A stretch of 64,000 bases of DNA from Blastocatellia bacterium (GTDB lineage: Bacteria > Acidobacteriota > Blastocatellia > Pyrinomonadales > Pyrinomonadaceae), in contig PMSM01000014.1 in the NCBI GenBank assembly GCA_003168335.1, forward strand, positions 124,001 to 188,000, in the 5' to 3' direction. How positions within the stretch are numbered: position 1 is the stretch's first letter; every line of letters begins with the position of its first letter. Position numbers and translations under genes: made by a program. The notes under the pieces are model-generated. The model worked only from the letters and a program-made list of their open reading frames with translations, did no database searches and had not been told where the DNA came from. Shown here piece by piece: positions 1 to 64,000 of this stretch.

Positions 1-2435
1 GAGCTCCCCTCTTCCTTGTCAGCGTCCTGGCTGTAATAGCTCTGGTGGTAATAGCGCTGGTAGTAATAATAATCGTGCGAGCGCACGCTGACATTGTTCA
101 GCACCACACCGAAAATCTTCGCGCCTACGTCGAGCAGCAATTGGCGCGAGCGACGCACCACGCCGCGCGAACTCTTGCCGCCGTGCACGACCAGGAGCAC
201 CCCGTCCACTACTGATGCGATCAGCACGCCATCGGTGAACGAACTGATGGGCGGCGAGTCGATCACAATGTGCGTAAACTTGCTGCTGAGTACCGCGATG
301 AGTTTGCGCATTTGATCCGAACCGAGCAGTTCTGCCGGATTCGGCGGGATCGGTCCGGCGGTCAAGACGTGCAAACCTGAAGCCTCGTCCCTGGCGATCG
401 TCTGCAACATCTTTTCCTCGGTCATCTCGCTCGAAAGAATCGAGCTGAGCCCTTCCCGCTCAGCCAGATCAAAAATCGAACGCAAACGCGGCCGGCGCAT
501 GTCCGCGTCGATAATCACGACGCTGTTTCCTGTCTGCGCGAGGCTGATCGCCGTATTGACCGCCGTCGTGGTCTTGCCTTCGCCGGGGAGACTGGACGTA
601 ACCAGCAGGGTCCGGGGCGCGCGTCCCGCGGTTGAAAGCAGCACTGAGGTGCGCAATTGCCGGTAAGATTCGGCCAGCGCCGAACGACCATTCACGTGCA
701 GCAGCAATTCAGGATTGCCGCCGTTACTGCCGTTACGCTTTTGTATGGACGTGGCCGATGAAAGCAAACGCCGCCGGGCCGGGCCCGCTCCCATCGCCGG
801 GATCACTGCCAGCGCCGGCAACCGCAGGAACTTTTCGACGTCATCGGTTGAGTGAATGCTGTCGTCGAGATACTCGAGGAACAGCGCCAGACCCACTCCG
901 AGCGCCAGGGCGAGCACAAATGCCAGCATCACCGAGCGCATGCGCGCCGGACCCACCGGAAAGTCAGGCACGATCGCGTAATCAACAATCGAAATGTTGT
1001 TGGGGCGACCGGCCAGGACCACATCGTTCTCTTTCGAGCGCTGGAGCAGACTATCAAGCAGTCCCTTGTTCGTCTCGATCTCCTGTTGCAGGATGCGATA
1101 GTTGATCGCTGCTTCGTTCTGCGTGACGGTCTCGCCCTTCTGCTGATTGAAAGAGGTACGGAGGGCTTGTTCGCGGCTGAGCGACTGGCGATATTTGGTT
1201 TCCAGGTTGGTCAGCAGGGTGCTCGTGTTACGGGTGCGCATCTCGTTCAAATGCTTTTGCACCTCAGCAATCTGCTGATCGACTTCCTTTACTTCCGGTG
1301 CTTCATCGGTAGCGTCAACCAGCAACTGCGCCCGTTTCTGTTTTAGATCCGCCAGCTTCTGCTCCGACTCGTTGACGTCCTTGGCGCCGGCTTCGGCGAG
1401 CGCGCTGGCGGCCCCGGGCGCTTTTGCGGCGTTGTACTCAGCCTCGGCCATCTTGCGATCGTTCTCGGCCTCGAGTAATTGCTTGTTAAGCCCGGCGAGG
1501 CGTTCGACCACGGTGTTTTGACTGGCATCGAGAGAGAGAATCTGATTGCTCTTCGCATAGGCCACCAATTTTTCTTCGTCGGTGCGGATCGTAGCTTGCA
1601 ACTCGGCCACACGCTTGGAGAGAAACTCGCTGGTACTGGTGTTGGTTTCGTTCTTCTTTTCCAGATTGGAACGCACAAAGGCTTCGGCGACCGCGTTGGT
1701 GATCTTCGCGGCAATGTCCGGATCGCCGTGGGTGTAACCGATGTCGATTAGCCGGGTCTCTTTATATATGCCGGCGCGGCTTTCGCGCACTGGTTCAACC
1801 CGCAACCCGCCCTGGAGCGCGCCGACATACGGCGCCAGGCGTTTTGCCTCACCGAGGTCATCGCTGGAACTGGCCGGGGCAACTGTCGCAGTCAGCGGTA
1901 GTTCGTTCGGTTGTTTGCCGGCATCTTTCTTCTCCGGGCCAGACACCCCCCACATCTGCATTATCGTCTTCCAGGTTGAACGAGGTTGTGACGACTGCGG
2001 ACGCAGGAAGGCCTGGTTGTGCTCGAGGTCGAGCGTCTTGACTACGCGCCGCAAAAGACCGGGACTAGTCAGAATTTGCAGCTGGGTGTTGAAGTAAGCC
2101 GGATCGTTCACCGGGCTGTAAATCATGGGCGCGGTTTTTCCCGCGTACATCGGATTATTTTCAAGGTCAACCTGTACGCGCGAAGAGGCTTCGTAAACGT
2201 CTGGTTTGCGGGCGACGTAAATCGTGGCCAGCGTAGTAATCAAGGCGGCCACGCCGATCACCAGCCACAGACGCTTGCGTATCGCCCGCCAGTAGTCCAA
2301 CAGATGGACCTCGCCTTCGAGGCCGGACTCGCCATAGCCATAGGCAGGCGAACGATAAGCCGAGGCCTCGTCCATGCGCCGATCAATGTCACCGGGATCG
2401 TCCTCACGCTTTACCATTTTGGTTGCTTCGTTCAT
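1..2435 (-). CDS. Polysaccharide biosynthesis tyrosine autokinase (Wzc/BY-kinase type), C-terminus beyond the left edge
   Basis: Inner-membrane chain-length regulator fused to a bacterial tyrosine kinase, controlling polymerisation and export of exopolysaccharide. About 811 codons are open from the ATG at 2435 to the left edge, where the frame runs out of the window. A Wzz-type N-terminal domain has a first membrane helix near residues 56-75; a long coiled periplasmic region follows, then a second helix near 498-520. The cytoplasmic kinase shows Walker A 'SSLPGEGKTTTA' near 610-620, Walker A' 'VVIIDADMRRP' near 640 and Walker B 'HIVIDSPP' near 720. A tyrosine-rich tail (YYYYQRYYHQSYY, about 783-800) is the usual autophosphorylation cluster. 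It lies 52 bp downstream of the Wza-like gene on the same strand, the usual wza-wzc pairing. Start chosen at the first ATG, where the Wzz domain begins. Confidence 0.93.
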   Translation of the reverse strand, partial: MNEATKMVKREDDPGDIDRRMDEASAYRSPAYGYGESGLEGEVHLLDYWRAIRKRLWLVIGVAALITTLATIYVARKPDVYEASSRVQVDLENNPMYAGKTAPMIYSPVNDPAYFNTQLQILTSPGLLRRVVKTLDLEHNQAFLRPQSSQPRSTWKTIMQMWGVSGPEKKDAGKQPNELPLTATVAPASSSDDLGEAKRLAPYVGALQGGLRVEPVRESRAGIYKETRLIDIGYTHGDPDIAAKITNAVAEAFVRSNLEKKNETNTSTSEFLSKRVAELQATIRTDEEKLVAYAKSNQILSLDASQNTVVERLAGLNKQLLEAENDRKMAEAEYNAAKAPGAASALAEAGAKDVNESEQKLADLKQKRAQLLVDATDEAPEVKEVDQQIAEVQKHLNEMRTRNTSTLLTNLETKYRQSLSREQALRTSFNQQKGETVTQNEAAINYRILQQEIETNKGLLDSLLQRSKENDVVLAGRPNNISIVDYAIVPDFPVGPARMRSVMLAFVLALALGVGLALFLEYLDDSIHSTDDVEKFLRLPALAVIPAMGAGPARRRLLSSATSIQKRNGSNGGNPELLLHVNGRSALAESYRQLRTSVLLSTAGRAPRTLLVTSSLPGEGKTTTAVNTAISLAQTGNSVVIIDADMRRPRLRSIFDLAEREGLSSILSSEMTEEKMLQTIARDEASGLHVLTAGPIPPNPAELLGSDQMRKLIAVLSSKFTHIVIDSPPISSFTDGVLIASVVDGVLLVVHGGKSSRGVVRRSRQLLLDVGAKIFGVVLNNVSVRSHDYYYYQRYYHQSYYSQDADKEEGS

Positions 2436-2486
2436 TGTTCTACCTTCAAATTCCAAATCTCAAATGTGAGATCTCAAATCGTATAT

Positions 2487-3500
2487 TCAAGGAATTACTC
2501 TTATCGGAAGCTGCGCCATTGAGGGCGCCACAGCACCCACCAAACTTCGGATGATGCTCTTGCCGGTCGACTCCTGCACTTCCACGATGTCGTTAGGCTG
2601 GAGCATGACGTCCTCGGCCCGCTTGCGAGCAATCGCGGTTAGATTCACGTAGATCTCGGACTTTTCACCGCCGGGCTGCTGCCTGACAATGTGTATGTGA
2701 TCTGTCTTGGAGTCTCGCAGCGGGCCACCGGCCATCGCGATAGCGCGCGAGACAGTGATGGGCTCTTTCAGCGGCAGGGACTTCGGACTGTAGACATTCC
2801 CTACGACGTAAACCTGCTCAGCTTCAGGAATCGTCACGATGTCGCCTGATTGCACATAAGGGTTGGCTTTCTCTTCACCGCGCAGCGTATCGTTCAGGCG
2901 CAAAGTGATAAACGCGCCTTCGCCCGAGGGGGAATCAGCGCTATCTCCGCAGATATCCGTCCGCGGCGCCCGCACAATATTAATAGTTTGTCCGGCTTTG
3001 TCCGACGGTCCCTTGGCAAAGCTCAGCAGCTCGAGTAAGCGCATGCGCCGCTGCATCTGGTACCGGCCCTGTTCGTTGACGGCGCCGATCAAGGCGACTT
3101 CGCGCGCGTGATACTCCTTAAGGAAAACATCGACCTGCGCGTTGCGATAATATTTTAGATAGCGCCGGGAGATCTCTGTCGCCAGTTCGCCCTCACTCTT
3201 GCACGCCGCCTGAATCTCTCCGTCGATCAGCGGCATGCGGATCATTCCGTTGCCATCAACACGCACCGCGTCGCGCGAGAGTTGTGGGCGATTCATGATC
3301 CGTATGTCCAGCACATCACCCGCGCCAATGCGATATCGTTGACCCGCTTGCGCCGCCGGATCTGATGAGGGCGCCGCCTGAGTCGGCGGGGGCTTCGAGT
3401 CCCCGGATTGAGCTTTCGCCGTGGAAGCCAAACCGAAGGCTACGAATGCCGTCAGCACTGCGCCATAGATGAACCGGAGATGATTGCGATTGTCTTTCAT
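2487..3500 (-). CDS. Polysaccharide export outer-membrane protein (Wza-like, SLBB domains)
   Basis: Periplasmic/outer-membrane polysaccharide export protein of 337 residues. The ATG at 3500 is followed by a signal peptide (about 1-31, ending near STAKAQ). A poly-export domain follows ('YRIGAGDVLDIRIMNRP', about 55-140), then SLBB-like segments, including 'EVALIGAVNEQGRYQMQ' and 'VYVVGNVYSPKSLPL'. The frame is open further upstream to about 3806, but that extension overlaps the small gene at 3506-3778 in another frame and lacks a signal peptide at its start, so it is rejected. No lipobox cysteine is visible at the signal cleavage site, unlike E. coli Wza. It sits between the small upstream gene (5-bp gap) and the tyrosine autokinase and probably forms an operon with both. 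Confidence 0.9.
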   Translation of the reverse strand: MKDNRNHLRFIYGAVLTAFVAFGLASTAKAQSGDSKPPPTQAAPSSDPAAQAGQRYRIGAGDVLDIRIMNRPQLSRDAVRVDGNGMIRMPLIDGEIQAACKSEGELATEISRRYLKYYRNAQVDVFLKEYHAREVALIGAVNEQGRYQMQRRMRLLELLSFAKGPSDKAGQTINIVRAPRTDICGDSADSPSGEGAFITLRLNDTLRGEEKANPYVQSGDIVTIPEAEQVYVVGNVYSPKSLPLKEPITVSRAIAMAGGPLRDSKTDHIHIVRQQPGGEKSEIYVNLTAIARKRAEDVMLQPNDIVEVQESTGKSIIRSLVGAVAPSMAQLPIRVIP

Positions 3501-3505
3501 GGTGT

Positions 3506-3778
3506 TCACTTTCCACCGAGGCCGATGCGTCGCGAAAGCAAGGCTTCGCGCATGTGATTGGGGTGGGCCAGGTTCAGCACCGTATTGCTGACCAGTACCA
3601 GCAACTCTCCGTGCTCGCGCAGAAACGTGCCGGTGAGCGGGCTGTCGTCGGTCTTGACGATGACTCCTTCCCTTACCCACTGCCAGAATTGCTTCTGCGT
3701 GGTCCAGAACTCTTTGCGGTCGCGGCAAATGATCAGCGCCGTTTTCCTCTTCTTCTTTTTCTTTTCTTTCTTTGGCAT
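3506..3778 (-). CDS. Small unknown protein upstream of the Wza-like gene
   Basis: A 90-residue protein with a strongly basic, lysine-rich N-terminus (MPKKEKKKKKRK), then a compact region with 'RDRKEFWTTQKQFWQWVREG' and 'LREHGELLVLVSNTVLN'. No signal peptide or membrane helix is seen and I do not recognise the family. It ends 5 bp before the start of the Wza-like gene, so it is probably the first gene of the exopolysaccharide operon and may be translationally coupled to it. A regulatory or adaptor role in polysaccharide export is only a guess from position. The coding call rests on this position and on the coherent amino-acid composition. Confidence 0.6.
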   Translation of the reverse strand: MPKKEKKKKKRKTALIICRDRKEFWTTQKQFWQWVREGVIVKTDDSPLTGTFLREHGELLVLVSNTVLNLAHPNHMREALLSRRIGLGGK

Positions 3779-3910
3779 TTCGTTCTCGATCGGACCCTAA
3801 ACACACTTTCCCCTCAAGCGTGCTCTGCTCGATAAACTCAAAGACCGAGAAGACGCGCGGCGACCCCGAAGGGAAACCTCTTTAGCGAGGCAGCTTCAAA
3901 TTTTCAAAAG

Positions 3911-3988
3911 TGGCACAGACTTCAGTCTGTGACTCTCATCATCTTCAATTTCCTCGAAGGGGGACATCACAGACTGAAGTCTGTGCCA
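3911..3988. repeat. Paired inverted repeat, family E (core CAGACTTCAGTCTG)
   Basis: Perfect 22-bp inverted arms (3911-3932 and 3967-3988) around a 34-bp spacer; each arm is itself nearly palindromic. The right arm supplies the last codons and TGA stop of the LuxR-type gene (…GTDFSL). The same core appears as the inner pair of the nested element at 62818-62941. Confidence 0.9.
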
Positions 3989-4638
3989 ACGCCATCTCGA
4001 AACAGACGTGAGACCAACTCAGCACGTCGCTTGACGCCAAACTTCACAAAGATATTTCGCAAATGAAACTTCACTGTCTGTTCGCTTACCTGCAATCTGG
4101 TTCCGATCTCGGCATTGGTAAATCCCTGCGCGCAGCACAGCGCAACTTGCGCTTCTCGACGGCTCAAGCTGGCGACATCGACCACCCGCTTAACTGCCCG
4201 TCCCAGCGCTCCGATGCCGTGTTCGTCTTCCCATCCTTTCGGGTAAGCAGGCAAACCGACCGCGCGGCGCCGGGCCAGGATCTCTTCCGGAGAGAAAACC
4301 AGAAAGACCAGCGGCGGCTGGTGGCCGGCATTGTGGCCGGCGACCCGTTGTCGTTCGATGCTGAGTTTGTTGACGAGACCGGTCACACCCCGACGCACTG
4401 TACTGTAGCCATTTATGCCGGTCAGGCTCATTAGGCGACGCGTGGTTATCGCGGCGACGCGCGTTCCGACAGTCGCAATTTCAGCCAACATCGCGGAATA
4501 AAGTTGGTGTTCGGTTACCGTGTGACTAAGCGTGACCAGGGCCATTGCCTGCTCGGCGAGAGAGTGTTCTGGATTCTCTCCTAAAGAGTAGGTTGCTGGA
4601 GCGAAGGCCGCCGAAGTTAATCCCTTGCCACTATGCAT
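3967..4638 (-). CDS. LuxR-family transcriptional regulator
   Basis: A 223-residue DNA-binding regulator. The C-terminal 65 or so residues form a typical LuxR/GerE helix-turn-helix: 'LSRREAQVALCCAQGFT' followed by 'SEQTVKFHLRNIFVKFGV'. The N-terminal part (about 25-140) is not a receiver domain and I do not recognise it; it may be a small sensing domain. It stands alone, divergent from mutS and downstream of nothing on its strand, next to the exopolysaccharide operon, which it might control (inference). The last six residues (GTDFSL) and the stop codon are encoded by the arm of a repeat element, so the original C-terminus has probably been replaced. Confidence 0.85.
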   Translation of the reverse strand: MHSGKGLTSAAFAPATYSLGENPEHSLAEQAMALVTLSHTVTEHQLYSAMLAEIATVGTRVAAITTRRLMSLTGINGYSTVRRGVTGLVNKLSIERQRVAGHNAGHQPPLVFLVFSPEEILARRRAVGLPAYPKGWEDEHGIGALGRAVKRVVDVASLSRREAQVALCCAQGFTNAEIGTRLQVSEQTVKFHLRNIFVKFGVKRRAELVSRLFRDGVGTDFSL

Positions 4639-4950
4639 TTGTGTGTTCTCGGAATCGCGAAGGCCGGAGGGGCGAAAGCCGGCACGGAAATCTCGAAGCT
4701 GCTGTGCTTGCTAGAGGCCGCCGATGCGTTCTAAACCCCGCTCGCATCAGGGTCCCGGTCCATTTCATTCGATTAGGGGCAAGAGACTAAATGGTTTGGT
4801 TCTGAACTGTCAAGAACATTTACCGAATCCTCCTTTTAGCAACTATTGATCGTACTTGCACCCTGCTTACTTACGATGTAGGCTTCTTCGCTCTCGCAAA
4901 CCAGGGGATACAAAGCCCGCTTTGATCGCAGATCTCTCACTGGCACAGGA
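4639..4950. other. Divergent gap between the LuxR-type gene and mutS
   Basis: This 312-bp gap must hold the promoters of both divergent genes. I find no convincing -35/-10 pair with correct spacing, no riboswitch-like fold and no repeat element. The A+T-rich part is about 4785-4880. Confidence 0.5.
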
Positions 4951-7746
4951 ATGACTGCTGGTAACACCACTCCAATGGTTCGACAATATCGGGAGCTGAA
5001 ATCTCAGCATCCCGGGACGCTGCTTTTCTTCCGTTTGGGAGATTTCTATGAATTGTTCTTTGAAGACGCAGTAATTGGCGCGCGGGAATTGCAGATTACG
5101 CTGACGGCGCGGCACAAAGAACGCGGCGATCCCATGCCCATGTGCGGTGTGCCGCATCATTCAGCCGCAAACTACATCGCCAAACTCGTGCGCAAAGGCT
5201 ATCGCGTGGCTATCTGCGAACAGACCGAGGAGGCATCAAAAACGAAAAAGCTGGTGCGCCGCGAAGTCGTCCGCGTGGTAACGCCCGGAACGCCAATCGA
5301 TCCGCAATTGCTCGAGCCACGCGAATCCGTCTACCTCGCCGGCGTCTGTGCGAGCGGAGAGACAGTCGGAGCGGCTTTTCTTGACATCTCAACCGGAGAA
5401 TTTCGGGCGACGCAGGCGAGCGGACCCGATGCCTGGCCGCGGATAGTTGCCGACATCGAGTCGTACGGGCCGCGTGAGCTTCTCTTCCCTGCTTCGCTGG
5501 GACCACTCGTGCGAGCGGGTTTTGCGAATACGCCACACACGGCGCTGCTGCCGTTGCATGCATCCCCGCAGTCTTCCGAGCTAACGAACGGGACCGATGG
5601 GAACCGTCCTGACATAGTTACTCCGGACGTTTATGCCGGCGCGACGCTCACATCGCTTGATGACTGGCTCTGGCAGCGCGAAGACAGCGCGGCCTTACTA
5701 ACCAAACAATTCGGTGCGCGCTCGCTGGACGGGTACGGCTTGACGGGCAAGAGCGAAGCAATTCGGGCGGCGGGATCGTGTTTGCGGTATGCGCAGCAAA
5801 CGCAACGCGCGGGGGCAGCGCACATCAGTGACATCATCTATTTCGAACCACAGGATCACCTCGTCCTCGACCACATCACCGTCCGCAACCTGGAACTCGT
5901 CGAGGCACTCGGCGGGACTGGCGTAACGCGTTCCCTGCTGGACGTTATCGATGAAACCGTAACCGGCATGGGCGCACGCCTACTGCGTTCGTGGCTCCTG
6001 CGCCCATCGGTCAGGCGCGGCGAGATCGAAGCCCGGCATAGCGCCGTCGCGGAACTTCATGGTTCGCATATGAAGCGCGACGGACTGCGAAGTCTTTTGA
6101 AAGAAGTCGCGGACGTCGAACGCCTCACGGGTCGTCTGAATCTTGGTTCGGCTACCCCTCGGGATCTCGTGGCGCTGCGCCGGTCCCTCGATCAAGTGCC
6201 GCTGCTTAGAGAGATCCTGGCTAAGTGTCAGTCGTCTTTGTTGCAAGTCCTCAATGACTCAACCGATGAGCTTGCCGACGTGCGCGCGCTGCTCGCGGCG
6301 GCAATCGAAGACGATCCTCCTGCGAAGGTTGTCGAAGGTGGCGTGATCAGAAATGGATACTCGACAGAGCTTGATGAATTGCGCGCACTCAGTCGTAACG
6401 CGAAACAAACTATCGCGGCCCTCGAGGCGGACGAACGCGCGCGCACCGGCATCGGTTCACTGCGCATTCGTTACAACAATGTCTTCGGTTACTTCATTGA
6501 AGTGTCCAAAGCGAACGCAGCGCGCGTCCCGGAGGATTACGAGCGGAGGCAGACGCTGGCGAACGCCGAAAGATTTACCACCGCGGCGCTGAAAGAATGG
6601 GAAAGCAAAGTGCTCGGCGCGGAAGAGCGCATTCTGCAACTGGAATCAGAAATCTTTGGAACGATCTGCCGGCAGGTAGCAGCCGAAACCTCTCGGATCC
6701 AGGCGACGGCGCGGGCTCTCGCGTGCCTCGATGGCCTCTCTGCGCTGGCGGAAACAGCCGTGCGACGCCGGTACGCTCTGCCGACCATGCATGACGGTGA
6801 TGAGATTGAGATCGTGTCTGGCCGGCATCCGGTGATCGAGGTCTTCAACGAAGAGCCGTTTATTCCGAATAGCGTCTATCTCAACAACTCGACCGACCGC
6901 TTGCTGATCATCACCGGTCCGAATATGGGCGGCAAGAGCACGGTGCTGCGGCAAACAGCGGTAATCTGCATCCTGGCCCAGATGGGTTCATTCGTCCCCG
7001 CGGAAAAGGCGCGCCTGCCCATGCTGGATCGAGTCTGGACGCGCGTGGGAGCGTCGGACGATCTCGCTCGCGGCCGTTCGACGTTTATGGTGGAGATGAC
7101 CGAGACAGCGGCGATCCTGCACAGCGCCACGCCGCGTTCGCTCGTGCTGCTGGACGAAATTGGCCGCGGCACGGCCACGTTCGACGGTCTTTCAATCGCC
7201 TGGGCCGTGGCCGAATACCTGCATGATTCGCCCGAGCATGCCGCGAAGACTTTGTTCGCTACGCACTATCACGAACTGACCGAACTGGCCGAACGATTAC
7301 CCGGTGCGCAGAACTATCAAATCACGGCGACTGAACGCGAAGGCGAAGTGGTCTTTCTGCATCGACTCGAACGGGGTCGCGCTTCAAAGTCTTACGGCAT
7401 CGAAGTCGCGCGCCTCGCCGGCATGCCTCCGGCGGCGCTGGCACGCGCGCGCGAAGTGCTACAGCGTTTGGAGCGTTATGAGCTGGACGTGTTTTCCGAA
7501 GAAGAGACCGCGGTTCACCTGGAACGGACGATTGCAGCCGGAGCCAGTGCCTCATCCACCGACGACGATCGATCTCTGACCCGGGCTGCTACCCAAGCTG
7601 GGCGTCGCCGCCGCGCCGCACAATCATCGCTATTTGACCTGGCGAATCAGAGAGTCGTGGATGAGCTGCGCGCAGCGGAGCTGGAAGAATTGTCGCCGGA
7701 AGAGGCCAGGCAACTGCTGCGCGATTTGCGCAAACAACTTCTCTGA
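4951..7746 (+). CDS. mutS: DNA mismatch repair protein MutS
   Basis: Recognises mismatched bases and starts methyl-independent mismatch repair with MutL. The 931-residue length is somewhat longer than E. coli MutS (853). The N-terminal mismatch-binding motif 'GDFYELF' carries the Phe-x-Glu wedge (about residues 30-36). The core, lever and clamp follow. The ATPase shows Walker A 'GPNMGGKST' near 655, then 'RSTFMVEMTE' and the Walker B/signature stretch 'LVLLDEIGRGTATFDG'. A long C-terminal tail after about 840 ends in 'EARQLLRDLRKQLL'. The ATG at 4951 fits the usual family N-terminus ('TPMVRQY' at residues 7-13). No mutL lies next to it. It converges on the HARE-HTH gene, with a hairpin element between them. 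Confidence 0.97.
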   Translation: MTAGNTTPMVRQYRELKSQHPGTLLFFRLGDFYELFFEDAVIGARELQITLTARHKERGDPMPMCGVPHHSAANYIAKLVRKGYRVAICEQTEEASKTKKLVRREVVRVVTPGTPIDPQLLEPRESVYLAGVCASGETVGAAFLDISTGEFRATQASGPDAWPRIVADIESYGPRELLFPASLGPLVRAGFANTPHTALLPLHASPQSSELTNGTDGNRPDIVTPDVYAGATLTSLDDWLWQREDSAALLTKQFGARSLDGYGLTGKSEAIRAAGSCLRYAQQTQRAGAAHISDIIYFEPQDHLVLDHITVRNLELVEALGGTGVTRSLLDVIDETVTGMGARLLRSWLLRPSVRRGEIEARHSAVAELHGSHMKRDGLRSLLKEVADVERLTGRLNLGSATPRDLVALRRSLDQVPLLREILAKCQSSLLQVLNDSTDELADVRALLAAAIEDDPPAKVVEGGVIRNGYSTELDELRALSRNAKQTIAALEADERARTGIGSLRIRYNNVFGYFIEVSKANAARVPEDYERRQTLANAERFTTAALKEWESKVLGAEERILQLESEIFGTICRQVAAETSRIQATARALACLDGLSALAETAVRRRYALPTMHDGDEIEIVSGRHPVIEVFNEEPFIPNSVYLNNSTDRLLIITGPNMGGKSTVLRQTAVICILAQMGSFVPAEKARLPMLDRVWTRVGASDDLARGRSTFMVEMTETAAILHSATPRSLVLLDEIGRGTATFDGLSIAWAVAEYLHDSPEHAAKTLFATHYHELTELAERLPGAQNYQITATEREGEVVFLHRLERGRASKSYGIEVARLAGMPPAALARAREVLQRLERYELDVFSEEETAVHLERTIAAGASASSTDDDRSLTRAATQAGRRRRAAQSSLFDLANQRVVDELRAAELEELSPEEARQLLRDLRKQLL

Positions 7747-7777
7747 CGCAGTTGTTAGGAGGCTGGCACCTATTGCT

Positions 7778-7897
7778 GGGAGCGCGGACTTCCCGTCCGC
7801 ATTGAGCGCGTCAGCGCGAACAGATTCCCTTCGAGTTATCTTTATGAAGTTGGACGCGAGTTTCACTCGCGTGTGCGGACGGGACGTCCGCGCTCCC
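7778..7897. repeat. Paired inverted repeat, family C (core GGGAGCGCGGAC)
   Basis: 23-bp arms at 7778-7800 and 7875-7897 match with one mismatch; the 74-bp interior also has a short self-complementary part. A second copy lies at 17684-17798. It sits between two convergent gene ends, where its hairpin could act as a bidirectional terminator (inference). Confidence 0.88.
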
Positions 7898-7900
7898 GCA

Positions 7901-8485
7901 TCACGACGCCTTGGCCACATCTCGAATAACGAGATCAAATGTGCCGGGAGCTACCTTGCGAAAGCGTGTGTTGCGATTCAGTGAGACAGCGATACTGATG
8001 GTGGGGTTGTGGCCGGTAAAGCTGAACCCGCCTTCCATCAGGATATTGTAGATTTCATTTACGTGCAGTGGGCCACCTGCCTCGCGCAAGATCATCGTTG
8101 TCGCCTGGGGAATAGTACGATCAAAAAAGCGATCGCTGGTGGGGTCAATATTACTTCGCACCACCGGCACGTTGTGCCTCTGTGGCCCGCTGTGATGTAT
8201 CTGCTGAGAGAGTTCGGCCTGGGCCAGGCGCCGCTGCAACTCCATTTCGAGTTCTCCGACCGAAGTCGTACCCACAGCAGTTGCTGGTCCGCTCATCACG
8301 TTCGATAACAGACGAAAGATGGCGGCCTCAGTCTGGCCGGCGAGCGTGTCCATCTCGGCCAACTCACCCCGAATAATCTCCGACTCTGACTCTAATTCAG
8401 CCAGACGCGCGGCCAGACGCGTGCGCGCCCCTCGCGATTGACGCAAGCTCTGTTCAAGTCTGGCGATCAGTGTCTCGTTAGCCAT
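7901..8485 (-). CDS. Coiled-coil protein with C-terminal HARE-HTH-like winged helix
   Basis: A 194-residue protein. Residues 1-50 are rich in Glu, Arg and Leu ('RLEQSLRQSRGARTRLAARL') and should form a coiled coil. Residues 125-190 ('LREAGGPLHVNEIYNILMEG', then 'FRKVAPGTFDLV') resemble the HARE-HTH/RNA polymerase delta-type winged helix, which is found with DNA-modification and chromatin proteins. A DNA-binding role is inferred from that resemblance; no catalytic motif is present. It appears monocistronic, transcribed toward mutS, with a repeat element just past its stop and another upstream. Confidence 0.7.
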   Translation of the reverse strand: MANETLIARLEQSLRQSRGARTRLAARLAELESESEIIRGELAEMDTLAGQTEAAIFRLLSNVMSGPATAVGTTSVGELEMELQRRLAQAELSQQIHHSGPQRHNVPVVRSNIDPTSDRFFDRTIPQATTMILREAGGPLHVNEIYNILMEGGFSFTGHNPTISIAVSLNRNTRFRKVAPGTFDLVIRDVAKAS

Positions 8486-8546
8486 AAGACCTGCGCAATT
8501 CTAGATTGATAACGGCCAATTTTCAATGTTTGTTGTCACAACGTAC

Positions 8547-8630
8547 GTTTAGAGGCGGGCTACTGCCCGCCCGATCGCGTCCACATACTCGAAAAACCAA
8601 GGCCCGGCGGGCGGTAGCCCGCCGCTAAAC
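8547..8630. repeat. Paired inverted repeat, family B (core GGGCTACTGCCCG)
   Basis: 25-bp arms 8547-8571 and 8606-8630, each starting or ending in the GTTTAG/CTAAAC type border. The arms are identical to those of the element at 61144-61209; related copies lie at 22949, 51549 and 53739. Confidence 0.9.
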
Positions 8631-8658
8631 AAACGTTCATAAGAAGTCGGAATTGAAT

Positions 8659-9678
8659 CTATCGATCGCGCTCGACGATATAGGCGGGAATAGAAGACAG
8701 GACCTGGGCATACGGCGAATCAGCCAGCCCGTCGAGCGCAGTAAGCGCGGCCGTGGCATATTCAATCGCGCGCTCAAGGGCGAGTTGCAGGGCGCCCGTT
8801 CGTTCCAGGGCGGTCAGTAGCTGCGCGCGCGAAACGCTTTCATAGCGTGCGTCGCTAATCACTGTCTGGATAGCAGAGCGCATCTCAGGTTCGCGTTGCA
8901 GCAGGAAGATGAGCGGCAGAGACACCTTGCCTTCCAGGAGGTCCGCGCCGGCAGGTTTGCCCAGAACATCTTCGGTGCTCGTGAAATCAAGCAAGTCATC
9001 GACTAACTGAAAAGCGACGCCGAGATTCATCCCATAGTCGCGCAGCATATTCTGCATGTCTGGCTTCGCGCCGCCCAGTAACGCGCCAATCTCACAACAG
9101 GCGCTGAACAGATAAGCTGTCTTCCGCGCGATTACATCAAAGTATTGTTCTTCGGAAATATCCGTGCGTCCCAGGAGAGTCAGCTGAAGCAACTCGCCTT
9201 CGGTCATTTTGCGCGTGACCGCAGTGAGAATGTCGAGGATGGCCAGCGATCGTTCGGCGAGGCTCGTCTCAAAAGCCGACATGTAAAGCCAATCGCCCAT
9301 CAGCACCGCGGTCTGATTTCCAAACTCGCTATTGATCGAAGGACGATTGCGTCGGGTTTCGGCCCGGTCGATTACGTCGTCGTGGACCAAAGTGGCCGTG
9401 TGCAGAAACTCCATCACTGTGGCCATGCGAATCGAACCATAGTTCGAGCCATCTCCGCCCACGGCATAGTTCGAGAGGATAGTCAGCGCCGGGCGCACGC
9501 GCTTTCCGCCCGAGCCACGGAGATAGTCGCCGAGGTAAGCGATAACCTGAATGTTCGAGCGGGCTTGTCGCTCGAATTCTTCCTCGACCAGCTCGAGCTC
9601 CGGCGAGATTAAGTCGAAGATGCGCTTGGCGGAGAGTCGAACGTCTTCGAGGACCGCGCTTTGTTCTGCTGCTTGCAT
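8659..9678 (-). CDS. ispB: Polyprenyl (octaprenyl/heptaprenyl-type) diphosphate synthase
   Basis: Trans-type long-chain prenyltransferase that adds isopentenyl diphosphate to an allylic primer to make the side chain of menaquinone or ubiquinone. 339 residues, the family's usual size. The first Asp-rich motif 'HDDVIDRAETRRNRPS' and the second 'QLVDDLLDF' are both intact, as is the 'GGKRVRP' substrate motif near residue 60. The ATG at 9678 is preferred over in-frame upstream starts because it leaves a 4-bp gap after the yajQ stop and begins at the conserved N-terminus. Probably cotranscribed with yajQ. Chain length cannot be read reliably from sequence, so the symbol is tentative. Confidence 0.88.
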   Translation of the reverse strand: MQAAEQSAVLEDVRLSAKRIFDLISPELELVEEEFERQARSNIQVIAYLGDYLRGSGGKRVRPALTILSNYAVGGDGSNYGSIRMATVMEFLHTATLVHDDVIDRAETRRNRPSINSEFGNQTAVLMGDWLYMSAFETSLAERSLAILDILTAVTRKMTEGELLQLTLLGRTDISEEQYFDVIARKTAYLFSACCEIGALLGGAKPDMQNMLRDYGMNLGVAFQLVDDLLDFTSTEDVLGKPAGADLLEGKVSLPLIFLLQREPEMRSAIQTVISDARYESVSRAQLLTALERTGALQLALERAIEYATAALTALDGLADSPYAQVLSSIPAYIVERDR

Positions 9679-9682
9679 TGTG

Positions 9683-10180
9683 CTAGTTGCTGCGGTAATT
9701 CGTGAATTGCATGTTAATGCCAAAGTCCTTCGTCTTCAGCGAAGCGATCACCTGCTGCAAAGTATCGCGATCTTTACTCGAGACCCGCACCATGTCGCCC
9801 TGGATCGAGGCCTGAACTTTCGCTTTCGAATCCTTGATGAACTTCACAACTTCCTTAGCCTTGTCCTGCGGGATGCCTTGCTGAATCGCCGCGCGTTGGC
9901 GGACGGTGCCTCCGGCCGCGGGCTCAGCGTCTCCATAACTCAATGCTTTGAGCGGCACCCCGCGACGGACGAGTTTCTGTTGCAGAATGTCATTCATGTT
10001 TCGCAGTTTGGTCTCGTCTTCGGCCGCCAGCGCCAGGTCCTTCTCTTCCAGCACCACGCTGGCCTTGCTGTCTTTGAAGTCAAAGCGCTGCCGCACTTCT
10101 TTCATGGTCTGGTTAATCGCGTTCATTACTTCGGCGGGATCGACTTCCGACACGATATCAAATGAATTCTGCTGGGCCAT
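9683..10180 (-). CDS. yajQ: YajQ family nucleotide-binding protein
   Basis: A 165-residue member of the YajQ/DUF520 family, with two ferredoxin-like folds. Some members bind cyclic di-GMP and act as transcriptional co-effectors. The family start 'NSFDIVSEVD', the central 'VRQRFDFKDSKASV' and the conserved end 'FTNYRSN' are all present. It lies directly upstream of the polyprenyl synthase (4-bp gap). Since this window also encodes a diguanylate cyclase and an HD-GYP protein, a c-di-GMP link is plausible, but binding is known only for some homologues. Confidence 0.92.
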   Translation of the reverse strand: MAQQNSFDIVSEVDPAEVMNAINQTMKEVRQRFDFKDSKASVVLEEKDLALAAEDETKLRNMNDILQQKLVRRGVPLKALSYGDAEPAAGGTVRQRAAIQQGIPQDKAKEVVKFIKDSKAKVQASIQGDMVRVSSKDRDTLQQVIASLKTKDFGINMQFTNYRSN

Positions 10181-10248
10181 ACGGTGTTCTCGCTCGACGA
10201 CGTGAGGATAACATCAAAATCAAATCATGTGAAAGTGTTCTCTAGATA

Positions 10249-10403
10249 TGGAGTGCGCCGGCAGAGCGAAGCGGCGACGGCGCTTTACGTCCGACAAACT
10301 TCAGTTTGTCGTTGCGCTGGACATCTAACTTAGGTTGAAACGACAAACTGAAGTCTGTCGTAAATCCAAAGCGGTGTCGCGCTACGCTTGCCACCGCACT
10401 CCA
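10249..10403. repeat. Nested repeat: family A pair inside a degenerate family D pair
   Basis: The outer arms (10249-10286 and 10366-10403) share the TGGAGTGC border and a degenerate GC-rich body ending in GCTTT. The inner pair (10287-10311 and 10341-10361) is family A, core GACAAACTTCAGTTTGTC. The outer right arm encodes the last residues (FGVRWQA) and stop of tatD. Confidence 0.8.
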
Positions 10404-11170
10404 AACAGCCTCGCAAAGTTCTCGCTGGTCACTCGCCCAATTTCTTCAACATCTTTACCGTGAAGGGCGGCCAGACACTGCGCCGTCTCGACAACTCGCG
10501 CCGGCTCGTTGCGCCTGCCCCGAAACGGAACAGGCGTGAGATACGGACAATCCGTTTCGATCAGTAGCCGCTCAAGTGGTAAATGACGTGCGACCTCGCG
10601 TAAGTCTTCTGCCTTCTTAAAAGTGAGATTGCCGGCGAATGAAATGAAGAACCCCAGGTCGATTGCGTTCTGGGCCATCGCCAGGCTGCCACCAAAGCAA
10701 TGCAAGACGCCGCGTTGATGGTCGGCGAGCTCTTCACGCAGGATCGTGGTCGTCTCGTCGTCCGCTTCGCGTGAATGGATCACGACGGGCAGGTTCACTT
10801 CGCCGGCGAGGCGCAGTTGCCGGCGGAAGACTTCGCGTTGTACGTCGCGCGGTGAGTGGTCGTAATGATAGTCAAGCCCGATCTCTCCCCAGGCAATCAC
10901 TCGCTGGCTTTGCCGCACGAGATCCAGCAAGAGCCGTTCTGCCTCATCATCGAAGAGCTTCGCATCATGCGGATGCACGCCCACTGCTGCATAAACCCCT
11001 TCCTGCTTTTCCGCCAGGTCCACGGCCCTGTTTATCGCTCCACTGTGCGGATCGCCCGTCCCGACGTTGAGCATCGTGGTCACGCCAGCGTCACGTGCGC
11101 GCGCGATCACTTCTTCGCGATCTGCGTCGTACTCAGGACCGTCGATATGGCAATGTGAATCGATGAACAC
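10382..11170 (-). CDS. tatD: TatD family metal-dependent hydrolase
   Basis: A 262-residue TIM-barrel metallohydrolase of the TatD group; members are 3'-5' exonucleases or D-aminoacyl-tRNA hydrolases acting in the cytosol. The metal ligands are visible: 'DSHCHID' at residues 4-10, 'GEIGLDYH' near 95, 'VIHSREAD' near 133, 'LHCFGG' near 157, and 'LIETDCPYLTP' near 207. It lies 12 bp downstream of a secreted unknown protein and follows metG, the common metG-tatD neighbourhood. The C-terminus (FGVRWQA) lies in the arm of a repeat element, so the natural last residues have probably been replaced. Confidence 0.93.
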   Translation of the reverse strand: MFIDSHCHIDGPEYDADREEVIARARDAGVTTMLNVGTGDPHSGAINRAVDLAEKQEGVYAAVGVHPHDAKLFDDEAERLLLDLVRQSQRVIAWGEIGLDYHYDHSPRDVQREVFRRQLRLAGEVNLPVVIHSREADDETTTILREELADHQRGVLHCFGGSLAMAQNAIDLGFFISFAGNLTFKKAEDLREVARHLPLERLLIETDCPYLTPVPFRGRRNEPARVVETAQCLAALHGKDVEEIGRVTSENFARLFGVRWQA

Positions 11171-11182
11171 TGTTGCTGGAGG

Positions 11183-11794
11183 TTAAGGCTCGACAATGTG
11201 AAACGACTCAAGGAAGCTGGTCGCAATCTTTCCGTAGGCGTTTTCGGATTCCATTGCGACATGATTGCTGAACGTGATTACGAGAATCGTGTAATGACGA
11301 CGACCGTTTATTACGTCCAGTTCACGAAGTCGTTTGGTTTGAAGATACTCCATTTCGAGATACAACGCGGGGTGACCATCCCGAGTTGTTTCGTTCTCAG
11401 ACAGCACCTTCATCTTGCCTTCGAGACCCATCAGACGATTCTCTCTAACACTGGTCAGTATCCTCTTTACTTCGGCAGGGCTGGCCGGAGCATTGGGAAG
11501 GTCTCGGTAATCCACACTGTAGAAGATGAATCTTTCGCTTCCGTAAGAAAACGAATGCAGCACCAGCGTGTTCCCGCCTGAGTCATAGGACTTCGATGTT
11601 TCCTTCGGATCGCCTGGGTAACGCACCTTGAAGGCGCCTTCCGCGGAAGTGAAATCCTTCCACAGTGCGGGAAAGTAGTCCTTCGCTGGGGGTGGAGGCG
11701 GAGGCGGTCCTTGCCCATCGCACACGACCACAAGTTCAATCAATAACAGACTGATCAAGACAAAACAGTTGAGTGACCCAATGGTCTTCTTCAT
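11183..11794 (-). CDS. Secreted unknown protein between metG and tatD
   Basis: A 203-residue protein with an N-terminal signal peptide or anchor (residues 1-27; hydrophobic 'CFVLISLLLIELVVVC') followed by a proline run (GPPPPPPPAKDY). The mature part has 'SAEGAFKVRYPGDPKE' and 'FHIVEP' at the end and resembles secreted DUF-type stress or lipid-binding proteins; I cannot name the family. It starts 3 bp after the metG stop and ends 12 bp before tatD, so it is almost certainly in the same transcript. A cysteine near residue 25 could in principle be lipidated, but the site is not a clean lipobox. Confidence 0.7.
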   Translation of the reverse strand: MKKTIGSLNCFVLISLLLIELVVVCDGQGPPPPPPPAKDYFPALWKDFTSAEGAFKVRYPGDPKETSKSYDSGGNTLVLHSFSYGSERFIFYSVDYRDLPNAPASPAEVKRILTSVRENRLMGLEGKMKVLSENETTRDGHPALYLEMEYLQTKRLRELDVINGRRHYTILVITFSNHVAMESENAYGKIATSFLESFHIVEP

Positions 11795-11797
11795 GAG

Positions 11798-13939
11798 CTA
11801 CTTCAACCGCGCGCCATTCGGCACGTCCTCGGCGAACGTAGCAATCACCGGCTTGCCTTCTTCGCCAACGGAAGCAGCCAGTAACATCCCCTGCGATTCG
11901 TGGCCCCGCAGTTTGCGCGGCTTGAGATTCGCGACGACCACGATCTTACGGCCGACCAGTTGTTCCGGTGCGTAGTACTGCGCGATGCCGGCGAGAATCT
12001 GGCGCGGCTTCTCTTCCCCGATGTCCACAGTCAGCAATAGAAGCTTGTCAGCTTTCGGAATCCGCTCGGCGCTGCGGACCTCGCCGACACGCAGATCGAT
12101 CCTGGCAAAGTCGGTGATCTCGATCAGACCGTCGCCGGTCTCGTTCTTCACTGGAAGCGCATCAGCGTCCGTTGCGAGCGGAGCCCTCCCTGACGGTCGG
12201 GCTTCTGACACGGTTGCGTCCGCGCCTGGTACTGCATCGGCTGCGTGTTCACCTGAGCCCTCTCTTACGGTTGGGCTACTGCCTTTGATCTCATCCATAG
12301 TTTTTGTCTTATCCATTCTGGGAAACAGCCCCTTGACGTCGCCGATTTGAGTCCCGTCAGGCAAGCCGCCCCATGTCAATGTCGCCGGATCAATCTTCGA
12401 CAAATCTTCAGTCAATCCAAGTTGGCTATGAATCTCGCGCGTAGCATTCGGCATGACGGGATACAGCATCACACTCAGCCATCGCAGGGTCTCGGCCGCG
12501 CGATACAAGACTGCGTTCAGAGTCTGCCGCAGGGCCGGATCCTTAGCCAGGTCCCAGGGCTTTGCATCAGAGATCATCTTGTCCACGCGAGCGACGATGC
12601 CCCAGGCTTCTTCCAGGGCGCGGCTGAATCCAAAGTTGCTGAAGTAGCGAATAAACTCGTCGCGCGCATGCGCTACAAACCCGGAGATTGACGCCTCGTC
12701 AGTATCGACCCCGGCGCGCTTGGCGAGCAGGCGACCTTCTTCCGAGATGTTGCCTGAGGGGACCCGGCCCTCGCAATACCTTTGAATCATCGTCAGCGTA
12801 CGGCTGGAAAGATTACCCAGGCCGCTGGCGAGATCGCTGTTGGTGCGATCGATCAGGTGCTCGTAACCAAAGCGGCCGTCCTGTCCGAACACCATTTCGC
12901 GCAGGCAGAAATACCGAATCGCATCAACTGAAAAGTGCCGGCTGAGTACATCCAGCTCAATCGTGTTGCCGAGGGTCTTGGACATCTTGCGGCCCGTGCG
13001 ATCCAACCACATCCCGTGCGCGACGATGGCGCGCGGCTGCTCAACTCCGGCAGCCATCAAGAACGCCGGCCAATAGACTGCATGAAAGCGCAGAATATCT
13101 TTTCCTACGATATGCAACGCCGGCCAAAACTTTTCAAAGCCAATTGCCCGTTCCTGTCGCTCGTTTCCGAATCCAATCGCCGTGATGTAGTTGGTCAGGG
13201 CGTCGAACCAGACGTACATCGTGTGGTTGGGATCATCGGGAACCGGAACGCCCCAGCTCACCGAAGACTTCAAACGACTGACTGAAAGATCCTGCAGTCC
13301 GCCGCGGACAAAACTTCTCACTTCGTTGCGCCGGGCATCGGGCTGCACAAAATCGGGTCGCACTTCATACAAGCCGAGCAGCGCTTCATCGTAATCCGAG
13401 AGCCGAAAGAAATAGCTCTCTTCAGAGATCCGATCGAGTTTGGTTTCATGGACCAGACAAGTGGGCGGTTCATCAGGACTGGCAGGCTTTACATACTCGT
13501 CCTCGGTTTTGTAAGCCGCACAGGCGGCACAAAACCAACCTTCGTAGTGCCCTTTGTAAAGAGCGTCACGGCCTTTCGGCGTCTTTGCCCTGGCCACTCG
13601 ACGCCACAATTCGCTGACGCCCTCGTAATGGAAGGTCTCGGTCGTGCGCATGAAAATGTCGTAGCCGCCGTGCGCGGTATCAAGCCCGAAGGCTGCGGTC
13701 ATTTGCTTGAAATAACTGACGACGTAATCCGATTGTTCCTGCGGCGTGCGGTGGTTGCGTTTAGCAGCGCGTTCGATGTTTATGCCGTGCTCGTCTGTGC
13801 CGGTGAGAAAGAAAGTCTCGATTCCCTGTTGTCTTTTTTGGCGCGCGATCGCATCAGCCACAATCATCGTGTACAGATGACCCAGATGAGGGAGGCTGTT
13901 GGCGTAATAGATCGGCGTGGTGACGTAGAAAGTTTTCAT
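11798..13939 (-). CDS. metG: Methionyl-tRNA synthetase with C-terminal tRNA-binding domain
   Basis: Charges tRNA-Met for initiation and elongation. 713 residues from the ATG at 13939, where the typical 'KTFYVTTPIYYANSLPHLGH' begins; the open frame upstream lacks similarity. The HIGH-type motif is 'PHLGH' (17-21) and the KMSKS loop is 'RKMSKTLGN' near 320. One metal knuckle is visible as 'CAAC' followed by a Cys/His pair. The C-terminal about 110 residues form an EMAP-like OB domain ('DFARIDLRVGEVRSAERIPK'). The linker between catalytic and OB domains (about 545-600) is low-complexity and contains two direct copies of a repeat element, so it has probably grown by insertion. Confidence 0.96.
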   Translation of the reverse strand: MKTFYVTTPIYYANSLPHLGHLYTMIVADAIARQKRQQGIETFFLTGTDEHGINIERAAKRNHRTPQEQSDYVVSYFKQMTAAFGLDTAHGGYDIFMRTTETFHYEGVSELWRRVARAKTPKGRDALYKGHYEGWFCAACAAYKTEDEYVKPASPDEPPTCLVHETKLDRISEESYFFRLSDYDEALLGLYEVRPDFVQPDARRNEVRSFVRGGLQDLSVSRLKSSVSWGVPVPDDPNHTMYVWFDALTNYITAIGFGNERQERAIGFEKFWPALHIVGKDILRFHAVYWPAFLMAAGVEQPRAIVAHGMWLDRTGRKMSKTLGNTIELDVLSRHFSVDAIRYFCLREMVFGQDGRFGYEHLIDRTNSDLASGLGNLSSRTLTMIQRYCEGRVPSGNISEEGRLLAKRAGVDTDEASISGFVAHARDEFIRYFSNFGFSRALEEAWGIVARVDKMISDAKPWDLAKDPALRQTLNAVLYRAAETLRWLSVMLYPVMPNATREIHSQLGLTEDLSKIDPATLTWGGLPDGTQIGDVKGLFPRMDKTKTMDEIKGSSPTVREGSGEHAADAVPGADATVSEARPSGRAPLATDADALPVKNETGDGLIEITDFARIDLRVGEVRSAERIPKADKLLLLTVDIGEEKPRQILAGIAQYYAPEQLVGRKIVVVANLKPRKLRGHESQGMLLAASVGEEGKPVIATFAEDVPNGARLK
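12181..12283. repeat. Two direct copies of a family F repeat inside metG
   Basis: Copies at 12181-12210 and 12255-12283 share the pattern GAGCCCTC..T.ACGGT.GGGCT. The stretch GACGGTCGGGCTTCTGAC recurs in diverged form in the intergenic pair at 21871-21944. Both are read in frame and encode the linker of MetG. Confidence 0.72.
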
Positions 13940-14056
13940 CGATGCAGATTCATTAATAGATATGTTCGTTTTGCCGAGCGTCGTCCAGTCTCTGCGCAAT
14001 GAGCCCGTAAGCTCTTGCTTCTACACTTGTCTGACTCTTAGAGGAACACTCTACCA

Positions 14057-14271
14057 GCCTGCGAAAGCAGGCGGCATATCAGTAGCCCCGGGCGTAAGCC
14101 AGGGGCAAGGAGCAGCGAAAAGACTCCGAGCCCCGTTAAGGGGCGAAAGACATTTCATTTGGCATACGATCCTCAGGTTTTGTCGCCCGCTTCGCGGGCT
14201 TGGGGTCCCGCGGCGGCCGACCCCCGGGCTTACGCCCCGGGGCTACTGATATGCCGCCCGCTATCGCGGGC
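14057..14271. repeat. Long paired inverted repeat, 215 bp
   Basis: The arms near 14071-14100 and 14227-14257 share GCATATCAGTAGCCCCGGG and its complement; the interior has further GC-rich hairpins (14120-14150 and 14185-14220). It fills most of the 427-bp gap between the metG start and the M28 peptidase stop. Nothing else coding is seen in that gap; the metG promoter is expected between about 13945 and 14050. Confidence 0.85.
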
Positions 14272-14366
14272 TCGTGAGCCATTCCGCTTTGCTTGCGCCG
14301 CTGGCCGAACCTCTCGACAGAAACATTCACGGCCGAGTACGCGAAGAACGCGCACAGCATTGCGCA

Positions 14367-16040
14367 TCACCGCTGGCTATTCTTCGCAAACTCATCATCC
14401 GGATTGAATTTCGGCATGGCGTTCATGTCCGCCACGCGGCGGCCGATCGCCAGGGCAAAATCCGCTTCCTGAATCATCCCGCGGAAATCCCAATCATCAT
14501 GGAACTCGTCCGAAGGCTGGTGATAGTGAGCATCGTTGTATTCCTTGAATCTCTGTGCGCCCCAACCTTTCGGGCGGCCCACGTAATCGTCGCCTTCCTT
14601 CAAACTAATCGACGGCACGCCGACCTTCGCAAAAGGAAAATGATCCGAGCGATAGAAAGAACCTTGTTCGGGTCGCGGGTCGGGTGAGATTCGCAAACCG
14701 CGTTCACGCGCGATCGCCTCGACCACGGCCTTAAGTGACGAACGCTCGGCGCCCAGCGGCACAAAGTCGTGCGTCGGGCCCAGGATATTCATTGAATCAA
14801 GATTGATGTCGGCCGCCGTCTTGTTGATGGGCACCAGAGGGTGACGCGAATACCATTCAGAGCCAAGCAACCCTTGTTCTTCCCCGGTGGTAATCAAAAA
14901 CAGAATTGAGCGGCGCGGTCTTTCGGCGGCAGGTAAGCTCGCCATCACGCGCGCGATTTCCAGGACGGATGCGACGCCGGTGGCGTTGTCCAGCGCGCCG
15001 TTGTAGATCTTGTCGCCCGTCTTGTCCGGTGCGCCAATGCCGAAGTGATCCCAGTGTGCCGAGTAGACTACGTACTCGTCGCGCAACTTTGGATCGCGGC
15101 CCGGAAGAATCGCCGCCACGTTTGGCGCTTCGACGCGTTCAAGTTCGCTATTCAAATCGAGCGAGGCTGTCAGCTTCAGCTTCACCGGTTTGAAATCTCT
15201 CGACGCCGCCTGCTTTCGCAAATCGTCCAGGTTCTGTCCGGCCAGCCGCATCATCCGCCGCGCCGCGTCGTCCGTCATCCAGGATCGGATCTGCAGGAAA
15301 GGCGTCTTGTCTTCCGCAGTTCGCGCGATGTCGAATCGCCACGAACCGTTCGACGTGCGCACCACGCTCCACGGATAGCCCGCTGATTCGCTCGTATGCA
15401 GCAGCAGCGCGCCTACCGCGCCGCGCCGCGCCGCCTCTTCAAATTTATAGGTCCAGCGACCGTAGTAAGTGAGCCGGCGGCCGCCAAAGAGGTCCGGCTC
15501 TGCCGTCGTTGCCGGGGGATCGTTGACCAGCATCACCAGAATCTTGCCGCGATAATCCTCGGCCGGTCCTTTGTAATCATTCCACTTCTGTTCCGGCGCA
15601 TCGATGCCATAGCCGACAAAGACCAGATCGGTATTCACTGCCACATGCTCAGTCTGCGCGCCGGTGAAAGCCACGAAATCGTCGGCAAACTTGAAGGCTT
15701 CGGCTTTCTCCTGACCGTTAATGCGCAACTCAGTTTTCGGATCGGCTTTCACGCCGACGAGTGAGACAGGCTGCCAGAAACTTCCTTTGGCGCCCGCGCC
15801 TTTCAACCCAAGGGCTTCAAACTCCTCGGCCACGTACAGCGCGGCGGTTTCGCCGCCCTTCGCGCCGGTACCACGCCCTTCAAGCCGATCGTCGGAGAGA
15901 AATTTGATATGCGCGCGCAGAGCGTTTTCGCTGATTTGACTTGGCATATTGTTTGTGCGGCGCGAAACCCTCTGGGAAATTCCCGCAACCGCAACGGCAA
16001 AAAGCACCAGGGCGATCGATACAATTCTGTTCACCTTCAT
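14367..16040 (-). CDS. Secreted M28 family metallopeptidase with PA domain
   Basis: A 557-residue zinc aminopeptidase-like enzyme expected outside the cytoplasm. Residues 1-23 form a signal peptide or membrane anchor. A protease-associated insert (about 130-260) splits the catalytic domain. Metal-site motifs follow: 'YSAHWDHFG' (His-x-Asp, about 330), 'GALDNATGVASVLEIAR' (Asp), 'TTGEEQGLLGSEWY' (Glu pair) and 'YRSDHFPFAKVGVPS' (His). The ATG at 16040 gives the signal peptide. It lies 33 bp downstream of folE on the same strand, with no functional link apparent. The exact substrate is unknown; peptide scavenging would fit the Opp importer in this window (inference). Confidence 0.92.
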   Translation of the reverse strand: MKVNRIVSIALVLFAVAVAGISQRVSRRTNNMPSQISENALRAHIKFLSDDRLEGRGTGAKGGETAALYVAEEFEALGLKGAGAKGSFWQPVSLVGVKADPKTELRINGQEKAEAFKFADDFVAFTGAQTEHVAVNTDLVFVGYGIDAPEQKWNDYKGPAEDYRGKILVMLVNDPPATTAEPDLFGGRRLTYYGRWTYKFEEAARRGAVGALLLHTSESAGYPWSVVRTSNGSWRFDIARTAEDKTPFLQIRSWMTDDAARRMMRLAGQNLDDLRKQAASRDFKPVKLKLTASLDLNSELERVEAPNVAAILPGRDPKLRDEYVVYSAHWDHFGIGAPDKTGDKIYNGALDNATGVASVLEIARVMASLPAAERPRRSILFLITTGEEQGLLGSEWYSRHPLVPINKTAADINLDSMNILGPTHDFVPLGAERSSLKAVVEAIARERGLRISPDPRPEQGSFYRSDHFPFAKVGVPSISLKEGDDYVGRPKGWGAQRFKEYNDAHYHQPSDEFHDDWDFRGMIQEADFALAIGRRVADMNAMPKFNPDDEFAKNSQR

Positions 16041-16073
16041 ATGATCTTCACGTACTCCTGACTAAGTAACTGG

Positions 16074-16688
16074 CTAGGTGATCTTACCGGTAATCAAGGC
16101 CATTGCCTCTGCGCGAGTGCGTGGGTCTTTGCGAAAGCCGCCGAGCACCGCTGAGGTCACGGTCCTGGCGCCTGGCTTTTTGACTCCGCGCAGCGTCATG
16201 CAGGTGTGTTCAGCTTCGATTACCACCATCACCCCGAGAGGCTGTAGCCGATCAAAAAGCGTGTTCGCAATTTCCGAAGTCAGGCGTTCCTGCAATTGCA
16301 GCCGGCGCGCGAAAGTCTCGGCCAGGCGCGCTAGCTTCGAAACACCCAGGATTTTGCCGTCCTTCGGAATATAGGCGATATGACACTTGCCGACAAAAGG
16401 CGCCAGATGATGTTCGCACAACGACGCGATGCTAATGTCTTTGACGATCACCATCTCGTCATGCTTGTTGCCGGACAACGGTACCACATGCTCGTTCGGG
16501 TCCTCGCGCATTCCGGCGGTAAGTTCCGCGTACATCTCAGCCACGCGCCGGGGAGTTTCGCGCAAGCCTTCACGATCGGGATCTTCGCCGATGCCTTCAA
16601 GGATCAAACGCACACCGCGAGCAAGACGATCGAGATCGACCTGGGCAGGTTTCTTTTTCTTTTCCAGCTTGGACACTTTTGCGCTCAT
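16074..16688 (-). CDS. folE: GTP cyclohydrolase I
   Basis: Converts GTP to 7,8-dihydroneopterin triphosphate, the first step of folate (and often queuosine) synthesis. 204 residues from the ATG at 16688; longer in-frame starts lack similarity and the family start is variable. The zinc and catalytic motif 'LCEHHLAPF' is intact, with the third ligand in 'EHTCMTLRGV', and the GTP-binding 'LSKLAR'-type stretch appears as 'GVSKLARLAETFARRLQ'. The N-terminus is lysine-rich. It may be cotranscribed with the M28 peptidase downstream. FolD, another one-carbon enzyme, is encoded at 54490 but is not adjacent. Confidence 0.96.
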   Translation of the reverse strand: MSAKVSKLEKKKKPAQVDLDRLARGVRLILEGIGEDPDREGLRETPRRVAEMYAELTAGMREDPNEHVVPLSGNKHDEMVIVKDISIASLCEHHLAPFVGKCHIAYIPKDGKILGVSKLARLAETFARRLQLQERLTSEIANTLFDRLQPLGVMVVIEAEHTCMTLRGVKKPGARTVTSAVLGGFRKDPRTRAEAMALITGKIT

Positions 16689-16838
16689 CTCTAGTTGACA
16701 CCAAACCCGACTCACTATTTATGTAGCCAACTTTAACATCAATTACTTCGAATTGCGTCTCGCCTCGTGCGGTTTCGCGCGCCAGCGCCCGGCCCCCGAC
16801 TTCATAAATGCGGCCCTGTATCTCAGCCCTTTTGTGCC

Positions 16839-17585
16839 TTATCGCTCCAGGCGCGGCAGGATCTCGCCGGCTTTCCCCGTTAACAATTCATCACACAGAC
16901 GCGACAAGGGAGTCGCTTCCGGATTCACTTCCACTAAATAAGCTCCGGCCGCGCGCGCAATTTCGGGAATCGACGCGGCTGGATAGACGACCGCCGATGT
17001 GCCCACGACGAAACACAGCTCGCACGTTTGCGCTTTCATCGCCGCTGTCTCGAACGCACCCGCCGGCAACATCTCGCCAAACAAAACGACATCAGGTCTA
17101 AGGTTCCCGCCGCAATCGAAACATACCGGCACGCTATTATCAAACTTCAACTCGCGCACGTCGTGACGCGATCCGCAGTCAAAGCAACGCGCCCGCCAGA
17201 TGTTGCCATGCAGCTCGACCACGTTGCGCGACCCTGCGGCCTGATGCAAGCCATCGATGTTCTGGGTAACCAGCGTAAAGTCGCTGAACAATTTCTGCCA
17301 ACGGGCAATCGCCTCGTGGGCCGGATTGGGTTTCAGAGCAGCGAGTAAACCGCGCCGGTAGTTGAACCACTCCCAGACCGCCGGCAAATCGCGCTCGAGC
17401 ATTCCAGCCGATGAAATCACTTCGAACGGCAGCCCCTTCCAAACTGTGGTATTGCCGCCACCGCGAAATGTCGGCACCCCCGACTCGGCTGAGACGCCCG
17501 CGCCGGTCATTACCAGGACGTTGTTAGCGTGCGAAATCTTTTGTCTCAGTTTGTCTGAGATTAGGGACCGGATTTGTGGCTGCAT
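16839..17585 (-). CDS. cobB: NAD-dependent protein deacylase, sirtuin (Sir2/CobB) family
   Basis: Removes acyl groups from lysines using NAD+, giving nicotinamide and O-acyl-ADP-ribose. 248 residues from the ATG at 17585; an upstream TTG would add 16 residues without family similarity. Motifs: 'GAGVSAESGVPTFRG' (NAD binding, near 30), 'TQNIDGLH' and 'ELHGN' (catalytic His), and a four-cysteine zinc site 'CFDCG' ... 'CFDCGG'. The Tyr/Arg pair typical of desuccinylases is not evident to me, so acyl preference is open. It stands alone, divergent from argS, with a family C repeat between them. Confidence 0.93.
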   Translation of the reverse strand: MQPQIRSLISDKLRQKISHANNVLVMTGAGVSAESGVPTFRGGGNTTVWKGLPFEVISSAGMLERDLPAVWEWFNYRRGLLAALKPNPAHEAIARWQKLFSDFTLVTQNIDGLHQAAGSRNVVELHGNIWRARCFDCGSRHDVRELKFDNSVPVCFDCGGNLRPDVVLFGEMLPAGAFETAAMKAQTCELCFVVGTSAVVYPAASIPEIARAAGAYLVEVNPEATPLSRLCDELLTGKAGEILPRLER

Positions 17586-17683
17586 TAAGTGAACTCGGAT
17601 CGTACCAGAGCGATAGCCGAAAGTGTCAAGCAATCAAATTGTCCGGTACTGGTTCAGTTTGAGCCAAAGGTCGATCTTCTGCT

Positions 17684-17798
17684 GGGAGCGCGGACGTCTC
17701 GTCCGCATTGAGCGCGGAGCGCGAACAGTTATTGCTGCCAGAAGCTCGAAAAAGGGAGCGTGCTTCGCGCGCTATGCGGACGGGACGTCCGCGCTCCC
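17684..17798. repeat. Paired inverted repeat, family C (second copy)
   Basis: 23-bp arms at 17684-17706 and 17776-17798. The interior again contains the ATTGAGCGC...GCGCGAACAG stretch seen in the copy at 7778-7897, so the whole element, not only the arms, is related. It fills much of the 354-bp divergent gap between the sirtuin and argS and adds spurious open frame upstream of argS. Confidence 0.88.
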
Positions 17799-17939
17799 GG
17801 CGTCATCTTCATTGGTGGGACTGAAACTGAACCAGTACCCTGCAGTGCGGCGGCTTTTAGAAAAACCGCTGAAACGGTTAAGGTATATGTTTGTTCTCGT
17901 TTACTGATACTGACCGGTGAGGCCTCGACAAGAGAATCC

Positions 17940-20015
17940 GTGAACTTAATCGAACTCCAAAATAGACTGAAGGGCGCAATTCGCGCCGCGGCGGCCGAGT
18001 TGTTCGAAATAGAAATCGACCAACTGGTTACCGAAGTTCCGCCACGAACTGAACTCGGCGACCTGGCCTTTCCGGTAGCTTTTGAACTCGCCAAGCAAAT
18101 CAAGAAGAAGGGCGGAGAGAAGCGCGCCCCGCGATCGATCGCCGAAGCCTTGAAGCCGGGTTTGGAGGAGATTGAAGAGGTTGCCCGTGTCGAGGTCGCC
18201 GGGGCGGGCTATCTCAACATCTTTTTCGATCGCGCCAAGCTTATTTCTGAGCTTCAATCAAAACCGGAAGCGCATCAAGACGCATCAACCGAGCCACGCA
18301 AGCTGATGGTTGAGCACACCAGCATCAATCCCAACAAGGCCGCGCACATTGGCCACGTGCGCAACGCCGTGCTGGGCGATACGTTTGTGCGAATTCTTCA
18401 CGCCGCTGGAAATGCCGTTGAGGTCCAGAACTATATCGACAACACCGGGGTGCAGGTCGCCGATGTGGTCGTCGGCTTTATGCACATTGAGAAGATGGAT
18501 CTCGATGCGATTAAGTCGCTCGACAGTTCCCTCTCCGCGGACGTGCCGTTTGATTATTATTGCTGGAATCTCTACACGAGGGTCGGCGCCTTCTATCGCG
18601 AGGGCGGCATTGGCGGCGAACCGAACCCGGAGCGCTTGAAGCTTCGCATCGAAGTCCTGCACGCCATCGAAGCCGGAAACAATCCCACGGCTGAGTTGGC
18701 CGATTACGTCGCGACGCGCAACGTCCAACAGATCCTAAACACGATGGAACGTCTGGGCATTCGTTACGATCTGCTGGCGCGCGAATCAGAGATTCTGCAC
18801 CTGCATTTCTGGGAACGCGCGTTTGAGTTGATGAAAGAACGCGGCGTCATTCACTTTCAGACCGAAGGCCGCACTCGCGGCTGCTGGGTGATGCCATTCG
18901 AATCGCATACCGGCACGGACGAGCACGAATCAGACAAGATCATCGTGCGATCGAACGGAACCGTTACTTATACCGGCAAGGACATCGCGTATCAGCTCTG
19001 GAAGCTGGGCCATCTCGGGCTCGATTTTTATTACCAGCCTTTCCGCACCTACGACGACGGTCACGCGACGTGGGCAACAACCTCTGAGCCAAACGCGAAA
19101 GCGCCGCCGGGAGTTTTGCGTCCGGACTTCGGAGGTGGCGCAATCGTCTACAACGTGATCGATTCGCGCCAATCTTATCCGCAGGAAATAGTGCGAAAAG
19201 GAGTCGCGGCCGTGGTGCCCGAGCTGGGCGAAGAAGCGAGCGTGCATCTCTCGTACGAGATGGTCGCGCTCTCGCCTGCGGCCTGCGAACAACTCGGCAT
19301 CGGACTGTCTGATGAAGATCGAAAGCGTCCGTACATTGAGATGAGCGGCCGCAAGGGTCTGGGCGTGAAGGCCGACGACTTGATCAGCCGGCTGGAAACA
19401 GACGCTCTCGCTGAAGTGCAAACTCGGCACCCGGAACTGGCCGCAGCGGAAATGAGCGAAACGGCGCATGCGATCGCGACCGGCGCGCTTAGATATTTTC
19501 TTTTGAAGTTCACGCGCAATTCAGTCATAGCGTTTGATTTCAAAGAGGCCCTGTCGTTCGAGGGCGAGACGGGACCGTACTGTCAGTACGCCGCGGTCCG
19601 AGCGAATTCGATCTTTCGCAAGCTGGATGAGCAAGCAGTCAGTACCCGAAGCAGTAGCGACGGGGTCGGGCCCGGCCCGCTCGCCGAAGCGGCGACCTTG
19701 ATTCGTGATCGTAAGCAGGACCTAGCGAACATTCTCGACGGCGAGTCAGGAAATGAAATTTGGTCACTGCTGATGCTGGCCGGCCGTCTGGAAGAAGCGA
19801 ATGCTCAGGCGGCGGCGAGCGCTGAACCGGCTTTCCTGGCGAAGTACACTTTCAATCTGGCGCGGGCGTTCAACCTCTTCTATCACCGCCACCGGATTAT
19901 CGCGGAAGAGGACGCGACGAAACGCGCGGTGCTGATCGCGGTTGCGGATTACACGAGGGAACAATTGACCGCAGCGCTGTTAAGATTGGGGATAACGGTG
20001 CCCGAGCGGATGTAG
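17940..20015 (+). CDS. argS: Arginyl-tRNA synthetase
   Basis: Charges tRNA-Arg. 691 residues from a GTG at 17940 ('VNLIELQNRL', the usual family start, preceded by AAGAGAA). The frame is open upstream to about 17760, but that part is encoded by a repeat element and is rejected. The HIGH motif is exact ('AHIGHVRNA', near 135). The KMSKS position reads 'MSGRKGLGVKADDL' near 467, a variant loop known in a subgroup of ArgS. A C-terminal DALR anticodon domain ends in 'LLRLGITVPERM'. Residues about 567-580 (VSTRSSSDGVGPG) look like an insertion encoded by repeat-like DNA. At 691 residues it is longer than E. coli ArgS (577). Confidence 0.94.
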   Translation: MNLIELQNRLKGAIRAAAAELFEIEIDQLVTEVPPRTELGDLAFPVAFELAKQIKKKGGEKRAPRSIAEALKPGLEEIEEVARVEVAGAGYLNIFFDRAKLISELQSKPEAHQDASTEPRKLMVEHTSINPNKAAHIGHVRNAVLGDTFVRILHAAGNAVEVQNYIDNTGVQVADVVVGFMHIEKMDLDAIKSLDSSLSADVPFDYYCWNLYTRVGAFYREGGIGGEPNPERLKLRIEVLHAIEAGNNPTAELADYVATRNVQQILNTMERLGIRYDLLARESEILHLHFWERAFELMKERGVIHFQTEGRTRGCWVMPFESHTGTDEHESDKIIVRSNGTVTYTGKDIAYQLWKLGHLGLDFYYQPFRTYDDGHATWATTSEPNAKAPPGVLRPDFGGGAIVYNVIDSRQSYPQEIVRKGVAAVVPELGEEASVHLSYEMVALSPAACEQLGIGLSDEDRKRPYIEMSGRKGLGVKADDLISRLETDALAEVQTRHPELAAAEMSETAHAIATGALRYFLLKFTRNSVIAFDFKEALSFEGETGPYCQYAAVRANSIFRKLDEQAVSTRSSSDGVGPGPLAEAATLIRDRKQDLANILDGESGNEIWSLLMLAGRLEEANAQAAASAEPAFLAKYTFNLARAFNLFYHRHRIIAEEDATKRAVLIAVADYTREQLTAALLRLGITVPERM

Positions 20016-20049
20016 GCAGGGTCCGATTCGTCCGCTTCCTTTCGGCTAT

Positions 20050-20196
20050 GCCGCCTGGTGTGGGGAAAGCCTGCGGCCTTCCGGAGTAGGCCGGCCGGCT
20101 TCTCTTGAGGCTCCGCCTCAGATCGAGAGGCGCAGCCTCCAGTGATCAATTGCGAGCGTGCTCGGAAAGGCAGAGCCTTTCCGCACATCAGGCGGC
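20050..20196. repeat. Paired inverted repeat downstream of argS
   Basis: The outer arms 20050-20083 and 20163-20196 pair through GGAAAG.C.G.GC.TTCC-type sequence and GCCGCCTG.TGTG borders. An inner hairpin (GAGGCTCCGCCTC region, 20107-20142) lies within. It occupies most of the 274-bp gap between argS and the antitoxin-like gene and may end argS transcription. Confidence 0.75.
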
Positions 20197-20261
20197 GGAG
20201 CCGTTCGCTTCCCTTCTATCGATTTGAATTGACCTTGCTTTCAAGCGCAACGGCTCGCTGT

Positions 20262-20267
20262 TAGAAT
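20262..20267 (+). promoter_or_regulatory. Possible -10 element (TAGAAT) before the antitoxin-like gene and aroF
   Basis: TAGAAT with a poor -35 match (TTTCAA at 20239, 17-bp spacing). If it is real, transcription starts near 20274, which would exclude an ATG at 20266 and favour the ATG at 20290 as translation start. Confidence 0.3.
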
Positions 20268-20289
20268 GTCAGTCACGTTGGTGGCGGGA

Positions 20290-20463
20290 ATGCAGTACTT
20301 AACAGATGTCGAAGGCGAAAGAACCAGCGTCATTCTTGCGCGAGAGCAGTACGAGAGACTATTAGAAGACGTTCATGATCTAGCGGTACCTGGACATCGG
20401 CTCCACGAAGAACCGATCACGCTCGAAGAACTGAAGGAACGACTGACACTTTCATTATGTTAA
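20290..20463 (+). CDS. Antitoxin-like small protein, no toxin partner
   Basis: A 57-residue protein resembling the Phd/RelB-like antitoxins that start 'MQYLTD', with '[20 protein letters not shown]' and a C-terminal Glu-rich helix '[10 protein letters not shown]'. The ATG at 20290 has GGTGG five bases upstream; an ATG at 20266 would add eight residues. No toxin gene follows: the stop overlaps the aroF start by 7 bp, so translation of aroF is probably coupled to it. It may be a remnant of a toxin-antitoxin pair or a recruited regulator (inference). Confidence 0.65.
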
Positions 20464-21476
20464 TTGTCATGAAAGCCGATGCCACCGAGGCGCAGATTGC
20501 GCATGTCTGTGACGTCATTACTGAACTGGGATTCAAGCCGCATGCGATGCCCGGCGCGACTCGTACCGCCATCGGCGTCACGGGCAATCAAGGTGCCGTA
20601 GACCCGACGCGATTTGAAAACCTGCCGGGTGTTGCGGATGCAATTCGCGTTAGCAAACCCTACAAACTTATCAGTCTTGATCTGCGTCCGGAGAAAACCA
20701 TCGTGCGGGTGGGTGACGCCACGATTGGTGGAGACGAGCTGGCGATTATCGCTGGACCCTGCGCCATCGAGAGCCACGCCCAGGCGTTCGCTGTGGCCGA
20801 AACCGTGCGCCGCAGTGGCGCAAGGTTCTTCCGTGGCGGCGCATTCAAGCCGCGCACTTCGCCTTACGCTTTCCAGGGGTTGGGTGAAGAAGGCCTGAAA
20901 ATCCTGGCCGAAGTCCGCGAAGCTTATGGTCTGAAGATCGTGACGGAAGCGCTGGATGAAAACAGCGTGGATCTGGTGGAGCGTTACGGCGACATGATTC
21001 AGATCGGCGCGCGTAACATGCAGAACTTTTCTTTGCTGCGGCGCGTTGGCCGATCGACCTTGCCGGTACTGCTCAAGCGCGGGTTATCAGCGACGTTGGA
21101 CGAGTGGTTGCTCGCAGCAGAATACATTATGTCTGAAGGCAACTATCAGGTCGTGCTGTGCGAGCGCGGCGTGCGCACGTTCGCCCAACACACGCGCAAC
21201 ACGCTTGACCTGGCGTCGATTCCGGCAGTTCGCCGCATCTCGCATCTCCCGGTGATCGTTGATCCGTCGCATGGCACCGGCAAGAACTACATGGTGATTC
21301 CACTCGCGTGCGCGGGCGTGGCCGTCGGTGCTGACGGATTGATTGTGGAAGTTCACGACCAACCCGAGAAGGCTCTATCTGATGGTGCGCAGGCTCTGAC
21401 CCTCGAACAGTATGACCAGCTGATCCAGGAAGTGCGACCAATTCATGAGGTCGTCGCGCCCCAACCGGTGGCCTGA
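20457..21476 (+). CDS. aroF: 3-deoxy-7-phosphoheptulonate (DAHP) synthase, type I-beta
   Basis: Condenses phosphoenolpyruvate with erythrose 4-phosphate, the first step of the shikimate pathway. 339 residues. The N-terminal about 70 residues form the ferredoxin-like regulatory domain typical of the Thermotoga/Bacillus-type enzymes. The barrel carries '[10 protein letters not shown]', '[16 protein letters not shown]', 'LLKRGLSAT', 'LCERGVRTF' and '[10 protein letters not shown]'. The ATG at 20457 overlaps the antitoxin-like gene; an internal ATG at 20469 would cut the regulatory domain. No other shikimate gene is nearby. Allosteric control by aromatic amino acids through the N-terminal domain is likely from family knowledge. 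Confidence 0.95.
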
Positions 21477-21480
21477 ACGA

Positions 21481-21843
21481 TCATTTAGTCACCGACAGAA
21501 TCTCGCCGAGATCCCTCGAAAAAGCCGAACGCGGAATTACCTGGTCATAGCCTGCCTGTTCGGCCTGTTGCTGCAGTTCGGTTTGCACGTGAGAAAAGAA
21601 ACCGAGCAGTGGAATTGAGCGCAATTGTTCGTCTGCTTTCAATTGCTTTGCCAGATCCATCGGATCGACTTTCTCCGATTGAAGATCGCAAATGATCAGC
21701 GCGGGCTGATCACGACGGGCTGCATCGAGCATGACTTCAACACTGCGCGCGAACCGGGGTCTCACGCCTAACTCTTCCGCCGTTCCGCGAATCTTTGAGG
21801 CGAAGAACAAATCATCAACGATAGCGATTACGCTTCTGCTCAT
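21481..21843 (-). CDS. Atypical response-regulator receiver protein
   Basis: A stand-alone receiver-like domain of 120 residues from the ATG at 21843. The acidic pocket 'VIAIVDDLFFASKI' (about 4-17) and a phospho-acceptor Asp in 'LIICDLQSEKVDP' (near 53) are present, as is a Ser at the usual Thr/Ser position ('LLGFFSHVQ'). The conserved Lys before the last strand is replaced: 'YDQVIPRSAF' has Pro-Arg. It has no output domain. It ends 4 bp from the aroF stop, convergent, and lies back to back with the exonuclease/phosphatase gene. Partner kinase not identifiable. Confidence 0.75.
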   Translation of the reverse strand: MSRSVIAIVDDLFFASKIRGTAEELGVRPRFARSVEVMLDAARRDQPALIICDLQSEKVDPMDLAKQLKADEQLRSIPLLGFFSHVQTELQQQAEQAGYDQVIPRSAFSRDLGEILSVTK

Positions 21844-21870
21844 AGTTTCCTTTGACATCAATTGTGCTCT

Positions 21871-21944
21871 GTCTCAGAAGCCTGACCGTAAGGAAGGCCA
21901 TCTCACGAGCAACTAAGCCCTTGCTGACGCGCGGGCTTCTGACA
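21871..21944. repeat. Paired inverted repeat, family F
   Basis: Arms 21871-21899 and 21916-21944, related to GACGGTCGGGCTTCTGAC, the unit found twice inside metG. It lies in the divergent gap between the receiver gene and the endonuclease/phosphatase gene and creates open frame upstream of the latter. Confidence 0.7.
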
Positions 21945-22004
21945 CACTTCCTTTTGCAAATCAAACGGTTTTCGCGTATTCATTCCCGCGTGGCTAACGT
22001 AACG

Positions 22005-22937
22005 ATGTCGGCGCCGTTTCCGGACGTCTCGACCCAACCGAACCAGGGCATCGAAATCTCTAATCGAGAACCGGGGCCGGGCGACCGCGACCGTTCGAGC
22101 CTCGTGCTCGCTTCATACAACATCCGCTACGGAGTTGGCAGCCATCTGATCTCATCAGGCTTGCTGCGCAAAGTTGGCATCAATGTGCCGCGTCCTCGGG
22201 CCGCAGCCGTCGGGCTAAATCTCAAGACTGCCGCCGGAACATTTTCTGATAACCTGCTACTGCCGCGCCCGGACATTCTAGCACTGCAAGAGGCCGACAA
22301 AGAGACGGGCCGGGCGGGTGGTCAACATATCGCGGCCAGGCTGGCTGAGGAAATGAGCGTGACGTACGTTCACGTGGGGGCCGGGATTCCCAGAGGTGTG
22401 GAACCCGAGCAAAGAGAGTGGTGGTTGAACTTTGAGGAGCAAATAGCGTTGCATGACCCGGGCGATACCGGCGTTGCCCTCCTGAGCCGGCTGCCGTTGA
22501 GCAGCATAACGAGGATCGACTTGCCCTGGCACAAATGCGCCTGGCGACCGCGTCTGGCAATGGGCGCGACGTTTGAATTGGGAGCCCAGCGGGTTCGGCT
22601 ATTTAACGTTCACGTCGATCCGCACGGCCCGCTCGATAATCAACATCAACAAATGGAGGCTCTGTTGGAGCATGCAGATCAGTACGACGGACCGCGGGTG
22701 ATCATGGGTGACTTCAACACGCTCTCGAAACAGAAGGCGGTGGAGATCAGAAGACTGATGGAGTCCCGCGGCTACTCGACGCCCTTTCCGACCGGCACGC
22801 CGACGTGGAGAGGCGCAGGATTGCGCTTTCACGCTGATTGGATTTTCGTGCATGGCCTGGCCGTGAAGCGCTGGGGTGTGGTGAAGCCCTTGAATGTTTC
22901 TGATCATTGGCCGATTTGGGCAGAGATTGAAATCTAA
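22005..22937 (+). CDS. Endonuclease/exonuclease/phosphatase family protein
   Basis: A 310-residue member of the metal-dependent EEP superfamily (DNase I, exonuclease III, sphingomyelinase-like). Motifs in order: 'LASYNIRYGVG' (Asn), 'DILALQEAD' (Glu metal ligand), 'LFNVHVDPHG' (His), 'RVIMGDFNTLSK' (Asp-x-Asn) and 'NVSDHWPIWAEI' (Asp-His). The substrate cannot be told from these. The ATG at 22005 is chosen because upstream sequence derives from a repeat element; a GTG at 21990 is possible. An insert of about 50 residues between the first two motifs is unusual. No signal peptide is seen. Confidence 0.85.
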   Translation: MSAPFPDVSTQPNQGIEISNREPGPGDRDRSSLVLASYNIRYGVGSHLISSGLLRKVGINVPRPRAAAVGLNLKTAAGTFSDNLLLPRPDILALQEADKETGRAGGQHIAARLAEEMSVTYVHVGAGIPRGVEPEQREWWLNFEEQIALHDPGDTGVALLSRLPLSSITRIDLPWHKCAWRPRLAMGATFELGAQRVRLFNVHVDPHGPLDNQHQQMEALLEHADQYDGPRVIMGDFNTLSKQKAVEIRRLMESRGYSTPFPTGTPTWRGAGLRFHADWIFVHGLAVKRWGVVKPLNVSDHWPIWAEIEI

Positions 22938-22948
22938 TCTCGGCGTTT

Positions 22949-23000
22949 GTTTAGGAGCGGGCTACTGCCCGCTCAGCCGGGCGGTAGCCCGACTCTAAAC
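22949..23000. repeat. Paired inverted repeat, family B
   Basis: About 25-bp arms with a 2-3 bp spacer, beginning GTTTAG and ending CTAAAC, between the exonuclease/phosphatase stop and the methyltransferase start (ATG 3 bp after the repeat). Confidence 0.88.
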
Positions 23001-23003
23001 ACG

Positions 23004-23828
23004 ATGAACATAACTTCTCGCGACAATTCCCTCCTCCGCCACGCGCGTGCTGTGCGCGACGGTAAAGTTGACGATTCGATCTTCGTCGAAGGCTTACGCC
23101 TGTGTGAAGAGGCGTTGAGTTCAGGACTGGGGATCGAAGCGGTCGTCTACTCTGAAGAGATCGCAGGCAAAGAAAGAGCCGCGTTACTAATTGGAAAACT
23201 GGGAGCAGCCTGTAAGAAAGTCGCCTCAGTTAGCGAGGAACTGCTTGAGTCAATCTCTTACACCAAAACTCCGCAAGGGATCGTTGTGGTGACGTCACGA
23301 CCGGCGCACGACGAAGCGACCTTCAAAGAGAAGCAACCGGCGTCGCCCTTCCTCGTGATCTTGCACGGCCTTAATAATCCCGTGAACGTGGGCGCCATCT
23401 TGCGCACGGCTGAAGCAGCCGGGGTGACGGGCGCCATCACGACTGCCCACACCTCCGATGCTTTCTCGCCAAGAGCGTTGCGCGGCGCGATGGGATCAGC
23501 CTTTCGCCTACCGATCTGGATGGGCGCTAATTTCGGGGACTTGATTGCGTGGTGCGCGACTTCCGGAATTCGCACCGTCTCTGCTGCGGCCAGAGGCTCG
23601 AAGTTCTACAACGAAGTTGATTGGTCTGGGCCGTGCGCTTTGATCGTGGGACCTGAATCGACTGGGCTCTCACCCGAAGAGATCGCGGCGGCGGACGAGG
23701 CGGTACGAATCGCAATGCAAGGTCCAGTCGAGAGCCTCAACGTAGCTGTAGCGACGGGGATAATTCTTTATGAAGCAAATCGTCAGAGGGTGAGCGGCGG
23801 GAGAGGACAGGACATGGATGGCTATTGA
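23004..23828 (+). CDS. SpoU/TrmH family RNA 2'-O-methyltransferase
   Basis: Transfers methyl from S-adenosylmethionine to a ribose 2'-OH in rRNA or tRNA. 274 residues from the ATG at 23004; open frame upstream is repeat-derived. An N-terminal substrate-binding domain (about 1-95, 'SRDNSLLRHARAVRDGK') precedes the knotted SPOUT domain with motif 1 'NPVNVGAILRTAEAAGV', motif 2 'ALIVGPESTGLS' and motif 3 'ESLNVAVATGIILYE'. The overall form is that of RlmB/TsnR-like 23S rRNA guanosine methyltransferases, but the exact target cannot be read off. The stop overlaps the convergent coiled-coil gene by 7 bp. Confidence 0.92.
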   Translation: MNITSRDNSLLRHARAVRDGKVDDSIFVEGLRLCEEALSSGLGIEAVVYSEEIAGKERAALLIGKLGAACKKVASVSEELLESISYTKTPQGIVVVTSRPAHDEATFKEKQPASPFLVILHGLNNPVNVGAILRTAEAAGVTGAITTAHTSDAFSPRALRGAMGSAFRLPIWMGANFGDLIAWCATSGIRTVSAAARGSKFYNEVDWSGPCALIVGPESTGLSPEEIAAADEAVRIAMQGPVESLNVAVATGIILYEANRQRVSGGRGQDMDGY

Positions 23829-24169
23829 GGTCTGGATTCGAGCGTGTCCATTCGCTTCTCTACTCGGCGTTGATCTGCGCGTACCTGGATTAGGTCCTCG
23901 GTCACAATTTCGAACTTTCTCTTGATGTCATAGATGCTTTCCTTGACCTCGATGATTTCCACTAGAGCCTGCTCCCAGATCGGCTTCGTATCGAGCGCCT
24001 TCGATTCTAAAGCCTGCACGCGTATATCAAGTCCATCGAATCGAGCATCCACCGCATCAAAGCGCGCGTTCATCCCGTCGAAGCGCCTGTCCATTTCATC
24101 GAATCGCGCGAATACGCGATGTTCAAACGAACGATTATCGGGAAGTTCTCGGGTGGTATCTTCGCTCAT
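23822..24169 (-). CDS. Small coiled-coil protein with RFD heptads
   Basis: A 115-residue, highly charged protein. Residues 20-55 repeat a seven-residue unit of the form RFDxMDx ('ARFDEMDRRFDGMNARFDAV'), followed by 'VQALESKAL'; a second helix-rich half ends 'QRRVEKRMDTLESR'. It should form a long parallel coiled coil. No membrane helix or enzyme motif. Similar small proteins occur widely with no known function. It converges on the SpoU methyltransferase (7-bp overlap) and diverges from the FHA gene. Confidence 0.7.
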   Translation of the reverse strand: MSEDTTRELPDNRSFEHRVFARFDEMDRRFDGMNARFDAVDARFDGLDIRVQALESKALDTKPIWEQALVEIIEVKESIYDIKRKFEIVTEDLIQVRADQRRVEKRMDTLESRPQ

Positions 24170-24453
24170 CGCCCCGGATTATGAACCTTGACGCTTTTTC
24201 GATTCAAGTAACAGATTTTATCAAGCGGATTATACGGTCAGCTTCGCGGCGAGTGTTTTGGCGCGTCAGAAAACCTGCCGAATAAACGGCCGGAAATTTG
24301 AACTTGATGGTTCCGAATCGACCAGGCCCTCAACCTTCTCTTACGATTCTGACTAGCTTTCAGCTAGAATGGCGGCATCGTTTTGCGCTTCAGAGGGTGA
24401 AGTCCGAAACGGCGGACTCGAACTCAAGCGTAACCAAACTCGTACTCTGATTC

Positions 24454-25275
24454 ATGGCTGACGAACAAAACCCACCCCCGAAGCGAAGACGCGACACGAT
24501 CTTGCCGGAACGGCTGATGCGCCGCGTCCTGGAAGGTGTGGGCGACGTAGTTGATCGCAAACTGGGACGAACGGTCGATCCCAGGAGCGGCCTCACTACT
24601 GACCAGCTCATTGCCCGCATGAACCGAATGATTGACGAGCGTGTCCGTGATGAAAAAGGTCAGGGCCGGATCGCGCCGCATCATTTGAAACTAAAGATAG
24701 AGTGGGGCACGCACTCTGAGACGCCACCGGAAGTCACGCGCCGGTTGGAAACGGAAGTCCTGGCTGCGGCTATCGACCACATCAACGACAGCCGTTATCG
24801 CACCATGGCGCCGGTGAAGATAGAAACCGACGTTGATATCTTTACCAAGGGCATAACTGTCGACCCTACGTTCGGTGAATTCGAAGCAGAACTACAGCAG
24901 CAGGATCGGGAACGCAAGTTGGGGCCGGCAGCTGCGCGAACAGAAAGCAAAACCGAGGTCGCGTTCAGCGCACGAATTACCCTCCCGGAGGGCTCGCGCG
25001 AGATGCCCCTGTCGTTTGTCCCCGGCGGGCGGCGGCTGAATGTTGGTCGCGGCACAGACAACAATCTTTATTTCAATCATTCCAGCGTCTCGAAAGTTCA
25101 CGCGGCGGTGAGGATGGACAGTGGCGGCACACTGCTGGTTGCCGACACCGGATCAACAAACGGTACACACATCAACGGCGTGCGTATCCCCTATGGTGAA
25201 GCGCGCCCCATCGCAGAAGGCGACGTCGTGGCATTCGGCGAAGTCGAAGTTAGATTTCGCAAACTAAACTCGTAA
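24454..25275 (+). CDS. FHA-domain protein (FhaA-like)
   Basis: A 273-residue cytoplasmic phosphothreonine-binding adaptor. The C-terminal about 90 residues are a complete FHA domain: 'LNVGRGTDNNLYF', 'SSVSKVHAAVRM' and 'DTGSTNGTHINGVRI', with the Arg, Ser, His and Asn of the phosphopeptide pocket. Residues 15-150 resemble the DUF3662-type N-terminus of actinobacterial FhaA ('DQLIARMNRMIDERV', 'IAPHHLKLKI'), though weakly. It is the first gene of the cell-wall/kinase block, 1 bp upstream of the penicillin-binding protein gene, so it is very likely phospho-regulated by the kinase encoded at 30509. Confidence 0.86.
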   Translation: MADEQNPPPKRRRDTILPERLMRRVLEGVGDVVDRKLGRTVDPRSGLTTDQLIARMNRMIDERVRDEKGQGRIAPHHLKLKIEWGTHSETPPEVTRRLETEVLAAAIDHINDSRYRTMAPVKIETDVDIFTKGITVDPTFGEFEAELQQQDRERKLGPAAARTESKTEVAFSARITLPEGSREMPLSFVPGGRRLNVGRGTDNNLYFNHSSVSKVHAAVRMDSGGTLLVADTGSTNGTHINGVRIPYGEARPIAEGDVVAFGEVEVRFRKLNS

Positions 25276-25276
25276 C

Positions 25277-27163
25277 ATGGCGCTCGCACTGTTTCTCTTT
25301 CAAACCGCCACCCCTTCACCTGCGAGCACGCCGGAGAAGTTACCCGCGTGGCTCACGCTAATCTATGTGTCCGGCCTGGGGCTGATTGTGCTGCTCCTGC
25401 TGTTATCGCTCGTTCGCACCTGGCTCCGTCGAACGCCGGCCGCACTAACCGCGCCCGCAAATCTGCCCAAAGACATCCGCAAACGGCTGGGCGCAACCAC
25501 CACCAACCGCGGACTACGTGCCTGGCGCTGGCTTTTTGCCCTCGCGGCTATTGGCGTATTTGGCTTTCACGTTTACTGGGCGCGATTTGCTCCGGAACGA
25601 AACGAGAAGTTCCAGGAGCTGAGTTACAAAGACCTGCGCAACCGCCGGCTGTCTGAATCGACTCTGCGTGGATGGATTTATGATCGCAAGGGCCGGCCAC
25701 TCGCCTATTACAAAAAAGATTCCAACGGTGACATCGTGCGCCAGTATCCGATGGACTCTCAGCTTGCGCACATCTTTGGATCTGATCGGGGCGATCCGGG
25801 ACTTGAGCGGGCGTTGTTCGGAACCGAAAGTGGGGCCGTACCTGAGGTGTGGCAGATCCTCAAAGGCCAAACCGTCGAACAGAAGGGCAACAAGGACGTC
25901 ACCATCACGATCGATCGCGATCTGCAACAGGCCGTCGTCGATCAGTTAAAAGGCAAGCATGGCGCGGTTGTGATTCTGAACCCGCAGACAGGTGACATCC
26001 TCGCGATGTACAGCGAGCCTTCGTATAGCTTGAAAGCGGTCGAGGACGAAGCGACCTGGATCAAACTTAATGCTAATGAGCGCGATCGTCCGCTGGTTAG
26101 TCGGGCGACCAGTGCGTACTACATTCCCGGCTCGACCTTTAAGTCAGTGGTCATGACCTCGGCCTTTCTCAACAACCTGCAGGATTCTATTTTTCCCGAC
26201 AGTGGCGGCGGCTACATCGCTGAGCCGGGGGCCAAACCAATCCTTGATGACAACGGTTCATGTGAAGCCTGCGGCAATCTGGCGATCGATATGGCCTTCG
26301 AAGCGTCAAGCAACCAGTACTTTGCGCAGATGGCGGTCAAGCTCGGACCAGAACGCCTCGGCAACACGGCCCGACTTTTAGGGATTGGAACCTATGACGA
26401 TCCGAAGGATCTTCTGCGCGGCAAGAAGAAAGTTGAAATCTTCAATGCCAGCACCGACGCAATCAAGCGAGCCATGGCGCCGCGCGAAGCAACGATCCTC
26501 ACCAACCCGAAGATGCGCAGATACGACCTGGCTTTAGAAGGATTCGGCCAGGGTTATGCCGGACAGATGACACCGCTGCAGATGGCGCTAAACGTTGCGG
26601 CCATCGGCAATGTTGAAGGCAAATTGATGAAGCCCAAGATCGAGCTTGATCAAAAGCCCGAATCCTACGACCAGGTAATGCCGACTCAGATCGGAAGCCA
26701 GCTTCGCCAGATCATGGGATTGGTGACCGGTGGCCCGCACGGCACGGCGCGCGGCGTCTTTGGACCGGTTCACGCTGCCGGAGTGATTACCGGCGGCAAG
26801 ACGGGAACGGCCCAGAAGATCATCCCGGTTTACGACCCGAAAACCGGCGAAACCAAGAAGAGACTGAAGGTTGAGAAAGACGCGAAGGGCAACATCATTC
26901 GCCAGTATGAAGAGACTATTCTGGATGAGGAGCATCCGCGGATTGACGGCTGGTTCCTTTGTCTCGCTCCTTTAGAGAAGACCCAGCTGGCCATGGCCGT
27001 GATCATCGAAGGTGGCGGCTATGGTTCGCGATCGGCAGCACCGGTCGCGGCGGCGCTCGTCTTGAAGGCGAAGGACCTCGGGTATTTCGGTGGTGGCGGA
27101 AATCAACAAAGCGGCGGACCAAATCAACCAGCGAAGCCGAAGCCGCGGCCTCGGAACAGATGA
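25277..27163 (+). CDS. Class B penicillin-binding protein (peptidoglycan transpeptidase)
   Basis: Cross-links peptidoglycan in the periplasm. 628 residues. One or two N-terminal membrane helices ('LTLIYVSGLGLIVLLLLLSL', and about 82-100) precede the short dimerisation region beginning 'RGWIYDRKGRPLAYY'. The transpeptidase has the catalytic SxxK 'PGSTFKS' (Ser near 285), SxN 'EASSNQYF' (near 344) and 'GGKTGTAQK' (near 508). A Gly/Pro/Asn-rich tail ends the protein. It follows the FHA gene by 1 bp and precedes FtsW/RodA, the cognate glycosyltransferase partner. It is closer in form to PbpA of actinobacteria than to high-mass FtsI (no PASTA). Confidence 0.93.
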   Translation: MALALFLFQTATPSPASTPEKLPAWLTLIYVSGLGLIVLLLLLSLVRTWLRRTPAALTAPANLPKDIRKRLGATTTNRGLRAWRWLFALAAIGVFGFHVYWARFAPERNEKFQELSYKDLRNRRLSESTLRGWIYDRKGRPLAYYKKDSNGDIVRQYPMDSQLAHIFGSDRGDPGLERALFGTESGAVPEVWQILKGQTVEQKGNKDVTITIDRDLQQAVVDQLKGKHGAVVILNPQTGDILAMYSEPSYSLKAVEDEATWIKLNANERDRPLVSRATSAYYIPGSTFKSVVMTSAFLNNLQDSIFPDSGGGYIAEPGAKPILDDNGSCEACGNLAIDMAFEASSNQYFAQMAVKLGPERLGNTARLLGIGTYDDPKDLLRGKKKVEIFNASTDAIKRAMAPREATILTNPKMRRYDLALEGFGQGYAGQMTPLQMALNVAAIGNVEGKLMKPKIELDQKPESYDQVMPTQIGSQLRQIMGLVTGGPHGTARGVFGPVHAAGVITGGKTGTAQKIIPVYDPKTGETKKRLKVEKDAKGNIIRQYEETILDEEHPRIDGWFLCLAPLEKTQLAMAVIIEGGGYGSRSAAPVAAALVLKAKDLGYFGGGGNQQSGGPNQPAKPKPRPRNR

Positions 27164-27165
27164 AC

Positions 27166-27246
27166 TTGTCCGACAAACTTCAGTTTGTCGATATTAGTGG
27201 TTAGGCGGGAGCTGAATTAAAACGACAAACTAAAGTTTGTCGGACA
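27166..27246. repeat. Paired inverted repeat, family A
   Basis: Arms 27166-27190 and 27223-27246 (core GACAAACTTCAGTTTGTC) around a 32-bp spacer, 2 bp after the penicillin-binding protein stop and 5 bp before the FtsW/RodA start. Confidence 0.9.
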
Positions 27247-27251
27247 GTCTT

Positions 27252-28937
27252 ATGAGAAATCGCCTGTCATCACATTTGTTTGTCCTGCTCGCGCTGATCG
27301 CGATTGAAGTTGCCGGCTACTTCGCGATCCATCGCGCCGGACTAATCCGCGGTTATGAAACTTCATGGATTGGCGCCGGCCGCGATCTCTTGATCTACCT
27401 GCCAATACTCGTGATGGCGTTTTGGCTTACGCGCGCGAAGAAGTTCAAAGGCAACTGGACGCTCTACACGACAGCAATCGTCCTTTTCTCGATTGGACTG
27501 CTGGTCCAGTACCGCCTTTACAGCGATCCCGAATACAACGCGAGAAACAAAGCGGTCGCGCGCCAGGAGAAAACCGACACTCTGCGCATGCGCTATATCA
27601 ATCAGAATTACGATGCCACCAAGCGCCAAATGATGGGCCTGCCGCCGACGCCGCCGCCGGCAGAAGTCGAAACCCCGGCTAAGGAATCCAACTACACAAT
27701 CCAGAATGCGCTGACATCGAGTTATACCTGGATTCCCATCTTCTCGCTGGTGGCTTTCGCCCTGGCTTTTTCTTTCTGCGCCAGCGATCGGTTTCTGATA
27801 TGGATGCAACGCCACAGCTTCATTATCGTCCTGTTGACACTAATTCCTCTGGCCGCGGCCATTGTCAGTTCAAGCGCCGGAAAAGCGCTCGGCAACACGA
27901 CGCCATGGGAACCTGCGAAAGTTCCCTTCCTGCTCGGTTTCGCCGGCATTCTGACGGCCCGCTACAAGGATTTGGCGCGCACCTATTGGGGTATCCCGCG
28001 AGCGCGGGACATCGTGCCGCTGGTCGTGATGGCGATCATTCCGTTCATACCCTTCTTTGCGCTCAAAGACTTCGGCCAGATGCTGATCTTCAGTGGCGCT
28101 TACGCGACGCTGTATCTGGTCGCCGTCCGTCGCTGGCCGCAGTTGCTCGTCTTTGTCGGCTCGGTGATGCTCGTCATCTCAATCCTGGTCGTTGGCGCGC
28201 TGCCGCGTGATATTCAGGAAAAGGTTCCGCTGCTGCCCACTCTGGCTCGCCCAATTTCGCACGCATTGCCGGCGCGCATCCAGCAGAGATTTCATCTGTG
28301 GCTCGATGGATTCGACCCACCTTCCCCGGAAGAGGCCTGGTGGAAGAAGGACTATGACGACGCGCTGGCGAAAGATCCGCGCATGAAGGAACTTGCGGAA
28401 CAGAGCGAGGTCATGAAGAAGAGCGTCAACACGGACATTTGGTTCGACAAGCTGGCGTTTCAACCGGCCCAGGCCATCTTTGGTATCGCCTCCGGAAAGA
28501 CCACGGGGCGTGGCTTAGGTCTCGGGTTTCCCGAGGTGATTCCGATCGCCGACTCGGATTATGTTTATGCGGCAATCGCCGAAGAAATGGGGCTCGCGGG
28601 GGGCGCGCTGGTCGTGCTCGCGATCCTGATTTTTGTGATCGCCGGAATTCGCACTTCAATCGAGGCGCGTGATATGTTTACCAAGCTTTGCGCCGCTGGT
28701 CTGACTGCGTTTATGGGCATTCAGGCGCTGGTAAATATCGGTGGAATTACACGTGCGTTGCCTATGACCGGAATCACTTTACCGTTTGTCAGCCATGGCG
28801 GGTTTAGTTTGATCACCAGCTTTGCGATGCTGGGAATGCTGATGGCTTTCTCCCATCGTAACGCGCAAGACTCGAAGGCCGTTGCGCGCGCACGGCGAGA
28901 GCCCGAGAGCGAAGTCGCTCTGGAGGCGGTCCAATGA
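27252..28937 (+). CDS. FtsW/RodA/SpoVE family peptidoglycan glycosyltransferase
   Basis: Polytopic SEDS-family enzyme that polymerises lipid II with its class B penicillin-binding partner. 561 residues from the ATG at 27252; an upstream TTG lies in the repeat. About ten to twelve membrane helices are visible. The conserved SEDS end motifs are present: 'DSDYVYAAIAEEMGLAGG' and 'GGITRALPMTGITLPFVSHG'. It is unusually long because of a large hydrophilic stretch (about 100-150) and a second one (about 350-400) holding 'FHLWLDGFDPP'. FtsW versus RodA cannot be told by sequence alone; the context (PbpA-like, PstP, PknB-like) suggests the RodA role of actinobacteria. Confidence 0.93.
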   Translation: MRNRLSSHLFVLLALIAIEVAGYFAIHRAGLIRGYETSWIGAGRDLLIYLPILVMAFWLTRAKKFKGNWTLYTTAIVLFSIGLLVQYRLYSDPEYNARNKAVARQEKTDTLRMRYINQNYDATKRQMMGLPPTPPPAEVETPAKESNYTIQNALTSSYTWIPIFSLVAFALAFSFCASDRFLIWMQRHSFIIVLLTLIPLAAAIVSSSAGKALGNTTPWEPAKVPFLLGFAGILTARYKDLARTYWGIPRARDIVPLVVMAIIPFIPFFALKDFGQMLIFSGAYATLYLVAVRRWPQLLVFVGSVMLVISILVVGALPRDIQEKVPLLPTLARPISHALPARIQQRFHLWLDGFDPPSPEEAWWKKDYDDALAKDPRMKELAEQSEVMKKSVNTDIWFDKLAFQPAQAIFGIASGKTTGRGLGLGFPEVIPIADSDYVYAAIAEEMGLAGGALVVLAILIFVIAGIRTSIEARDMFTKLCAAGLTAFMGIQALVNIGGITRALPMTGITLPFVSHGGFSLITSFAMLGMLMAFSHRNAQDSKAVARARREPESEVALEAVQ

Positions 28938-30391
28938 GTGCACCGACACCCGCAAACAAAATTCATGTAGCTTCAGTCACCGACCGCGGCCTGAGCAAGA
29001 AGCGGCCAATGAACGAGGACTCGTTCCTGGCTGATCCCGATCGCGGCCTCTTTGTAATCTGCGACGGCGTCGGCGGCGCCGATGCGGGCGAGGTCGCGTC
29101 GCAAAAGGCGGTGGATGTCCTGGACGAAGCCTTCCGGCATAAGCTCAGAGATGGAGAAGACGTTGAAGATTTGATGGAGTTGGCTATTCAGCGGGCCAAC
29201 AACGCGATTCATCAAATGGCTGCTGAAGATCCGCGCACCTCAATGATGGCTACGACCGTGGTTGCGCTGCATCTCGACGGCAAGCGGGCCACCATCGGCC
29301 ACGTTGGTGACTCAAGGCTTTATCGCCTCGACCCCGATGGCAAACTGCTGCGCGAAACCGAAGATCATTCAATTGTCGAAGAAGAAGTGCGCGCGGGACG
29401 GATGACGCCGGAGCAGGCGGCGAATCATCCCAGCAAGAACGTGATCAGTCGCGCGCTCGGCGCCGAAGCATCGGTCGAGGCCGACATGAAGACGATCGAG
29501 GTTGAGGAAGGTAATTCTTTCCTGCTTTGCACCGACGGCATCACCCGGCACATTCCGGATGGCGAGCTGCGCGAACTGTTGATGAGTGGTCGCAGCGTGG
29601 AAGCGATCTGCACGGAAATGAAAGAGCGCTGTTATCAACGCGGCGCGGAAGACAATCTGACCGCAGTCATAGTGCAACTGGGCCCGCCGCCCCAGACTGA
29701 CACCCCGACGATTGATGTCGAGCGGACTATCTCGAATGAACGATATGAGTCAGCGACGGCATCCAGCCCGGCAACCGTAGACACCCGTCTGACGCCTCCG
29801 TCACGCATTGCGTTTCCGGGGCCCGGCACGCCGCTCGAATCCGTACCGAGAGGCGGTGCGAAGCGTCAATCCGGAGGTGGAAGAACCGTGTTGCGTTTCT
29901 TGTTGTTTGTCTTCGTTGGCGTTGGCGCTTTCTACGCCGGAATGCAATATCAGCAGGGACGACTCTTCCCTTCGCAGACTGTTACTCCTCAACCCAGCCC
30001 GACTCCGGCCAACAGCACGATGTCCTTTGAACAAAAGCGTATCGCCGTCGACGAGAACCCAAAGAAGTGGCTGGAGCAGGTGACGTTGCCAAAGGCCACC
30101 GACTCGAAAGATCCCGAGTTTCTCTATCTCTACGGCCGCGCGTTGATGCTGACCGGGAATCATCGCGACGCGATGCAGGCTTTCGAACTGGCAGTCAACA
30201 ATCTTCGTACGGAACCAAAGGCGAGTCTGCCGTTTGGCACGGAAGTAAAGCTGGCCCAGGCGGCAGCGGCTTTGAAGCTGATGAAGCAGGGTCCCGCAGC
30301 AAGATCGCAGGAAGGATTGATGGCTGAGCAAACAGCGGCGCACGCGCTGGACGACGTGCTAGGCTTAAAGGGCGAGGCCGTTCCGCGATGA
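28934..30391 (+). CDS. PP2C-type Ser/Thr protein phosphatase, membrane-anchored (PstP-like)
   Basis: Dephosphorylates Ser/Thr residues, opposing the kinase at 30509. 485 residues, overlapping FtsW/RodA by 4 bp (ATGA), so coupled. The catalytic domain (about 10-250) shows 'RPMNEDSFL', 'ICDGVGGADAGEVAS', 'GHVGDSRLYRL', 'LLCTDGITRHI' and 'EDNLTAVIVQLGP', all the metal-binding Asp residues. A linker rich in Thr/Ser/Pro leads to one membrane helix (about 318-337, 'FLLFVFVGVGAFYAGM'). The external or C-terminal part (380-470) looks TPR-like ('PEFLYLYGRALMLTGNHRDA'). PstP of actinobacteria has the same catalytic-helix plan but a different outer part. Confidence 0.93.
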   Translation: MSAPTPANKIHVASVTDRGLSKKRPMNEDSFLADPDRGLFVICDGVGGADAGEVASQKAVDVLDEAFRHKLRDGEDVEDLMELAIQRANNAIHQMAAEDPRTSMMATTVVALHLDGKRATIGHVGDSRLYRLDPDGKLLRETEDHSIVEEEVRAGRMTPEQAANHPSKNVISRALGAEASVEADMKTIEVEEGNSFLLCTDGITRHIPDGELRELLMSGRSVEAICTEMKERCYQRGAEDNLTAVIVQLGPPPQTDTPTIDVERTISNERYESATASSPATVDTRLTPPSRIAFPGPGTPLESVPRGGAKRQSGGGRTVLRFLLFVFVGVGAFYAGMQYQQGRLFPSQTVTPQPSPTPANSTMSFEQKRIAVDENPKKWLEQVTLPKATDSKDPEFLYLYGRALMLTGNHRDAMQAFELAVNNLRTEPKASLPFGTEVKLAQAAAALKLMKQGPAARSQEGLMAEQTAAHALDDVLGLKGEAVPR

Positions 30392-30401
30392 CGCTGTGCT
30401 G

Positions 30402-30505
30402 TTGTCCGACAAACTTCAGTTTGTCGCTAACTCTTCTTCTGCACACGCCCGACGCAGGACAGATCATCAGCGGCAAGCGAACGACAAACTGAAGTTCGTC
30501 GGACA
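30402..30505. repeat. Paired inverted repeat, family A
   Basis: Arms 30402-30426 and 30482-30505 with a 55-bp spacer, lying exactly between the phosphatase stop and the kinase start. Same family and orientation as the pair at 27166-27246. Confidence 0.9.
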
Positions 30506-30508
30506 TTA

Positions 30509-32071
30509 ATGACTGAACTAAAGCTTTTACAGTGCAGGATCGACGGCCGCTACGATATCGAAGACTGTCTGGGTCGCGGCAGTTATGCCGAGATTTACAT
30601 GGCCCGCGATCTCGCCGCCACCGACGAGCGCTTTCGCAAAGTAGTAATTAAGGCACTGAACGTCCTGCTTCAGGGTTATCAGGATCCAGAGCTGGAACGC
30701 ACGCTGACCCAGAATTTTCAGAACGAAGCGATCGCCCTCGATCGGGTGCGGCATCCGCACATCATCAGCCGCCTCGGCCATGGCACCGCAATTGATCTGA
30801 CGGGAACGGATTTTCATTACATCGTGCTCGAATATCTCGGCGGTGGCGACCTGGCGTTGCTGTGCCGTAAGGAGCCGCTGAAACTCGATCGCGCCCTTTT
30901 TTATTTACAGCAGCTTTGCGCCGGTCTGGCGCACGCGCACGAGTGCGGTGTAATTCATCGGGACATCAAACCACAGAACCTGTTGCTCACTGCCGATCAT
31001 GAAACCCTGAAGATCGCCGACTTTGGCGTGGCAAAGATCGAAGCGACCGAAGGCGCGATTACCCGCGTCGGCACGAATATCTACGCGGCGCCGGAACATA
31101 ACCCGCTGGTGCAAACGGCCGCGCTGATAGCCGGCTCTGTGCCTGGCGCGCAGACTCAATTGACGCCGGCCGCCGACATTTATTCGCTGGCCAAGACGGC
31201 CTATGCGATGATCTGCGGGGCGCCGCCGCGCGTGTTTGCCCACCACGCAATCACGGAATTGCCGGCGCCAATGTCCGCCGAGCCCTGGGCGCAATCTCTG
31301 CTGCGCGTGCTGGAACGCGCGACGCAGACGCGACCAGGCGATCGTTATCAAACGGTCCAGGATTTTTGGGACGAGCTCAGCGATGCTTCACTGCCGGCCA
31401 CCCAACCCCTGACCACCGCCCAGGCATCACGGCGCATTAGCTCCGATCTGAGTCTGGAGGCCGAAGTAATTACTGCGGCGCCGCCAAAACCGCGTTTCGA
31501 GACTTCGCGCGAACTTCAATATCAGGAAGTTGCCGGTAACGGAGCTACGCGGCCGAAGATCGTGGTGCCGATAGCAGGTCAGTTGGCGGGCCATTTGACA
31601 GTGGCTCCGATGCAGGGTTTCGCGGCCCCGCAGCAAGTCGGCCGGGTGACGGTGCCGGTGTCCCGGAACGGCCAGCCTGCCGGCGCCGGCCATGGCCATA
31701 TCGCTCTAAAGCCTCGAAGACGCACTCGTGACTTCGTCGTCGGACTCGTTCTCGTGTTATGTTTCGCTGGTTTGCTCGTGGCTACGGGTGCTTATGTGCG
31801 CTCCTTGATCAGGGCCCGAACGGGAGCTCAAACTACCACGACCGGCGTCGTGGGGCATGATGCTTTGACTACTAACGATCTAAACTTGCGCGACGGCCCG
31901 AACGCTACTAATAATCAGATCGGGCTGGCGGAAGCGGGATCCAAAGTGCGCGTCTTGAATGTAAACAACAATTGGTGTGAAGTTCAGATCGTGCAACACG
32001 CTCGCCCAAAGGACGATCCGAATTCCGCGGATCGCGGTTGGGTAAACAAAAGGTTTTTGAAGTTTGACTGA
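30509..32071 (+). CDS. Membrane Ser/Thr protein kinase with C-terminal SH3-like domain
   Basis: A 520-residue Hanks-type kinase. The N-terminal domain has the glycine loop 'LGRGSYAEIYMARD' (near 18-31), Lys in 'KVVIKALN', catalytic 'HRDIKPQN' (about 150-157) and 'DFGVAK' (about 170), with an activation-loop 'RVGTNIYAAPE'. A Pro/Ala-rich stretch follows, then one membrane helix (about 410-430, 'VVGLVLVLCFAGLLVATGAY'). The outer C-terminus is a bacterial SH3-like domain ('NLRDGPNATNNQIGLAEAGS', 'GWVNKRFL'), probably wall-binding. Actinobacterial PknB has PASTA repeats in this place. Expected substrates are the FHA and wall enzymes encoded beside it. Confidence 0.93.
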   Translation: MTELKLLQCRIDGRYDIEDCLGRGSYAEIYMARDLAATDERFRKVVIKALNVLLQGYQDPELERTLTQNFQNEAIALDRVRHPHIISRLGHGTAIDLTGTDFHYIVLEYLGGGDLALLCRKEPLKLDRALFYLQQLCAGLAHAHECGVIHRDIKPQNLLLTADHETLKIADFGVAKIEATEGAITRVGTNIYAAPEHNPLVQTAALIAGSVPGAQTQLTPAADIYSLAKTAYAMICGAPPRVFAHHAITELPAPMSAEPWAQSLLRVLERATQTRPGDRYQTVQDFWDELSDASLPATQPLTTAQASRRISSDLSLEAEVITAAPPKPRFETSRELQYQEVAGNGATRPKIVVPIAGQLAGHLTVAPMQGFAAPQQVGRVTVPVSRNGQPAGAGHGHIALKPRRRTRDFVVGLVLVLCFAGLLVATGAYVRSLIRARTGAQTTTTGVVGHDALTTNDLNLRDGPNATNNQIGLAEAGSKVRVLNVNNNWCEVQIVQHARPKDDPNSADRGWVNKRFLKFD

Positions 32072-32077
32072 CCGACC

Positions 32078-32133
32078 GTTTAGAGCACGCACTTGTGCGT
32101 GCGGCATCGCGGGCACAAGTGCCCTGGCTAAAC
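32078..32133. repeat. Short paired inverted repeat (GTTTAG...CTAAAC border)
   Basis: Arms 32078-32102 and 32113-32133 with the internal CGCACTTGTGCG palindrome, between the kinase stop and the second FHA gene. The borders match family B but the body differs. Confidence 0.75.
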
Positions 32134-32164
32134 GAATCAGATTGTTTGAGGCGCACTCCAAAAT

Positions 32165-33040
32165 ATGGGACTAATTGAATCCATTCGACGCTGGATCGAC
32201 GGTGAGACTACCGACGACCTCTTGGAAGAAGCAGACGAGCATGCGCGACCGCGGCGCGTTTGGGAAGAGTTTCTGGTAAAGATCGCGCGCGAAGTTGAAG
32301 CTTGCATGCAACGCGAAATGTTCACTCCGCCCGGCGGTCCAACCTACATTCCCCGCGAGTACATCGTCTACCTCAGCAACGATGACGATAAAGAGTGGCA
32401 GGGCGACAAGCGACGCGGATTAGAGCAGGGTCTCTTTCATGTTTTGTCCGAACGCGCGCGCGAGCTGGCGGCCTCTGCACAGTTGCAGGCTAAGTCTTTT
32501 GCCATCGAGTTACGCGTCGATGGGACGCTGGCCAAGGGTGAGTTTCGCGTCCAACCCGTCTGGGACGAAACCGAAGCCGGCCACACGATGGTTACAGTGC
32601 GCCCGGCCACTGCTGCAACCGGTACAGCGCCCGCGGCCTCGACAGCAGCGGTGGAGGGCGAAGGTGATACGGCTACGCCCGGCGAGTTCGATGGGGGCGA
32701 TGTGACGGTGGTTCGTCCCCGCGTAGTCGACCTTTACTCGATCGAGCTTTGGCGTGAAGGAGTCCGGCAATCAGTCGTGAAGATCACCAAAGCGGAAATT
32801 ACTATCGGTCGCGGTTCGAGATCAGTGGCAGTGGATCTGCCTTTGAAAGGCGATCCCGAAATCAGTCGCGTGCACGCCACCCTCACCTTTGATGATCAGG
32901 GTCGTTTCTGGCTGACTTCCAAAGGCCGAAACCCAACGTTGGTTTCCGGCCGGGAGATTCAGCGCGAGGAACGCACCATCGTCCAGCCTGACGAAAAGAT
33001 CGGCGTCTGTAGTTATACGCTGCGCATCCAGCCGAAGTGA
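32165..33040 (+). CDS. DUF3662-like/FHA-domain protein
   Basis: A 291-residue cytoplasmic adaptor, the second FHA protein of the block. The N-terminal part (about 30-145) is the better DUF3662 match: 'YIPREYIVYLSNDDDKEW', 'RARELAASAQL', then 'FAIELRVDGTLAKGEFRVQP'. A linker rich in Ala/Thr follows. The FHA domain (about 195-290) has 'ITIGRGSRSVAVDLP', 'EISRVHATL' and 'SKGRNPTLVSGREI'; Gly-Arg, Ser and His are kept, but the final Asn-Gly is replaced by Ser-Gly. It probably reads threonine phosphates made by the kinase 90 bp upstream. FhaA-type proteins in actinobacteria bind the lipid II flippase MviN/MurJ. Confidence 0.85.
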   Translation: MGLIESIRRWIDGETTDDLLEEADEHARPRRVWEEFLVKIAREVEACMQREMFTPPGGPTYIPREYIVYLSNDDDKEWQGDKRRGLEQGLFHVLSERARELAASAQLQAKSFAIELRVDGTLAKGEFRVQPVWDETEAGHTMVTVRPATAATGTAPAASTAAVEGEGDTATPGEFDGGDVTVVRPRVVDLYSIELWREGVRQSVVKITKAEITIGRGSRSVAVDLPLKGDPEISRVHATLTFDDQGRFWLTSKGRNPTLVSGREIQREERTIVQPDEKIGVCSYTLRIQPK

Positions 33041-33047
33041 TTTCGGT

Positions 33048-33379
33048 CTAATAGATCTCCCAACATGCCGCCGCTTGGTCTTCCGTAAACGCGGCTATTG
33101 CTTCCGCATGATCGCGCAGTCTGTGTTCGACGGCATGAGTTGGTTGATTGCCGCACCGCAGCCAGATGACTTTCGGCGGCGGACCAAAGAGGGTCGCCAT
33201 ATCGGCGAAATCTGCGTCCTGCGAAACGAGAATGAAATCGTTTGCTTTCGCATATTCCCAGATGGCTCGATCCTCAGCTGTTCCATGCCAAGCAAGCGAA
33301 TTTGATTTGATTCAGGAAAAGCGTCGGCCAGTAGGCGACTGAGTTTGAAGCTCAAGTTCTGATCGAACAGCAGCTTCAT
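33048..33379 (-). pseudogene. Frameshifted DUF5615 PIN-like toxin gene
   Basis: The N-terminal about 34 residues (start 'MKLLFDQNLSFKLSRLLADA') read in one frame. The remaining about 76 residues continue in the next frame as 'AEDRAIWEYAKANDF', 'LVSQDADFADM', 'FGPPPKVIWLRCGNQ' and stop at 33048-33050. The break lies at 33271-33280, where one base (a G in CAGGCT) appears lost. DUF5615 proteins are PIN-like nucleases acting as toxins; Asp in 'FDQN' and 'DADF' are the catalytic acids. It overlaps the DUF433 antitoxin gene by 4 bp. Either a true inactivation or a sequencing error. Confidence 0.85.
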
Positions 33380-33600
33380 ATTGTCGCTGTCACGAGTTTG
33401 CGCTCACGGTCCGCAGCATAGGCGAGACAAGCACGAATATCTTCCTCGGACAGTTCGGGATAATCGCTGAGGATTTCTTCATGAGACATTCCTGCGGCCA
33501 GCCAACCGAGCACGTCGGCGACGGCAATCCGCATCCCTCGAATGGTCGGTCGCCCGCCGCGCTTACCGGGTTCGATGGTGATGATGTCCTGGTAGTTCAT
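33376..33600 (-). CDS. DUF433 family antitoxin
   Basis: A 74-residue winged-helix-like antitoxin: 'RGGRPTIRGMRIAVADVLGW', 'AGMSHEEILSDYPELSEEDI' and 'ACLAYAADRE' are the family hallmarks. DUF433 proteins pair with DUF5615 PIN-like toxins, and here the stop overlaps the toxin start by 4 bp (ATGA), so the two were translated together. Since the toxin frame is broken, the antitoxin may now be a relic or may still bind its promoter (inference). Confidence 0.92.
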   Translation of the reverse strand: MNYQDIITIEPGKRGGRPTIRGMRIAVADVLGWLAAGMSHEEILSDYPELSEEDIRACLAYAADRERKLVTATI

Positions 33601-33651
33601 CGGTGCGCCTACTTTACCACAGGCTTCGATCCCAGGCAGCGGAGAGCGCGC

Positions 33652-34917
33652 TTAGTGACTGCTCGCGGTAGCGGCCATCGCGCCACCATCAAGGTCGGAG
33701 ATCAGTTGGGTAAGAAGAGGACTCACGCTCTCAACGTCTTCGTAATTCTTCCCCAGCAACTTCATCAGGCGTTTCTCTTTTGAAGTGCCCTCGATCTCTT
33801 TCAGGAAAGCGCGGCAGAAGGCACAAACGACTGCGGGCTCAAACTGGGTCCCGGTATTGGCGCGAAAGTCTGCCAGCACGTCTACCAGCGCGAGACGCTT
33901 CCGGTACGGCCGATCGGTCGTCATCGCGTCAAATGAATCCGCCAGCGTAACTATCTTTGCGCCGGGCGGAATCTCGTCGCCCTTCAGCCCGTCGGGATAA
34001 CCATTGCCATCCAGCCGTTCGTGATGGTAGCGGGCCATCAAAGGGATGTCGGCGTAAGGATGACTGATCGGCGCCAGGATTTCGTAACCGGCTGCCGGAT
34101 GCCGGCTCATCTCTTTCGATTCCTTCGCATTGAAACGCTCGGGAGAGTTGATGACGTTAAGATCGACGATCAGTTTGCCGATGTCGTGAAGATAACCCGC
34201 GATGGCAATGCCTTCGACGGCGTCATCACTCCAACCCAGTTCCCGCGCGATGATCTCGCTGTACTTGCCGACGCGCACCGAATGCCCCTGAGTGTATCTG
34301 TCCTTGATATCAATCGCCGCGGCAAACGCGTGCACTGTTTCTTTGTAGATTGCCCGCAGACCTTCGTATAAGCGGCGGTTCTCTTCCGCTTTGTGCTCTA
34401 CTTCCTCCAGTAGCCGGTGGCTGTGAATTCCTACGCCGATGTGACGCGCCAGCGCCCCCACGATCTGCAGGTCTTCTTCGGTAAACTTTTCGCCGGTCGC
34501 CTTTTCGCCCAGCAGCACCGCGCCAATCAAACGCTCGCGCACCACCAGCGGCACCAGCAGATCGATCTCGACTGACGCAAAGGCATCTTTGTGATCTTCG
34601 AGAAAGTTTCCGGCTTCGCTTCGCGCTTCATCGAGCGTGAGCGATGAACCAAGACTCGCCAAATGACGCGCGCGTTCGCTGGCCAGCGGCAGCACGAGTT
34701 CCGGCGACTCGCCCAGGCCTCGCGCCGCGATTAAACGGAGCTCACCGCGCTCTCGATCGTATTCGCCGACGGCGCCGCGCCTGATCGCGAGCGAACCCAA
34801 CAAGAGATGAAACGACGCACGCAGCATCTCTTCAAAATCGCCGGTGTCGGCTATCTCCTGCCCCAGATCGGCCAGCGCGGCAAAGGTGTGTAGTAATCGT
34901 TGAGTGTTTGTTTCCAT
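33652..34917 (-). CDS. GAF-HD-GYP protein, probable cyclic di-GMP phosphodiesterase
   Basis: A 421-residue cytoplasmic enzyme. Residues about 20-165 are a GAF sensor ('LLVPLVVRERLIGAVLLGEK'). After a coiled helix, the HD-GYP domain (about 195-385) has 'GHSVRVGKYS', 'AGYLHDIGKL', 'HPAAGYEIL', 'YHHERLDGNGYPDGLKG' and 'LADSFDAMTTDRPYRK', all metal and signature residues. It should hydrolyse c-di-GMP to pGpG or GMP. It follows the STAS gene on the same strand with a family D repeat in the gap. Its synthetic counterpart may be the diguanylate cyclase at 45084. Confidence 0.92.
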   Translation of the reverse strand: METNTQRLLHTFAALADLGQEIADTGDFEEMLRASFHLLLGSLAIRRGAVGEYDRERGELRLIAARGLGESPELVLPLASERARHLASLGSSLTLDEARSEAGNFLEDHKDAFASVEIDLLVPLVVRERLIGAVLLGEKATGEKFTEEDLQIVGALARHIGVGIHSHRLLEEVEHKAEENRRLYEGLRAIYKETVHAFAAAIDIKDRYTQGHSVRVGKYSEIIARELGWSDDAVEGIAIAGYLHDIGKLIVDLNVINSPERFNAKESKEMSRHPAAGYEILAPISHPYADIPLMARYHHERLDGNGYPDGLKGDEIPPGAKIVTLADSFDAMTTDRPYRKRLALVDVLADFRANTGTQFEPAVVCAFCRAFLKEIEGTSKEKRLMKLLGKNYEDVESVSPLLTQLISDLDGGAMAATASSH

Positions 34918-34943
34918 CGGAAGTATCGTTACCAGGAGCGCTA

Positions 34944-35003
34944 TTTGGAGTCCGCTGACTTGTCAGCGCTATGAAAAGCGGCGACTAGTCGCCGCACTCC
35001 AAA
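34944..35003. repeat. Paired inverted repeat, family D (TTTGGAGT border)
   Basis: Arms 34944-34970 and 34978-35003 with TTTGGAGT...ACTCCAAA ends, between the HD-GYP start and the STAS stop. Related copies: 60221-60350 and the outer part of 10249-10403. Confidence 0.85.
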
Positions 35004-35011
35004 ACAAACTC

Positions 35012-35398
35012 TTAACTCGTCGAGCCGGCCACGTTTGTTTGTGGAGCCACCAAAGCCAAAGCTTCGTTCTCGTCTTTGGCGACACTGACCAGCCTGGTCA
35101 GTCCCAGCATCTCGAACAGCTTCGCGGTGTGGCTGTTTACGTCAGAGAAGATCAGCTGCGCGGTGTTCTGCTCGGCTGCGTCGATGACACCCATGAGGAT
35201 CGAAACTCCGATACTGTTTACCAGTTCGGTGTCTCGGAAATTAATCACGAGAGCCCGGCAACCCGACTCAAGCTGACGCTTACATTCGCGCTCGATGCGC
35301 TCGCCGCTCAGCTTGTTCAGGTAATCGCTGGCATAGATGATCGCTGTGTCTCCAATGCAGCGCGCCTGCACCGGAGTCTCCCCGGTTGTGTCCGCCAT
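35012..35398 (-). CDS. STAS-domain anti-sigma factor antagonist
   Basis: A 128-residue stand-alone STAS protein of the SpoIIAA/RsbV type. 'ALVINFRDTELVNSIGVSIL' carries the conserved Ser (near 62), the phosphorylation site in this family, and 'LFEMLGLTRLVSVAKDENEA' completes the fold. Such proteins free sigma factors by binding RsbW-like kinases when unphosphorylated. An RsbW-like domain is encoded at 42859, 7.5 kb away, and could be the partner (inference). Upstream of the HD-GYP gene on the same strand. Confidence 0.9.
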   Translation of the reverse strand: MADTTGETPVQARCIGDTAIIYASDYLNKLSGERIERECKRQLESGCRALVINFRDTELVNSIGVSILMGVIDAAEQNTAQLIFSDVNSHTAKLFEMLGLTRLVSVAKDENEALALVAPQTNVAGSTS

Positions 35399-35448
35399 CT
35401 TCGCTAAAGCCCCCTTACTGGGGCACAGTCTAGCACAAACAAGCTTTC

Positions 35449-36912
35449 CTATTCTTCACGTTTACTGAACCGACGTCGGGCGCGATTGAGGCTATGCCAC
35501 AGAGCAGCGGCAGTCACGCCGCAGGCCGCGATCATCGGAGGATAGGCTTCGACGATGTATCGGGTCTCGGGCGCGTAATGATAAGCCATGAAGATTGTTC
35601 GCAGCAGCACCGTCAATAAAAGCAGTGTGACTAGTGCCGACCGTTGACATAACAGTGCAAAGCCCAGGATCCCGCCAATGATAATCGGCAGCACTGAGAG
35701 GACTCTAATCACGAGCAAGAGAGTTGGAGACGCGACTGGGAGAATCTTAAAAATGCCTACGTGGTTTGTCGGCTGACGCACGGCGAACCCAGTCAACCAC
35801 ATAGACGCCGCGCGGCGAACCGGCAAGGTGATCAGAAATCGCGCGGGTGTGCGCGCTATTCGCTCGTTCGCGATCTGGGCGAAGCCATCGCTAATGGCAG
35901 GCGTAAAAAGGCGAGTCTGGTTGTATTGGGCAATTAACGTCAAAACGCGGCGGTACTCTTCGGGCGAGTCGAAGGCACTATCAGGCAGTCGATTTGGATC
36001 TAAATACGCCGAACCTCCATCAAAAGCCGGGGGGAAAACATTACTAAAGTAAGTTTCGTCGGTGATCCACGTCCGTATCCATTTCAAGTATCCGGGAGGC
36101 ATGTAAGTAGCTCGGGAAAATCCGTACTCAGAGGCGAGCGGCTGAAACTTGCCTAACGTAAAATAGTTACGAACCACCCAGGGCGCGAGCACCAGGACAA
36201 TCCCAAGAGCGAGACTAAGAATATTCCTAACCCTGCCCCACGAGCGCACTTGTGCCATGCGACCGAGCAGAAGTAGCACCAGACTAAAAGCAAGAAACAC
36301 AGAATCAGGCCGCGTCAGCAGAGCAAGACCGCACCCTAATCCGGCGCCCAGCCACAACCAGTTCCTTTTTTGCCGTGCTCGCATCGCCAGAATGCAAAGC
36401 CCCACGACGGACATGGTCAAGAACAAGGTTAATGTTTCAGTCAGCAAGTCTGAGGTCCACACAAACGTAAACCAGGAGAACACCCCGGCAATGCTTACCG
36501 AGAACATCGCGGCTGAGTCTTTCAGTGAGGCCGAAGCGAGGTTAAAGGATACGAACCCGATGAGCAGGCAGGTTGCGAGGTCAATCACGACTTGCAATAA
36601 TTTAACCGCCATCTCGTGCCGACCAAATATTTTATAGGTGAACGCGATAAACAAGGGATAGACAGGTACCGCAGCTTCGCCCGTGGTGTAAGGGGGCTGC
36701 TGATCGATTGAGAAGCCATGACCATCCAGAACATTTACCGCAGTTGCGATGTACCGCGATTTGGCATCGCCGTTTGCCGGCGGGGCCGTGATCACAAAGA
36801 CCATACGAACTGTCACGGCCAGCAGGAAAATAACGACGATCTGAAGCGCCCGTCCCCGCCGAAGGTGACCTGGCGAATTGACCTCGCTCGTACTTGAAAA
36901 GACTCCTTGCAT
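35449..36912 (-). CDS. Glycosyltransferase family 39-like (ArnT/PMT) membrane protein
   Basis: A 487-residue polytopic inner-membrane protein with about 11 helices. The first outer loop has 'ANGDAKSRYIATAVNVLDG', where the Asp matches the catalytic acid of GT-C enzymes that use polyprenyl-phosphate sugars, and 'AVPVYPLFIAFTYKIFGRHE' is typical of the PMT/GT39 group. The C-terminus is 'HSLNRARRRFSKREE'. Donor and acceptor are unknown; the neighbouring GT2 and sugar-modification genes suggest lipid-linked surface glycan. It is divergent from the next membrane protein, with a 337-bp gap. Confidence 0.85.
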   Translation of the reverse strand: MQGVFSSTSEVNSPGHLRRGRALQIVVIFLLAVTVRMVFVITAPPANGDAKSRYIATAVNVLDGHGFSIDQQPPYTTGEAAVPVYPLFIAFTYKIFGRHEMAVKLLQVVIDLATCLLIGFVSFNLASASLKDSAAMFSVSIAGVFSWFTFVWTSDLLTETLTLFLTMSVVGLCILAMRARQKRNWLWLGAGLGCGLALLTRPDSVFLAFSLVLLLLGRMAQVRSWGRVRNILSLALGIVLVLAPWVVRNYFTLGKFQPLASEYGFSRATYMPPGYLKWIRTWITDETYFSNVFPPAFDGGSAYLDPNRLPDSAFDSPEEYRRVLTLIAQYNQTRLFTPAISDGFAQIANERIARTPARFLITLPVRRAASMWLTGFAVRQPTNHVGIFKILPVASPTLLLVIRVLSVLPIIIGGILGFALLCQRSALVTLLLLTVLLRTIFMAYHYAPETRYIVEAYPPMIAACGVTAAALWHSLNRARRRFSKREE

Positions 36913-37249
36913 CTACTCAGGCGATTCAATAGACTCGCGCCTCGTCAGGCTCGCGCCTCGTCTTAATGCGTCGCTCCTCTTCAGAGCACGCTCTCAGCGA
37001 GCGGTAGTATAGGTATTTCGTTCACGTCCTTCAACGCGGAATCCTTTGACCGTGCAGGGGATGTTCGCTGACGTGGATGATTGTGATAACCCAGGCAGTC
37101 GGTTCGCACTTGAAAGTTGCGGTGGCCCGGTTCACCACGCTTCGTTAAGCTCTCTTACTATGACGCCGCCATGCACGGCTCTTTTTTTGAACAATTGTTC
37201 TAGCTTCCTTTGTCCGCGACGTTGCATTCACGCGGTCGCAAAAGTCTGA
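36913..37249. other. Divergent gap between two glycan membrane-protein genes
   Basis: 337 bp without a supported gene. It contains a short tandem CGCGCCTCGTC(A)GGCT repeat (about 36934-36963) and, at 37189-37200, the perfect 12-bp palindrome GAACAATTGTTC preceded by a seven-T run, 49 bp before the ATG at 37250. The palindrome could be an operator; I see no clear -35/-10 pair. Confidence 0.55.
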
Positions 37250-38995
37250 ATGGCATCAGTCACCCAGAGCACTTCCCGGCTAGCACCGCGGTTGGCTTCA
37301 GGCCTAACGCTACTACCGCCGTGTTTCCTGGCGGTTCTGGTCTTCACTTACAGCGTCGATCTTCCCCAATGGGACCAGTGGACCTATGTTAGTTTTTTTG
37401 AGGAATTTTCGCGGGGCTCCTTAACTCTTAGCCACCTATTCGCGCAGGTCAACGAGTATCGACAATTCTTTCCGAATCTGGTTTTTGTCGCGTTAGGCCG
37501 GCTAACGCGCTGGGATGTCAGATATGAAATGTGGGCTATTCTTCTGGCAGCGTGTCTCATCTCTTTCAATGTTTATCGACTGGGAAGACTAACGATCGAA
37601 GGCACTCAATTACGGAGAGCCCTCCTGCTCTTCATGGCAAATCTGCTGATCTTTTCTCCCGTACAATACCCGAACTGGTTGCAGGGACAACAGCTTGTTT
37701 ATTACGTCCCGATCGCCTGTATCACCGGCTGTATTTTGGTGGCGCATTCACGGCTGAACCCGATTGCCAGATTCCTGATTTGCGGCGGTCTGTCCACTAT
37801 CAGTACCTTTTCATCCGCGAATGGCGGAGTGTGCTGGATCGTTGTGCTTCCGGTTCTTCTGACCGCCGCGCTTGACCGCATTCCTGCGAGAAGATGGTTT
37901 GTAGCGGCATGGATCATAGGGCTTCTCTCTAACGCTGCGCTTTACTTGTACGGGTATCATAAACCATGGTGGTCGCCCAGCCCGCTGGCGGCTCTGGCCC
38001 ACCCGTTGCAGGCGCTCATTTACTTTCTGATCTTTCTGGGAGCGCCGCTCGGATTGGAAAAGGGAAAATTGGCGATGCTCGTGGGGATTCTACTGCTGTC
38101 CCTGTTTGCGATCGGATGCCTGTTCGTCATTCGGTTCCGCGATGACTCGATATTTGTACGGCGCATGACGCCATGGTTGATGGTCGGCGCTTACTCAATC
38201 CTGACTGGAGTGATGACCATGATTGGTCGTGTAGGTTTAGGCGTCGGCCAGTCTATCATCACGGCGAGATACATCGGCTACTCCGTTTATCTTGTTGTGT
38301 GCCTGGTTTTTGTGGTGCCGATTGTAGGCGAGAAACTTACCAGGGAAGCTAAGTTTCTCAGCCGCCGCCGAGTGGCACAATTTACGGTTGGCGCCGCAGT
38401 TGCGTTCTTACTCTGGCAGCCACTGACGTTTGCCGTAGGGATTGCGGGGATGAAGAAAATGAGGCTGGAGCTGCTGCAGGCCAAAGCCAGCGTGCTCCTC
38501 ATCAATTACGTGCAGGACCCGGAGTTGGTGCATACTCTCTATCCCGACTTGAGTTTTCTGGCCGCACAGGCGAACATTCTCGATAAACTTGGGTACTTGA
38601 GACCTGGGCTGGAAAGGAGCAACAGGCTTCAGGACTTTGAAGGCGCCAAAGCGATCACAAATGGTTACGGTTCGCTGGATCATGTAGAGCTGCGCGACCA
38701 CGTCTATGTCGTCTCAGGGATCGCCGCTCTACCCAATCGGCATGAAGGCGCGGACGCGGTGCTCCTGGCCTATGAACGGCCGAACGGTGATTGCATAGTG
38801 TTTGCGCTTACTCATCCGAAGCTGGGAACCGCCGGCTCACACGATCCAGGTGACGATGGGCGTCACCTTCAGCGTTGGGAACTGTCTTTATCTGCAGATC
38901 GGCTGCCGGCGCGTCCGGCGAACATAACTGCCTGGGCATTCGATGCGAATAGCGCCAGGGCCTATCGGCTTGATGGCAGTTATGTGATTCCATAG
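37250..38995 (+). CDS. Polytopic membrane protein, possible GT-C-type glycosyltransferase
   Basis: A 581-residue protein with about 11 membrane helices. After the first helix comes 'LPQWDQWTYVSFFEEFSRG' and 'AQVNEYRQFFPNLVFVALGR', a layout like the acidic first outer loop of GT-C transferases, but I do not recognise the family by name. The last about 150 residues are soluble ('KASVLLINYVQDPELVHTLY') and end in a beta-rich part. It leads a plus-strand group with a GT2, an epimerase and an aminotransferase, so a role in surface glycan transfer is inferred. Confidence 0.7.
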   Translation: MASVTQSTSRLAPRLASGLTLLPPCFLAVLVFTYSVDLPQWDQWTYVSFFEEFSRGSLTLSHLFAQVNEYRQFFPNLVFVALGRLTRWDVRYEMWAILLAACLISFNVYRLGRLTIEGTQLRRALLLFMANLLIFSPVQYPNWLQGQQLVYYVPIACITGCILVAHSRLNPIARFLICGGLSTISTFSSANGGVCWIVVLPVLLTAALDRIPARRWFVAAWIIGLLSNAALYLYGYHKPWWSPSPLAALAHPLQALIYFLIFLGAPLGLEKGKLAMLVGILLLSLFAIGCLFVIRFRDDSIFVRRMTPWLMVGAYSILTGVMTMIGRVGLGVGQSIITARYIGYSVYLVVCLVFVVPIVGEKLTREAKFLSRRRVAQFTVGAAVAFLLWQPLTFAVGIAGMKKMRLELLQAKASVLLINYVQDPELVHTLYPDLSFLAAQANILDKLGYLRPGLERSNRLQDFEGAKAITNGYGSLDHVELRDHVYVVSGIAALPNRHEGADAVLLAYERPNGDCIVFALTHPKLGTAGSHDPGDDGRHLQRWELSLSADRLPARPANITAWAFDANSARAYRLDGSYVIP

Positions 38996-39018
38996 TTAGA
39001 CGACCCTTGTTACAGCCA

Positions 39019-39738
39019 ATGGCAAAACCCCGAGCCCGCAAAAGCATTTCCGTTTTCTTCCCGGTTTTCAACGACCAGGAAACCATTGAGTCGCTCGCCG
39101 AGAAAGCTCTGGCGGTTCTACCGGCGCTGACCGACGATTATGAAGTCCTGTTGATAGACGATGGCAGCACGGACGCGAGCGCCTCGGTCGCAGATGAACT
39201 GGCGCGCAACCTGAAGCACGTCAGGGTGATTCACCATTCGGGGAACCAGGGCTACGGCGCGGCCCTCCGGACCGGCTTCAGCAACGCCTCCAAGGAATTG
39301 ATTTTCTACACCGATGGTGATGGACAATACGACGTAAGCGAACTGGCACTGCTGGTGCCGCTGATGAGCGACAGGGTTGACGTGGTTAATGGATATAAGA
39401 TAAGCCGTGAGGACAATCGCGGCCGAAAAGCGGTCGGTGCAATGTATAATCGAGTGGCACGTTTCATCTTTCGTCTCCCAATCAGAGATGTTGATTGTGA
39501 TTTCCGACTGGTGCGACGTTCGGCTATCGATAGAATATCATTGGGACTTTCGAGCGGCGCGATTTGCGTGGAATTGGTACGTAAACTTAAATCTGCCGGC
39601 TGTACATTCCGAGAGGTCCCGGTGCATCATTATCCACGTATTCACGGGAAGTCGCAGTTTTTTACACCACGACGAGTGGCCCGAACTCTCTTCGATTTCT
39701 GCGCACTTTGGTTGAGCCTATCGCTCTCAGGCTCCTGA
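39019..39738 (+). CDS. Family 2 glycosyltransferase (dolichyl-phosphate mannose synthase-like)
   Basis: A 239-residue GT-A enzyme. 'ISVFFPVFNDQETIESL', 'LLIDDGSTDAS', 'NQGYGAALRTGFSNA' and the metal-binding 'FYTDGDGQYD' are present, then 'DCDFRLVRR' and 'VPVHHYPRIHGKSQFF' typical of polyprenyl-phosphate hexose synthases. It lacks the C-terminal membrane helices of larger relatives. The ATG at 39019 is preferred over an upstream TTG. It starts 23 bp after the previous membrane protein; it may make the polyprenyl-phosphate sugar used by the GT-C-like neighbours (inference). Confidence 0.9.
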   Translation: MAKPRARKSISVFFPVFNDQETIESLAEKALAVLPALTDDYEVLLIDDGSTDASASVADELARNLKHVRVIHHSGNQGYGAALRTGFSNASKELIFYTDGDGQYDVSELALLVPLMSDRVDVVNGYKISREDNRGRKAVGAMYNRVARFIFRLPIRDVDCDFRLVRRSAIDRISLGLSSGAICVELVRKLKSAGCTFREVPVHHYPRIHGKSQFFTPRRVARTLFDFCALWLSLSLSGS

Positions 39739-39834
39739 CCTTGGTAGCCCTAACGCCGCAAGAGATTTTGGAGCACAGACTTGCCCCCTGGTTGGGAGAA
39801 CAGTGCGCCCTTCAGGGTCGATTGTGAGACCGCC

Positions 39835-40857
39835 ATGTCTGGATCCTTTAGCGAATACAAAGGTCGTTCCGTCCTTATTACCGGTGGCCTTGGGTTCATA
39901 GGTAGTAATCTGGCTCGCCGGCTAGTCGAAGTCGGCGACGTGGATGTAACTATCGTCGACGCTCTCTTGCCCGGACAGGGCGGCAATCCTCATAACATCC
40001 ACGACGTCCGTGATCGGGTCACGGTTCATACCGCAAACATGGGCAATGACTGGGTGATTAATCATCTGGTTGGCGGCGTGGATTACATTTTTAATCTCGC
40101 CGGTAGCGTTAGTCACCTCGACTCCATGGTCGATCCGCATTTGGATATGGAGCTGAATTGCGCGGCCCAGCTCAAGCTTCTGGAAGCCTGCCGCAATTTC
40201 AATCCGCACGCCAAGATCGTTTACACGAGTACACGGCAGGTTTACGGCGAGCCGGTCTACTTGCCGGTCGACGAACAACATCGGATTGCACCGCTGGACA
40301 TCAACGGGATACACAAACGAGCGGCAGAACAGTATCACCTGCTCTATCATCGCATCTACGGCACGCGGGTCGTCTGTTTACGGCTGACCAACACGTACGG
40401 CCCGCGCCAGCTTCTACATCACAACCGGCAGGGATTTATCGCGTGGTTTATTCGCCAGGCAATGGATGGCGGGGTAATTGAGCTGTTCGGTGAGGGCAAG
40501 CAAAAGCGGGATCTGGTCTATGTCGATGATGTCGTTAACGCGCTGCTGCTGGCGGGTGCAAGTGCGTCGACTGAAGGAGAAATCTACAACCTTGGTGGCG
40601 CAGAACCGGTCAGTCTGGCTGACCTGGCAAACGAGCTAATCCGTCTCACCGGACGAGGGACTATTGAGTCCAAGCCTTTTCCCCTGGAGCGTCGACTAAT
40701 CGATATCGGAAACTTTTACGCTAGTTCTCAGAAGATTGAGACTGAGTTGGGCTGGCGCGCGCAGACGTCTCTAACCCAGGGTCTCAGCCAAACAGTTGAA
40801 TTCTATTCGAAGAACCGCGAGTACTATTGGAACCCACATGCCAGTACCCTTCCTTGA
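39835..40857 (+). CDS. NAD-dependent epimerase/dehydratase (extended SDR)
   Basis: A 340-residue nucleotide-sugar enzyme from the ATG at 39835. The Rossmann motif is 'ITGGLGFIGSNLARRL'. Further conserved parts are 'YIFNLAGSVSHLDSM', 'KIVYTSTRQVYGEP', and 'RLTNTYGPRQ'. At the usual YxxxK site the sequence is 'DINGIHKRAAEQYH': the Lys is kept but Asn stands where Tyr is expected. The same replacement is known in a subgroup of these enzymes beside DegT aminotransferases. It overlaps the aminotransferase gene by 20 bp. The reaction (4-epimerase or dehydratase) is not certain. Confidence 0.88.
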   Translation: MSGSFSEYKGRSVLITGGLGFIGSNLARRLVEVGDVDVTIVDALLPGQGGNPHNIHDVRDRVTVHTANMGNDWVINHLVGGVDYIFNLAGSVSHLDSMVDPHLDMELNCAAQLKLLEACRNFNPHAKIVYTSTRQVYGEPVYLPVDEQHRIAPLDINGIHKRAAEQYHLLYHRIYGTRVVCLRLTNTYGPRQLLHHNRQGFIAWFIRQAMDGGVIELFGEGKQKRDLVYVDDVVNALLLAGASASTEGEIYNLGGAEPVSLADLANELIRLTGRGTIESKPFPLERRLIDIGNFYASSQKIETELGWRAQTSLTQGLSQTVEFYSKNREYYWNPHASTLP

Positions 40858-41947
40858 TCTCAGGCGACAGCACCGGGAGATTGAGAGCGAAGTCAACTCA
40901 GCGCTGGCGCGCGTTACCAGCAGCAGCGCGTTCATACTCAACGGCGAGGTTGAGGCCTTTGAAACTGAGTGGGCGCGCTTCTGCGGAGTCCGGGAAGCGG
41001 CGGCCACAAACAGCGGCACCGATGCCTTAGCGCTTGCTTTGATTGCTACGGGCGCTCTTTCGAGGGGCAAAGACCACGAAGTCATCACCTCGCCACTCAC
41101 GGCTGGCTATAGCGCACTTGCAATCCTCAGTGCCGGAGCCGTGCCCGTCTTTGCCGACATAAATCCGCGTACCTATACGCTCGATCCCGAGAGCGTTGAA
41201 AAAGCGATCACCCCTCGCACCCGCGCGATCATTCCCGTACACATCTACGGGCAGATGGCTGACATCGAGGGCATTTGTCAGGTTGCGTCACGGCACGGGC
41301 TGGTCGTGATCGAAGATGCTGCCCAGGCGCATGGCGCTGTGAGCCTCGGGAAACGCGCCGGCGCACATGGGATTGCTGCCGCCTTCAGCTTTTACCCGAC
41401 CAAGAATCTTGGCGCTTACGGCGACGGCGGGGCGGTAACGTCAAACGATGTGCAGCTGTGCCAGCGAGTGAAGAGTCTGCGTGAAGGCGGCCATCTTGAA
41501 GCGCTGCAATTAAGCGAGATTGGGCGTAACTCGCGCCTGGACGAGATCCAGGCGGCAGTGCTGCGGATTAAGTTAAAGTATCTCGAAGAGTGGAACCTTA
41601 GACGACTAAGCTTCGCAAAGATGTATCTCGATCAACTTTCTGGTTTAAGCAGTCGTCTGACATTACCCTATGCCTCTGAGCCGGGAGCGCACGTTTATCA
41701 TCTCTTCGTCGTCCAGCGCGAAAACCGTGAGGCTCTCCGCGCACATCTGTCCAGGCAAGGCATCGAGACGATGATTCACTATCCCTTCCTGCTTCATCAG
41801 CAGCCTCTCTTCCGCCGCCAGCGGCAAAGGCCGTTGCCAGTAGCTGAGGGCCTGGTCAAGAGGATCCTCTCCCTGCCACTTTATCCTCACCTTAAAGTCG
41901 ATGAACTACTCGCTGTGTCGCGCGCGATTTGTGAGTTCGAAGAGTGA
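40838..41947 (+). CDS. DegT/DnrJ/EryC1/StrS family sugar aminotransferase
   Basis: PLP-dependent transferase of an amino group to a nucleotide-linked keto sugar. 369 residues from the ATG at 40838 ('MPVPFLDLRRQH', the family's typical start). 'ATNSGTDALALAL' binds PLP phosphate, 'VVIEDAAQAHGAV' holds the pyridine Asp, and 'FSFYPTKNLGAYGDGGA' carries the Schiff-base Lys. It overlaps the epimerase by 20 bp, so the two are coupled and likely act in turn on one nucleotide sugar. The 3' end overlaps the convergent methyltransferase gene by 61 bp. Confidence 0.93.
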   Translation: MPVPFLDLRRQHREIESEVNSALARVTSSSAFILNGEVEAFETEWARFCGVREAAATNSGTDALALALIATGALSRGKDHEVITSPLTAGYSALAILSAGAVPVFADINPRTYTLDPESVEKAITPRTRAIIPVHIYGQMADIEGICQVASRHGLVVIEDAAQAHGAVSLGKRAGAHGIAAAFSFYPTKNLGAYGDGGAVTSNDVQLCQRVKSLREGGHLEALQLSEIGRNSRLDEIQAAVLRIKLKYLEEWNLRRLSFAKMYLDQLSGLSSRLTLPYASEPGAHVYHLFVVQRENREALRAHLSRQGIETMIHYPFLLHQQPLFRRQRQRPLPVAEGLVKRILSLPLYPHLKVDELLAVSRAICEFEE

Positions 41948-42714
41948 GGCCGGGAAGGTTTCTGAGCTACACAAATCGCCGAAAGGCCGAAGCTCAACTT
42001 TGCCGCAGGACGCCTCAGCCAGCGCGCTTCAGTTCGCAAGGTCGCATTCAATGCCGAATTCAGCCAGCGCAAAGTGGAGGGCAGGGGTTTTACGTCTGAC
42101 CCCGAAGCGAGGCCGATACGCTTCAGGACCAGCCGCCGGAATACGGCCAGAGGCATTAGTAGCGCGTTAGCGTGAGTCGATCGCAAAACGTCAAAGCCCG
42201 CGAGCTTCATTTTGCCGACGAGCTCCTCAAGCAAATAGCGATGGCTGGTAACTAACGCGCTGTCATGACTGCTCCTCATCCATTCGTATGCTGCGACGCG
42301 AACAAAAGCTATTCCTTCCGGTTTTAGGACGCGCTGGATTTCGTCGATCGCACGATCAGCACTGGTCTCGCTGGGCAACTGGCCCAGAATCTCAAAGCTG
42401 GTCACAAGATCAAAACTCGAATCAGAAAATGGCAAGTCGGTCACCGACGCCTGGGCCACGGTCGTTTGGCCACCCAGACGGCAGAAACCTACGGCTGTGG
42501 GACTAAGATCAACTCCCGCCACGCGCCCACTTCCCGCATAGCGCTTGAGCCAGGAGATCATGCCTCCAGTGCCACATCCGGCGTCGAGGATTGACCGGTC
42601 TCTCGTCGTCGGACAGACCGGATCGAGCAGGGCTGCCGTGATCTCGCGCATGCCTGCGAACCACCAGAAGTCCTCTTCCAACTCGTACAGGTACGCATAA
42701 TCCTCAAGCTGCAT
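41887..42714 (-). CDS. Class I SAM-dependent methyltransferase
   Basis: A 275-residue enzyme. Motif I is 'ILDAGCGTGGMISWL' (near 41-55), then 'GVDLSPTAVGFCR', 'ASVTDLPFSDSSFDLVTS' and 'IQRVLKPEGIAFVRV', a Methyltransf_11 pattern. The N-terminal 'LYELEEDFWWFAGMRE' is typical of methyltransferases in polysaccharide loci. The last about 20 residues are encoded antisense to the end of the aminotransferase gene, so the C-terminal tail is probably not conserved. Substrate unknown; a sugar or glycan is likely from context. Confidence 0.88.
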   Translation of the reverse strand: MQLEDYAYLYELEEDFWWFAGMREITAALLDPVCPTTRDRSILDAGCGTGGMISWLKRYAGSGRVAGVDLSPTAVGFCRLGGQTTVAQASVTDLPFSDSSFDLVTSFEILGQLPSETSADRAIDEIQRVLKPEGIAFVRVAAYEWMRSSHDSALVTSHRYLLEELVGKMKLAGFDVLRSTHANALLMPLAVFRRLVLKRIGLASGSDVKPLPSTLRWLNSALNATLRTEARWLRRPAAKLSFGLSAICVAQKPSRPHSSNSQIARDTASSSSTLR

Positions 42715-42858
42715 CTACTTTTGTTTTGAAAGGTTCGTCCCGTCCTGAGTCATGTCTTGAACGCAGGTGACGCCAGACTCGGATAAGGAAACTGAGTGGG
42801 TATGACTTAGCGGAAAATTATGTTCACGCGCCAGAACGCAGACACGATCGCCATTGGC

Positions 42859-45087
42859 TTAGGGTCGCAGGTACTTCGTCATCCTCAACTGTGTTCCATC
42901 ATCGACCCGTTCGAATTCAACTTCGTCCATCAGCGTTTGAATCAGCTTCAGTCCCCAACCGCGTCGGCTCTGCGCGTCGTCGTTCTCATCTCTGCCGCCG
43001 GCTTGCTGACCGTTCTGACCCACAAGACTTGCCGGCACGACTCCGCGACTCGCAACTGTAACGACTAATCTATCATTTTCCACGCGAAACCGCTGATAAA
43101 TCTTGCCGTCCGGACTAAGGCTATGTTCCGCCGCATTGATGCAAGCTTCAATCAGCGCGGTCTTGATCTGGTTAATTGCCTCGGGTCCGAAGTGCGCGCG
43201 CCGTGCAATCTGTTCCACCGTGTGGGCCGCGATCAGTTCCGTGTCCGCCCCCATCGGAATAACCATTTCGAATTCGTTGGGCCGGCTCTCCGCCTTATCT
43301 TTTGCTGCTGACTTGATGCGAGCTGTAATTAGATCAACCTGGCGCCGGCTCGAGCCAAAAGCTTCGCGCCTGTTGAGCAGCTCGCAAGCCGCAGTTGAAA
43401 ACCCTTCGGGCGCCACCAGCCACAGACGCACCCGGCCAAAGCCGCACTCACGCGCCAGACTCGCCAGGCGATCACACCACTCTTCAGTCAGTTCCCTGCT
43501 CGCTTCGAGTTTGGAATCAATCTCAGCGGCCAGCCACACTATTTCATTTTCATCCGTATAGTCCGCGGCCTCAAAACCGTGCGCCACAGCACATCGCTCA
43601 CCCTCGCACGGTACCGACGGCGAATACCCATTGCAGCCGGCGGCGTAAACAATTTGCGGCAGTCTGATTAAGTCGGATTCCCTGTCGAGGGCCGCGTCGA
43701 CTGTTTCGGTGTCCTCACCCTTATGGACCGCCGCGAACCGATCGTAATGGAACAAGCTTGCCGGCACGCTCTGACAATTGAAATCCGAGATGAGCTCGCG
43801 CAGACCCAGCGCGGCTTCGCGTCGATATTTTCGCGCCATCGCCTGCGGCGCCCGCTTTAAAGAGTCGAGCAGTGTCGTGGCGACGATCAGGGCGCGTGCC
43901 TCACCCGCCACCTCTGCGCGATAGTGTGCGCGCAGGTAATCCATCCACACGTACGAGTCGGCGTTTACCTCGATAAACGCAGCGCTCGAATTTGCCAGCT
44001 CGTGGACGTGCAAGGCATCGACGATATGCTCGAACTCAGCTGCATCGACACTCAGGCGCTTCTTCCAGGCCCAAAGAGAAGACTTGTGTGCTCCGCTCGC
44101 AGCCGACTCAAACAGAACGCGCAGCAGTGTCTTCCTGGTCTGCGGGTTCGGCGCGGCCGCGTCCAGAATTCTGGTGAAGTGTCGGTAAATGTGTCCGCCC
44201 ATCAGCTCGTCAACGTAAAGACGCTGACAATTCAGAAAGCTGGTCAGGGGCGTCTTTGATTCCCGGGCAGCCTGGATCAAAGCGTCGATGAAGAAAGGAT
44301 TCGCATTCATTTGTTGCACGATCAGATCGCGCGTGGGCTCGTTGGTTTCAATCTGGTACCGGCGCGCAGAAACCTCGACCAGCTTGCGCCCGTCATCGTC
44401 GCTCAGCCGCTCGAGGCGAATCAGTTCACTTGCGTCGTGTCCGTCGTCAGTTCCATGAATCAGGTTGATCACCTGCCGTCGCAGGCCGGCCAGCGCGAAC
44501 GGGCCATTTGGGCGCGTGATAGCGGCGGCGATCTCCTGCCCGAGCCTGGCCTCGTCTTTCGCTGAAGTGGCAAGTTTACTGCAGTCGATCAAGTGAAAGA
44601 TCTTCCGGCCCGCCGCGGAAAGACGATGTGGCGCGTTTAAACAGAACCGCACAAAGTCGCCCTGATCCCCGCCGGAGCGCTCGCGTTCAAAACCCTCGAT
44701 GAGTTCACTGACCAACTCGTAGTCGCCGGGTAGGGCGAGCTCCAGCAAGTCGTGGAACGTCAGCCGGGCGTCACACAGCGAAGGATCGACTCGACGATAA
44801 GCGATGTATTGTTGCAGCAGATTTTGAAAGAACCGCCGGGCCGCGTCGAGCGGCGTGCCTTCACTCTGCTTGAACGCGAAGTAGATGGGCACAGGATCAC
44901 CGCGGCGGACGAACAACTGATCGTAGGCCTGACGCAGCAGCTCTGCCGCGCCGACGCCGGGGGCGGCCAGTACCACAAGTCCGTTAGGATCCAGGGACGC
45001 GTGCCGCACGATCTGCTGTAGTTCCGCGTCGCGGCCCACAAATTCGTCACGGCTCACATTGGCAAGTATGCGCTGGTGGGTCATCAA
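42859..45087 (-). CDS. Degenerate AAA-like ATPase fused to RsbW-like histidine-kinase-type ATPase domain
   Basis: A 742-residue protein. The N-terminal part looks like an AAA/STAND ATPase ('FVGRDAELQQIVRHASL'), but the P-loop reads 'APGVGAAELL', lacking the Lys and Thr of GxxGxGKT, and the Walker B region ('KIFHLIDCSKL') lacks the acidic pair. The middle (about 450-600) is unrecognised. The C-terminal about 135 residues are an anti-sigma kinase-like HATPase: 'INQIKTALIEACINAAEHS' (N box), 'VTVASRGVV' and 'RRGWGLKLIQTLMDEV'. Its start overlaps the diguanylate cyclase stop by 4 bp. A role passing a signal to a sigma-factor antagonist is inferred. Confidence 0.78.
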   Translation of the reverse strand: MMTHQRILANVSRDEFVGRDAELQQIVRHASLDPNGLVVLAAPGVGAAELLRQAYDQLFVRRGDPVPIYFAFKQSEGTPLDAARRFFQNLLQQYIAYRRVDPSLCDARLTFHDLLELALPGDYELVSELIEGFERERSGGDQGDFVRFCLNAPHRLSAAGRKIFHLIDCSKLATSAKDEARLGQEIAAAITRPNGPFALAGLRRQVINLIHGTDDGHDASELIRLERLSDDDGRKLVEVSARRYQIETNEPTRDLIVQQMNANPFFIDALIQAARESKTPLTSFLNCQRLYVDELMGGHIYRHFTRILDAAAPNPQTRKTLLRVLFESAASGAHKSSLWAWKKRLSVDAAEFEHIVDALHVHELANSSAAFIEVNADSYVWMDYLRAHYRAEVAGEARALIVATTLLDSLKRAPQAMARKYRREAALGLRELISDFNCQSVPASLFHYDRFAAVHKGEDTETVDAALDRESDLIRLPQIVYAAGCNGYSPSVPCEGERCAVAHGFEAADYTDENEIVWLAAEIDSKLEASRELTEEWCDRLASLARECGFGRVRLWLVAPEGFSTAACELLNRREAFGSSRRQVDLITARIKSAAKDKAESRPNEFEMVIPMGADTELIAAHTVEQIARRAHFGPEAINQIKTALIEACINAAEHSLSPDGKIYQRFRVENDRLVVTVASRGVVPASLVGQNGQQAGGRDENDDAQSRRGWGLKLIQTLMDEVEFERVDDGTQLRMTKYLRP

Positions 45088-46820
45088 AAACTGTTGCTCT
45101 TAGCGGCCGTTCGGTTTGCTCCGGTCTGGACACCCTGGTACGCGTAAGCGCGGTTCTTGCCGTGCCTCTTCGCGTGATAGAGCGCCCGGTCCGCGGCGCG
45201 CACCATAGCCTCGGCCGAGTCGAGCGCCGGCGAAAGAGCAGAAAGGCCGATACTAACGGTCACAGCGCCAAGTGGCTGCGATTTGCCGTGCGTAAACAGC
45301 GTGCTGTAGATTTTGCGGCGAATGCGATCGGCGATCACACCGGCTTCCTGCAGGTTGGTTTGCGGCAGCAGGATGGAAAACTCCTCGCCGCCGTAGCGCG
45401 ACGCCACGTCAACTTTGCGCAACGCAGCCCTCAAGCACTGCGCGGTGATCTCCAAAGCGCGATCGCCTGCCTGGTGGCCGTTCTGATCGTTATAGACCTT
45501 GAAATCGTCGATATCGATCATCATAAAGCTCAGCGGGTAATCGTAGCGCTTCGAACGGCTCAACTCTTCTGCCAAACGCGCCTCGAGGTAGCGCCGGTTG
45601 TGCAGACCCGTCAGTGGATCCGTGATCGACATTACCTGGAACTGGTTGGCTCTTTCCTGCCAGGCGGCGCGCTCAAGCGCCAGCGCAATTTGGGGCGCGA
45701 CCAACTCAATGACGCTCAGGTCGTTCGCATCATAGGCGCCGCCACCAACCTTGTCCGTCAAATTGAGAACTCCGAATCTGCGGCTTCCGATAGAGATTGG
45801 ATAACTTATGAATGACTTTGTTTTGTAGCCCCGCTCTGGCAAGCTCGACCTGCCCAGGTCGTCCATGCTGGCGACCACGGGGCGACCTTCCCGCAAAACG
45901 GATCCGGCAATTCCCTCGCCCATGGCAATCGGGCCAACTTCGCTGATGGATGCTTTGATCCCGCGCGACGCGGTCATCGTCAAGTGGTTTGTCGATTCAT
46001 CGAAAAGAAGCAGCGACCCGCGCTCGGCCCTGACCAGGTCGGCCGCCTGCGTCAGAATTGATTGGTACGTCTGCGCCGGCTCGCTCGCGTCAATCTGTTC
46101 GGTGAATCTGCGAATTGAATCTGCGAACGGTGCGCGGCGATCGAGTCCGCGTCGGATACTCGCTTCGGCGCGTCGATCTTCAGCCGGTGCATCGCCGCCT
46201 TCCGGCGTTGGCGCGGCGGCGACGGTGGACGCTGTAGAGTCTGCCACTTTAGTCTGGTCGAACTCTCTGGCGGCCATGGCCACGCGCAAGGCTGCATGAT
46301 CGAGATCAGCTTCGTCCGCAAAACTCACGTTGCGAAACAGATTGTCGGAACTCAGATCCTTAAGGTCGCCTGAGCGAAATCGTTCGGCCAGCGCACGGTA
46401 ATCCGAGCTGCTCACGAAGGCCCGGCCGCCGATTACGGCGAGCTGACGTTGGCTGTCAATCTCAACTGGCATAGCAAAGCACTGCAAACCCGCATGGCAA
46501 CGATAATGCGTAATGGTGTTAGCGCTGACCGCGCGGTCATGGGCCGTGCCGCAGAACGGATCGCAAAGACCGACGTGTGCAGAAGACGATTGCAGGGCTT
46601 CGCAGATGGAGTTGTTGTTGGTGATCGCCAGTGCCGGCGGTTGAGGGCCCTCAACCAGAAGCAGCGCGATGCCAGCCGTTTCGGCGATGGTTTTTTGGAT
46701 TCCCGCCCAACCTCTCGGCGCCAGCTCCGGAACCTCCTGCGTAATCGCTGTCGATCGCTTGACGCTCTTATCCTTCATCGCCCTACTCTCTTTTTGCGTT
46801 TCCGCGCGCGACTGTTTCAT
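45084..46820 (-). CDS. PocR-GAF-GGDEF diguanylate cyclase
   Basis: A 578-residue c-di-GMP synthase. Residues about 35-190 resemble a PocR ligand-sensing domain, with cysteines in 'HVGLCDPFCGTAHDRA' and 'YRCHAGLQCFAMPV'. A GAF domain follows (about 250-400, 'ERGSLLLFDESTNHLTM'). The GGDEF domain (about 410-565) has 'DPLTGLHNRRYLEARLAEEL', the inhibitory-site RxxD in 'RKVDVASRYGGEEF' (near 467-480) and 'VSIGLS'. All residues for catalysis and product inhibition are present. Cotranslated with the dead-ATPase/RsbW fusion downstream. The PocR cysteines may bind a metal or small molecule (inference). Confidence 0.92.
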   Translation of the reverse strand: MKQSRAETQKESRAMKDKSVKRSTAITQEVPELAPRGWAGIQKTIAETAGIALLLVEGPQPPALAITNNNSICEALQSSSAHVGLCDPFCGTAHDRAVSANTITHYRCHAGLQCFAMPVEIDSQRQLAVIGGRAFVSSSDYRALAERFRSGDLKDLSSDNLFRNVSFADEADLDHAALRVAMAAREFDQTKVADSTASTVAAAPTPEGGDAPAEDRRAEASIRRGLDRRAPFADSIRRFTEQIDASEPAQTYQSILTQAADLVRAERGSLLLFDESTNHLTMTASRGIKASISEVGPIAMGEGIAGSVLREGRPVVASMDDLGRSSLPERGYKTKSFISYPISIGSRRFGVLNLTDKVGGGAYDANDLSVIELVAPQIALALERAAWQERANQFQVMSITDPLTGLHNRRYLEARLAEELSRSKRYDYPLSFMMIDIDDFKVYNDQNGHQAGDRALEITAQCLRAALRKVDVASRYGGEEFSILLPQTNLQEAGVIADRIRRKIYSTLFTHGKSQPLGAVTVSIGLSALSPALDSAEAMVRAADRALYHAKRHGKNRAYAYQGVQTGANRTAAKSNSF

Positions 46821-47012
46821 CCGGATCCTGATACCGAAGAAGCATTCAGCCTGGACTCTCGCGAAGAGGAAACCGACCGGGCCTTTCAGTATAGGTTGCG
46901 CTCTACACTGCTACAAGCGAGTCCAAATCGTAGACCAGGACTGACTGAGGCACTCGAAAACGTCCCTAGCTTGAACGCACATCTATCGTAAATGACTAAT
47001 ACGCCGCGTTTT

Positions 47013-48314
47013 TCACGCCCTTGCCGATGCCGGGTGGTCGCGCAGGCCGGGAGCGGCGCCCGGTGCCACCCGGTCAATGTCGGGCTCTGCGGGGCTGATG
47101 CGAATGCAGGCGGCGAAATGATTGGGTTTGATTTGGACGAGTTGCGGTTCGATCTCACTGCAAACTTCTACGGCATAGGGACAGCGAGTGTGAAACCGGC
47201 ATCCCCGCGGCGTATTTATTGGTGAAGGCACGTCGCCTTCCAGAACAATGCGGCGGCGTTTGGCCTCGATCTTTGGATCGGGAACCGGAACGGCTGAAAT
47301 CAGGGCTTTGGTGTAGGGCATGAGCGGGTTCTGGGAGATGCTTTTTCCGTCTGCCAGCTCGACAATTTTGCCCAGGTACATTACCGCGACCCGATCAGAA
47401 ACGTGCTGGATCGCTCGCAGGTCATGCGAGATGAACAGGTAGGTCAAATTCTTCTGGCGTCGTAAGCGGTCCAGCAGATTCATTATCTGCGCCTGAATCG
47501 AGACGTCGAGGGCCGAGATTGGTTCATCAGCGACTATGAAAGCTGGATCGACGGCGAGGGCTCGCGCAATGCCGATGCGCTGGCGTTGTCCGCCTGAAAA
47601 CTCATGCGGATAGCGTTTAAGAAAACGTGCACTCAACCCAACCATTTCCATCAACTCCTGGACGCGCTTCTTCTTTGCCAGGCCACGCGCCAAATGAAAT
47701 GTCTCCAGCGGTTCACCAATGATCTGACTGACGGTCATGCGCGGATTCAGTGAGGCATACGGGTCCTGAAAGATAATCTGCAGGTGGCGGCGCTGTTCGC
47801 GCATTACGGAGTTCGACAGCTGCGCCAGATCAGTACCGCGAAAGAAAATCTGACCTGAGGTAGGCTCAGTCAAACGCAGAACCGCGCGTCCCAAAGTCGT
47901 CTTGCCACAGCCTGACTCACCAACCAGTCCCAGCGTTTCCCCGCGCCGAATATCCAATGACACACCGTCTACTGCCTTCACAACCCGGCGGATACGCTGG
48001 CCCAAAATAAGCAGGGCAAACGCGCTTGAGATTAGAAAGGCAATTCCAAAGGCAATAACGCTGAAGAGTATCCTGGCCCAGATATTGACCGGGTAAACGT
48101 CCAGAACGACAGCCAACCATACGATGATAAAGCGACCGACGAAGGAACCTATGATGCTCACGCCGATCCCGAGCCCGCGCCTGTCTTGATCGATTTCACG
48201 CCTGACGCCAAGATCGAAATAGACCTTCAAGTCCTTAATTCTAATCAAAGGCGCTTCCCCGGCGATCGGCGGAGGTACCTGGCTTTGTGCTCCATCTAAG
48301 GATTGAGCATTCAT
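47013..48314 (-). CDS. Oligopeptide/dipeptide ABC transporter ATP-binding protein (OppF-type) with inserted membrane helices
   Basis: A 433-residue ATPase subunit. After the first strand ('[16 protein letters not shown]', 21-36) comes an insertion of about 75 residues with two hydrophobic helices (about 49-71 '[20 protein letters not shown]' and 80-103 '[20 protein letters not shown]'). The ABC domain then resumes at '[16 protein letters not shown]', with Walker A 'GESGCGKTT' (about 132-140), '[16 protein letters not shown]', Walker B '[12 protein letters not shown]' and an oligopeptide-type C-terminus ('[13 protein letters not shown]'). Ordinary OppF lacks the insertion. The ATG at 48314 overlaps the OppD stop (TGATG). 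Confidence 0.92.
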
Positions 48315-49333
48315 CAACGGTTTCCCTCTTGTGCCTGCGACTTGGTGTATACGTCGCTTGCAAAATGGCAGAGCGAGTAGTGCTCGCGCGTTAGCTGCAC
48401 GTACGGAGGAAACTCGCGCCGGCAAATTTCCTCAGCTCGTTCACATCGCGGCGCGAACGGGCAGCCCGGCGGCAAGTGCGCCAGGTCCGGCGGCAGTCCG
48501 GGAATCTGATAGAGCTTGCCCTGCTCGTCAGTAGGATCCGGCACCGAGCGTAGCAGCCCACAAGTGTACGGATTGCCGGGTCGCTCGAAAAGTTCCGTCG
48601 TCGTCGCCTGTTCAAAAACCTTGCCCGCGTACATGACGATGATGTGATCGGTCATGCCGGCGACGACGCCGAGATCATGTGTGATAAGGATGACGCTCGC
48701 GCCAGTTTCCGCCTTCAAACTATTTATCAGTTCCAGGATTTGCGCCTGGATGGTGACGTCCAACGCGGTCGTCGGTTCGTCGGCAATCAGCAGTTCGGGC
48801 CGGCACGACAGGGCCATCGCGATCATCACGCGCTGTCGCATGCCCCCCGAAAACTCATGCGGATAACTGTCAACCCGCGATCGCGCGTCGGGAATGCCCA
48901 CGTGTTCGAGCATCTTGATCGCATGTTCGCGTGCTTGTTTCTTCGTGTGACCCAGATGAAGCCGCGTGACTTCCATCAGTTGCTTCGAGACCCGCATGAA
49001 AGGATTCAGCGAAGTCATCGGATCCTGAAAGATCATCGCGATGCGTTTCCCGCGGAGCTTGCGGACTTCGCGTGGAGAAAGCTTCAGCACGTCGCGTCCA
49101 GCAAAAACTATCGAGCCGGAAACGATTTTGCCGGGCGGATTGGGAATCAACCGCATCAGCGACAGATTCGCGACCGACTTGCCAGAGCCCGACTCTCCGA
49201 CGATGCCCAGCGTTTCGCCCTGCTTTAGTTCGAAGCTGATTCCATCAACGGCCTTAACCGTGCCGTCTTCAGTTTCGAAGTAGGTACGCAGGTCGGTGAC
49301 GCTAAGAAGATTTCCGTGGCCGCTATCAGTCAT
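48314..49333 (-). CDS. Oligopeptide/dipeptide ABC transporter ATP-binding protein (OppD-type)
   Basis: A 339-residue ATPase subunit with the ordinary domain order: '[20 protein letters not shown]', Walker A 'GESGSGKSV', Q-loop '[16 protein letters not shown]', signature '[16 protein letters not shown]', Walker B '[12 protein letters not shown]', and the C-terminal '[15 protein letters not shown]' cysteine motif that may hold an iron-sulphur cluster in this family. A GTG at 49351 would add six residues. No membrane helix, in contrast to its OppF-type partner, whose start overlaps its stop by one base. Confidence 0.95.
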
Positions 49334-49373
49334 AGATGTTGGGCGATTCACGATAGGAAGCGATTAACCCTGT

Positions 49374-49556
49374 CTATTTCCAGGGAATGAAAAACGATAA
49401 CACCGCAACGGTAAGGCCAGCACCCCCGCCCGCCAATACGCCGACGAGCCACCCGGGTATTCCCCATCTCGGAGTAAATCCCCTGGCCAGCATTAGCCCA
49501 GCAAAGAACCACGCCATGAAGGACGCAGAACCGTCAATTCGGTGGTCACAACTCAC
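49374..49556 (-). CDS. Small membrane protein in the opp operon
   Basis: A 60-residue protein starting at a GTG that overlaps the OppC-type stop by 4 bp (GTGA), with two hydrophobic stretches ('FMAWFFAGLMLARGF' and 'WLVGVLAGGGAGLTVAVLSF'). It ends 40 bp before the OppD-type start. The exact overlap and hydrophobic composition support a coding call. I do not recognise it; an accessory subunit of the importer is an inference from position. Confidence 0.6.
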   Translation of the reverse strand: MSCDHRIDGSASFMAWFFAGLMLARGFTPRWGIPGWLVGVLAGGGAGLTVAVLSFFIPWK

Positions 49557-50575
49557 TCTTTCCGCATCTGCGGATCAAGCGCATCGCGCAACCCGTCTCC
49601 CAGAAAGTTCAGAGAGAAAAGCATCAACGCCATGGTGAGTCCGGGAAAGATCAGTTGCCAGGGATAGATCGCCAGACTCTGCGCTCCTTCGGCGGCCAGG
49701 CTGCCCCAGGAAACCCGCGGCGGCCGGACACCGAGACCGAGGAATGACAGGAAGGCTTCGCTCAACATTACTGTGGGAACTGTTAGGGTCGCATAAACGA
49801 TCACCGGCCCGAGCGTGTTGGGTATCAGATGACGGAAAATAATCTTCGGCGTTGACACTCCGGTGGCCCGCGCCGCTAGAATAAATTCCTGGTTCTTGAG
49901 CGACATCACCTGCCCGCGCACGATGCGGGCCATCGTTAGCCATGACACAGCGCCGAGCGCGAGGAACAACTGGGCCAACTGACCAGTAGGCGTCTTTGCC
50001 GGCAGCAGAGCCAGCAGAACAATCACGATGATGACGTACGGCAGCGAGTAGAGCACATCGACAACTCGCATCATCAGGTCATCGATGCGCCCGCCCAGAT
50101 ATCCGGCTGTAGCACCGTACGAAACGCCAATCAAAAGCGACACGAGCGTGGCAATCAAAGCCACCATCAAAGATATTTGCCCGCCGGAGAGAACCCTGGC
50201 GAGGATGTCGCGACCGGCATTGTCGGTGCCCATCGGATGGGTCCACGAAAACTTACCGTCGGGTCCGCGAAAGGGTGGAAAGGACTTTGTCAGTGCCTGG
50301 TCTTTGGGAATGAAATCGTAAGCGGATCCGGTGGCGCGCTTGATCACCGACGGGCCAATCAAAGCAGCAATCACGATCGCAATCACAATGACCATCCCCA
50401 GCACGGCCAGCTTGTTCTTCAGCAGCCGGCGCCAGGCGTCACGCCACAATGAAGTGCCAGCCAGAACCTCACCGCCGATGTCCTCTTCGCCGCAGGCGTA
50501 CTCTGGCCCAATGCGACGATTAGGAGGGTCCGATCCCGTTTCCAGCGGAGCCAATGATGGTTTTTCGTCTTCCAA
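49553..50575 (-). CDS. Oligopeptide/dipeptide ABC transporter permease (OppC-type)
   Basis: A 340-residue inner-membrane permease. N-terminal OppC_N part ('SLWRDAWRRLLKNKLAVLGM') with a first helix near 56-75, then the binding-protein-dependent transport domain of five helices, with 'GTDNAGRDILARVLSG' and the EAA loop 'FILAARATGVSTPKIIFRHL'. The C-terminus 'FLGDGLRDALDPQMRKE' is typical. It pairs with OppB just upstream (36-bp gap). The N-terminal 30 residues are hydrophilic and longer than usual. Confidence 0.95.
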   Translation of the reverse strand: MEDEKPSLAPLETGSDPPNRRIGPEYACGEEDIGGEVLAGTSLWRDAWRRLLKNKLAVLGMVIVIAIVIAALIGPSVIKRATGSAYDFIPKDQALTKSFPPFRGPDGKFSWTHPMGTDNAGRDILARVLSGGQISLMVALIATLVSLLIGVSYGATAGYLGGRIDDLMMRVVDVLYSLPYVIIVIVLLALLPAKTPTGQLAQLFLALGAVSWLTMARIVRGQVMSLKNQEFILAARATGVSTPKIIFRHLIPNTLGPVIVYATLTVPTVMLSEAFLSFLGLGVRPPRVSWGSLAAEGAQSLAIYPWQLIFPGLTMALMLFSLNFLGDGLRDALDPQMRKE

Positions 50576-50611
50576 GACGTTCGGTTCTTTTGCGACTCGC
50601 TTAGGCGCTAC

Positions 50612-51532
50612 TCAATACCTGATGCGCGGATCGATAAAGCCATATGAAATATCGACCAGAAGATTGAAGCCCAAAACGGTGACCGCAATGAAAGCCACGA
50701 TCCCGATGATCAGCGGCTCATCACGGTTGAAACAAGCGTTGATGAAATAATTTCCCAGGCCCGGCAGCGCAAACACCCTTTCGACCACTACAGTGCCGGT
50801 GATCAGGAAGGCGAGCGCCGGGCCGGAAAATGAAACCACCGGCAACAGCCCGCCGCGCAAGGCGTGGCGAAAGACTACCTGTGTTTCACTCAGGCCCTTT
50901 GCGCGCGCCGTGCGAATATAGTCTGAACGCATTACCTCCAGCATTCCCGAACGCGTCAGGCGCGCAATGTAGGCGATGTAGATCGCCGACAGGGTCAGCG
51001 CCGGCAGCACGATGCTCTTGCTCGGAAATCCGTTCCACAGAGCCGGCGGCAGCCAGAAAAGATTGAGCGCGAAAATCAAAACCAACAATGGTCCTAAAAC
51101 GAAGTTTGGGATCGAGATACCGATCATGGCGAGCACCATGCTCGCATAGTCAATCCAGGAGTTCTGTTTGAGAGCGGCGAGCGTGCCGGTGGTAATCCCA
51201 ACGAAAAGCGCCAACAGATAAGCAGATAAGCCCAGGGTCGCCGACACCGGCAGACCGCGAAACAAGATTTGATTGACAGACTGTCCCTCGTACTTCAACG
51301 AATTCCCGAAATCAAACCGCGCGATATTCCACAAGACCTTGCCGTATTGCACGTACCATGGCCGATTCAGTCCATACTTTTCGCGCAGGTTCTTTTCGAT
51401 CGCGGGCGTGAGCTTCTTCTCACCGGTGTAGAAGTTTCCCGGCGCCAGCCTAATCAATCCCCAGGTCAGGGAGACGACAATGAACAGCATCGGAATGATG
51501 ACGACGATGCGGCGAATGATGAAGCGAAGCAT
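50612..51532 (-). CDS. Oligopeptide/dipeptide ABC transporter permease (OppB-type)
   Basis: A 306-residue inner-membrane permease with six helices: 'MLRFIIRRIVVIIPMLFIVV' at the start, 'GLSAYLLALFVGITTGTLAA', and the EAA loop 'YIRTARAKGLSETQVVFRHA'. The C-terminus 'DISYGFIDPRIRY' is the standard family end. It lies between the solute-binding protein gene and OppC on the same strand; a family B repeat separates it from the binding protein. Confidence 0.95.
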   Translation of the reverse strand: MLRFIIRRIVVIIPMLFIVVSLTWGLIRLAPGNFYTGEKKLTPAIEKNLREKYGLNRPWYVQYGKVLWNIARFDFGNSLKYEGQSVNQILFRGLPVSATLGLSAYLLALFVGITTGTLAALKQNSWIDYASMVLAMIGISIPNFVLGPLLVLIFALNLFWLPPALWNGFPSKSIVLPALTLSAIYIAYIARLTRSGMLEVMRSDYIRTARAKGLSETQVVFRHALRGGLLPVVSFSGPALAFLITGTVVVERVFALPGLGNYFINACFNRDEPLIIGIVAFIAVTVLGFNLLVDISYGFIDPRIRY

Positions 51533-51548
51533 AATCTCTTTGCGGAAT

Positions 51549-51600
51549 GTTTAGCGTCGGGCTACCGCCCGACCAAGCGGGCCGTAGCCCGCTTCTAAAC
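51549..51600. repeat. Paired inverted repeat, family B (upstream copy of an almost identical pair)
   Basis: 52 bp with GTTTAG/CTAAAC ends in the oppA-oppB gap. It differs from the copy at 53739-53790 at only two positions, and the two flank the solute-binding protein gene in the same orientation. Confidence 0.92.
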
Positions 51601-51609
51601 CTGTCACAC

Positions 51610-53649
51610 TTACTCAGACATATTCGGTACACCGTAATCCCATTTTGCCTGATCGCGCTCAATGTAAACCCACTTCCACGGAAACAGCGTCGTTGCGTTC
51701 GGGTACATCCCTTTGACGTAGGGCTTCTTCATCCAACGCGTGGTCGCAACCACGAGCGGCATCACTGGCTGCGCATCGAGCAGCAGCTTCTCCGCCTGGG
51801 CCAATATCTCGTAACGCCTCTGATGATCGACCGTGCGATTGGCCTCATCGAGCAGCTCGACGTATTTCGGATCCCACCAGCCGGTGCCATTGTTCCCGGT
51901 TGGCGTGTAGAACAGACCAAGAAAAGTGAACGGATCCATGTAATCAGCCGACCAGCCAAATCGCGAGATACCCTTGTAATCCAGCTTGGCTTGCGCGGCT
52001 TGGAATGTCTTGTTCTCCATGATCCTGATCTGGATCGTCACGCCCAGATTCTGTTTCCACTGCGCCTGGATAAACTCGGCATAAGGAAGGTTGCTACCGT
52101 CCGGATTAGTTACAATCTCGATCTCGCTGGCGGAGAATTTCTCCGGATCAAAATTCCCTGAGGCATCACCATAACCAGCCTCGACCAGCAGATGCTTTGC
52201 CTTGTCAGGATCGAATGGGTCGCCTTTGGGTTGCGGATAACCCGGAAAGATTCCAGTAGGCATAAAAGCGGTCAACGGTTGGACGTGGCGCCAGTCAGCC
52301 ATCGCTTTCTTGTCCAGGGCCATGTTGAGTGCTTTACGGACGCGGACGTCTTTGGTCGGTCCCTTCGTCGTATTAAAGCGATAGAATTCGATCCCGGCTT
52401 CGGGCGCGTCCATGAAATCCTTCATCGGCGCAATCACTTCCAGCCAGGCAGGTGGCACCGTGTGATTGTACATGGCGTCGAGTTCGCCCGCCCGGTAAAG
52501 ATTAATCATGGTCGTGATGTCCTGGAGCATGTAGAAGACGATGTGATCGAGTTTCACCCTGCTCGCGTCCCAGTTCATCGGATCGCGCGCGACGACCAAG
52601 CGGTCATAAGGCTGCCACGCTTCCAACTTGAAGGCGCCGCTGGTGACGATGTTATGCGGATCGGTCCAGGCGTGGCCAAAGTGTTCGACCGTGTTCCGAT
52701 GAATAACACGAAAGAATTGATGCGCCATCAAGCTTATGAAAAACGGTGCTTGCTGGGCCAGCGAGATGCGTAGCGTGTAATCGTCAACGGCTTCGACGCC
52801 CACGTTTTCGGCCTTAACGGGAAGGAACTGTTTGCCCGCAACCGCAGCCCTCAATTTGGGATTAGCGTCGAGAGCTTTCTTTCGCCCCTTATCATCGGCA
52901 GGCAGGACGACTCGTGCGGGTGAGTGCATGAAGCGATGAAAAGGCGTGTCAGCGTCAGGGGTCTGCTCTTCGGGAATCGGTGGGTATTCAGCCGCGACCG
53001 ACTCGACCGGTTGTGAACTCAACGGCGGCCCGGGCGTTCTTGCCGGCGGAGTGGTTCCCGTTGCTGACGCCGGTGCGGTTGGCTGCTCCTCGACTCCCGC
53101 GAAGTCTTTTTCGAGCAGAAACGTTTGGCTGTCAGGATCGAATACGAAGACTGCGCTTTCGTTATAGGCTTCGGCGTACTTTATGTAATACGCCAGCGCA
53201 GCATTCGACGAGGCCACTTCTGGTGTCAGGCCCCGGCGAATCGTATAGACGAAATCCCCGGCAGTGATGGGATCGCCGTTTGAGAAGCGCGCATTCTTGC
53301 GCAGATGAAACGTAATCTCCGAAAAATCTTTGTTGACTTCCCAGCGCTCAGCAATTGCGGGCACGGGCGCGCTGGTCTTCGGATCGTATTCGGTTAGCCC
53401 TTCGTAAAGGGCCATGTAGATGCGCGCTTCATTTTGCCCGGCGGATATTTGGGGATCGAGTGATTCCGGCTCGGAACCTGAAACATAGCGGAGAACATTC
53501 TCGCGCGGCGGGTCAGTCTTGCCAAAGAAGACATGGTTCCCGCCTGAGGCAGCGCAACCCGCAGTGATTAGGCTCACGCCAAGGATCAGCGCGGCGACGC
53601 CAATCCGCGACGAATAGCCAATCACGATTCCGCTTTTAGGGTTGCGCAC
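51610..53649 (-). CDS. Peptide ABC transporter solute-binding lipoprotein (OppA-type)
   Basis: A 679-residue periplasmic lipoprotein of the SBP_bac_5 family. GTG start, signal helix and lipobox 'LITAGC' (Cys near 32). 'EPESLDPQISAGQNEARIYM' and 'GLTEYDPKTSAPVPAIAERW' open the peptide-binding fold; 'DPHNIVTSGAFKLEAWQPYD' lies in the second lobe. An insert of about 70 residues (near 185-255) is rich in Pro, Thr and Ala ('TGTTPPARTPGPPLS') and is absent from typical OppA (about 540 residues). The first gene of the importer operon; it delivers peptides to OppB/C. Confidence 0.93.
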   Translation of the reverse strand: MRNPKSGIVIGYSSRIGVAALILGVSLITAGCAASGGNHVFFGKTDPPRENVLRYVSGSEPESLDPQISAGQNEARIYMALYEGLTEYDPKTSAPVPAIAERWEVNKDFSEITFHLRKNARFSNGDPITAGDFVYTIRRGLTPEVASSNAALAYYIKYAEAYNESAVFVFDPDSQTFLLEKDFAGVEEQPTAPASATGTTPPARTPGPPLSSQPVESVAAEYPPIPEEQTPDADTPFHRFMHSPARVVLPADDKGRKKALDANPKLRAAVAGKQFLPVKAENVGVEAVDDYTLRISLAQQAPFFISLMAHQFFRVIHRNTVEHFGHAWTDPHNIVTSGAFKLEAWQPYDRLVVARDPMNWDASRVKLDHIVFYMLQDITTMINLYRAGELDAMYNHTVPPAWLEVIAPMKDFMDAPEAGIEFYRFNTTKGPTKDVRVRKALNMALDKKAMADWRHVQPLTAFMPTGIFPGYPQPKGDPFDPDKAKHLLVEAGYGDASGNFDPEKFSASEIEIVTNPDGSNLPYAEFIQAQWKQNLGVTIQIRIMENKTFQAAQAKLDYKGISRFGWSADYMDPFTFLGLFYTPTGNNGTGWWDPKYVELLDEANRTVDHQRRYEILAQAEKLLLDAQPVMPLVVATTRWMKKPYVKGMYPNATTLFPWKWVYIERDQAKWDYGVPNMSE

Positions 53650-53738
53650 CGCCTTTCAAAGTAACATGCGTCTGTAGCACCGGCAATACTTGTTTCAGGC
53701 AGATGCTCTCGCCGCTGAGCCAAACAGAAATACATGGG

Positions 53739-53790
53739 GTTTAGAGTCGGGCTACCGCCCGACCAAGCGGGCGGTAGCCCGCTTCTAAAC
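53739..53790. repeat. Paired inverted repeat, family B (downstream copy of an almost identical pair)
   Basis: 52 bp, two mismatches from the copy at 51549-51600; it lies between the coaE stop and the oppA start. Confidence 0.92.
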
Positions 53791-53824
53791 TTTAGCGAAA
53801 AGCGCCGGCGGAAGTTTGTGTCAT

Positions 53825-54457
53825 TCACAGGCTGTCCATTGCGCGTTTCGCTGTCCGGGCCAGGACGTTCAAGGCTCGAAGCACCTCGTCGGTTTGCCGC
53901 CGTGTGTCCTCAAATCCCTCCGAAGTATCGATCAGGAAATCCGCGTACTTCATCTTCTCTTCCTGTGACATCTGCGCCGCAATTCTCCGCCCTGCTTCTT
54001 TGGGCAAGAGGCCATCGCGCAGAATCAATCGCTGCAACTGCACCTCAGGCCGGCAGTGAACCACGATAAGTTTATCAAACCGGCGATAGCCGCCAGATTC
54101 GATCATCAACGCGGCGTCAACGACGGCGATTCCATCAGGCGTTTCTTGTTGCCACCGCCGAATTTGATCATCCTGCGCTGCGATGATGAGAGGGTGAAGA
54201 ATCGAATTCAGGAGTTGGCGCTTTTCTTCGTCGGCAAAAACAATCGTACCCAGTTTGCCGCGATCGAGCGTGCCATCTTCGCGGCGGACCTCGCTTCCAA
54301 AAGCACCAACGACCGACTTCAACCCGGGACTTCCCGGCGCCACTACCTCGCGGGCGGTCGCGTCGGCGTCCAAAACCCGGCACCCAAGCTCTGCCAACAC
54401 GCCCCGCACGAAGGACTTTCCCACCGCAATTGATCCGGTAAGGCCGATCTTCAGCAT
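53825..54457 (-). CDS. coaE: Dephospho-CoA kinase
   Basis: Phosphorylates the 3'-OH of dephospho-CoA, the last step of coenzyme A synthesis. 210 residues with P-loop 'GLTGSIAVGKSFV' at the N-terminus, 'LDADATAREVV', 'HPLIIA' and 'PDGIAVVDAALMIESGGYRR'. The C-terminus extends about 10 residues beyond common homologues. It starts 32 bp downstream of folD and probably shares its transcript. Confidence 0.95.
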   Translation of the reverse strand: MLKIGLTGSIAVGKSFVRGVLAELGCRVLDADATAREVVAPGSPGLKSVVGAFGSEVRREDGTLDRGKLGTIVFADEEKRQLLNSILHPLIIAAQDDQIRRWQQETPDGIAVVDAALMIESGGYRRFDKLIVVHCRPEVQLQRLILRDGLLPKEAGRRIAAQMSQEEKMKYADFLIDTSEGFEDTRRQTDEVLRALNVLARTAKRAMDSL

Positions 54458-54489
54458 CTCTTATGTGGCGCAGGGGCTAGCCCGCGCTA

Positions 54490-55434
54490 CTACAACCCGC
54501 GACGCCACTTCGCCGCTTGTAAAGTATTTCTCATCAGCATCGCCACCGTCAGCAAACCGATACCCCCGGGCACTGGAGTCCGCCGCCCTGCGATCGCATC
54601 AGCCTCCACGGGATGGACGTCGCCGACCAGGGTGTATCCGCGCTTTTCTATCGCTTCAATTCTCTTGCCCGCATCGCCGCCAAACAGCGCGCGGGCGTCA
54701 TCTACATCTGTGATCTTATTAACCCCAACGTCGATCACCACCGCGCCGGGTTTGATGTAATTGCCGCGGATGAAGGCGGGCCGGCCAATGGCGGCTACCA
54801 GAATCTCCGCCTGTCGCGTCACGGCCGGCAGATCGCGCGTGCGCGAATGACAGATAGTCACGGTGGCATGTCTCTGCAACAACAAATTGGCCACCGGGCG
54901 CCCAACAATCTGGCTGCGCCCGACCACGCAGGCGTTCAGGCCCGCGATTTCGATTTGGTTGCGGTCCAGCAGCTCGATGATGCCGGCGGGCGTGCACGGA
55001 ACAAATCGCGGGCGACCCATCGCCAGCAGACCTACGTTTGAAGGATGAAATCCATCGACGTCCTTCGCCGGAGCTACCGCTTCAAGAATCGACGCCTCGT
55101 CGATCTCTCGGGGCAGCGGTAACTGCACCAGTATTCCGTCAACATCGTCGCTTTGGTTCAGTTTCCGAATCAGAGCCAGCAATTCCGTGGTGGTCGTGGA
55201 TGCCGGCAGCAAACGCTGGTCTGACACGATTCCAACTTCAGCACAAGCGCGCACTTTGTTGCGCACGTAAACCGCCGAAGCGTCATCATCGCCAACCAAC
55301 ACCGCGGCCAGACGAGGCTTTACGCCATGCTGAGCCAGCAGGCGCCGGACTTCCGCGGCAACTTCCTGCTTGATTTGGTCGGCTGTGACTCGACCATCGA
55401 GAATTTGTGCAGGCTGTCTCTCTGCCTTAACCAT
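54490..55434 (-). CDS. folD: Bifunctional methylenetetrahydrofolate dehydrogenase/cyclohydrolase
   Basis: Interconverts 5,10-methylene-, methenyl- and 10-formyl-tetrahydrofolate with NADP+. 314 residues from the ATG at 55434. The substrate Lys is in 'AVYVRNKVRACAEVGI', followed by 'DGILVQLPLP', 'PCTPAGIIELL', the Rossmann 'VVGRSQIVGRPVANLLL' and the end 'PVPGGIGLLTVAMLMRNT'. All hallmarks are intact. A longer ATG start at 55461 is possible. Upstream lies a divergent gap of about 300 bp to the SCO gene that holds a repeat pair. Confidence 0.96.
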   Translation of the reverse strand: MVKAERQPAQILDGRVTADQIKQEVAAEVRRLLAQHGVKPRLAAVLVGDDDASAVYVRNKVRACAEVGIVSDQRLLPASTTTTELLALIRKLNQSDDVDGILVQLPLPREIDEASILEAVAPAKDVDGFHPSNVGLLAMGRPRFVPCTPAGIIELLDRNQIEIAGLNACVVGRSQIVGRPVANLLLQRHATVTICHSRTRDLPAVTRQAEILVAAIGRPAFIRGNYIKPGAVVIDVGVNKITDVDDARALFGGDAGKRIEAIEKRGYTLVGDVHPVEADAIAGRRTPVPGGIGLLTVAMLMRNTLQAAKWRRGL

Positions 55435-55492
55435 TTGTGGTAATCGTAACATGTAACGCAACTCGTTAGCCTGCGGTGCTCACGACATGAGC

Positions 55493-55594
55493 TCAGTACC
55501 ACCGCGTGAGCGGGTGGGTCAGCCATTCGAAGCCACGATGAAACGCTCTGCTGCCTGAGTCTCATGCCCACCCGCTCACGCAGGTGGTACTGAC
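55493..55594. repeat. Paired inverted repeat, CAGTACCACC type
   Basis: Arms 55493-55520 and 55566-55594 (CAGTACCACCGCGTGAGC and its near-complement) around a 45-bp spacer, in the divergent folD/SCO gap. A related unit may lie inside argS (19638-19670). The rest of the gap (55595-55736) shows no other feature I can support. Confidence 0.82.
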
Positions 55595-55736
55595 CTCACT
55601 GCGTTGGGAGAATCTGACTTTGACTTGTGTTGGCTCGAACCGCGAGACGCCAGTATTGAACTGGACTTGAGCTAGCCGCCCTAACCGTCTAATCTGGTTT
55701 GTAATTCAAGCTCAACCGGTTGATATTATTCGAACC

Positions 55737-56657
55737 ATGACAAAAGCTCGATCGCAGGCCGTCATTTCTTGTCTGCTGTTATTCTGCATTGCGTTAATCC
55801 TTTCAGGCTGTCGCCCTCGTCGTTCAGCTAACGAGAAGCACTACCCCATAAAAGGCAAAGTCGTAGCCGTGAATCAAGCAGATCACACGGCGACTATCGC
55901 CCATGGAGATATCCCCGGCTATATGCCCGGGATGACGATGCCCTTCAAGATCAAGAATGATGCGGATCTGGCGATGCTGAAGCCCGGCGATCAGGTAACG
56001 GGAACGCTGGTCGTCGACGACCTGTCCTCGTGGGTTGAAATTTCTGCGATTATCGAAGGAGGGCCCCCGGTTTCACAGAACGTTGATGTGCCGGGTGAAC
56101 CGAAACCCGGCACCGAAGTGCCGGACTTTGGACTCGTCAACCAGGACGGCCAACGAATTCATCTGGCACAGTATCGGGGCAAGACGCTCTTGTTGACGTT
56201 CGTCTACACGCGCTGTCCTCAACCCGATCAATGCACGCTGATGAGCAACAACTTCGCCGCCATCGATCAGGCTTTGCAGAAGCAGCCAGAGGTTTACCAG
56301 CAGACGCACCTACTGACGGTGAGCTTTGACCCCGACTATGACACACCGAAAGTGCTTCGCAGCTACGGCGCATCCCACACGGGTCGCTATTCAGATGAAA
56401 CTTTTCAGCACTGGGAGTTTGCGACCGGCACGAAAGACGAAGTGAAAGGCATCGCGCAGTTCTTTGGGCTGCGTTACTATCACGACACTGAATCGTCAGA
56501 GGAACAGGTCATACACTCTCTGCGCACGGTGATTATTGGTGCCGACGGGAAGGTGTTTAAGTTGTATCGAGGGAACGAGTGGAAGCCCGAGGAGATATTA
56601 AGCGATCTTAAGATGCTATTTTCAGCGCCCGCTCCAACGAAAGAAAATCCAAAGTGA
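55737..56657 (+). CDS. CusF-like copper-binding domain fused to SCO family protein
   Basis: A 306-residue lipoprotein for copper delivery, probably to cytochrome oxidase. Signal helix with lipobox 'LILSGC' (Cys near 25). Residues 35-115 resemble CusF/CopK copper-binding domains: 'GYMPGMTMPFKIKN' has Met ligands and 'PGDQVTGTLVVDD' follows. The SCO thioredoxin-like domain (about 125-300) has 'TFVYTRCPQPDQC' (two copper Cys, spaced as in one SCO subgroup) and the His in 'VIHSLRTVIIG'. No oxidase gene is nearby. The fusion suggests copper binding and transfer in one protein. Confidence 0.88.
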   Translation: MTKARSQAVISCLLLFCIALILSGCRPRRSANEKHYPIKGKVVAVNQADHTATIAHGDIPGYMPGMTMPFKIKNDADLAMLKPGDQVTGTLVVDDLSSWVEISAIIEGGPPVSQNVDVPGEPKPGTEVPDFGLVNQDGQRIHLAQYRGKTLLLTFVYTRCPQPDQCTLMSNNFAAIDQALQKQPEVYQQTHLLTVSFDPDYDTPKVLRSYGASHTGRYSDETFQHWEFATGTKDEVKGIAQFFGLRYYHDTESSEEQVIHSLRTVIIGADGKVFKLYRGNEWKPEEILSDLKMLFSAPAPTKENPK

Positions 56658-56790
56658 GGCGGTACCCTAACTAAAACGTTCTCTGTGCAGCGAGGGTCTG
56701 ACTTCTTGTTTTTTGAACAAGATGTGGACTGAAGTCGCAATCTCACCGGGTCTTTTTATTTCAACGTGTTCGTTGGATAGGAAAACTGTT

Positions 56791-56966
56791 TCACCCCGTT
56801 TAGGGGTGATATGTCTATAGATCGAAGAGGACCATCCTGCGGCTCCGTTCCGAGGAGCGGAGTGGTGCCGGAGCGGTGAAGCTCTAGTTGAATTCCGCTC
56901 CTCCGAACGGAGTTGCTACTGACGTTTTTCGCTCTGTCTATAAACATCTCACTCCTAGCGGAGTGA
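56791..56966. repeat. Inverted repeat element, 176 bp, in the SCO/M13 convergent gap
   Basis: The ends TCACCCCGTTTAGGGGTGA (56791 on) and TCACTCCTAGCGGAGTGA (to 56966) are related hairpins, each next to a TCTATA..-type stretch facing inward; further GGAGCGGAG hairpins lie inside. It occupies most of the 347-bp gap between convergent genes; no gene is supported in the rest. Confidence 0.78.
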
Positions 56967-57004
56967 AAACCGGAGACTTTGGACCTTCGAACCTGGCGCC
57001 TACC

Positions 57005-59110
57005 CTACCAAATCTGACAGCGCTTATCCGGTGGCCGCACCATAGCGTCGCCATCCTTGCACTGAAAAGCCTGCGCGAACAGCGGCATGTTTGACAGCGG
57101 TCCGTTTACGCGGAAGCGGCCCAGCGGATGCGGGTCCGTGATGACTAATTGCCGCTCGTATTCCGGCCGCACATTCTGGGCCCAAATCTGCGCGTAACCA
57201 AGAAAGAAGCGCTGTTCTGGAGTGAAGCCATCGATGTCGGGCGGTCGAGGCTTGCCCTGCATTGATTTCTGAAACGCCGCGTAGGCGATCGCCAGCCCGC
57301 CAAGGTCGGCGATGCTCTCGCCCGTTACGAGCTTACCCTTCTCGTGCAAGCCTGGTTGCACCTCGAAGCCATCGAACTGATCGATGATGCACTGCGCGCG
57401 CGCTTTGAACTTCACCAGGTCTTCATCGGTCCACCAGTTCCTCAAATTTCCCTGGCTGTCGAACTTCGCCCCGCTGTCGTCAAAACCGTGCGTCATCTCG
57501 TGACCAATCACCACACCGATGCCGCCATAATTAATCGCGTCATCAGCCGCGGGGTCGTAAAAAGGCCATTGCAGAATGCCCGCGGGAAACACGATCTCGT
57601 TCATCGAAGGATTGTAATAAGCATTCACCGTCGGCGGTGTCATGCCCCATTCTGCGCGATCGACGGGCTTGGCAATTTTTGCCAGGCCACGGCGGGTCTC
57701 GAAGGCGCTGGCCCGATCAATGTTAGCCGCATACGAATCCCGGTCGATCTTAAGAGCCGAATAATCCCGCCACTTGTCCGGGTATCCAATCTTGCGCATG
57801 AAGGCCTCGAGCTTGACCGTCGCCCGCTGGCGCGTCGTATCGCTCATCCACGAAAGCGTCTCCAGGTCGTCATGCAGCGCAGAGATCAGGTTCTGGACCA
57901 TCTTCACCGCCCGCGCTTTTGCTTCGGGCGGAAACGCCCTCTGCACATACAAGGGCCCCACGGCCTCTCCCAACGCTTGATCCGTGGATTGCACACAGCG
58001 CTTCCAGCGCGGCAACAATTCCTGAGTGCCGCTCAGCGTTCGCCCCTTGAAATCAAAATCTTCGTCAACGAACCTTTTTGGCAGGGCCGTCGCGCGCGCG
58101 TTCACCACCTGCCAGCGCAAATAGGTCTTCCAATCGTCGAGCGACGTGGTGGTCAACTGCTTGCCTTCGGCTTTGACAAAATCGGGCATGCCGACGTTGA
58201 GGTCCGCGAGACTCACGCCGATTCCCTTGAAGTAAGCATCCCACTCAAATTCCGGCGCCAGAGCTTTCAAGTCAGCGACTTTCATGCGGTGATAGCGAGC
58301 GTTTGGATCGCGCAGGTCTTCGCGTTTCGTCGACGCCTCAGCCAGTTTTGTCTCGATTGCCATCACGGCGTTCGCTTCAGTCCCCGCCGCGGCCGGTTCG
58401 TCGCCCAGCAACTGAAACATGGTCGTCACGTGTGTCACGTACTTAGCGCGAATGGTTTTGGATTTCTCTTCAGGATTCAGGTAGTAGTCGCGGTCGGGCA
58501 TTGTCAGCCCGCCCTGATTCAATTGGCCAATCACCTGGGTCGCATCCTTGTAATCCTGTCCGGAGCTAAACCGAAACAGCACCGGAATGAACATGCTGTG
58601 CAGATGAGCGACCTCGGCTTGCAGGGATGGCTGGTCCTTAATCTTGTTGATGCGATCTAGTTCAGGCTGTATTGGCTTCAGCCCGGCGGCTTCGATGTTG
58701 GCCTCGTCCATGCACGCCGCATAGTAATCGCCAATCTTCTGCTCATTGCTCCCTTTGGCGGCTTTCGTGTTCTTCGCGGCGTCTTCCAGAATTTGGTGCA
58801 CCACATCGCGGTTCTTCTCCGCCAACTCGTTGAAGCGACCCCAGGACGAATATGCAGCCGGCACCGGATTGTTTTTGGTCCATCCGCCGTTCGCATACTG
58901 GAAAAAGCTTTGGCAGGCAGCGACGCTGCGATCCATGTTTGCTACATCAAAACTGTGTGAGTCACCCGCCGCCGGCGCACCAAGCGGATCGGAGAGGGCG
59001 CCCGAGTCGTTCTGCGCGTTCGCTCGCCGGGTGTGGTCACCCGCGACGACGAAACAGAAAAGGAAGGCAAGAATGGAAAGACACAAACACGAAACTTTGA
59101 TTTTACGCAT
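57005..59110 (-). CDS. Secreted M13 family metalloendopeptidase (neprilysin/PepO-like)
   Basis: A 701-residue zinc peptidase outside the cytoplasm. Signal peptide at 1-33 (ending near RRANAQ). The N-terminal M13 domain opens with 'ACQSFFQYANGGWTKNNPVP'. The catalytic domain has 'NAYYNPSMNEIVFPAGILQ', the zinc helix 'VIGHEMTHGFDDSGA' (near 535) and 'GESIADLGGLAIAY' with the third ligand Glu. The C-terminus 'PPDKRCQIW' matches the conserved CxxW end. It cleaves peptides of moderate size, which could feed the Opp importer (inference). It is the last gene before etfA on the minus strand, with 104 bp between. Confidence 0.95.
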   Translation of the reverse strand: MRKIKVSCLCLSILAFLFCFVVAGDHTRRANAQNDSGALSDPLGAPAAGDSHSFDVANMDRSVAACQSFFQYANGGWTKNNPVPAAYSSWGRFNELAEKNRDVVHQILEDAAKNTKAAKGSNEQKIGDYYAACMDEANIEAAGLKPIQPELDRINKIKDQPSLQAEVAHLHSMFIPVLFRFSSGQDYKDATQVIGQLNQGGLTMPDRDYYLNPEEKSKTIRAKYVTHVTTMFQLLGDEPAAAGTEANAVMAIETKLAEASTKREDLRDPNARYHRMKVADLKALAPEFEWDAYFKGIGVSLADLNVGMPDFVKAEGKQLTTTSLDDWKTYLRWQVVNARATALPKRFVDEDFDFKGRTLSGTQELLPRWKRCVQSTDQALGEAVGPLYVQRAFPPEAKARAVKMVQNLISALHDDLETLSWMSDTTRQRATVKLEAFMRKIGYPDKWRDYSALKIDRDSYAANIDRASAFETRRGLAKIAKPVDRAEWGMTPPTVNAYYNPSMNEIVFPAGILQWPFYDPAADDAINYGGIGVVIGHEMTHGFDDSGAKFDSQGNLRNWWTDEDLVKFKARAQCIIDQFDGFEVQPGLHEKGKLVTGESIADLGGLAIAYAAFQKSMQGKPRPPDIDGFTPEQRFFLGYAQIWAQNVRPEYERQLVITDPHPLGRFRVNGPLSNMPLFAQAFQCKDGDAMVRPPDKRCQIW

Positions 59111-59214
59111 GGCGGATCTCCTGAACGAGTCTGTTAACCACTTCAGTTTGAAAGTTGCTCGCGATTCTATCGGAGCGGCGGAAGCTTGTCACCCGGCGCC
59201 TCAAGAAGCGCTGG

Positions 59215-60195
59215 TCAGCTTTTCAGCTTTCGGATCTCTTCAGTGAGCACTGGCAGCGCTTCAAACAGGTCACCGACGATTCCGTAATCGGCTATATCGA
59301 AGATGGGGGCCTCTGGATCCTTGTTGATGGCGACAATTGTCTGCGAGTTCTTCATCCCCACGAGGTGTTGAATCGCGCCGGAAATTCCCAGAGCAATATA
59401 TAGTTTGGGGGCGACAGTCTGTCCAGACGATCCAATTTGACGATCGATCGGCAACCACTCAGCGTCGCAAATCGGGCGCGAAGCTGCCAGATCCCCGCCC
59501 AGAACTTCGGCCAGCTTCTCCGCCAGCGCGATATTTTCTTTGCTCTTGATGCCGCGGCCTACCGCAACGATGACGTCCGCTTTACTCAGATCGACCGCCT
59601 GCTTCATTTCCTGGAATGGCGCTTCCGGTTTCATGCGGACCTCGCCAACGTCGACTGGCATTTCCTCTATCGGCGCGGTGCTTCCCTTCCGTGCCTGATC
59701 CGGGCGAAACGCGCCGGACTGAAAGGTAGCAAACAGCGGCGCCGCGCCGTCGGAAACTACATCCGCGTCCAGCTTGCCGAGAAAGATTCGGCGGGTAAAG
59801 GTAACCGCACCCGCATCGACGTTCATGCGAATGCAGTCGCCGATCAATCCCTTGCCAAAACGGGCGGCCACCTTGGGCGCAAAGTCGCGCACCAGATAAG
59901 TATGCGACATCAGGACGTACTGCGGATCAGCAGCCCTCACGACCTGCTCCATCGCTGAGGCATAAGCGTCGGGCGTGTAATCGGCAAGCTGCGCATGATC
60001 GACATAGACTACTTTTGCCAGATCGTAGGCAGCGATCTCCTGCGCCAGCGACTGGGCTCCAGAGCCCAGCACCACAGCCGTTATACTCTGACCAGTTTGG
60101 CCGCCGAGCTCTTGCCCGGCCGCTATCGCTTCCAGGGAAGTCTTGTTCAGCGACCCTGCTTTGTGTTCGATGAAAACTAAAATGCCGTTGCTCAT
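59215..60195 (-). CDS. etfA: Electron transfer flavoprotein, alpha subunit
   Basis: FAD-binding subunit carrying electrons from acyl-CoA dehydrogenases to the quinone pool. 326 residues; N-terminal domain 'ILVFIEHKAGSLNKTSLEAI', FAD domain with 'ADVIVAVGRGIKSKENI', 'IGSSGQTVAPKLYIALGISG' and 'AINKDPEAPIFDIADYGIVG'. All family motifs are present. EtfB lies just upstream with a 158-bp gap holding a family D repeat, an unusual separation for these paired genes. Confidence 0.96.
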   Translation of the reverse strand: MSNGILVFIEHKAGSLNKTSLEAIAAGQELGGQTGQSITAVVLGSGAQSLAQEIAAYDLAKVVYVDHAQLADYTPDAYASAMEQVVRAADPQYVLMSHTYLVRDFAPKVAARFGKGLIGDCIRMNVDAGAVTFTRRIFLGKLDADVVSDGAAPLFATFQSGAFRPDQARKGSTAPIEEMPVDVGEVRMKPEAPFQEMKQAVDLSKADVIVAVGRGIKSKENIALAEKLAEVLGGDLAASRPICDAEWLPIDRQIGSSGQTVAPKLYIALGISGAIQHLVGMKNSQTIVAINKDPEAPIFDIADYGIVGDLFEALPVLTEEIRKLKS

Positions 60196-60220
60196 AATTA
60201 TCTCTGGTCAGCGTCAACCC

Positions 60221-60350
60221 TTTGGAGTGCGCTGACCTGTCAGCGCTTTCGTCGGTCGCAAGTCGCGACTACATCTCAGTTGCGTCGTTTCAAAGAATGC
60301 AGCTTTAAGCCGCCGCAGCCTAAAGCGGCGACAGGTCGCCGCACTCCAAA
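60221..60350. repeat. Paired inverted repeat, family D
   Basis: Outer ends TTTGGAGTGC (60221) and GCACTCCAAA (to 60350), with TGACCTGTCAGCG and GCGACAGGTCGC hairpins inside the arms. It fills the etfB-etfA gap. Confidence 0.85.
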
Positions 60351-60353
60351 TAA

Positions 60354-61127
60354 TTAAATCACTCGCGCTTCAGTGTGCAGCTTTTCTGCCAACTCAACCG
60401 CACCCCGCTTGGCGTCTCCACCACCGAGGAACTGCGTCTGCTTTGACTTCTGCGGCAGATAAAGCTTTTCAATTCGCTGCTGCGACGGTTGACTCACAAT
60501 CGCAGCGTCGGGCGTAACTTCTTTTATCTCTTTCTTCTTGGCGGCCATGATGCCCTTCAGGGTCGCATAACGAATCTGGCTGATGCCTGACTGGATTGTG
60601 AGCAGTGCGGGCTTGGGCATCGTGTACCATTGATACCAGCCGCTTTCGAGTTCACGTTTGACGCGTAGTTGATCGCCGGTCGCCTCAACCTCGATCACGA
60701 TGGTCGCATGGGGTAGGCCGAGAATCTCTGCGAGTATCACGCCCGTCTGCCCATAGCCATAGTCATCCGATTGCAGACCGGTCATGATCAAGTCGGCTTG
60801 CTCTTCGCGAATGGCTTCAGCCAGCACGCTGGCGCCGGCAAACGGTGAAAGATGAACGACGTTGTCACCGAGCACATGGATGGCGCGGTCCGCGCCGCGG
60901 GCCAGCGCATCCTTGATCACGCTCTTCGCGCGTTGCGGCCCCATCGAGCAAACAACGACTTCGCCGCCGACCTTCTCCTTAATCCGGAGAGCTTCTTCCA
61001 GGGCGTAGCCGTCCGACTCGTTCACTTCAAACGAAAGGTCGGCCTCTTCAATCCAGGTTGCATCTTTATTGATTCGCAGGATCGCGTCTTTGTTGGCAAC
61101 CTGCTTCATTAAGACAAGTATCTTCAT
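60354..61127 (-). CDS. etfB: Electron transfer flavoprotein, beta subunit
   Basis: AMP-binding partner of EtfA. 257 residues: 'MKILVLMKQVANKDAILRIN', 'NESDGYALEEALRIKEKVGG', 'LIMTGLQSDDYGYGQTGVIL' and the recognition part 'LTIQSGISQIRYATLKGIMA'. Complete. The product should pair with EtfA for fatty acid or amino acid oxidation; its position next to fatty acid synthesis genes is of interest since the two pathways run in opposite directions. Confidence 0.96.
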   Translation of the reverse strand: MKILVLMKQVANKDAILRINKDATWIEEADLSFEVNESDGYALEEALRIKEKVGGEVVVCSMGPQRAKSVIKDALARGADRAIHVLGDNVVHLSPFAGASVLAEAIREEQADLIMTGLQSDDYGYGQTGVILAEILGLPHATIVIEVEATGDQLRVKRELESGWYQWYTMPKPALLTIQSGISQIRYATLKGIMAAKKKEIKEVTPDAAIVSQPSQQRIEKLYLPQKSKQTQFLGGGDAKRGAVELAEKLHTEARVI

Positions 61128-61143
61128 ATTAAACTAGGCACCT

Positions 61144-61209
61144 GTTTAGAGGCGGGCTACTGCCCGCCAAATTCCTACGCGATCGGCGGGCGGTAGCCCG
61201 CCGCTAAAC
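61144..61209. repeat. Paired inverted repeat, family B
   Basis: Arms 61144-61168 and 61185-61209, identical to those at 8547-8630 although the spacer differs. It lies in the fabF-etfB gap. Confidence 0.92.
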
Positions 61210-61221
61210 ATCGCACTGTTC

Positions 61222-62463
61222 TTACTCTTCGTATCTCTTGAACAACAACGCTGCGTTCGTGCCGCCGAACCCGAAGCTGTTCGACAGCGCATATTGCACG
61301 TGGGCTTCGCGAGCTTTGTTCGGAATGTAATCGAGATCGCAATCCGGATCAGGCGTGACGTAGTTGATAGTCGGCAGCAGAATATTGCGATGAATAGAGA
61401 GGACTGAAAACACGCCTTCGACGCCACCCGCCGCGCCCAGCAAATGGCCGGTCATCGATTTCGTTGAACTAATCGGCACTTTGTAAGCGTGCTCACCGAA
61501 AGTCTTCTTGATCGCCATCGTTTCAAACTTGTCGTTATATGGCGTGGACGTTCCGTGCGCGTTGATATAGCCAACTTCTTCAGGCTGCACCTTCGCGTCG
61601 TTCAGGGCTCTCTGCATGACCCGGACGGCGCCTGATCCGCTGGCGTCGGGCATGGTGATATGGAACGCATCGCCGGACATGCCATAGCCTACTACCTCGG
61701 CATAAATTTCGGCGCCTCGACGTCGGGCAAACTCCAACTCTTCCAGAATCAGAATGCCGGCGCCTTCGCCGATCACAAAACCGTCGCGGGTCAATTCAAA
61801 AGGCCGAGAGGCGTGGACGGGATCATCATTGCGCGTCGAAAGGGCGCGCAGTGCCGCAAACCCGGCGACACTCATCGGGGTAATGGCCGACTCAGCCCCG
61901 CCGCAAATCATCGCGTCGGCATCGCCGCGCTGAATGATCTTGAAGCTGTCACCGATGGCGTGCGCTCCTGCTGAGCAGGCAGTGGCAGTTGCTGAATTCG
62001 GGCCCTTGGCGTTGTGCCGGATTGAAACTTGTCCGGAAGCGAGGTTGACGATTGCCGACGGAATGAAAAAAGGCGAGACGCGGCTCGGGCCGTCTTTCAG
62101 GAGCTTTTCATGCTCGCGTTCAATGGCCCAGAAGTCACCGATGCCGCTGCTGATGTAAGTGCCAACGTTTTCCGCAATGCTGTCATCGATCTTCAGACCA
62201 CTGCCGCGAACCGCCTCATCAGAGGCAGCGATGGCGTAGTGAATGAAAGCGCCCATCTTGCGCGCTTCCTTCTTCTCGATGTAGTCCAGCGGATCGAAAT
62301 TCTTTACTTCGCATGCGAACCGGGCCGCAAATCTGGCAGCATCGAACTTCTTGATGTAATCCGCACCGCTTTGACCTTCCAACAATGCGGACCAGGTGGT
62401 CTCGAGCGTATTGCCTACAGGCGTAACCAGACCGAGACCCGTAACGACGACGCGACGATTCAA
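61222..62463 (-). CDS. fabF: Beta-ketoacyl-ACP synthase II
   Basis: Elongating condensing enzyme of type II fatty acid synthesis; decarboxylates malonyl-ACP and adds two carbons to the acyl chain. 413 residues with catalytic Cys in 'ATACSAGAHAIGD', His in 'INAHGTSTPYND' and 'SMTGHLLGAAG', and Lys in 'ISSTKS'. Start 'MNRRVVVTGLGLVTPVG' is the standard form. It follows acpP after 84 bp. Confidence 0.97.
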   Translation of the reverse strand: MNRRVVVTGLGLVTPVGNTLETTWSALLEGQSGADYIKKFDAARFAARFACEVKNFDPLDYIEKKEARKMGAFIHYAIAASDEAVRGSGLKIDDSIAENVGTYISSGIGDFWAIEREHEKLLKDGPSRVSPFFIPSAIVNLASGQVSIRHNAKGPNSATATACSAGAHAIGDSFKIIQRGDADAMICGGAESAITPMSVAGFAALRALSTRNDDPVHASRPFELTRDGFVIGEGAGILILEELEFARRRGAEIYAEVVGYGMSGDAFHITMPDASGSGAVRVMQRALNDAKVQPEEVGYINAHGTSTPYNDKFETMAIKKTFGEHAYKVPISSTKSMTGHLLGAAGGVEGVFSVLSIHRNILLPTINYVTPDPDCDLDYIPNKAREAHVQYALSNSFGFGGTNAALLFKRYEE

Positions 62464-62547
62464 AGTTCAGGACTCCTTCCATGACCGGCTTAACCAGTTT
62501 ACTGGCGAGCCAGGTGTCTTGCCCGGTCCACCATCACGAGTTACCGG

Positions 62548-62793
62548 TCACTTCGCCTTGTGCTGATCGATATAGTTATACGCGTCGCGCACGCTTTGAA
62601 TCTTTTCCGCGTCCTCGTCCGGAATTTCGATGCCGAACTCTTCCTCAAAACGCATAACCAGCTCGACTGTATCGAGCGAGTCGGCGCCAAGATCATCGAT
62701 GAACCGGGCATTAGGTGTAACTTCATTTTCGTCGACGCCAAGCTCGTCTACGATGATCTGTTTTACTTTTTGCTCAATCTCTGGATCGGGCAT
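62548..62793 (-). CDS. acpP: Acyl carrier protein
   Basis: Carries the growing acyl chain on a 4'-phosphopantetheine arm. 81 residues with the attachment Ser in '[20 protein letters not shown]' and the usual '[10 protein letters not shown]' before it. Very acidic, four-helix form. Located between fabD (with a nested repeat in the gap) and fabF. Confidence 0.97.
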
Positions 62794-62817
62794 TTCGTTT
62801 TTGCTCCTCTTTGTAAA

Positions 62818-62941
62818 TGTCCGACAAACTCTGGTTTGTCGATGTTAATTGGGGCCCAGACTTTCGGTCTTTGATCCCGCATTGCCGGCACAGACCGAAA
62901 AGTCTGGGCCACTCTGACGACAAACTAAAGTTTGCCGGACA
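62818..62941. repeat. Nested repeat: family E pair inside a family A pair
   Basis: Outer family A arms 62818-62841 and 62918-62941; inner arms 62853-62870 and 62892-62910 (GGCCCAGACTTTCGGTCT and complement, related to the element at 3911). It fills the fabD-acpP gap, where fabG is often found. Confidence 0.88.
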
Positions 62942-62945
62942 AGCT

Positions 62946-63917
62946 TTACCCGGAAACGCCGAACGCCTCGCGTGTAACGCACAGACTAGCCTTATCCTCG
63001 ACGTTCACGCAACGCAGGCTGCGATCAATCTGGCGCACCAACCCACTTAGAACTTTTCCGGGACCAATCTCAACCAAGCTTTGTACACCCTGACTGATCA
63101 AAAATTCAACTGATTCAAGCCAGCGAACCGGCTGGGATACCTGTCGCACAAGCGCATCGCGTGCCTCTGCGCCGCTGCTGATAGCCCTGGCGTCGACGTT
63201 GGTTACGATCGGCGCCCCGACATCCTGGAACGGAATTTCGTCCAAATCAACGGCCAAACGCTCCTGCGCCGGCTGCATCAGGGCGCAATGAAATGGTGCG
63301 CTCACGTTCAGTTTCATCGCCCGCTTCGCCCCTCGGTCTTTCAAGAGCGCAATCGCGCGATCGATCGCGGCGGTGTCTCCGGCTATCACCACCTGATTCG
63401 GCGAATTAATGTTAGCCGCGCTACAAACCTGGCCCTCGGCTGCCTCGGCACATGCGCCTATGATCAGATCCAGGTCAGCACCGAGAATCGCGGCCATCGC
63501 TCCGACACCTACAGGTACAGCCTCCTGCATATAACGGCCGCGCGCGCGCACCGTCTTAACCGCGTCACTGAATGAAAGCGAACCGGCGGCGACCAGCGCT
63601 GAATATTCGCCGAGACTGTGGCCGGCAACAAAATCGGGTTTGGGAAAGCCTTCCCGTTCCATCACCCGCAACGCCGCGATCGAAACCGTCAAGATCGCAG
63701 GCTGGGTATTCTCAGTCAATTCCAACTGGTCTGACGGGCCGTTGAAGCATAGTTTCGAGAGCGCAAAGCCAAGCGCTGTGTCCGCTTCTTCAAAGATCTG
63801 TCTGGCTGCCGGAAACTCTTCCGCTAAATCTCTTCCCATGCCCGCATACTGCGAGCCCTGGCCGGGAAACAAAAAAGCAATAGGTCCAATTGGTCGAATA
63901 GGTCCTATATCCTTCAT
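62946..63917 (-). CDS. fabD: Malonyl-CoA:ACP transacylase
   Basis: Moves malonyl from CoA to ACP, supplying extender units. 323 residues from the ATG at 63917, which overlaps the fabH stop (TGATG); the open frame upstream would run into fabH. 'AFLFPGQGSQYAGMGRDLAE', the nucleophile elbow 'VAGHSLGEYSALV' and 'NVSAPFHCALM' (His) are intact. Confidence 0.97.
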   Translation of the reverse strand: MKDIGPIRPIGPIAFLFPGQGSQYAGMGRDLAEEFPAARQIFEEADTALGFALSKLCFNGPSDQLELTENTQPAILTVSIAALRVMEREGFPKPDFVAGHSLGEYSALVAAGSLSFSDAVKTVRARGRYMQEAVPVGVGAMAAILGADLDLIIGACAEAAEGQVCSAANINSPNQVVIAGDTAAIDRAIALLKDRGAKRAMKLNVSAPFHCALMQPAQERLAVDLDEIPFQDVGAPIVTNVDARAISSGAEARDALVRQVSQPVRWLESVEFLISQGVQSLVEIGPGKVLSGLVRQIDRSLRCVNVEDKASLCVTREAFGVSG

Positions 63918-64000
63918 CACCAGCGGACTACTACTCCACCCCACGTAACGCCACCGCCGAACGACGCCATCAAGATCACGTCACCCTTCTGAACCCGGCC
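63917..64000 (-). CDS. fabH: Beta-ketoacyl-ACP synthase III, C-terminal end only
   Basis: The last 27 codons of a gene entering from the right edge. 'QKGDVILMASFGGGVTWGG' followed by 'VVVRW' is the conserved C-terminus of FabH (KAS III), which starts fatty acid synthesis from acetyl-CoA and malonyl-ACP. Its TGA overlaps the fabD ATG by one base, as in many fabH-fabD pairs. The active site lies outside the window. Confidence 0.9.
   Translation of the reverse strand, partial: GRVQKGDVILMASFGGGVTWGGVVVRW

Follow-up and report, generated by a model that had tools for sequence, protein, structure and literature searches.

A fusion, STAS and GAF-HD-GYP gene set beside a PocR-GAF-GGDEF cyclase: a possible partner switch for c-di-GMP turnover

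As described in excerpts of two reports, the SiaABCD system of Pseudomonas aeruginosa consists of the PP2C SiaA, the kinase SiaB, the antagonist SiaC and the diguanylate cyclase SiaD, with the phosphorylatable partner of the kinase binding and activating the cyclase (PMC8457831, PMC7647112). In the HptB-HsbR-HsbA system with HsbD, the excerpted account likewise has an anti-anti-sigma (STAS) protein that binds a diguanylate cyclase in a Ser56-dependent manner (PMC5085249). Here we compare these systems, together with the RsbW-STAS-PP2C sets of other Acidobacteriota, to a locus in a window of 64,000 nucleotides (the whole stretch of DNA analysed; positions 124,001 to 188,000 of contig PMSM01000014.1) from a Blastocatellia bacterium. 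The carriers of the gene set belong to a family of mostly soil bacteria.

Composition and conservation of the gene set

The window encodes on its minus strand a diguanylate cyclase of 578 residues (45,084–46,820), in which Pfam places a PocR domain at 46,290–46,703, a GAF domain at 45,672–46,082 and a GGDEF domain at 45,150–45,626, the same architecture that the first-pass annotation had read from the letters. The translation carries GGEEF and the RxxD I-site motif RKVD. Among relatives, GGEEF is found in 67 of 73 distinct cyclase reads, and AGDEF in all six reads from f2, the sister family of the window's own family f1. The cyclase gene overlaps the 742-residue ORF at 42,859–45,087 (minus strand) by 4 bp, as had been noted, although the overlap shrinks to 1 bp if translation really begins at the ATG that directly follows the TTG of the ORF list. 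A consensus scan gave a null result, with 3 promoter-like sites against 5.1 in shuffled sequences and 18 terminator-like sites against 14.7.

Based on the ORF, Pfam and structure comparison, the 742-residue product is a fusion of a STAND-type front, a PD-(D/E)XK-like middle and an RsbW-like HATPase. Further along the minus strand are a STAS protein of 128 residues (35,012–35,398; PF01740, E 3e-10) and a GAF-HD-GYP protein of 421 residues (33,652–34,917), with GAF at 34,426–34,839 and HD at 33,829–34,323 by Pfam. Both HDIGK and HHERLDGNGYP are intact in the latter; HDxGK and HHExxDGxGYP are present in 50 of 58 distinct HD-GYP reads including the window, and the other eight end with their locus. 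An insert of about 7.5 kb with six ORFs (35,449–42,714) separates the fusion from the STAS gene in the window, making a gap of 7464 bp. Pfam identifies a PMT_2 protein and a methyltransferase in this insert, and the other ORFs appear by eye to be glycosyltransferase-, epimerase- and aminotransferase-like. The most similar fusion is that of G004, where the gap measures 2108 bp and two of the insert's six ORFs have homologues.

The fusion was matched at E 1e-100 or better, that is, more than by chance, in 35 of 60 related genomes. Of these 35 genomes, 34 have a STAS orthologue (E 1e-20 or better) and 33 an HD-GYP orthologue (E 1e-100 or better), and both orthologues are absent from all 25 genomes without the fusion. 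It should be mentioned that the misses fall in G002 (79% complete) and G009 (78% complete), and that six of the 25 fusion-less genomes, five of family f3 and G040, contain STAS matches at the weaker level of E 2e-16 to 5e-9. The gap between fusion and STAS is 24–291 bp in 29 of 34 genomes and that between STAS and HD-GYP is at most 600 bp in 32 of 33; in three genomes (G013, G022 and G032) the module is divided between contigs, with cyclase and fusion on one and STAS and HD-GYP on another. The order fusion-STAS-HD-GYP is also found in 5/5 f2 loci. The earlier suggestion that the STAS and HD-GYP proteins complete the set is thus well supported, since their genes usually adjoin the fusion, co-occur with it and are absent together with it.

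Genomes in which the cyclase and fusion genes are never neighbours had been named as evidence against their pairing; the cyclase lies beside the fusion or a piece of it in all 35 fusion genomes. However, in G012, G019 and G033 the cyclase is kept beside an FHA gene, which elsewhere follows the HD-GYP gene, and the fusion, STAS and HD-GYP genes are missing there (G035 was left out of this count because its locus ends at a contig end). These lone cyclases rule out cyclase plus fusion as an essential pair, indicating that the tight unit is formed by fusion, STAS and HD-GYP and that the cyclase need not be the target of the other three. The neighbouring Ser/Thr kinase, Stp-type PP2C and FHA genes were rejected as members of the module because they stay where it is missing (all three in G012, the FHA end in G019 and G033). 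They were also unmatched beside the module in the f2 stretches read.

The three parts of the fusion protein

The fold of residues 9–400 (43,888–45,063, minus strand) is of the STAND/AAA+ type, as compared by VIA-align, so that the AAA/STAND-like front had been recognized correctly. The closest structures are 2qen (Z 20.8 over residues 9–387) and 2fna (Z 20.1), followed by NLR and apoptosome chains with Z up to 18.7, and in the matched chains the last part of this range is a winged helix. Pfam finds no domain in the front or the middle of the window fusion; the f2 relatives give mostly weak AAA/STAND matches, with one above the cut-off (nSTAND1 in L062). A sequence search of solved structures with the fusion recovered the HATPase part only, except for one match at E 0.98. 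PADLOC left both cyclase and fusion unmatched, with no sign of a defence system.

The motif states described below come from an alignment that excludes the fragments L001, L013, L028, L036, L047, L056, L058 and L060, eleven duplicates, the rows L024, L038 and L029 (the last being the genome and sequence of L061), and fusions found only by the phylum scan. In L030, the HATPase part alone was matched. The Walker A region of the window fusion (44,944–44,970, minus strand) lacks both Lys and Thr, as had been observed. The Lys is absent in all 37 distinct f1 homologues, as it is in the dropped rows L024 and L038, but intact in 5/5 f2 homologues; GxxxxGK[ST] is accordingly found in none of the 37 f1 rows, window included, and in all five f2 rows. 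Ser or Thr occupies the Thr position in 35 of the 37. Homologues whose P-loop is intact at this position, which the first-pass annotation had listed against its reading, therefore do exist in f2, and the dead P-loop is a derived state. Judged from the aligned sequences, the front is the descendant of a P-loop NTPase whose Lys went in f1. The description of a Walker B without acids did not hold, Asp168 (LID) being identical in 42/42 rows.

Residues 405–602 (43,282–43,875, minus strand), previously left as an unrecognised middle region, were modelled separately with a pLDDT of 85.9, and the predicted model resembles a PD-(D/E)XK-nuclease-like fold. The best match is 1y88 (Z 10.2, rmsd 2.6 over 113), and the next ones are nicking, restriction and repair enzymes and RPB5, with Z of 5–8. 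A Foldseek search with the middle alone returned nothing with E < 0.001, and the assignment relies on VIA-align, where most top rows belong to one superfamily. As a candidate for the catalytic D...(D/E)xK motif, a [DE]-x-K-like stretch is present at residues 524–526 in most f1 rows; residue 524 is Asn in the f2 fusions, and residues 499–505 are without a conserved Asp. This part of the protein is probably non-catalytic.

The C-terminal residues 603–740 (42,868–43,281, minus strand) form an RsbW/SpoIIAB-like HATPase according to PF13581 and structure comparison. HATPase_c_2 (PF13581) matches residues 620–738 with E 3e-20 and 72.8 bits against a cut-off of 27.4, and the domain aligns to 6m36_C with Z 17.1 and rmsd 2.0 over 105. 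The HATPase domain proposed for this part is thereby confirmed, with RsbW as the most similar protein, although the NCBIfam RsbW equivalogs reach only 64 of 145 and 61.8 of 155 bits. The N-box residues Glu647 and Asn651, whose roles are as for SpoIIAB, are present in 42/42 fusions. In contrast, the G1 box at residues 680–682 (43,042–43,050, minus strand) reads S-R-G in the window where the stand-alone relatives have D-x-G. Its Asp is gone in 42/42 fusions, 28 of which have Ser at residue 680 and the other 14 Asn, whereas it is present in 19/19 stand-alone HATPase domains. The fusion HATPase thus lacks the D-x-G-x-G box of RsbW/SpoIIAB kinases, which makes the label of kinase doubtful. In a tree of HATPase domains the fused rows stand apart from most stand-alone rows, with uncertainty about the root, the position of f2 and three long rows.

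Relation to stand-alone RsbW-STAS-PP2C sets

Related RsbW genes that stand alone lie at 17 loci, 15 of which have the order HATPase-STAS-PP2C. These sets were checked for all three domains; nine of the same loci were used to build the PP2C model and match it by construction, so that the independent test is Pfam, which confirmed PP2C in 12/12 proteins tested. GAF-HD-GYP occupies the slot held by PP2C in these sets. Furthermore, the GAF of the HD-GYP protein and the first GAF of the PP2C are reciprocal best matches in 5/5 f3 genomes (6/6 in reverse), a relation that fails in G040. A PocR-cyclase orthologue at E 1e-70 is found in none of the five f3 genomes. The scan of 36 module loci, not all of which come from different genomes, found no SpoIIE-type PP2C. 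An Stp-type PP2C that looks unrelated is located at a greater distance from the module.

The STAS protein has a candidate phosphorylation site at Ser62 (NSIG; 35,213–35,215, minus strand), and this Ser is present in 51/51 distinct homologues, of which 47 come from module loci and four from stand-alone sets. Among the four matches of the STAS protein at E up to 1 there is PF01740 and no DUF1987-named model.

A possible switch and its comparison with known systems

We propose, with a probability of about 60%, that the module is a partner switch rebuilt to control c-di-GMP turnover, perhaps working by sequestration more than by phosphorylation. The STAND-type and nuclease-like parts of the fusion would sense a signal, in f1 without a working P-loop, and its RsbW-like domain would keep the STAS protein bound or let it go. 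Once free, STAS may then dock on the GAF-HD-GYP protein, the GAF of which is a homologue of the regulatory part in an RsbU-like PP2C, and so alter the c-di-GMP phosphodiesterase activity of the GAF-HD-GYP protein. The PocR-GAF-GGDEF cyclase would supply the opposing activity with a ligand input of its own. The analysis establishes the content and order of the genes, their co-occurrence and joint absence, the domains, the motif states and the reciprocal-best relation of the GAFs, and we infer the steps of binding and switching, the direction of control, the activities of the enzymes and the signal. STAS-like control of diguanylate cyclases in the excerpted accounts of SiaABCD and HsbA-HsbD may serve as a precedent by analogy (PMC8457831, PMC7647112, PMC5085249). 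From the earlier idea of a sensor front gating a partner-switching kinase tied to c-di-GMP, the degenerate sensor ATPase, the switch-type HATPase and the c-di-GMP link are retained, and the kinase is what became doubtful with the loss of the G1 Asp.

An ordinary phospho-switch, in which the HATPase phosphorylates STAS Ser62, a PP2C from elsewhere reverses this and the phosphorylation state selects the c-di-GMP enzyme that is bound, has somewhat less than an even chance; it is a version of the preferred explanation, and the odds of the two overlap. The invariant STAS Ser and N-box residues are consistent with it, as are three strong matches to SpoIIE-type PP2C in other parts of the genome and the VanS kinases, which in the excerpted report have Asn for the G1 Asp and bind ATP weakly but are still kinases (PMC10017428). 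However, the fusion-specific loss of the G1 Asp would weaken a classical kinase step, and SpoIIE-type PP2C is absent from the scanned module loci. An anti-sigma role, with STAS and fusion controlling a sigma factor and the c-di-GMP enzymes as parallel inputs rather than outputs, seems distinctly unlikely. RsbW and SpoIIAB are the closest solved relatives of the domain, and GAF and PocR are sensor domains, but no sigma-factor gene was noticed next to the module, and the HD-GYP protein stands at the position of the relatives' phosphatase, an enzyme that has STAS as its substrate in RsbU systems. The target of STAS may be a sigma factor or some other protein. Mere synteny of four uncoupled genes is highly improbable. 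In its favour, ABC-transporter and Ser/Thr kinase/Stp-type PP2C/FHA genes flank the module in many f1 loci, but the core order persists in f2, where these flanks were unmatched in the stretches read, and the three core genes are missing together where the flanks remain.

Returning to the rebuilt switch, we tentatively raise a more specific form of it that is on balance unlikely: the ancestor of f1 and f2 would have swapped the phosphatase for a c-di-GMP phosphodiesterase, the kinase would have lost its adenine-holding Asp on fusion to a STAND-type sensor, conformational sequestration of STAS alone would have replaced the phosphorylation cycle, and the sensor P-loop would have died later in one family. 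If this reading is true, a nucleotide-free STAND-type sensor would be tied directly to c-di-GMP destruction. The comparison points to an enzyme swap in a signalling operon, in which the sensor domain and the adjacent STAS protein are homologous and a phosphodiesterase for a second messenger takes the place of a phosphatase. If STAS controls the HD-GYP protein, partner switching would govern c-di-GMP breakdown and perhaps also synthesis. The natural matched series of P-loop intact or dead, G1 box intact or lost, and gene set intact, split or missing makes phosphorylation-free partner switching testable.

No report of an HD-GYP in the PP2C slot or of a STAND-RsbW fusion was found in the excerpts of the open-licence literature searched. 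Unlike the module, SiaABCD as excerpted retains its PP2C and has a DUF1987 partner (PMC8457831, PMC7647112); the module has a PF01740 STAS, an HD-GYP in the PP2C slot and a HATPase fused to a STAND-type front. The HptB-HsbR-HsbA/HsbD system, in its excerpted description, has neither an HD-GYP at the phosphatase position nor a STAND fusion (PMC5085249). The STAND and archaeal ATPase_2 proteins (2qen, 2fna; NLR and apoptosome NTPases) share the fold of fusion residues 9–400, whereas the window fusion lacks the Walker A Lys and has a C-terminal RsbW domain. The RsbW-STAS-PP2C sets of other Acidobacteriota differ in their PP2C, their unfused HATPase and their intact G1 box, but have a related HATPase and STAS in the same order and, in f3, a third gene with a homologous GAF.

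The gene pair and its domains

The first-pass annotation had placed two open reading frames with a 4-bp overlap at 42859-46820, and the pair was recovered there on the minus strand. The upstream product of 578 residues (the cyclase) carries PocR, GAF and GGDEF domains in Pfam. For the downstream 742-residue product (the fusion), Pfam reports HATPase domains alone, HATPase_c_2 at residues 620-738 (E 3e-20) and HATPase_c under its cut-off, and a search of solved structures returns RsbW/SpoIIAB. The whole protein was modelled with a mean pLDDT of 82.4 and a pTM of 0.59. Residues 9-400 of the model match the STAND/AAA+ fold (2qen, Z 20.8, rmsd 4.5 over 320; 2fna, Z 20.1; NLR and apoptosome chains at Z of 18.7 or less), the last part of this front being presumably a winged helix, as in the matched structures. 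Residues 603-740 form the RsbW domain (6m36_C, Z 17.1, rmsd 2.0 over 105). The middle region, modelled separately (pLDDT 85.9), is closest to the PD-(D/E)XK superfamily, with AF1548 (1y88) as the top match at Z 10.2 over 113 residues and nicking, restriction and repair enzymes, RPB5, Card1 and Can2 at Z 5-8. Because Foldseek on the middle region alone gave no match with E < 0.001, the predicted likeness is taken as a resemblance of fold, which does not prove descent.

State of the nucleotide-binding sites

The Walker A lysine is gone in 37/37 distinct homologues of f1, the window's own fusion family (record titles mostly Pyrinomonadaceae or Acidobacteria), and Ser or Thr still follows the lost position in 35 of them. 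In contrast, GxxxxGKT is intact in all five members of f2, a sister fusion family of the same class, so the P-loop probably died within f1 after the fusion had formed. The earlier statement that Walker B lacks acids is contradicted by Asp168, present in 42/42 fusion rows.

All 42 fusion rows conserve the Glu and Asn of the N box and the glycines of G2 in the HATPase domain, and in all 42 the G1-box Asp is replaced (Ser in 28, Asn in 14); DxGx(G/R)F is found in 19/19 stand-alone HATPase rows read. VanS kinases, in which Asn occupies the G1 Asp position, are described as binding ATP weakly (PMC10017428). The loss therefore weakens the case for kinase activity of the fused domain, which may still be a kinase. 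Ser62 of the STAS protein, the candidate phosphosite, is conserved in 51/51 distinct homologues (47 from module loci, four from stand-alone sets). With this serine kept, the G1 Asp lost and the PP2C phosphatase gone from the set, STAS phosphorylation in the module may go either way. The same genome has a second HATPase gene whose G1 box is intact (G000:C8:235000-241500, locus L114); the two ORFs that come after it resemble STAS proteins by eye, and the locus is possibly a separate partner switch.

Co-occurrence and separability of the module genes

A fusion match at E 1e-100 or better was found in 35 of 60 related genomes (window's own included). STAS orthologues (E 1e-20 or better) occur in 34/35 of these and HD-GYP orthologues (E 1e-100 or better) in 33/35, and at the same cut-offs in 0/25 genomes without the fusion (Fisher p < 1e-14, not corrected for kinship). 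These counts depend on the cut-offs: STAS matches short of the threshold (E 2e-16 to 5e-9) occur in six of the 25 (five f3 genomes, which carry stand-alone RsbW-STAS-PP2C sets, and G040), and proteins sharing GAF or HD give weaker matches in many of the 25. In G002, which has neither orthologue, the fusion sits at the end of a contig and completeness is 79%; G009, in which HD-GYP alone is missing, is 78% complete.

Cyclase, fusion, STAS and GAF-HD-GYP follow in that order on one strand in 5/5 f2 loci (L061-L065), where the paired cyclases have AGDEF in place of GGEEF. The cyclase adjoins the fusion, or a piece of it, in 35/35 fusion-bearing genomes; it reads as two pieces in G031, and the fusion is divided between contigs in G022. 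STAS and HD-GYP are at most 600 bp apart in 32/33 genomes. The gap from fusion to STAS measures 24-291 bp in 29/34 genomes, and three others (G013, G022, G032) have the two genes on separate contigs. It is 2.1 kb in G004; in the window, where an insert of six ORFs (35449-42714) lies between the two genes, it reaches 7.5 kb. Two of the six have homologues in G004, the sole homologous genes there, so the insert would have grown in one lineage or shrunk in the other. On the minus strand, a small ORF at 33376-33600 may encode a DUF433-type antitoxin, and another at 33095-33379, perhaps frameshifted, a DUF5615-type PIN toxin.

The cyclase (E 1e-70 or better) is present in 38/60 genomes, and four of these have no fusion. 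One of the four (G035) has its locus cut by a contig end. In the other three, G012, G019 and G033, ABC-transporter genes stand on one side of the cyclase and, on the other, the FHA gene that comes after the module in other genomes; tblastn of this stretch found no fusion, STAS or HD-GYP, and genome-wide searches found no orthologue of the three. The G019 and G033 stretches stop shortly past the junction, leaving it visible and little further. The position of these genomes inside f1 points to losses. The fusion, STAS and HD-GYP genes therefore behave as a single unit, one that the cyclase does not require. Many f1 loci have the module flanked by a set of Stp-type PP2C, Ser/Thr protein kinase and FHA genes, which in the window (28934-33040) are convergent to the HD-GYP gene; G012 retains this set at the place where the module is missing.

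The phosphatase slot and known parallels

In a phylum scan, 41 of 396 genomes match, 30 at full length (27 f1, three f2) and 11 in the HATPase only; no fusion outside f1 and f2 was found among the 396 at E 1e-25, with few candidates scored per genome. Seventeen stand-alone loci were read, comprising the 11 HATPase-only matches, the five f3 loci and G040. HATPase, STAS and SpoIIE-type PP2C lie on one strand in this order in 15/17; the order in G040 is STAS, HATPase, PP2C, and no PP2C was found at L106. Pfam upholds the PP2C identity in 12/12 proteins tested. The f3 PP2C has two GAF domains. Searched with the GAF of the window HD-GYP protein, 5/5 f3 genomes give the first of the two as best match (E 1e-22 to 5e-26), the next-best match being 1e-13 in one and 5e-7 or weaker in the rest; this relation does not hold in G040. 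In reverse, the f3 GAF has the HD-GYP protein as top match in 6/6 genomes (E 1e-14 to 6e-26). A search of 36 module loci, some of which share a genome, yielded no SpoIIE-type PP2C and did recover three known ones included as controls. Judged by this gene order, the reciprocal GAF matches and the missing SpoIIE-type PP2C, the HD-GYP protein occupies the place of the phosphatase with a homologous sensor domain.

Homology of the GAFs and the joint absence of fusion, STAS and HD-GYP suggest that the regulated enzyme would be the one in the phosphatase slot. The fused protein would hold STAS, by analogy with known partner switches, STAS would act on GAF-HD-GYP, and the PocR cyclase would be the opposing enzyme. 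A search of open-licence papers met no HD-GYP in a PP2C slot, no STAND/nuclease-like fusion and no joint loss of P-loop Lys and G1 Asp. Partner switching on c-di-GMP enzymes is already known as a kind. Its described cases act on diguanylate cyclases: SiaC activates SiaD unless SiaB phosphorylates SiaC (PMC8457831, PMC7647112), and HsbA binds HsbD in a manner dependent on Ser56 (PMC5085249).
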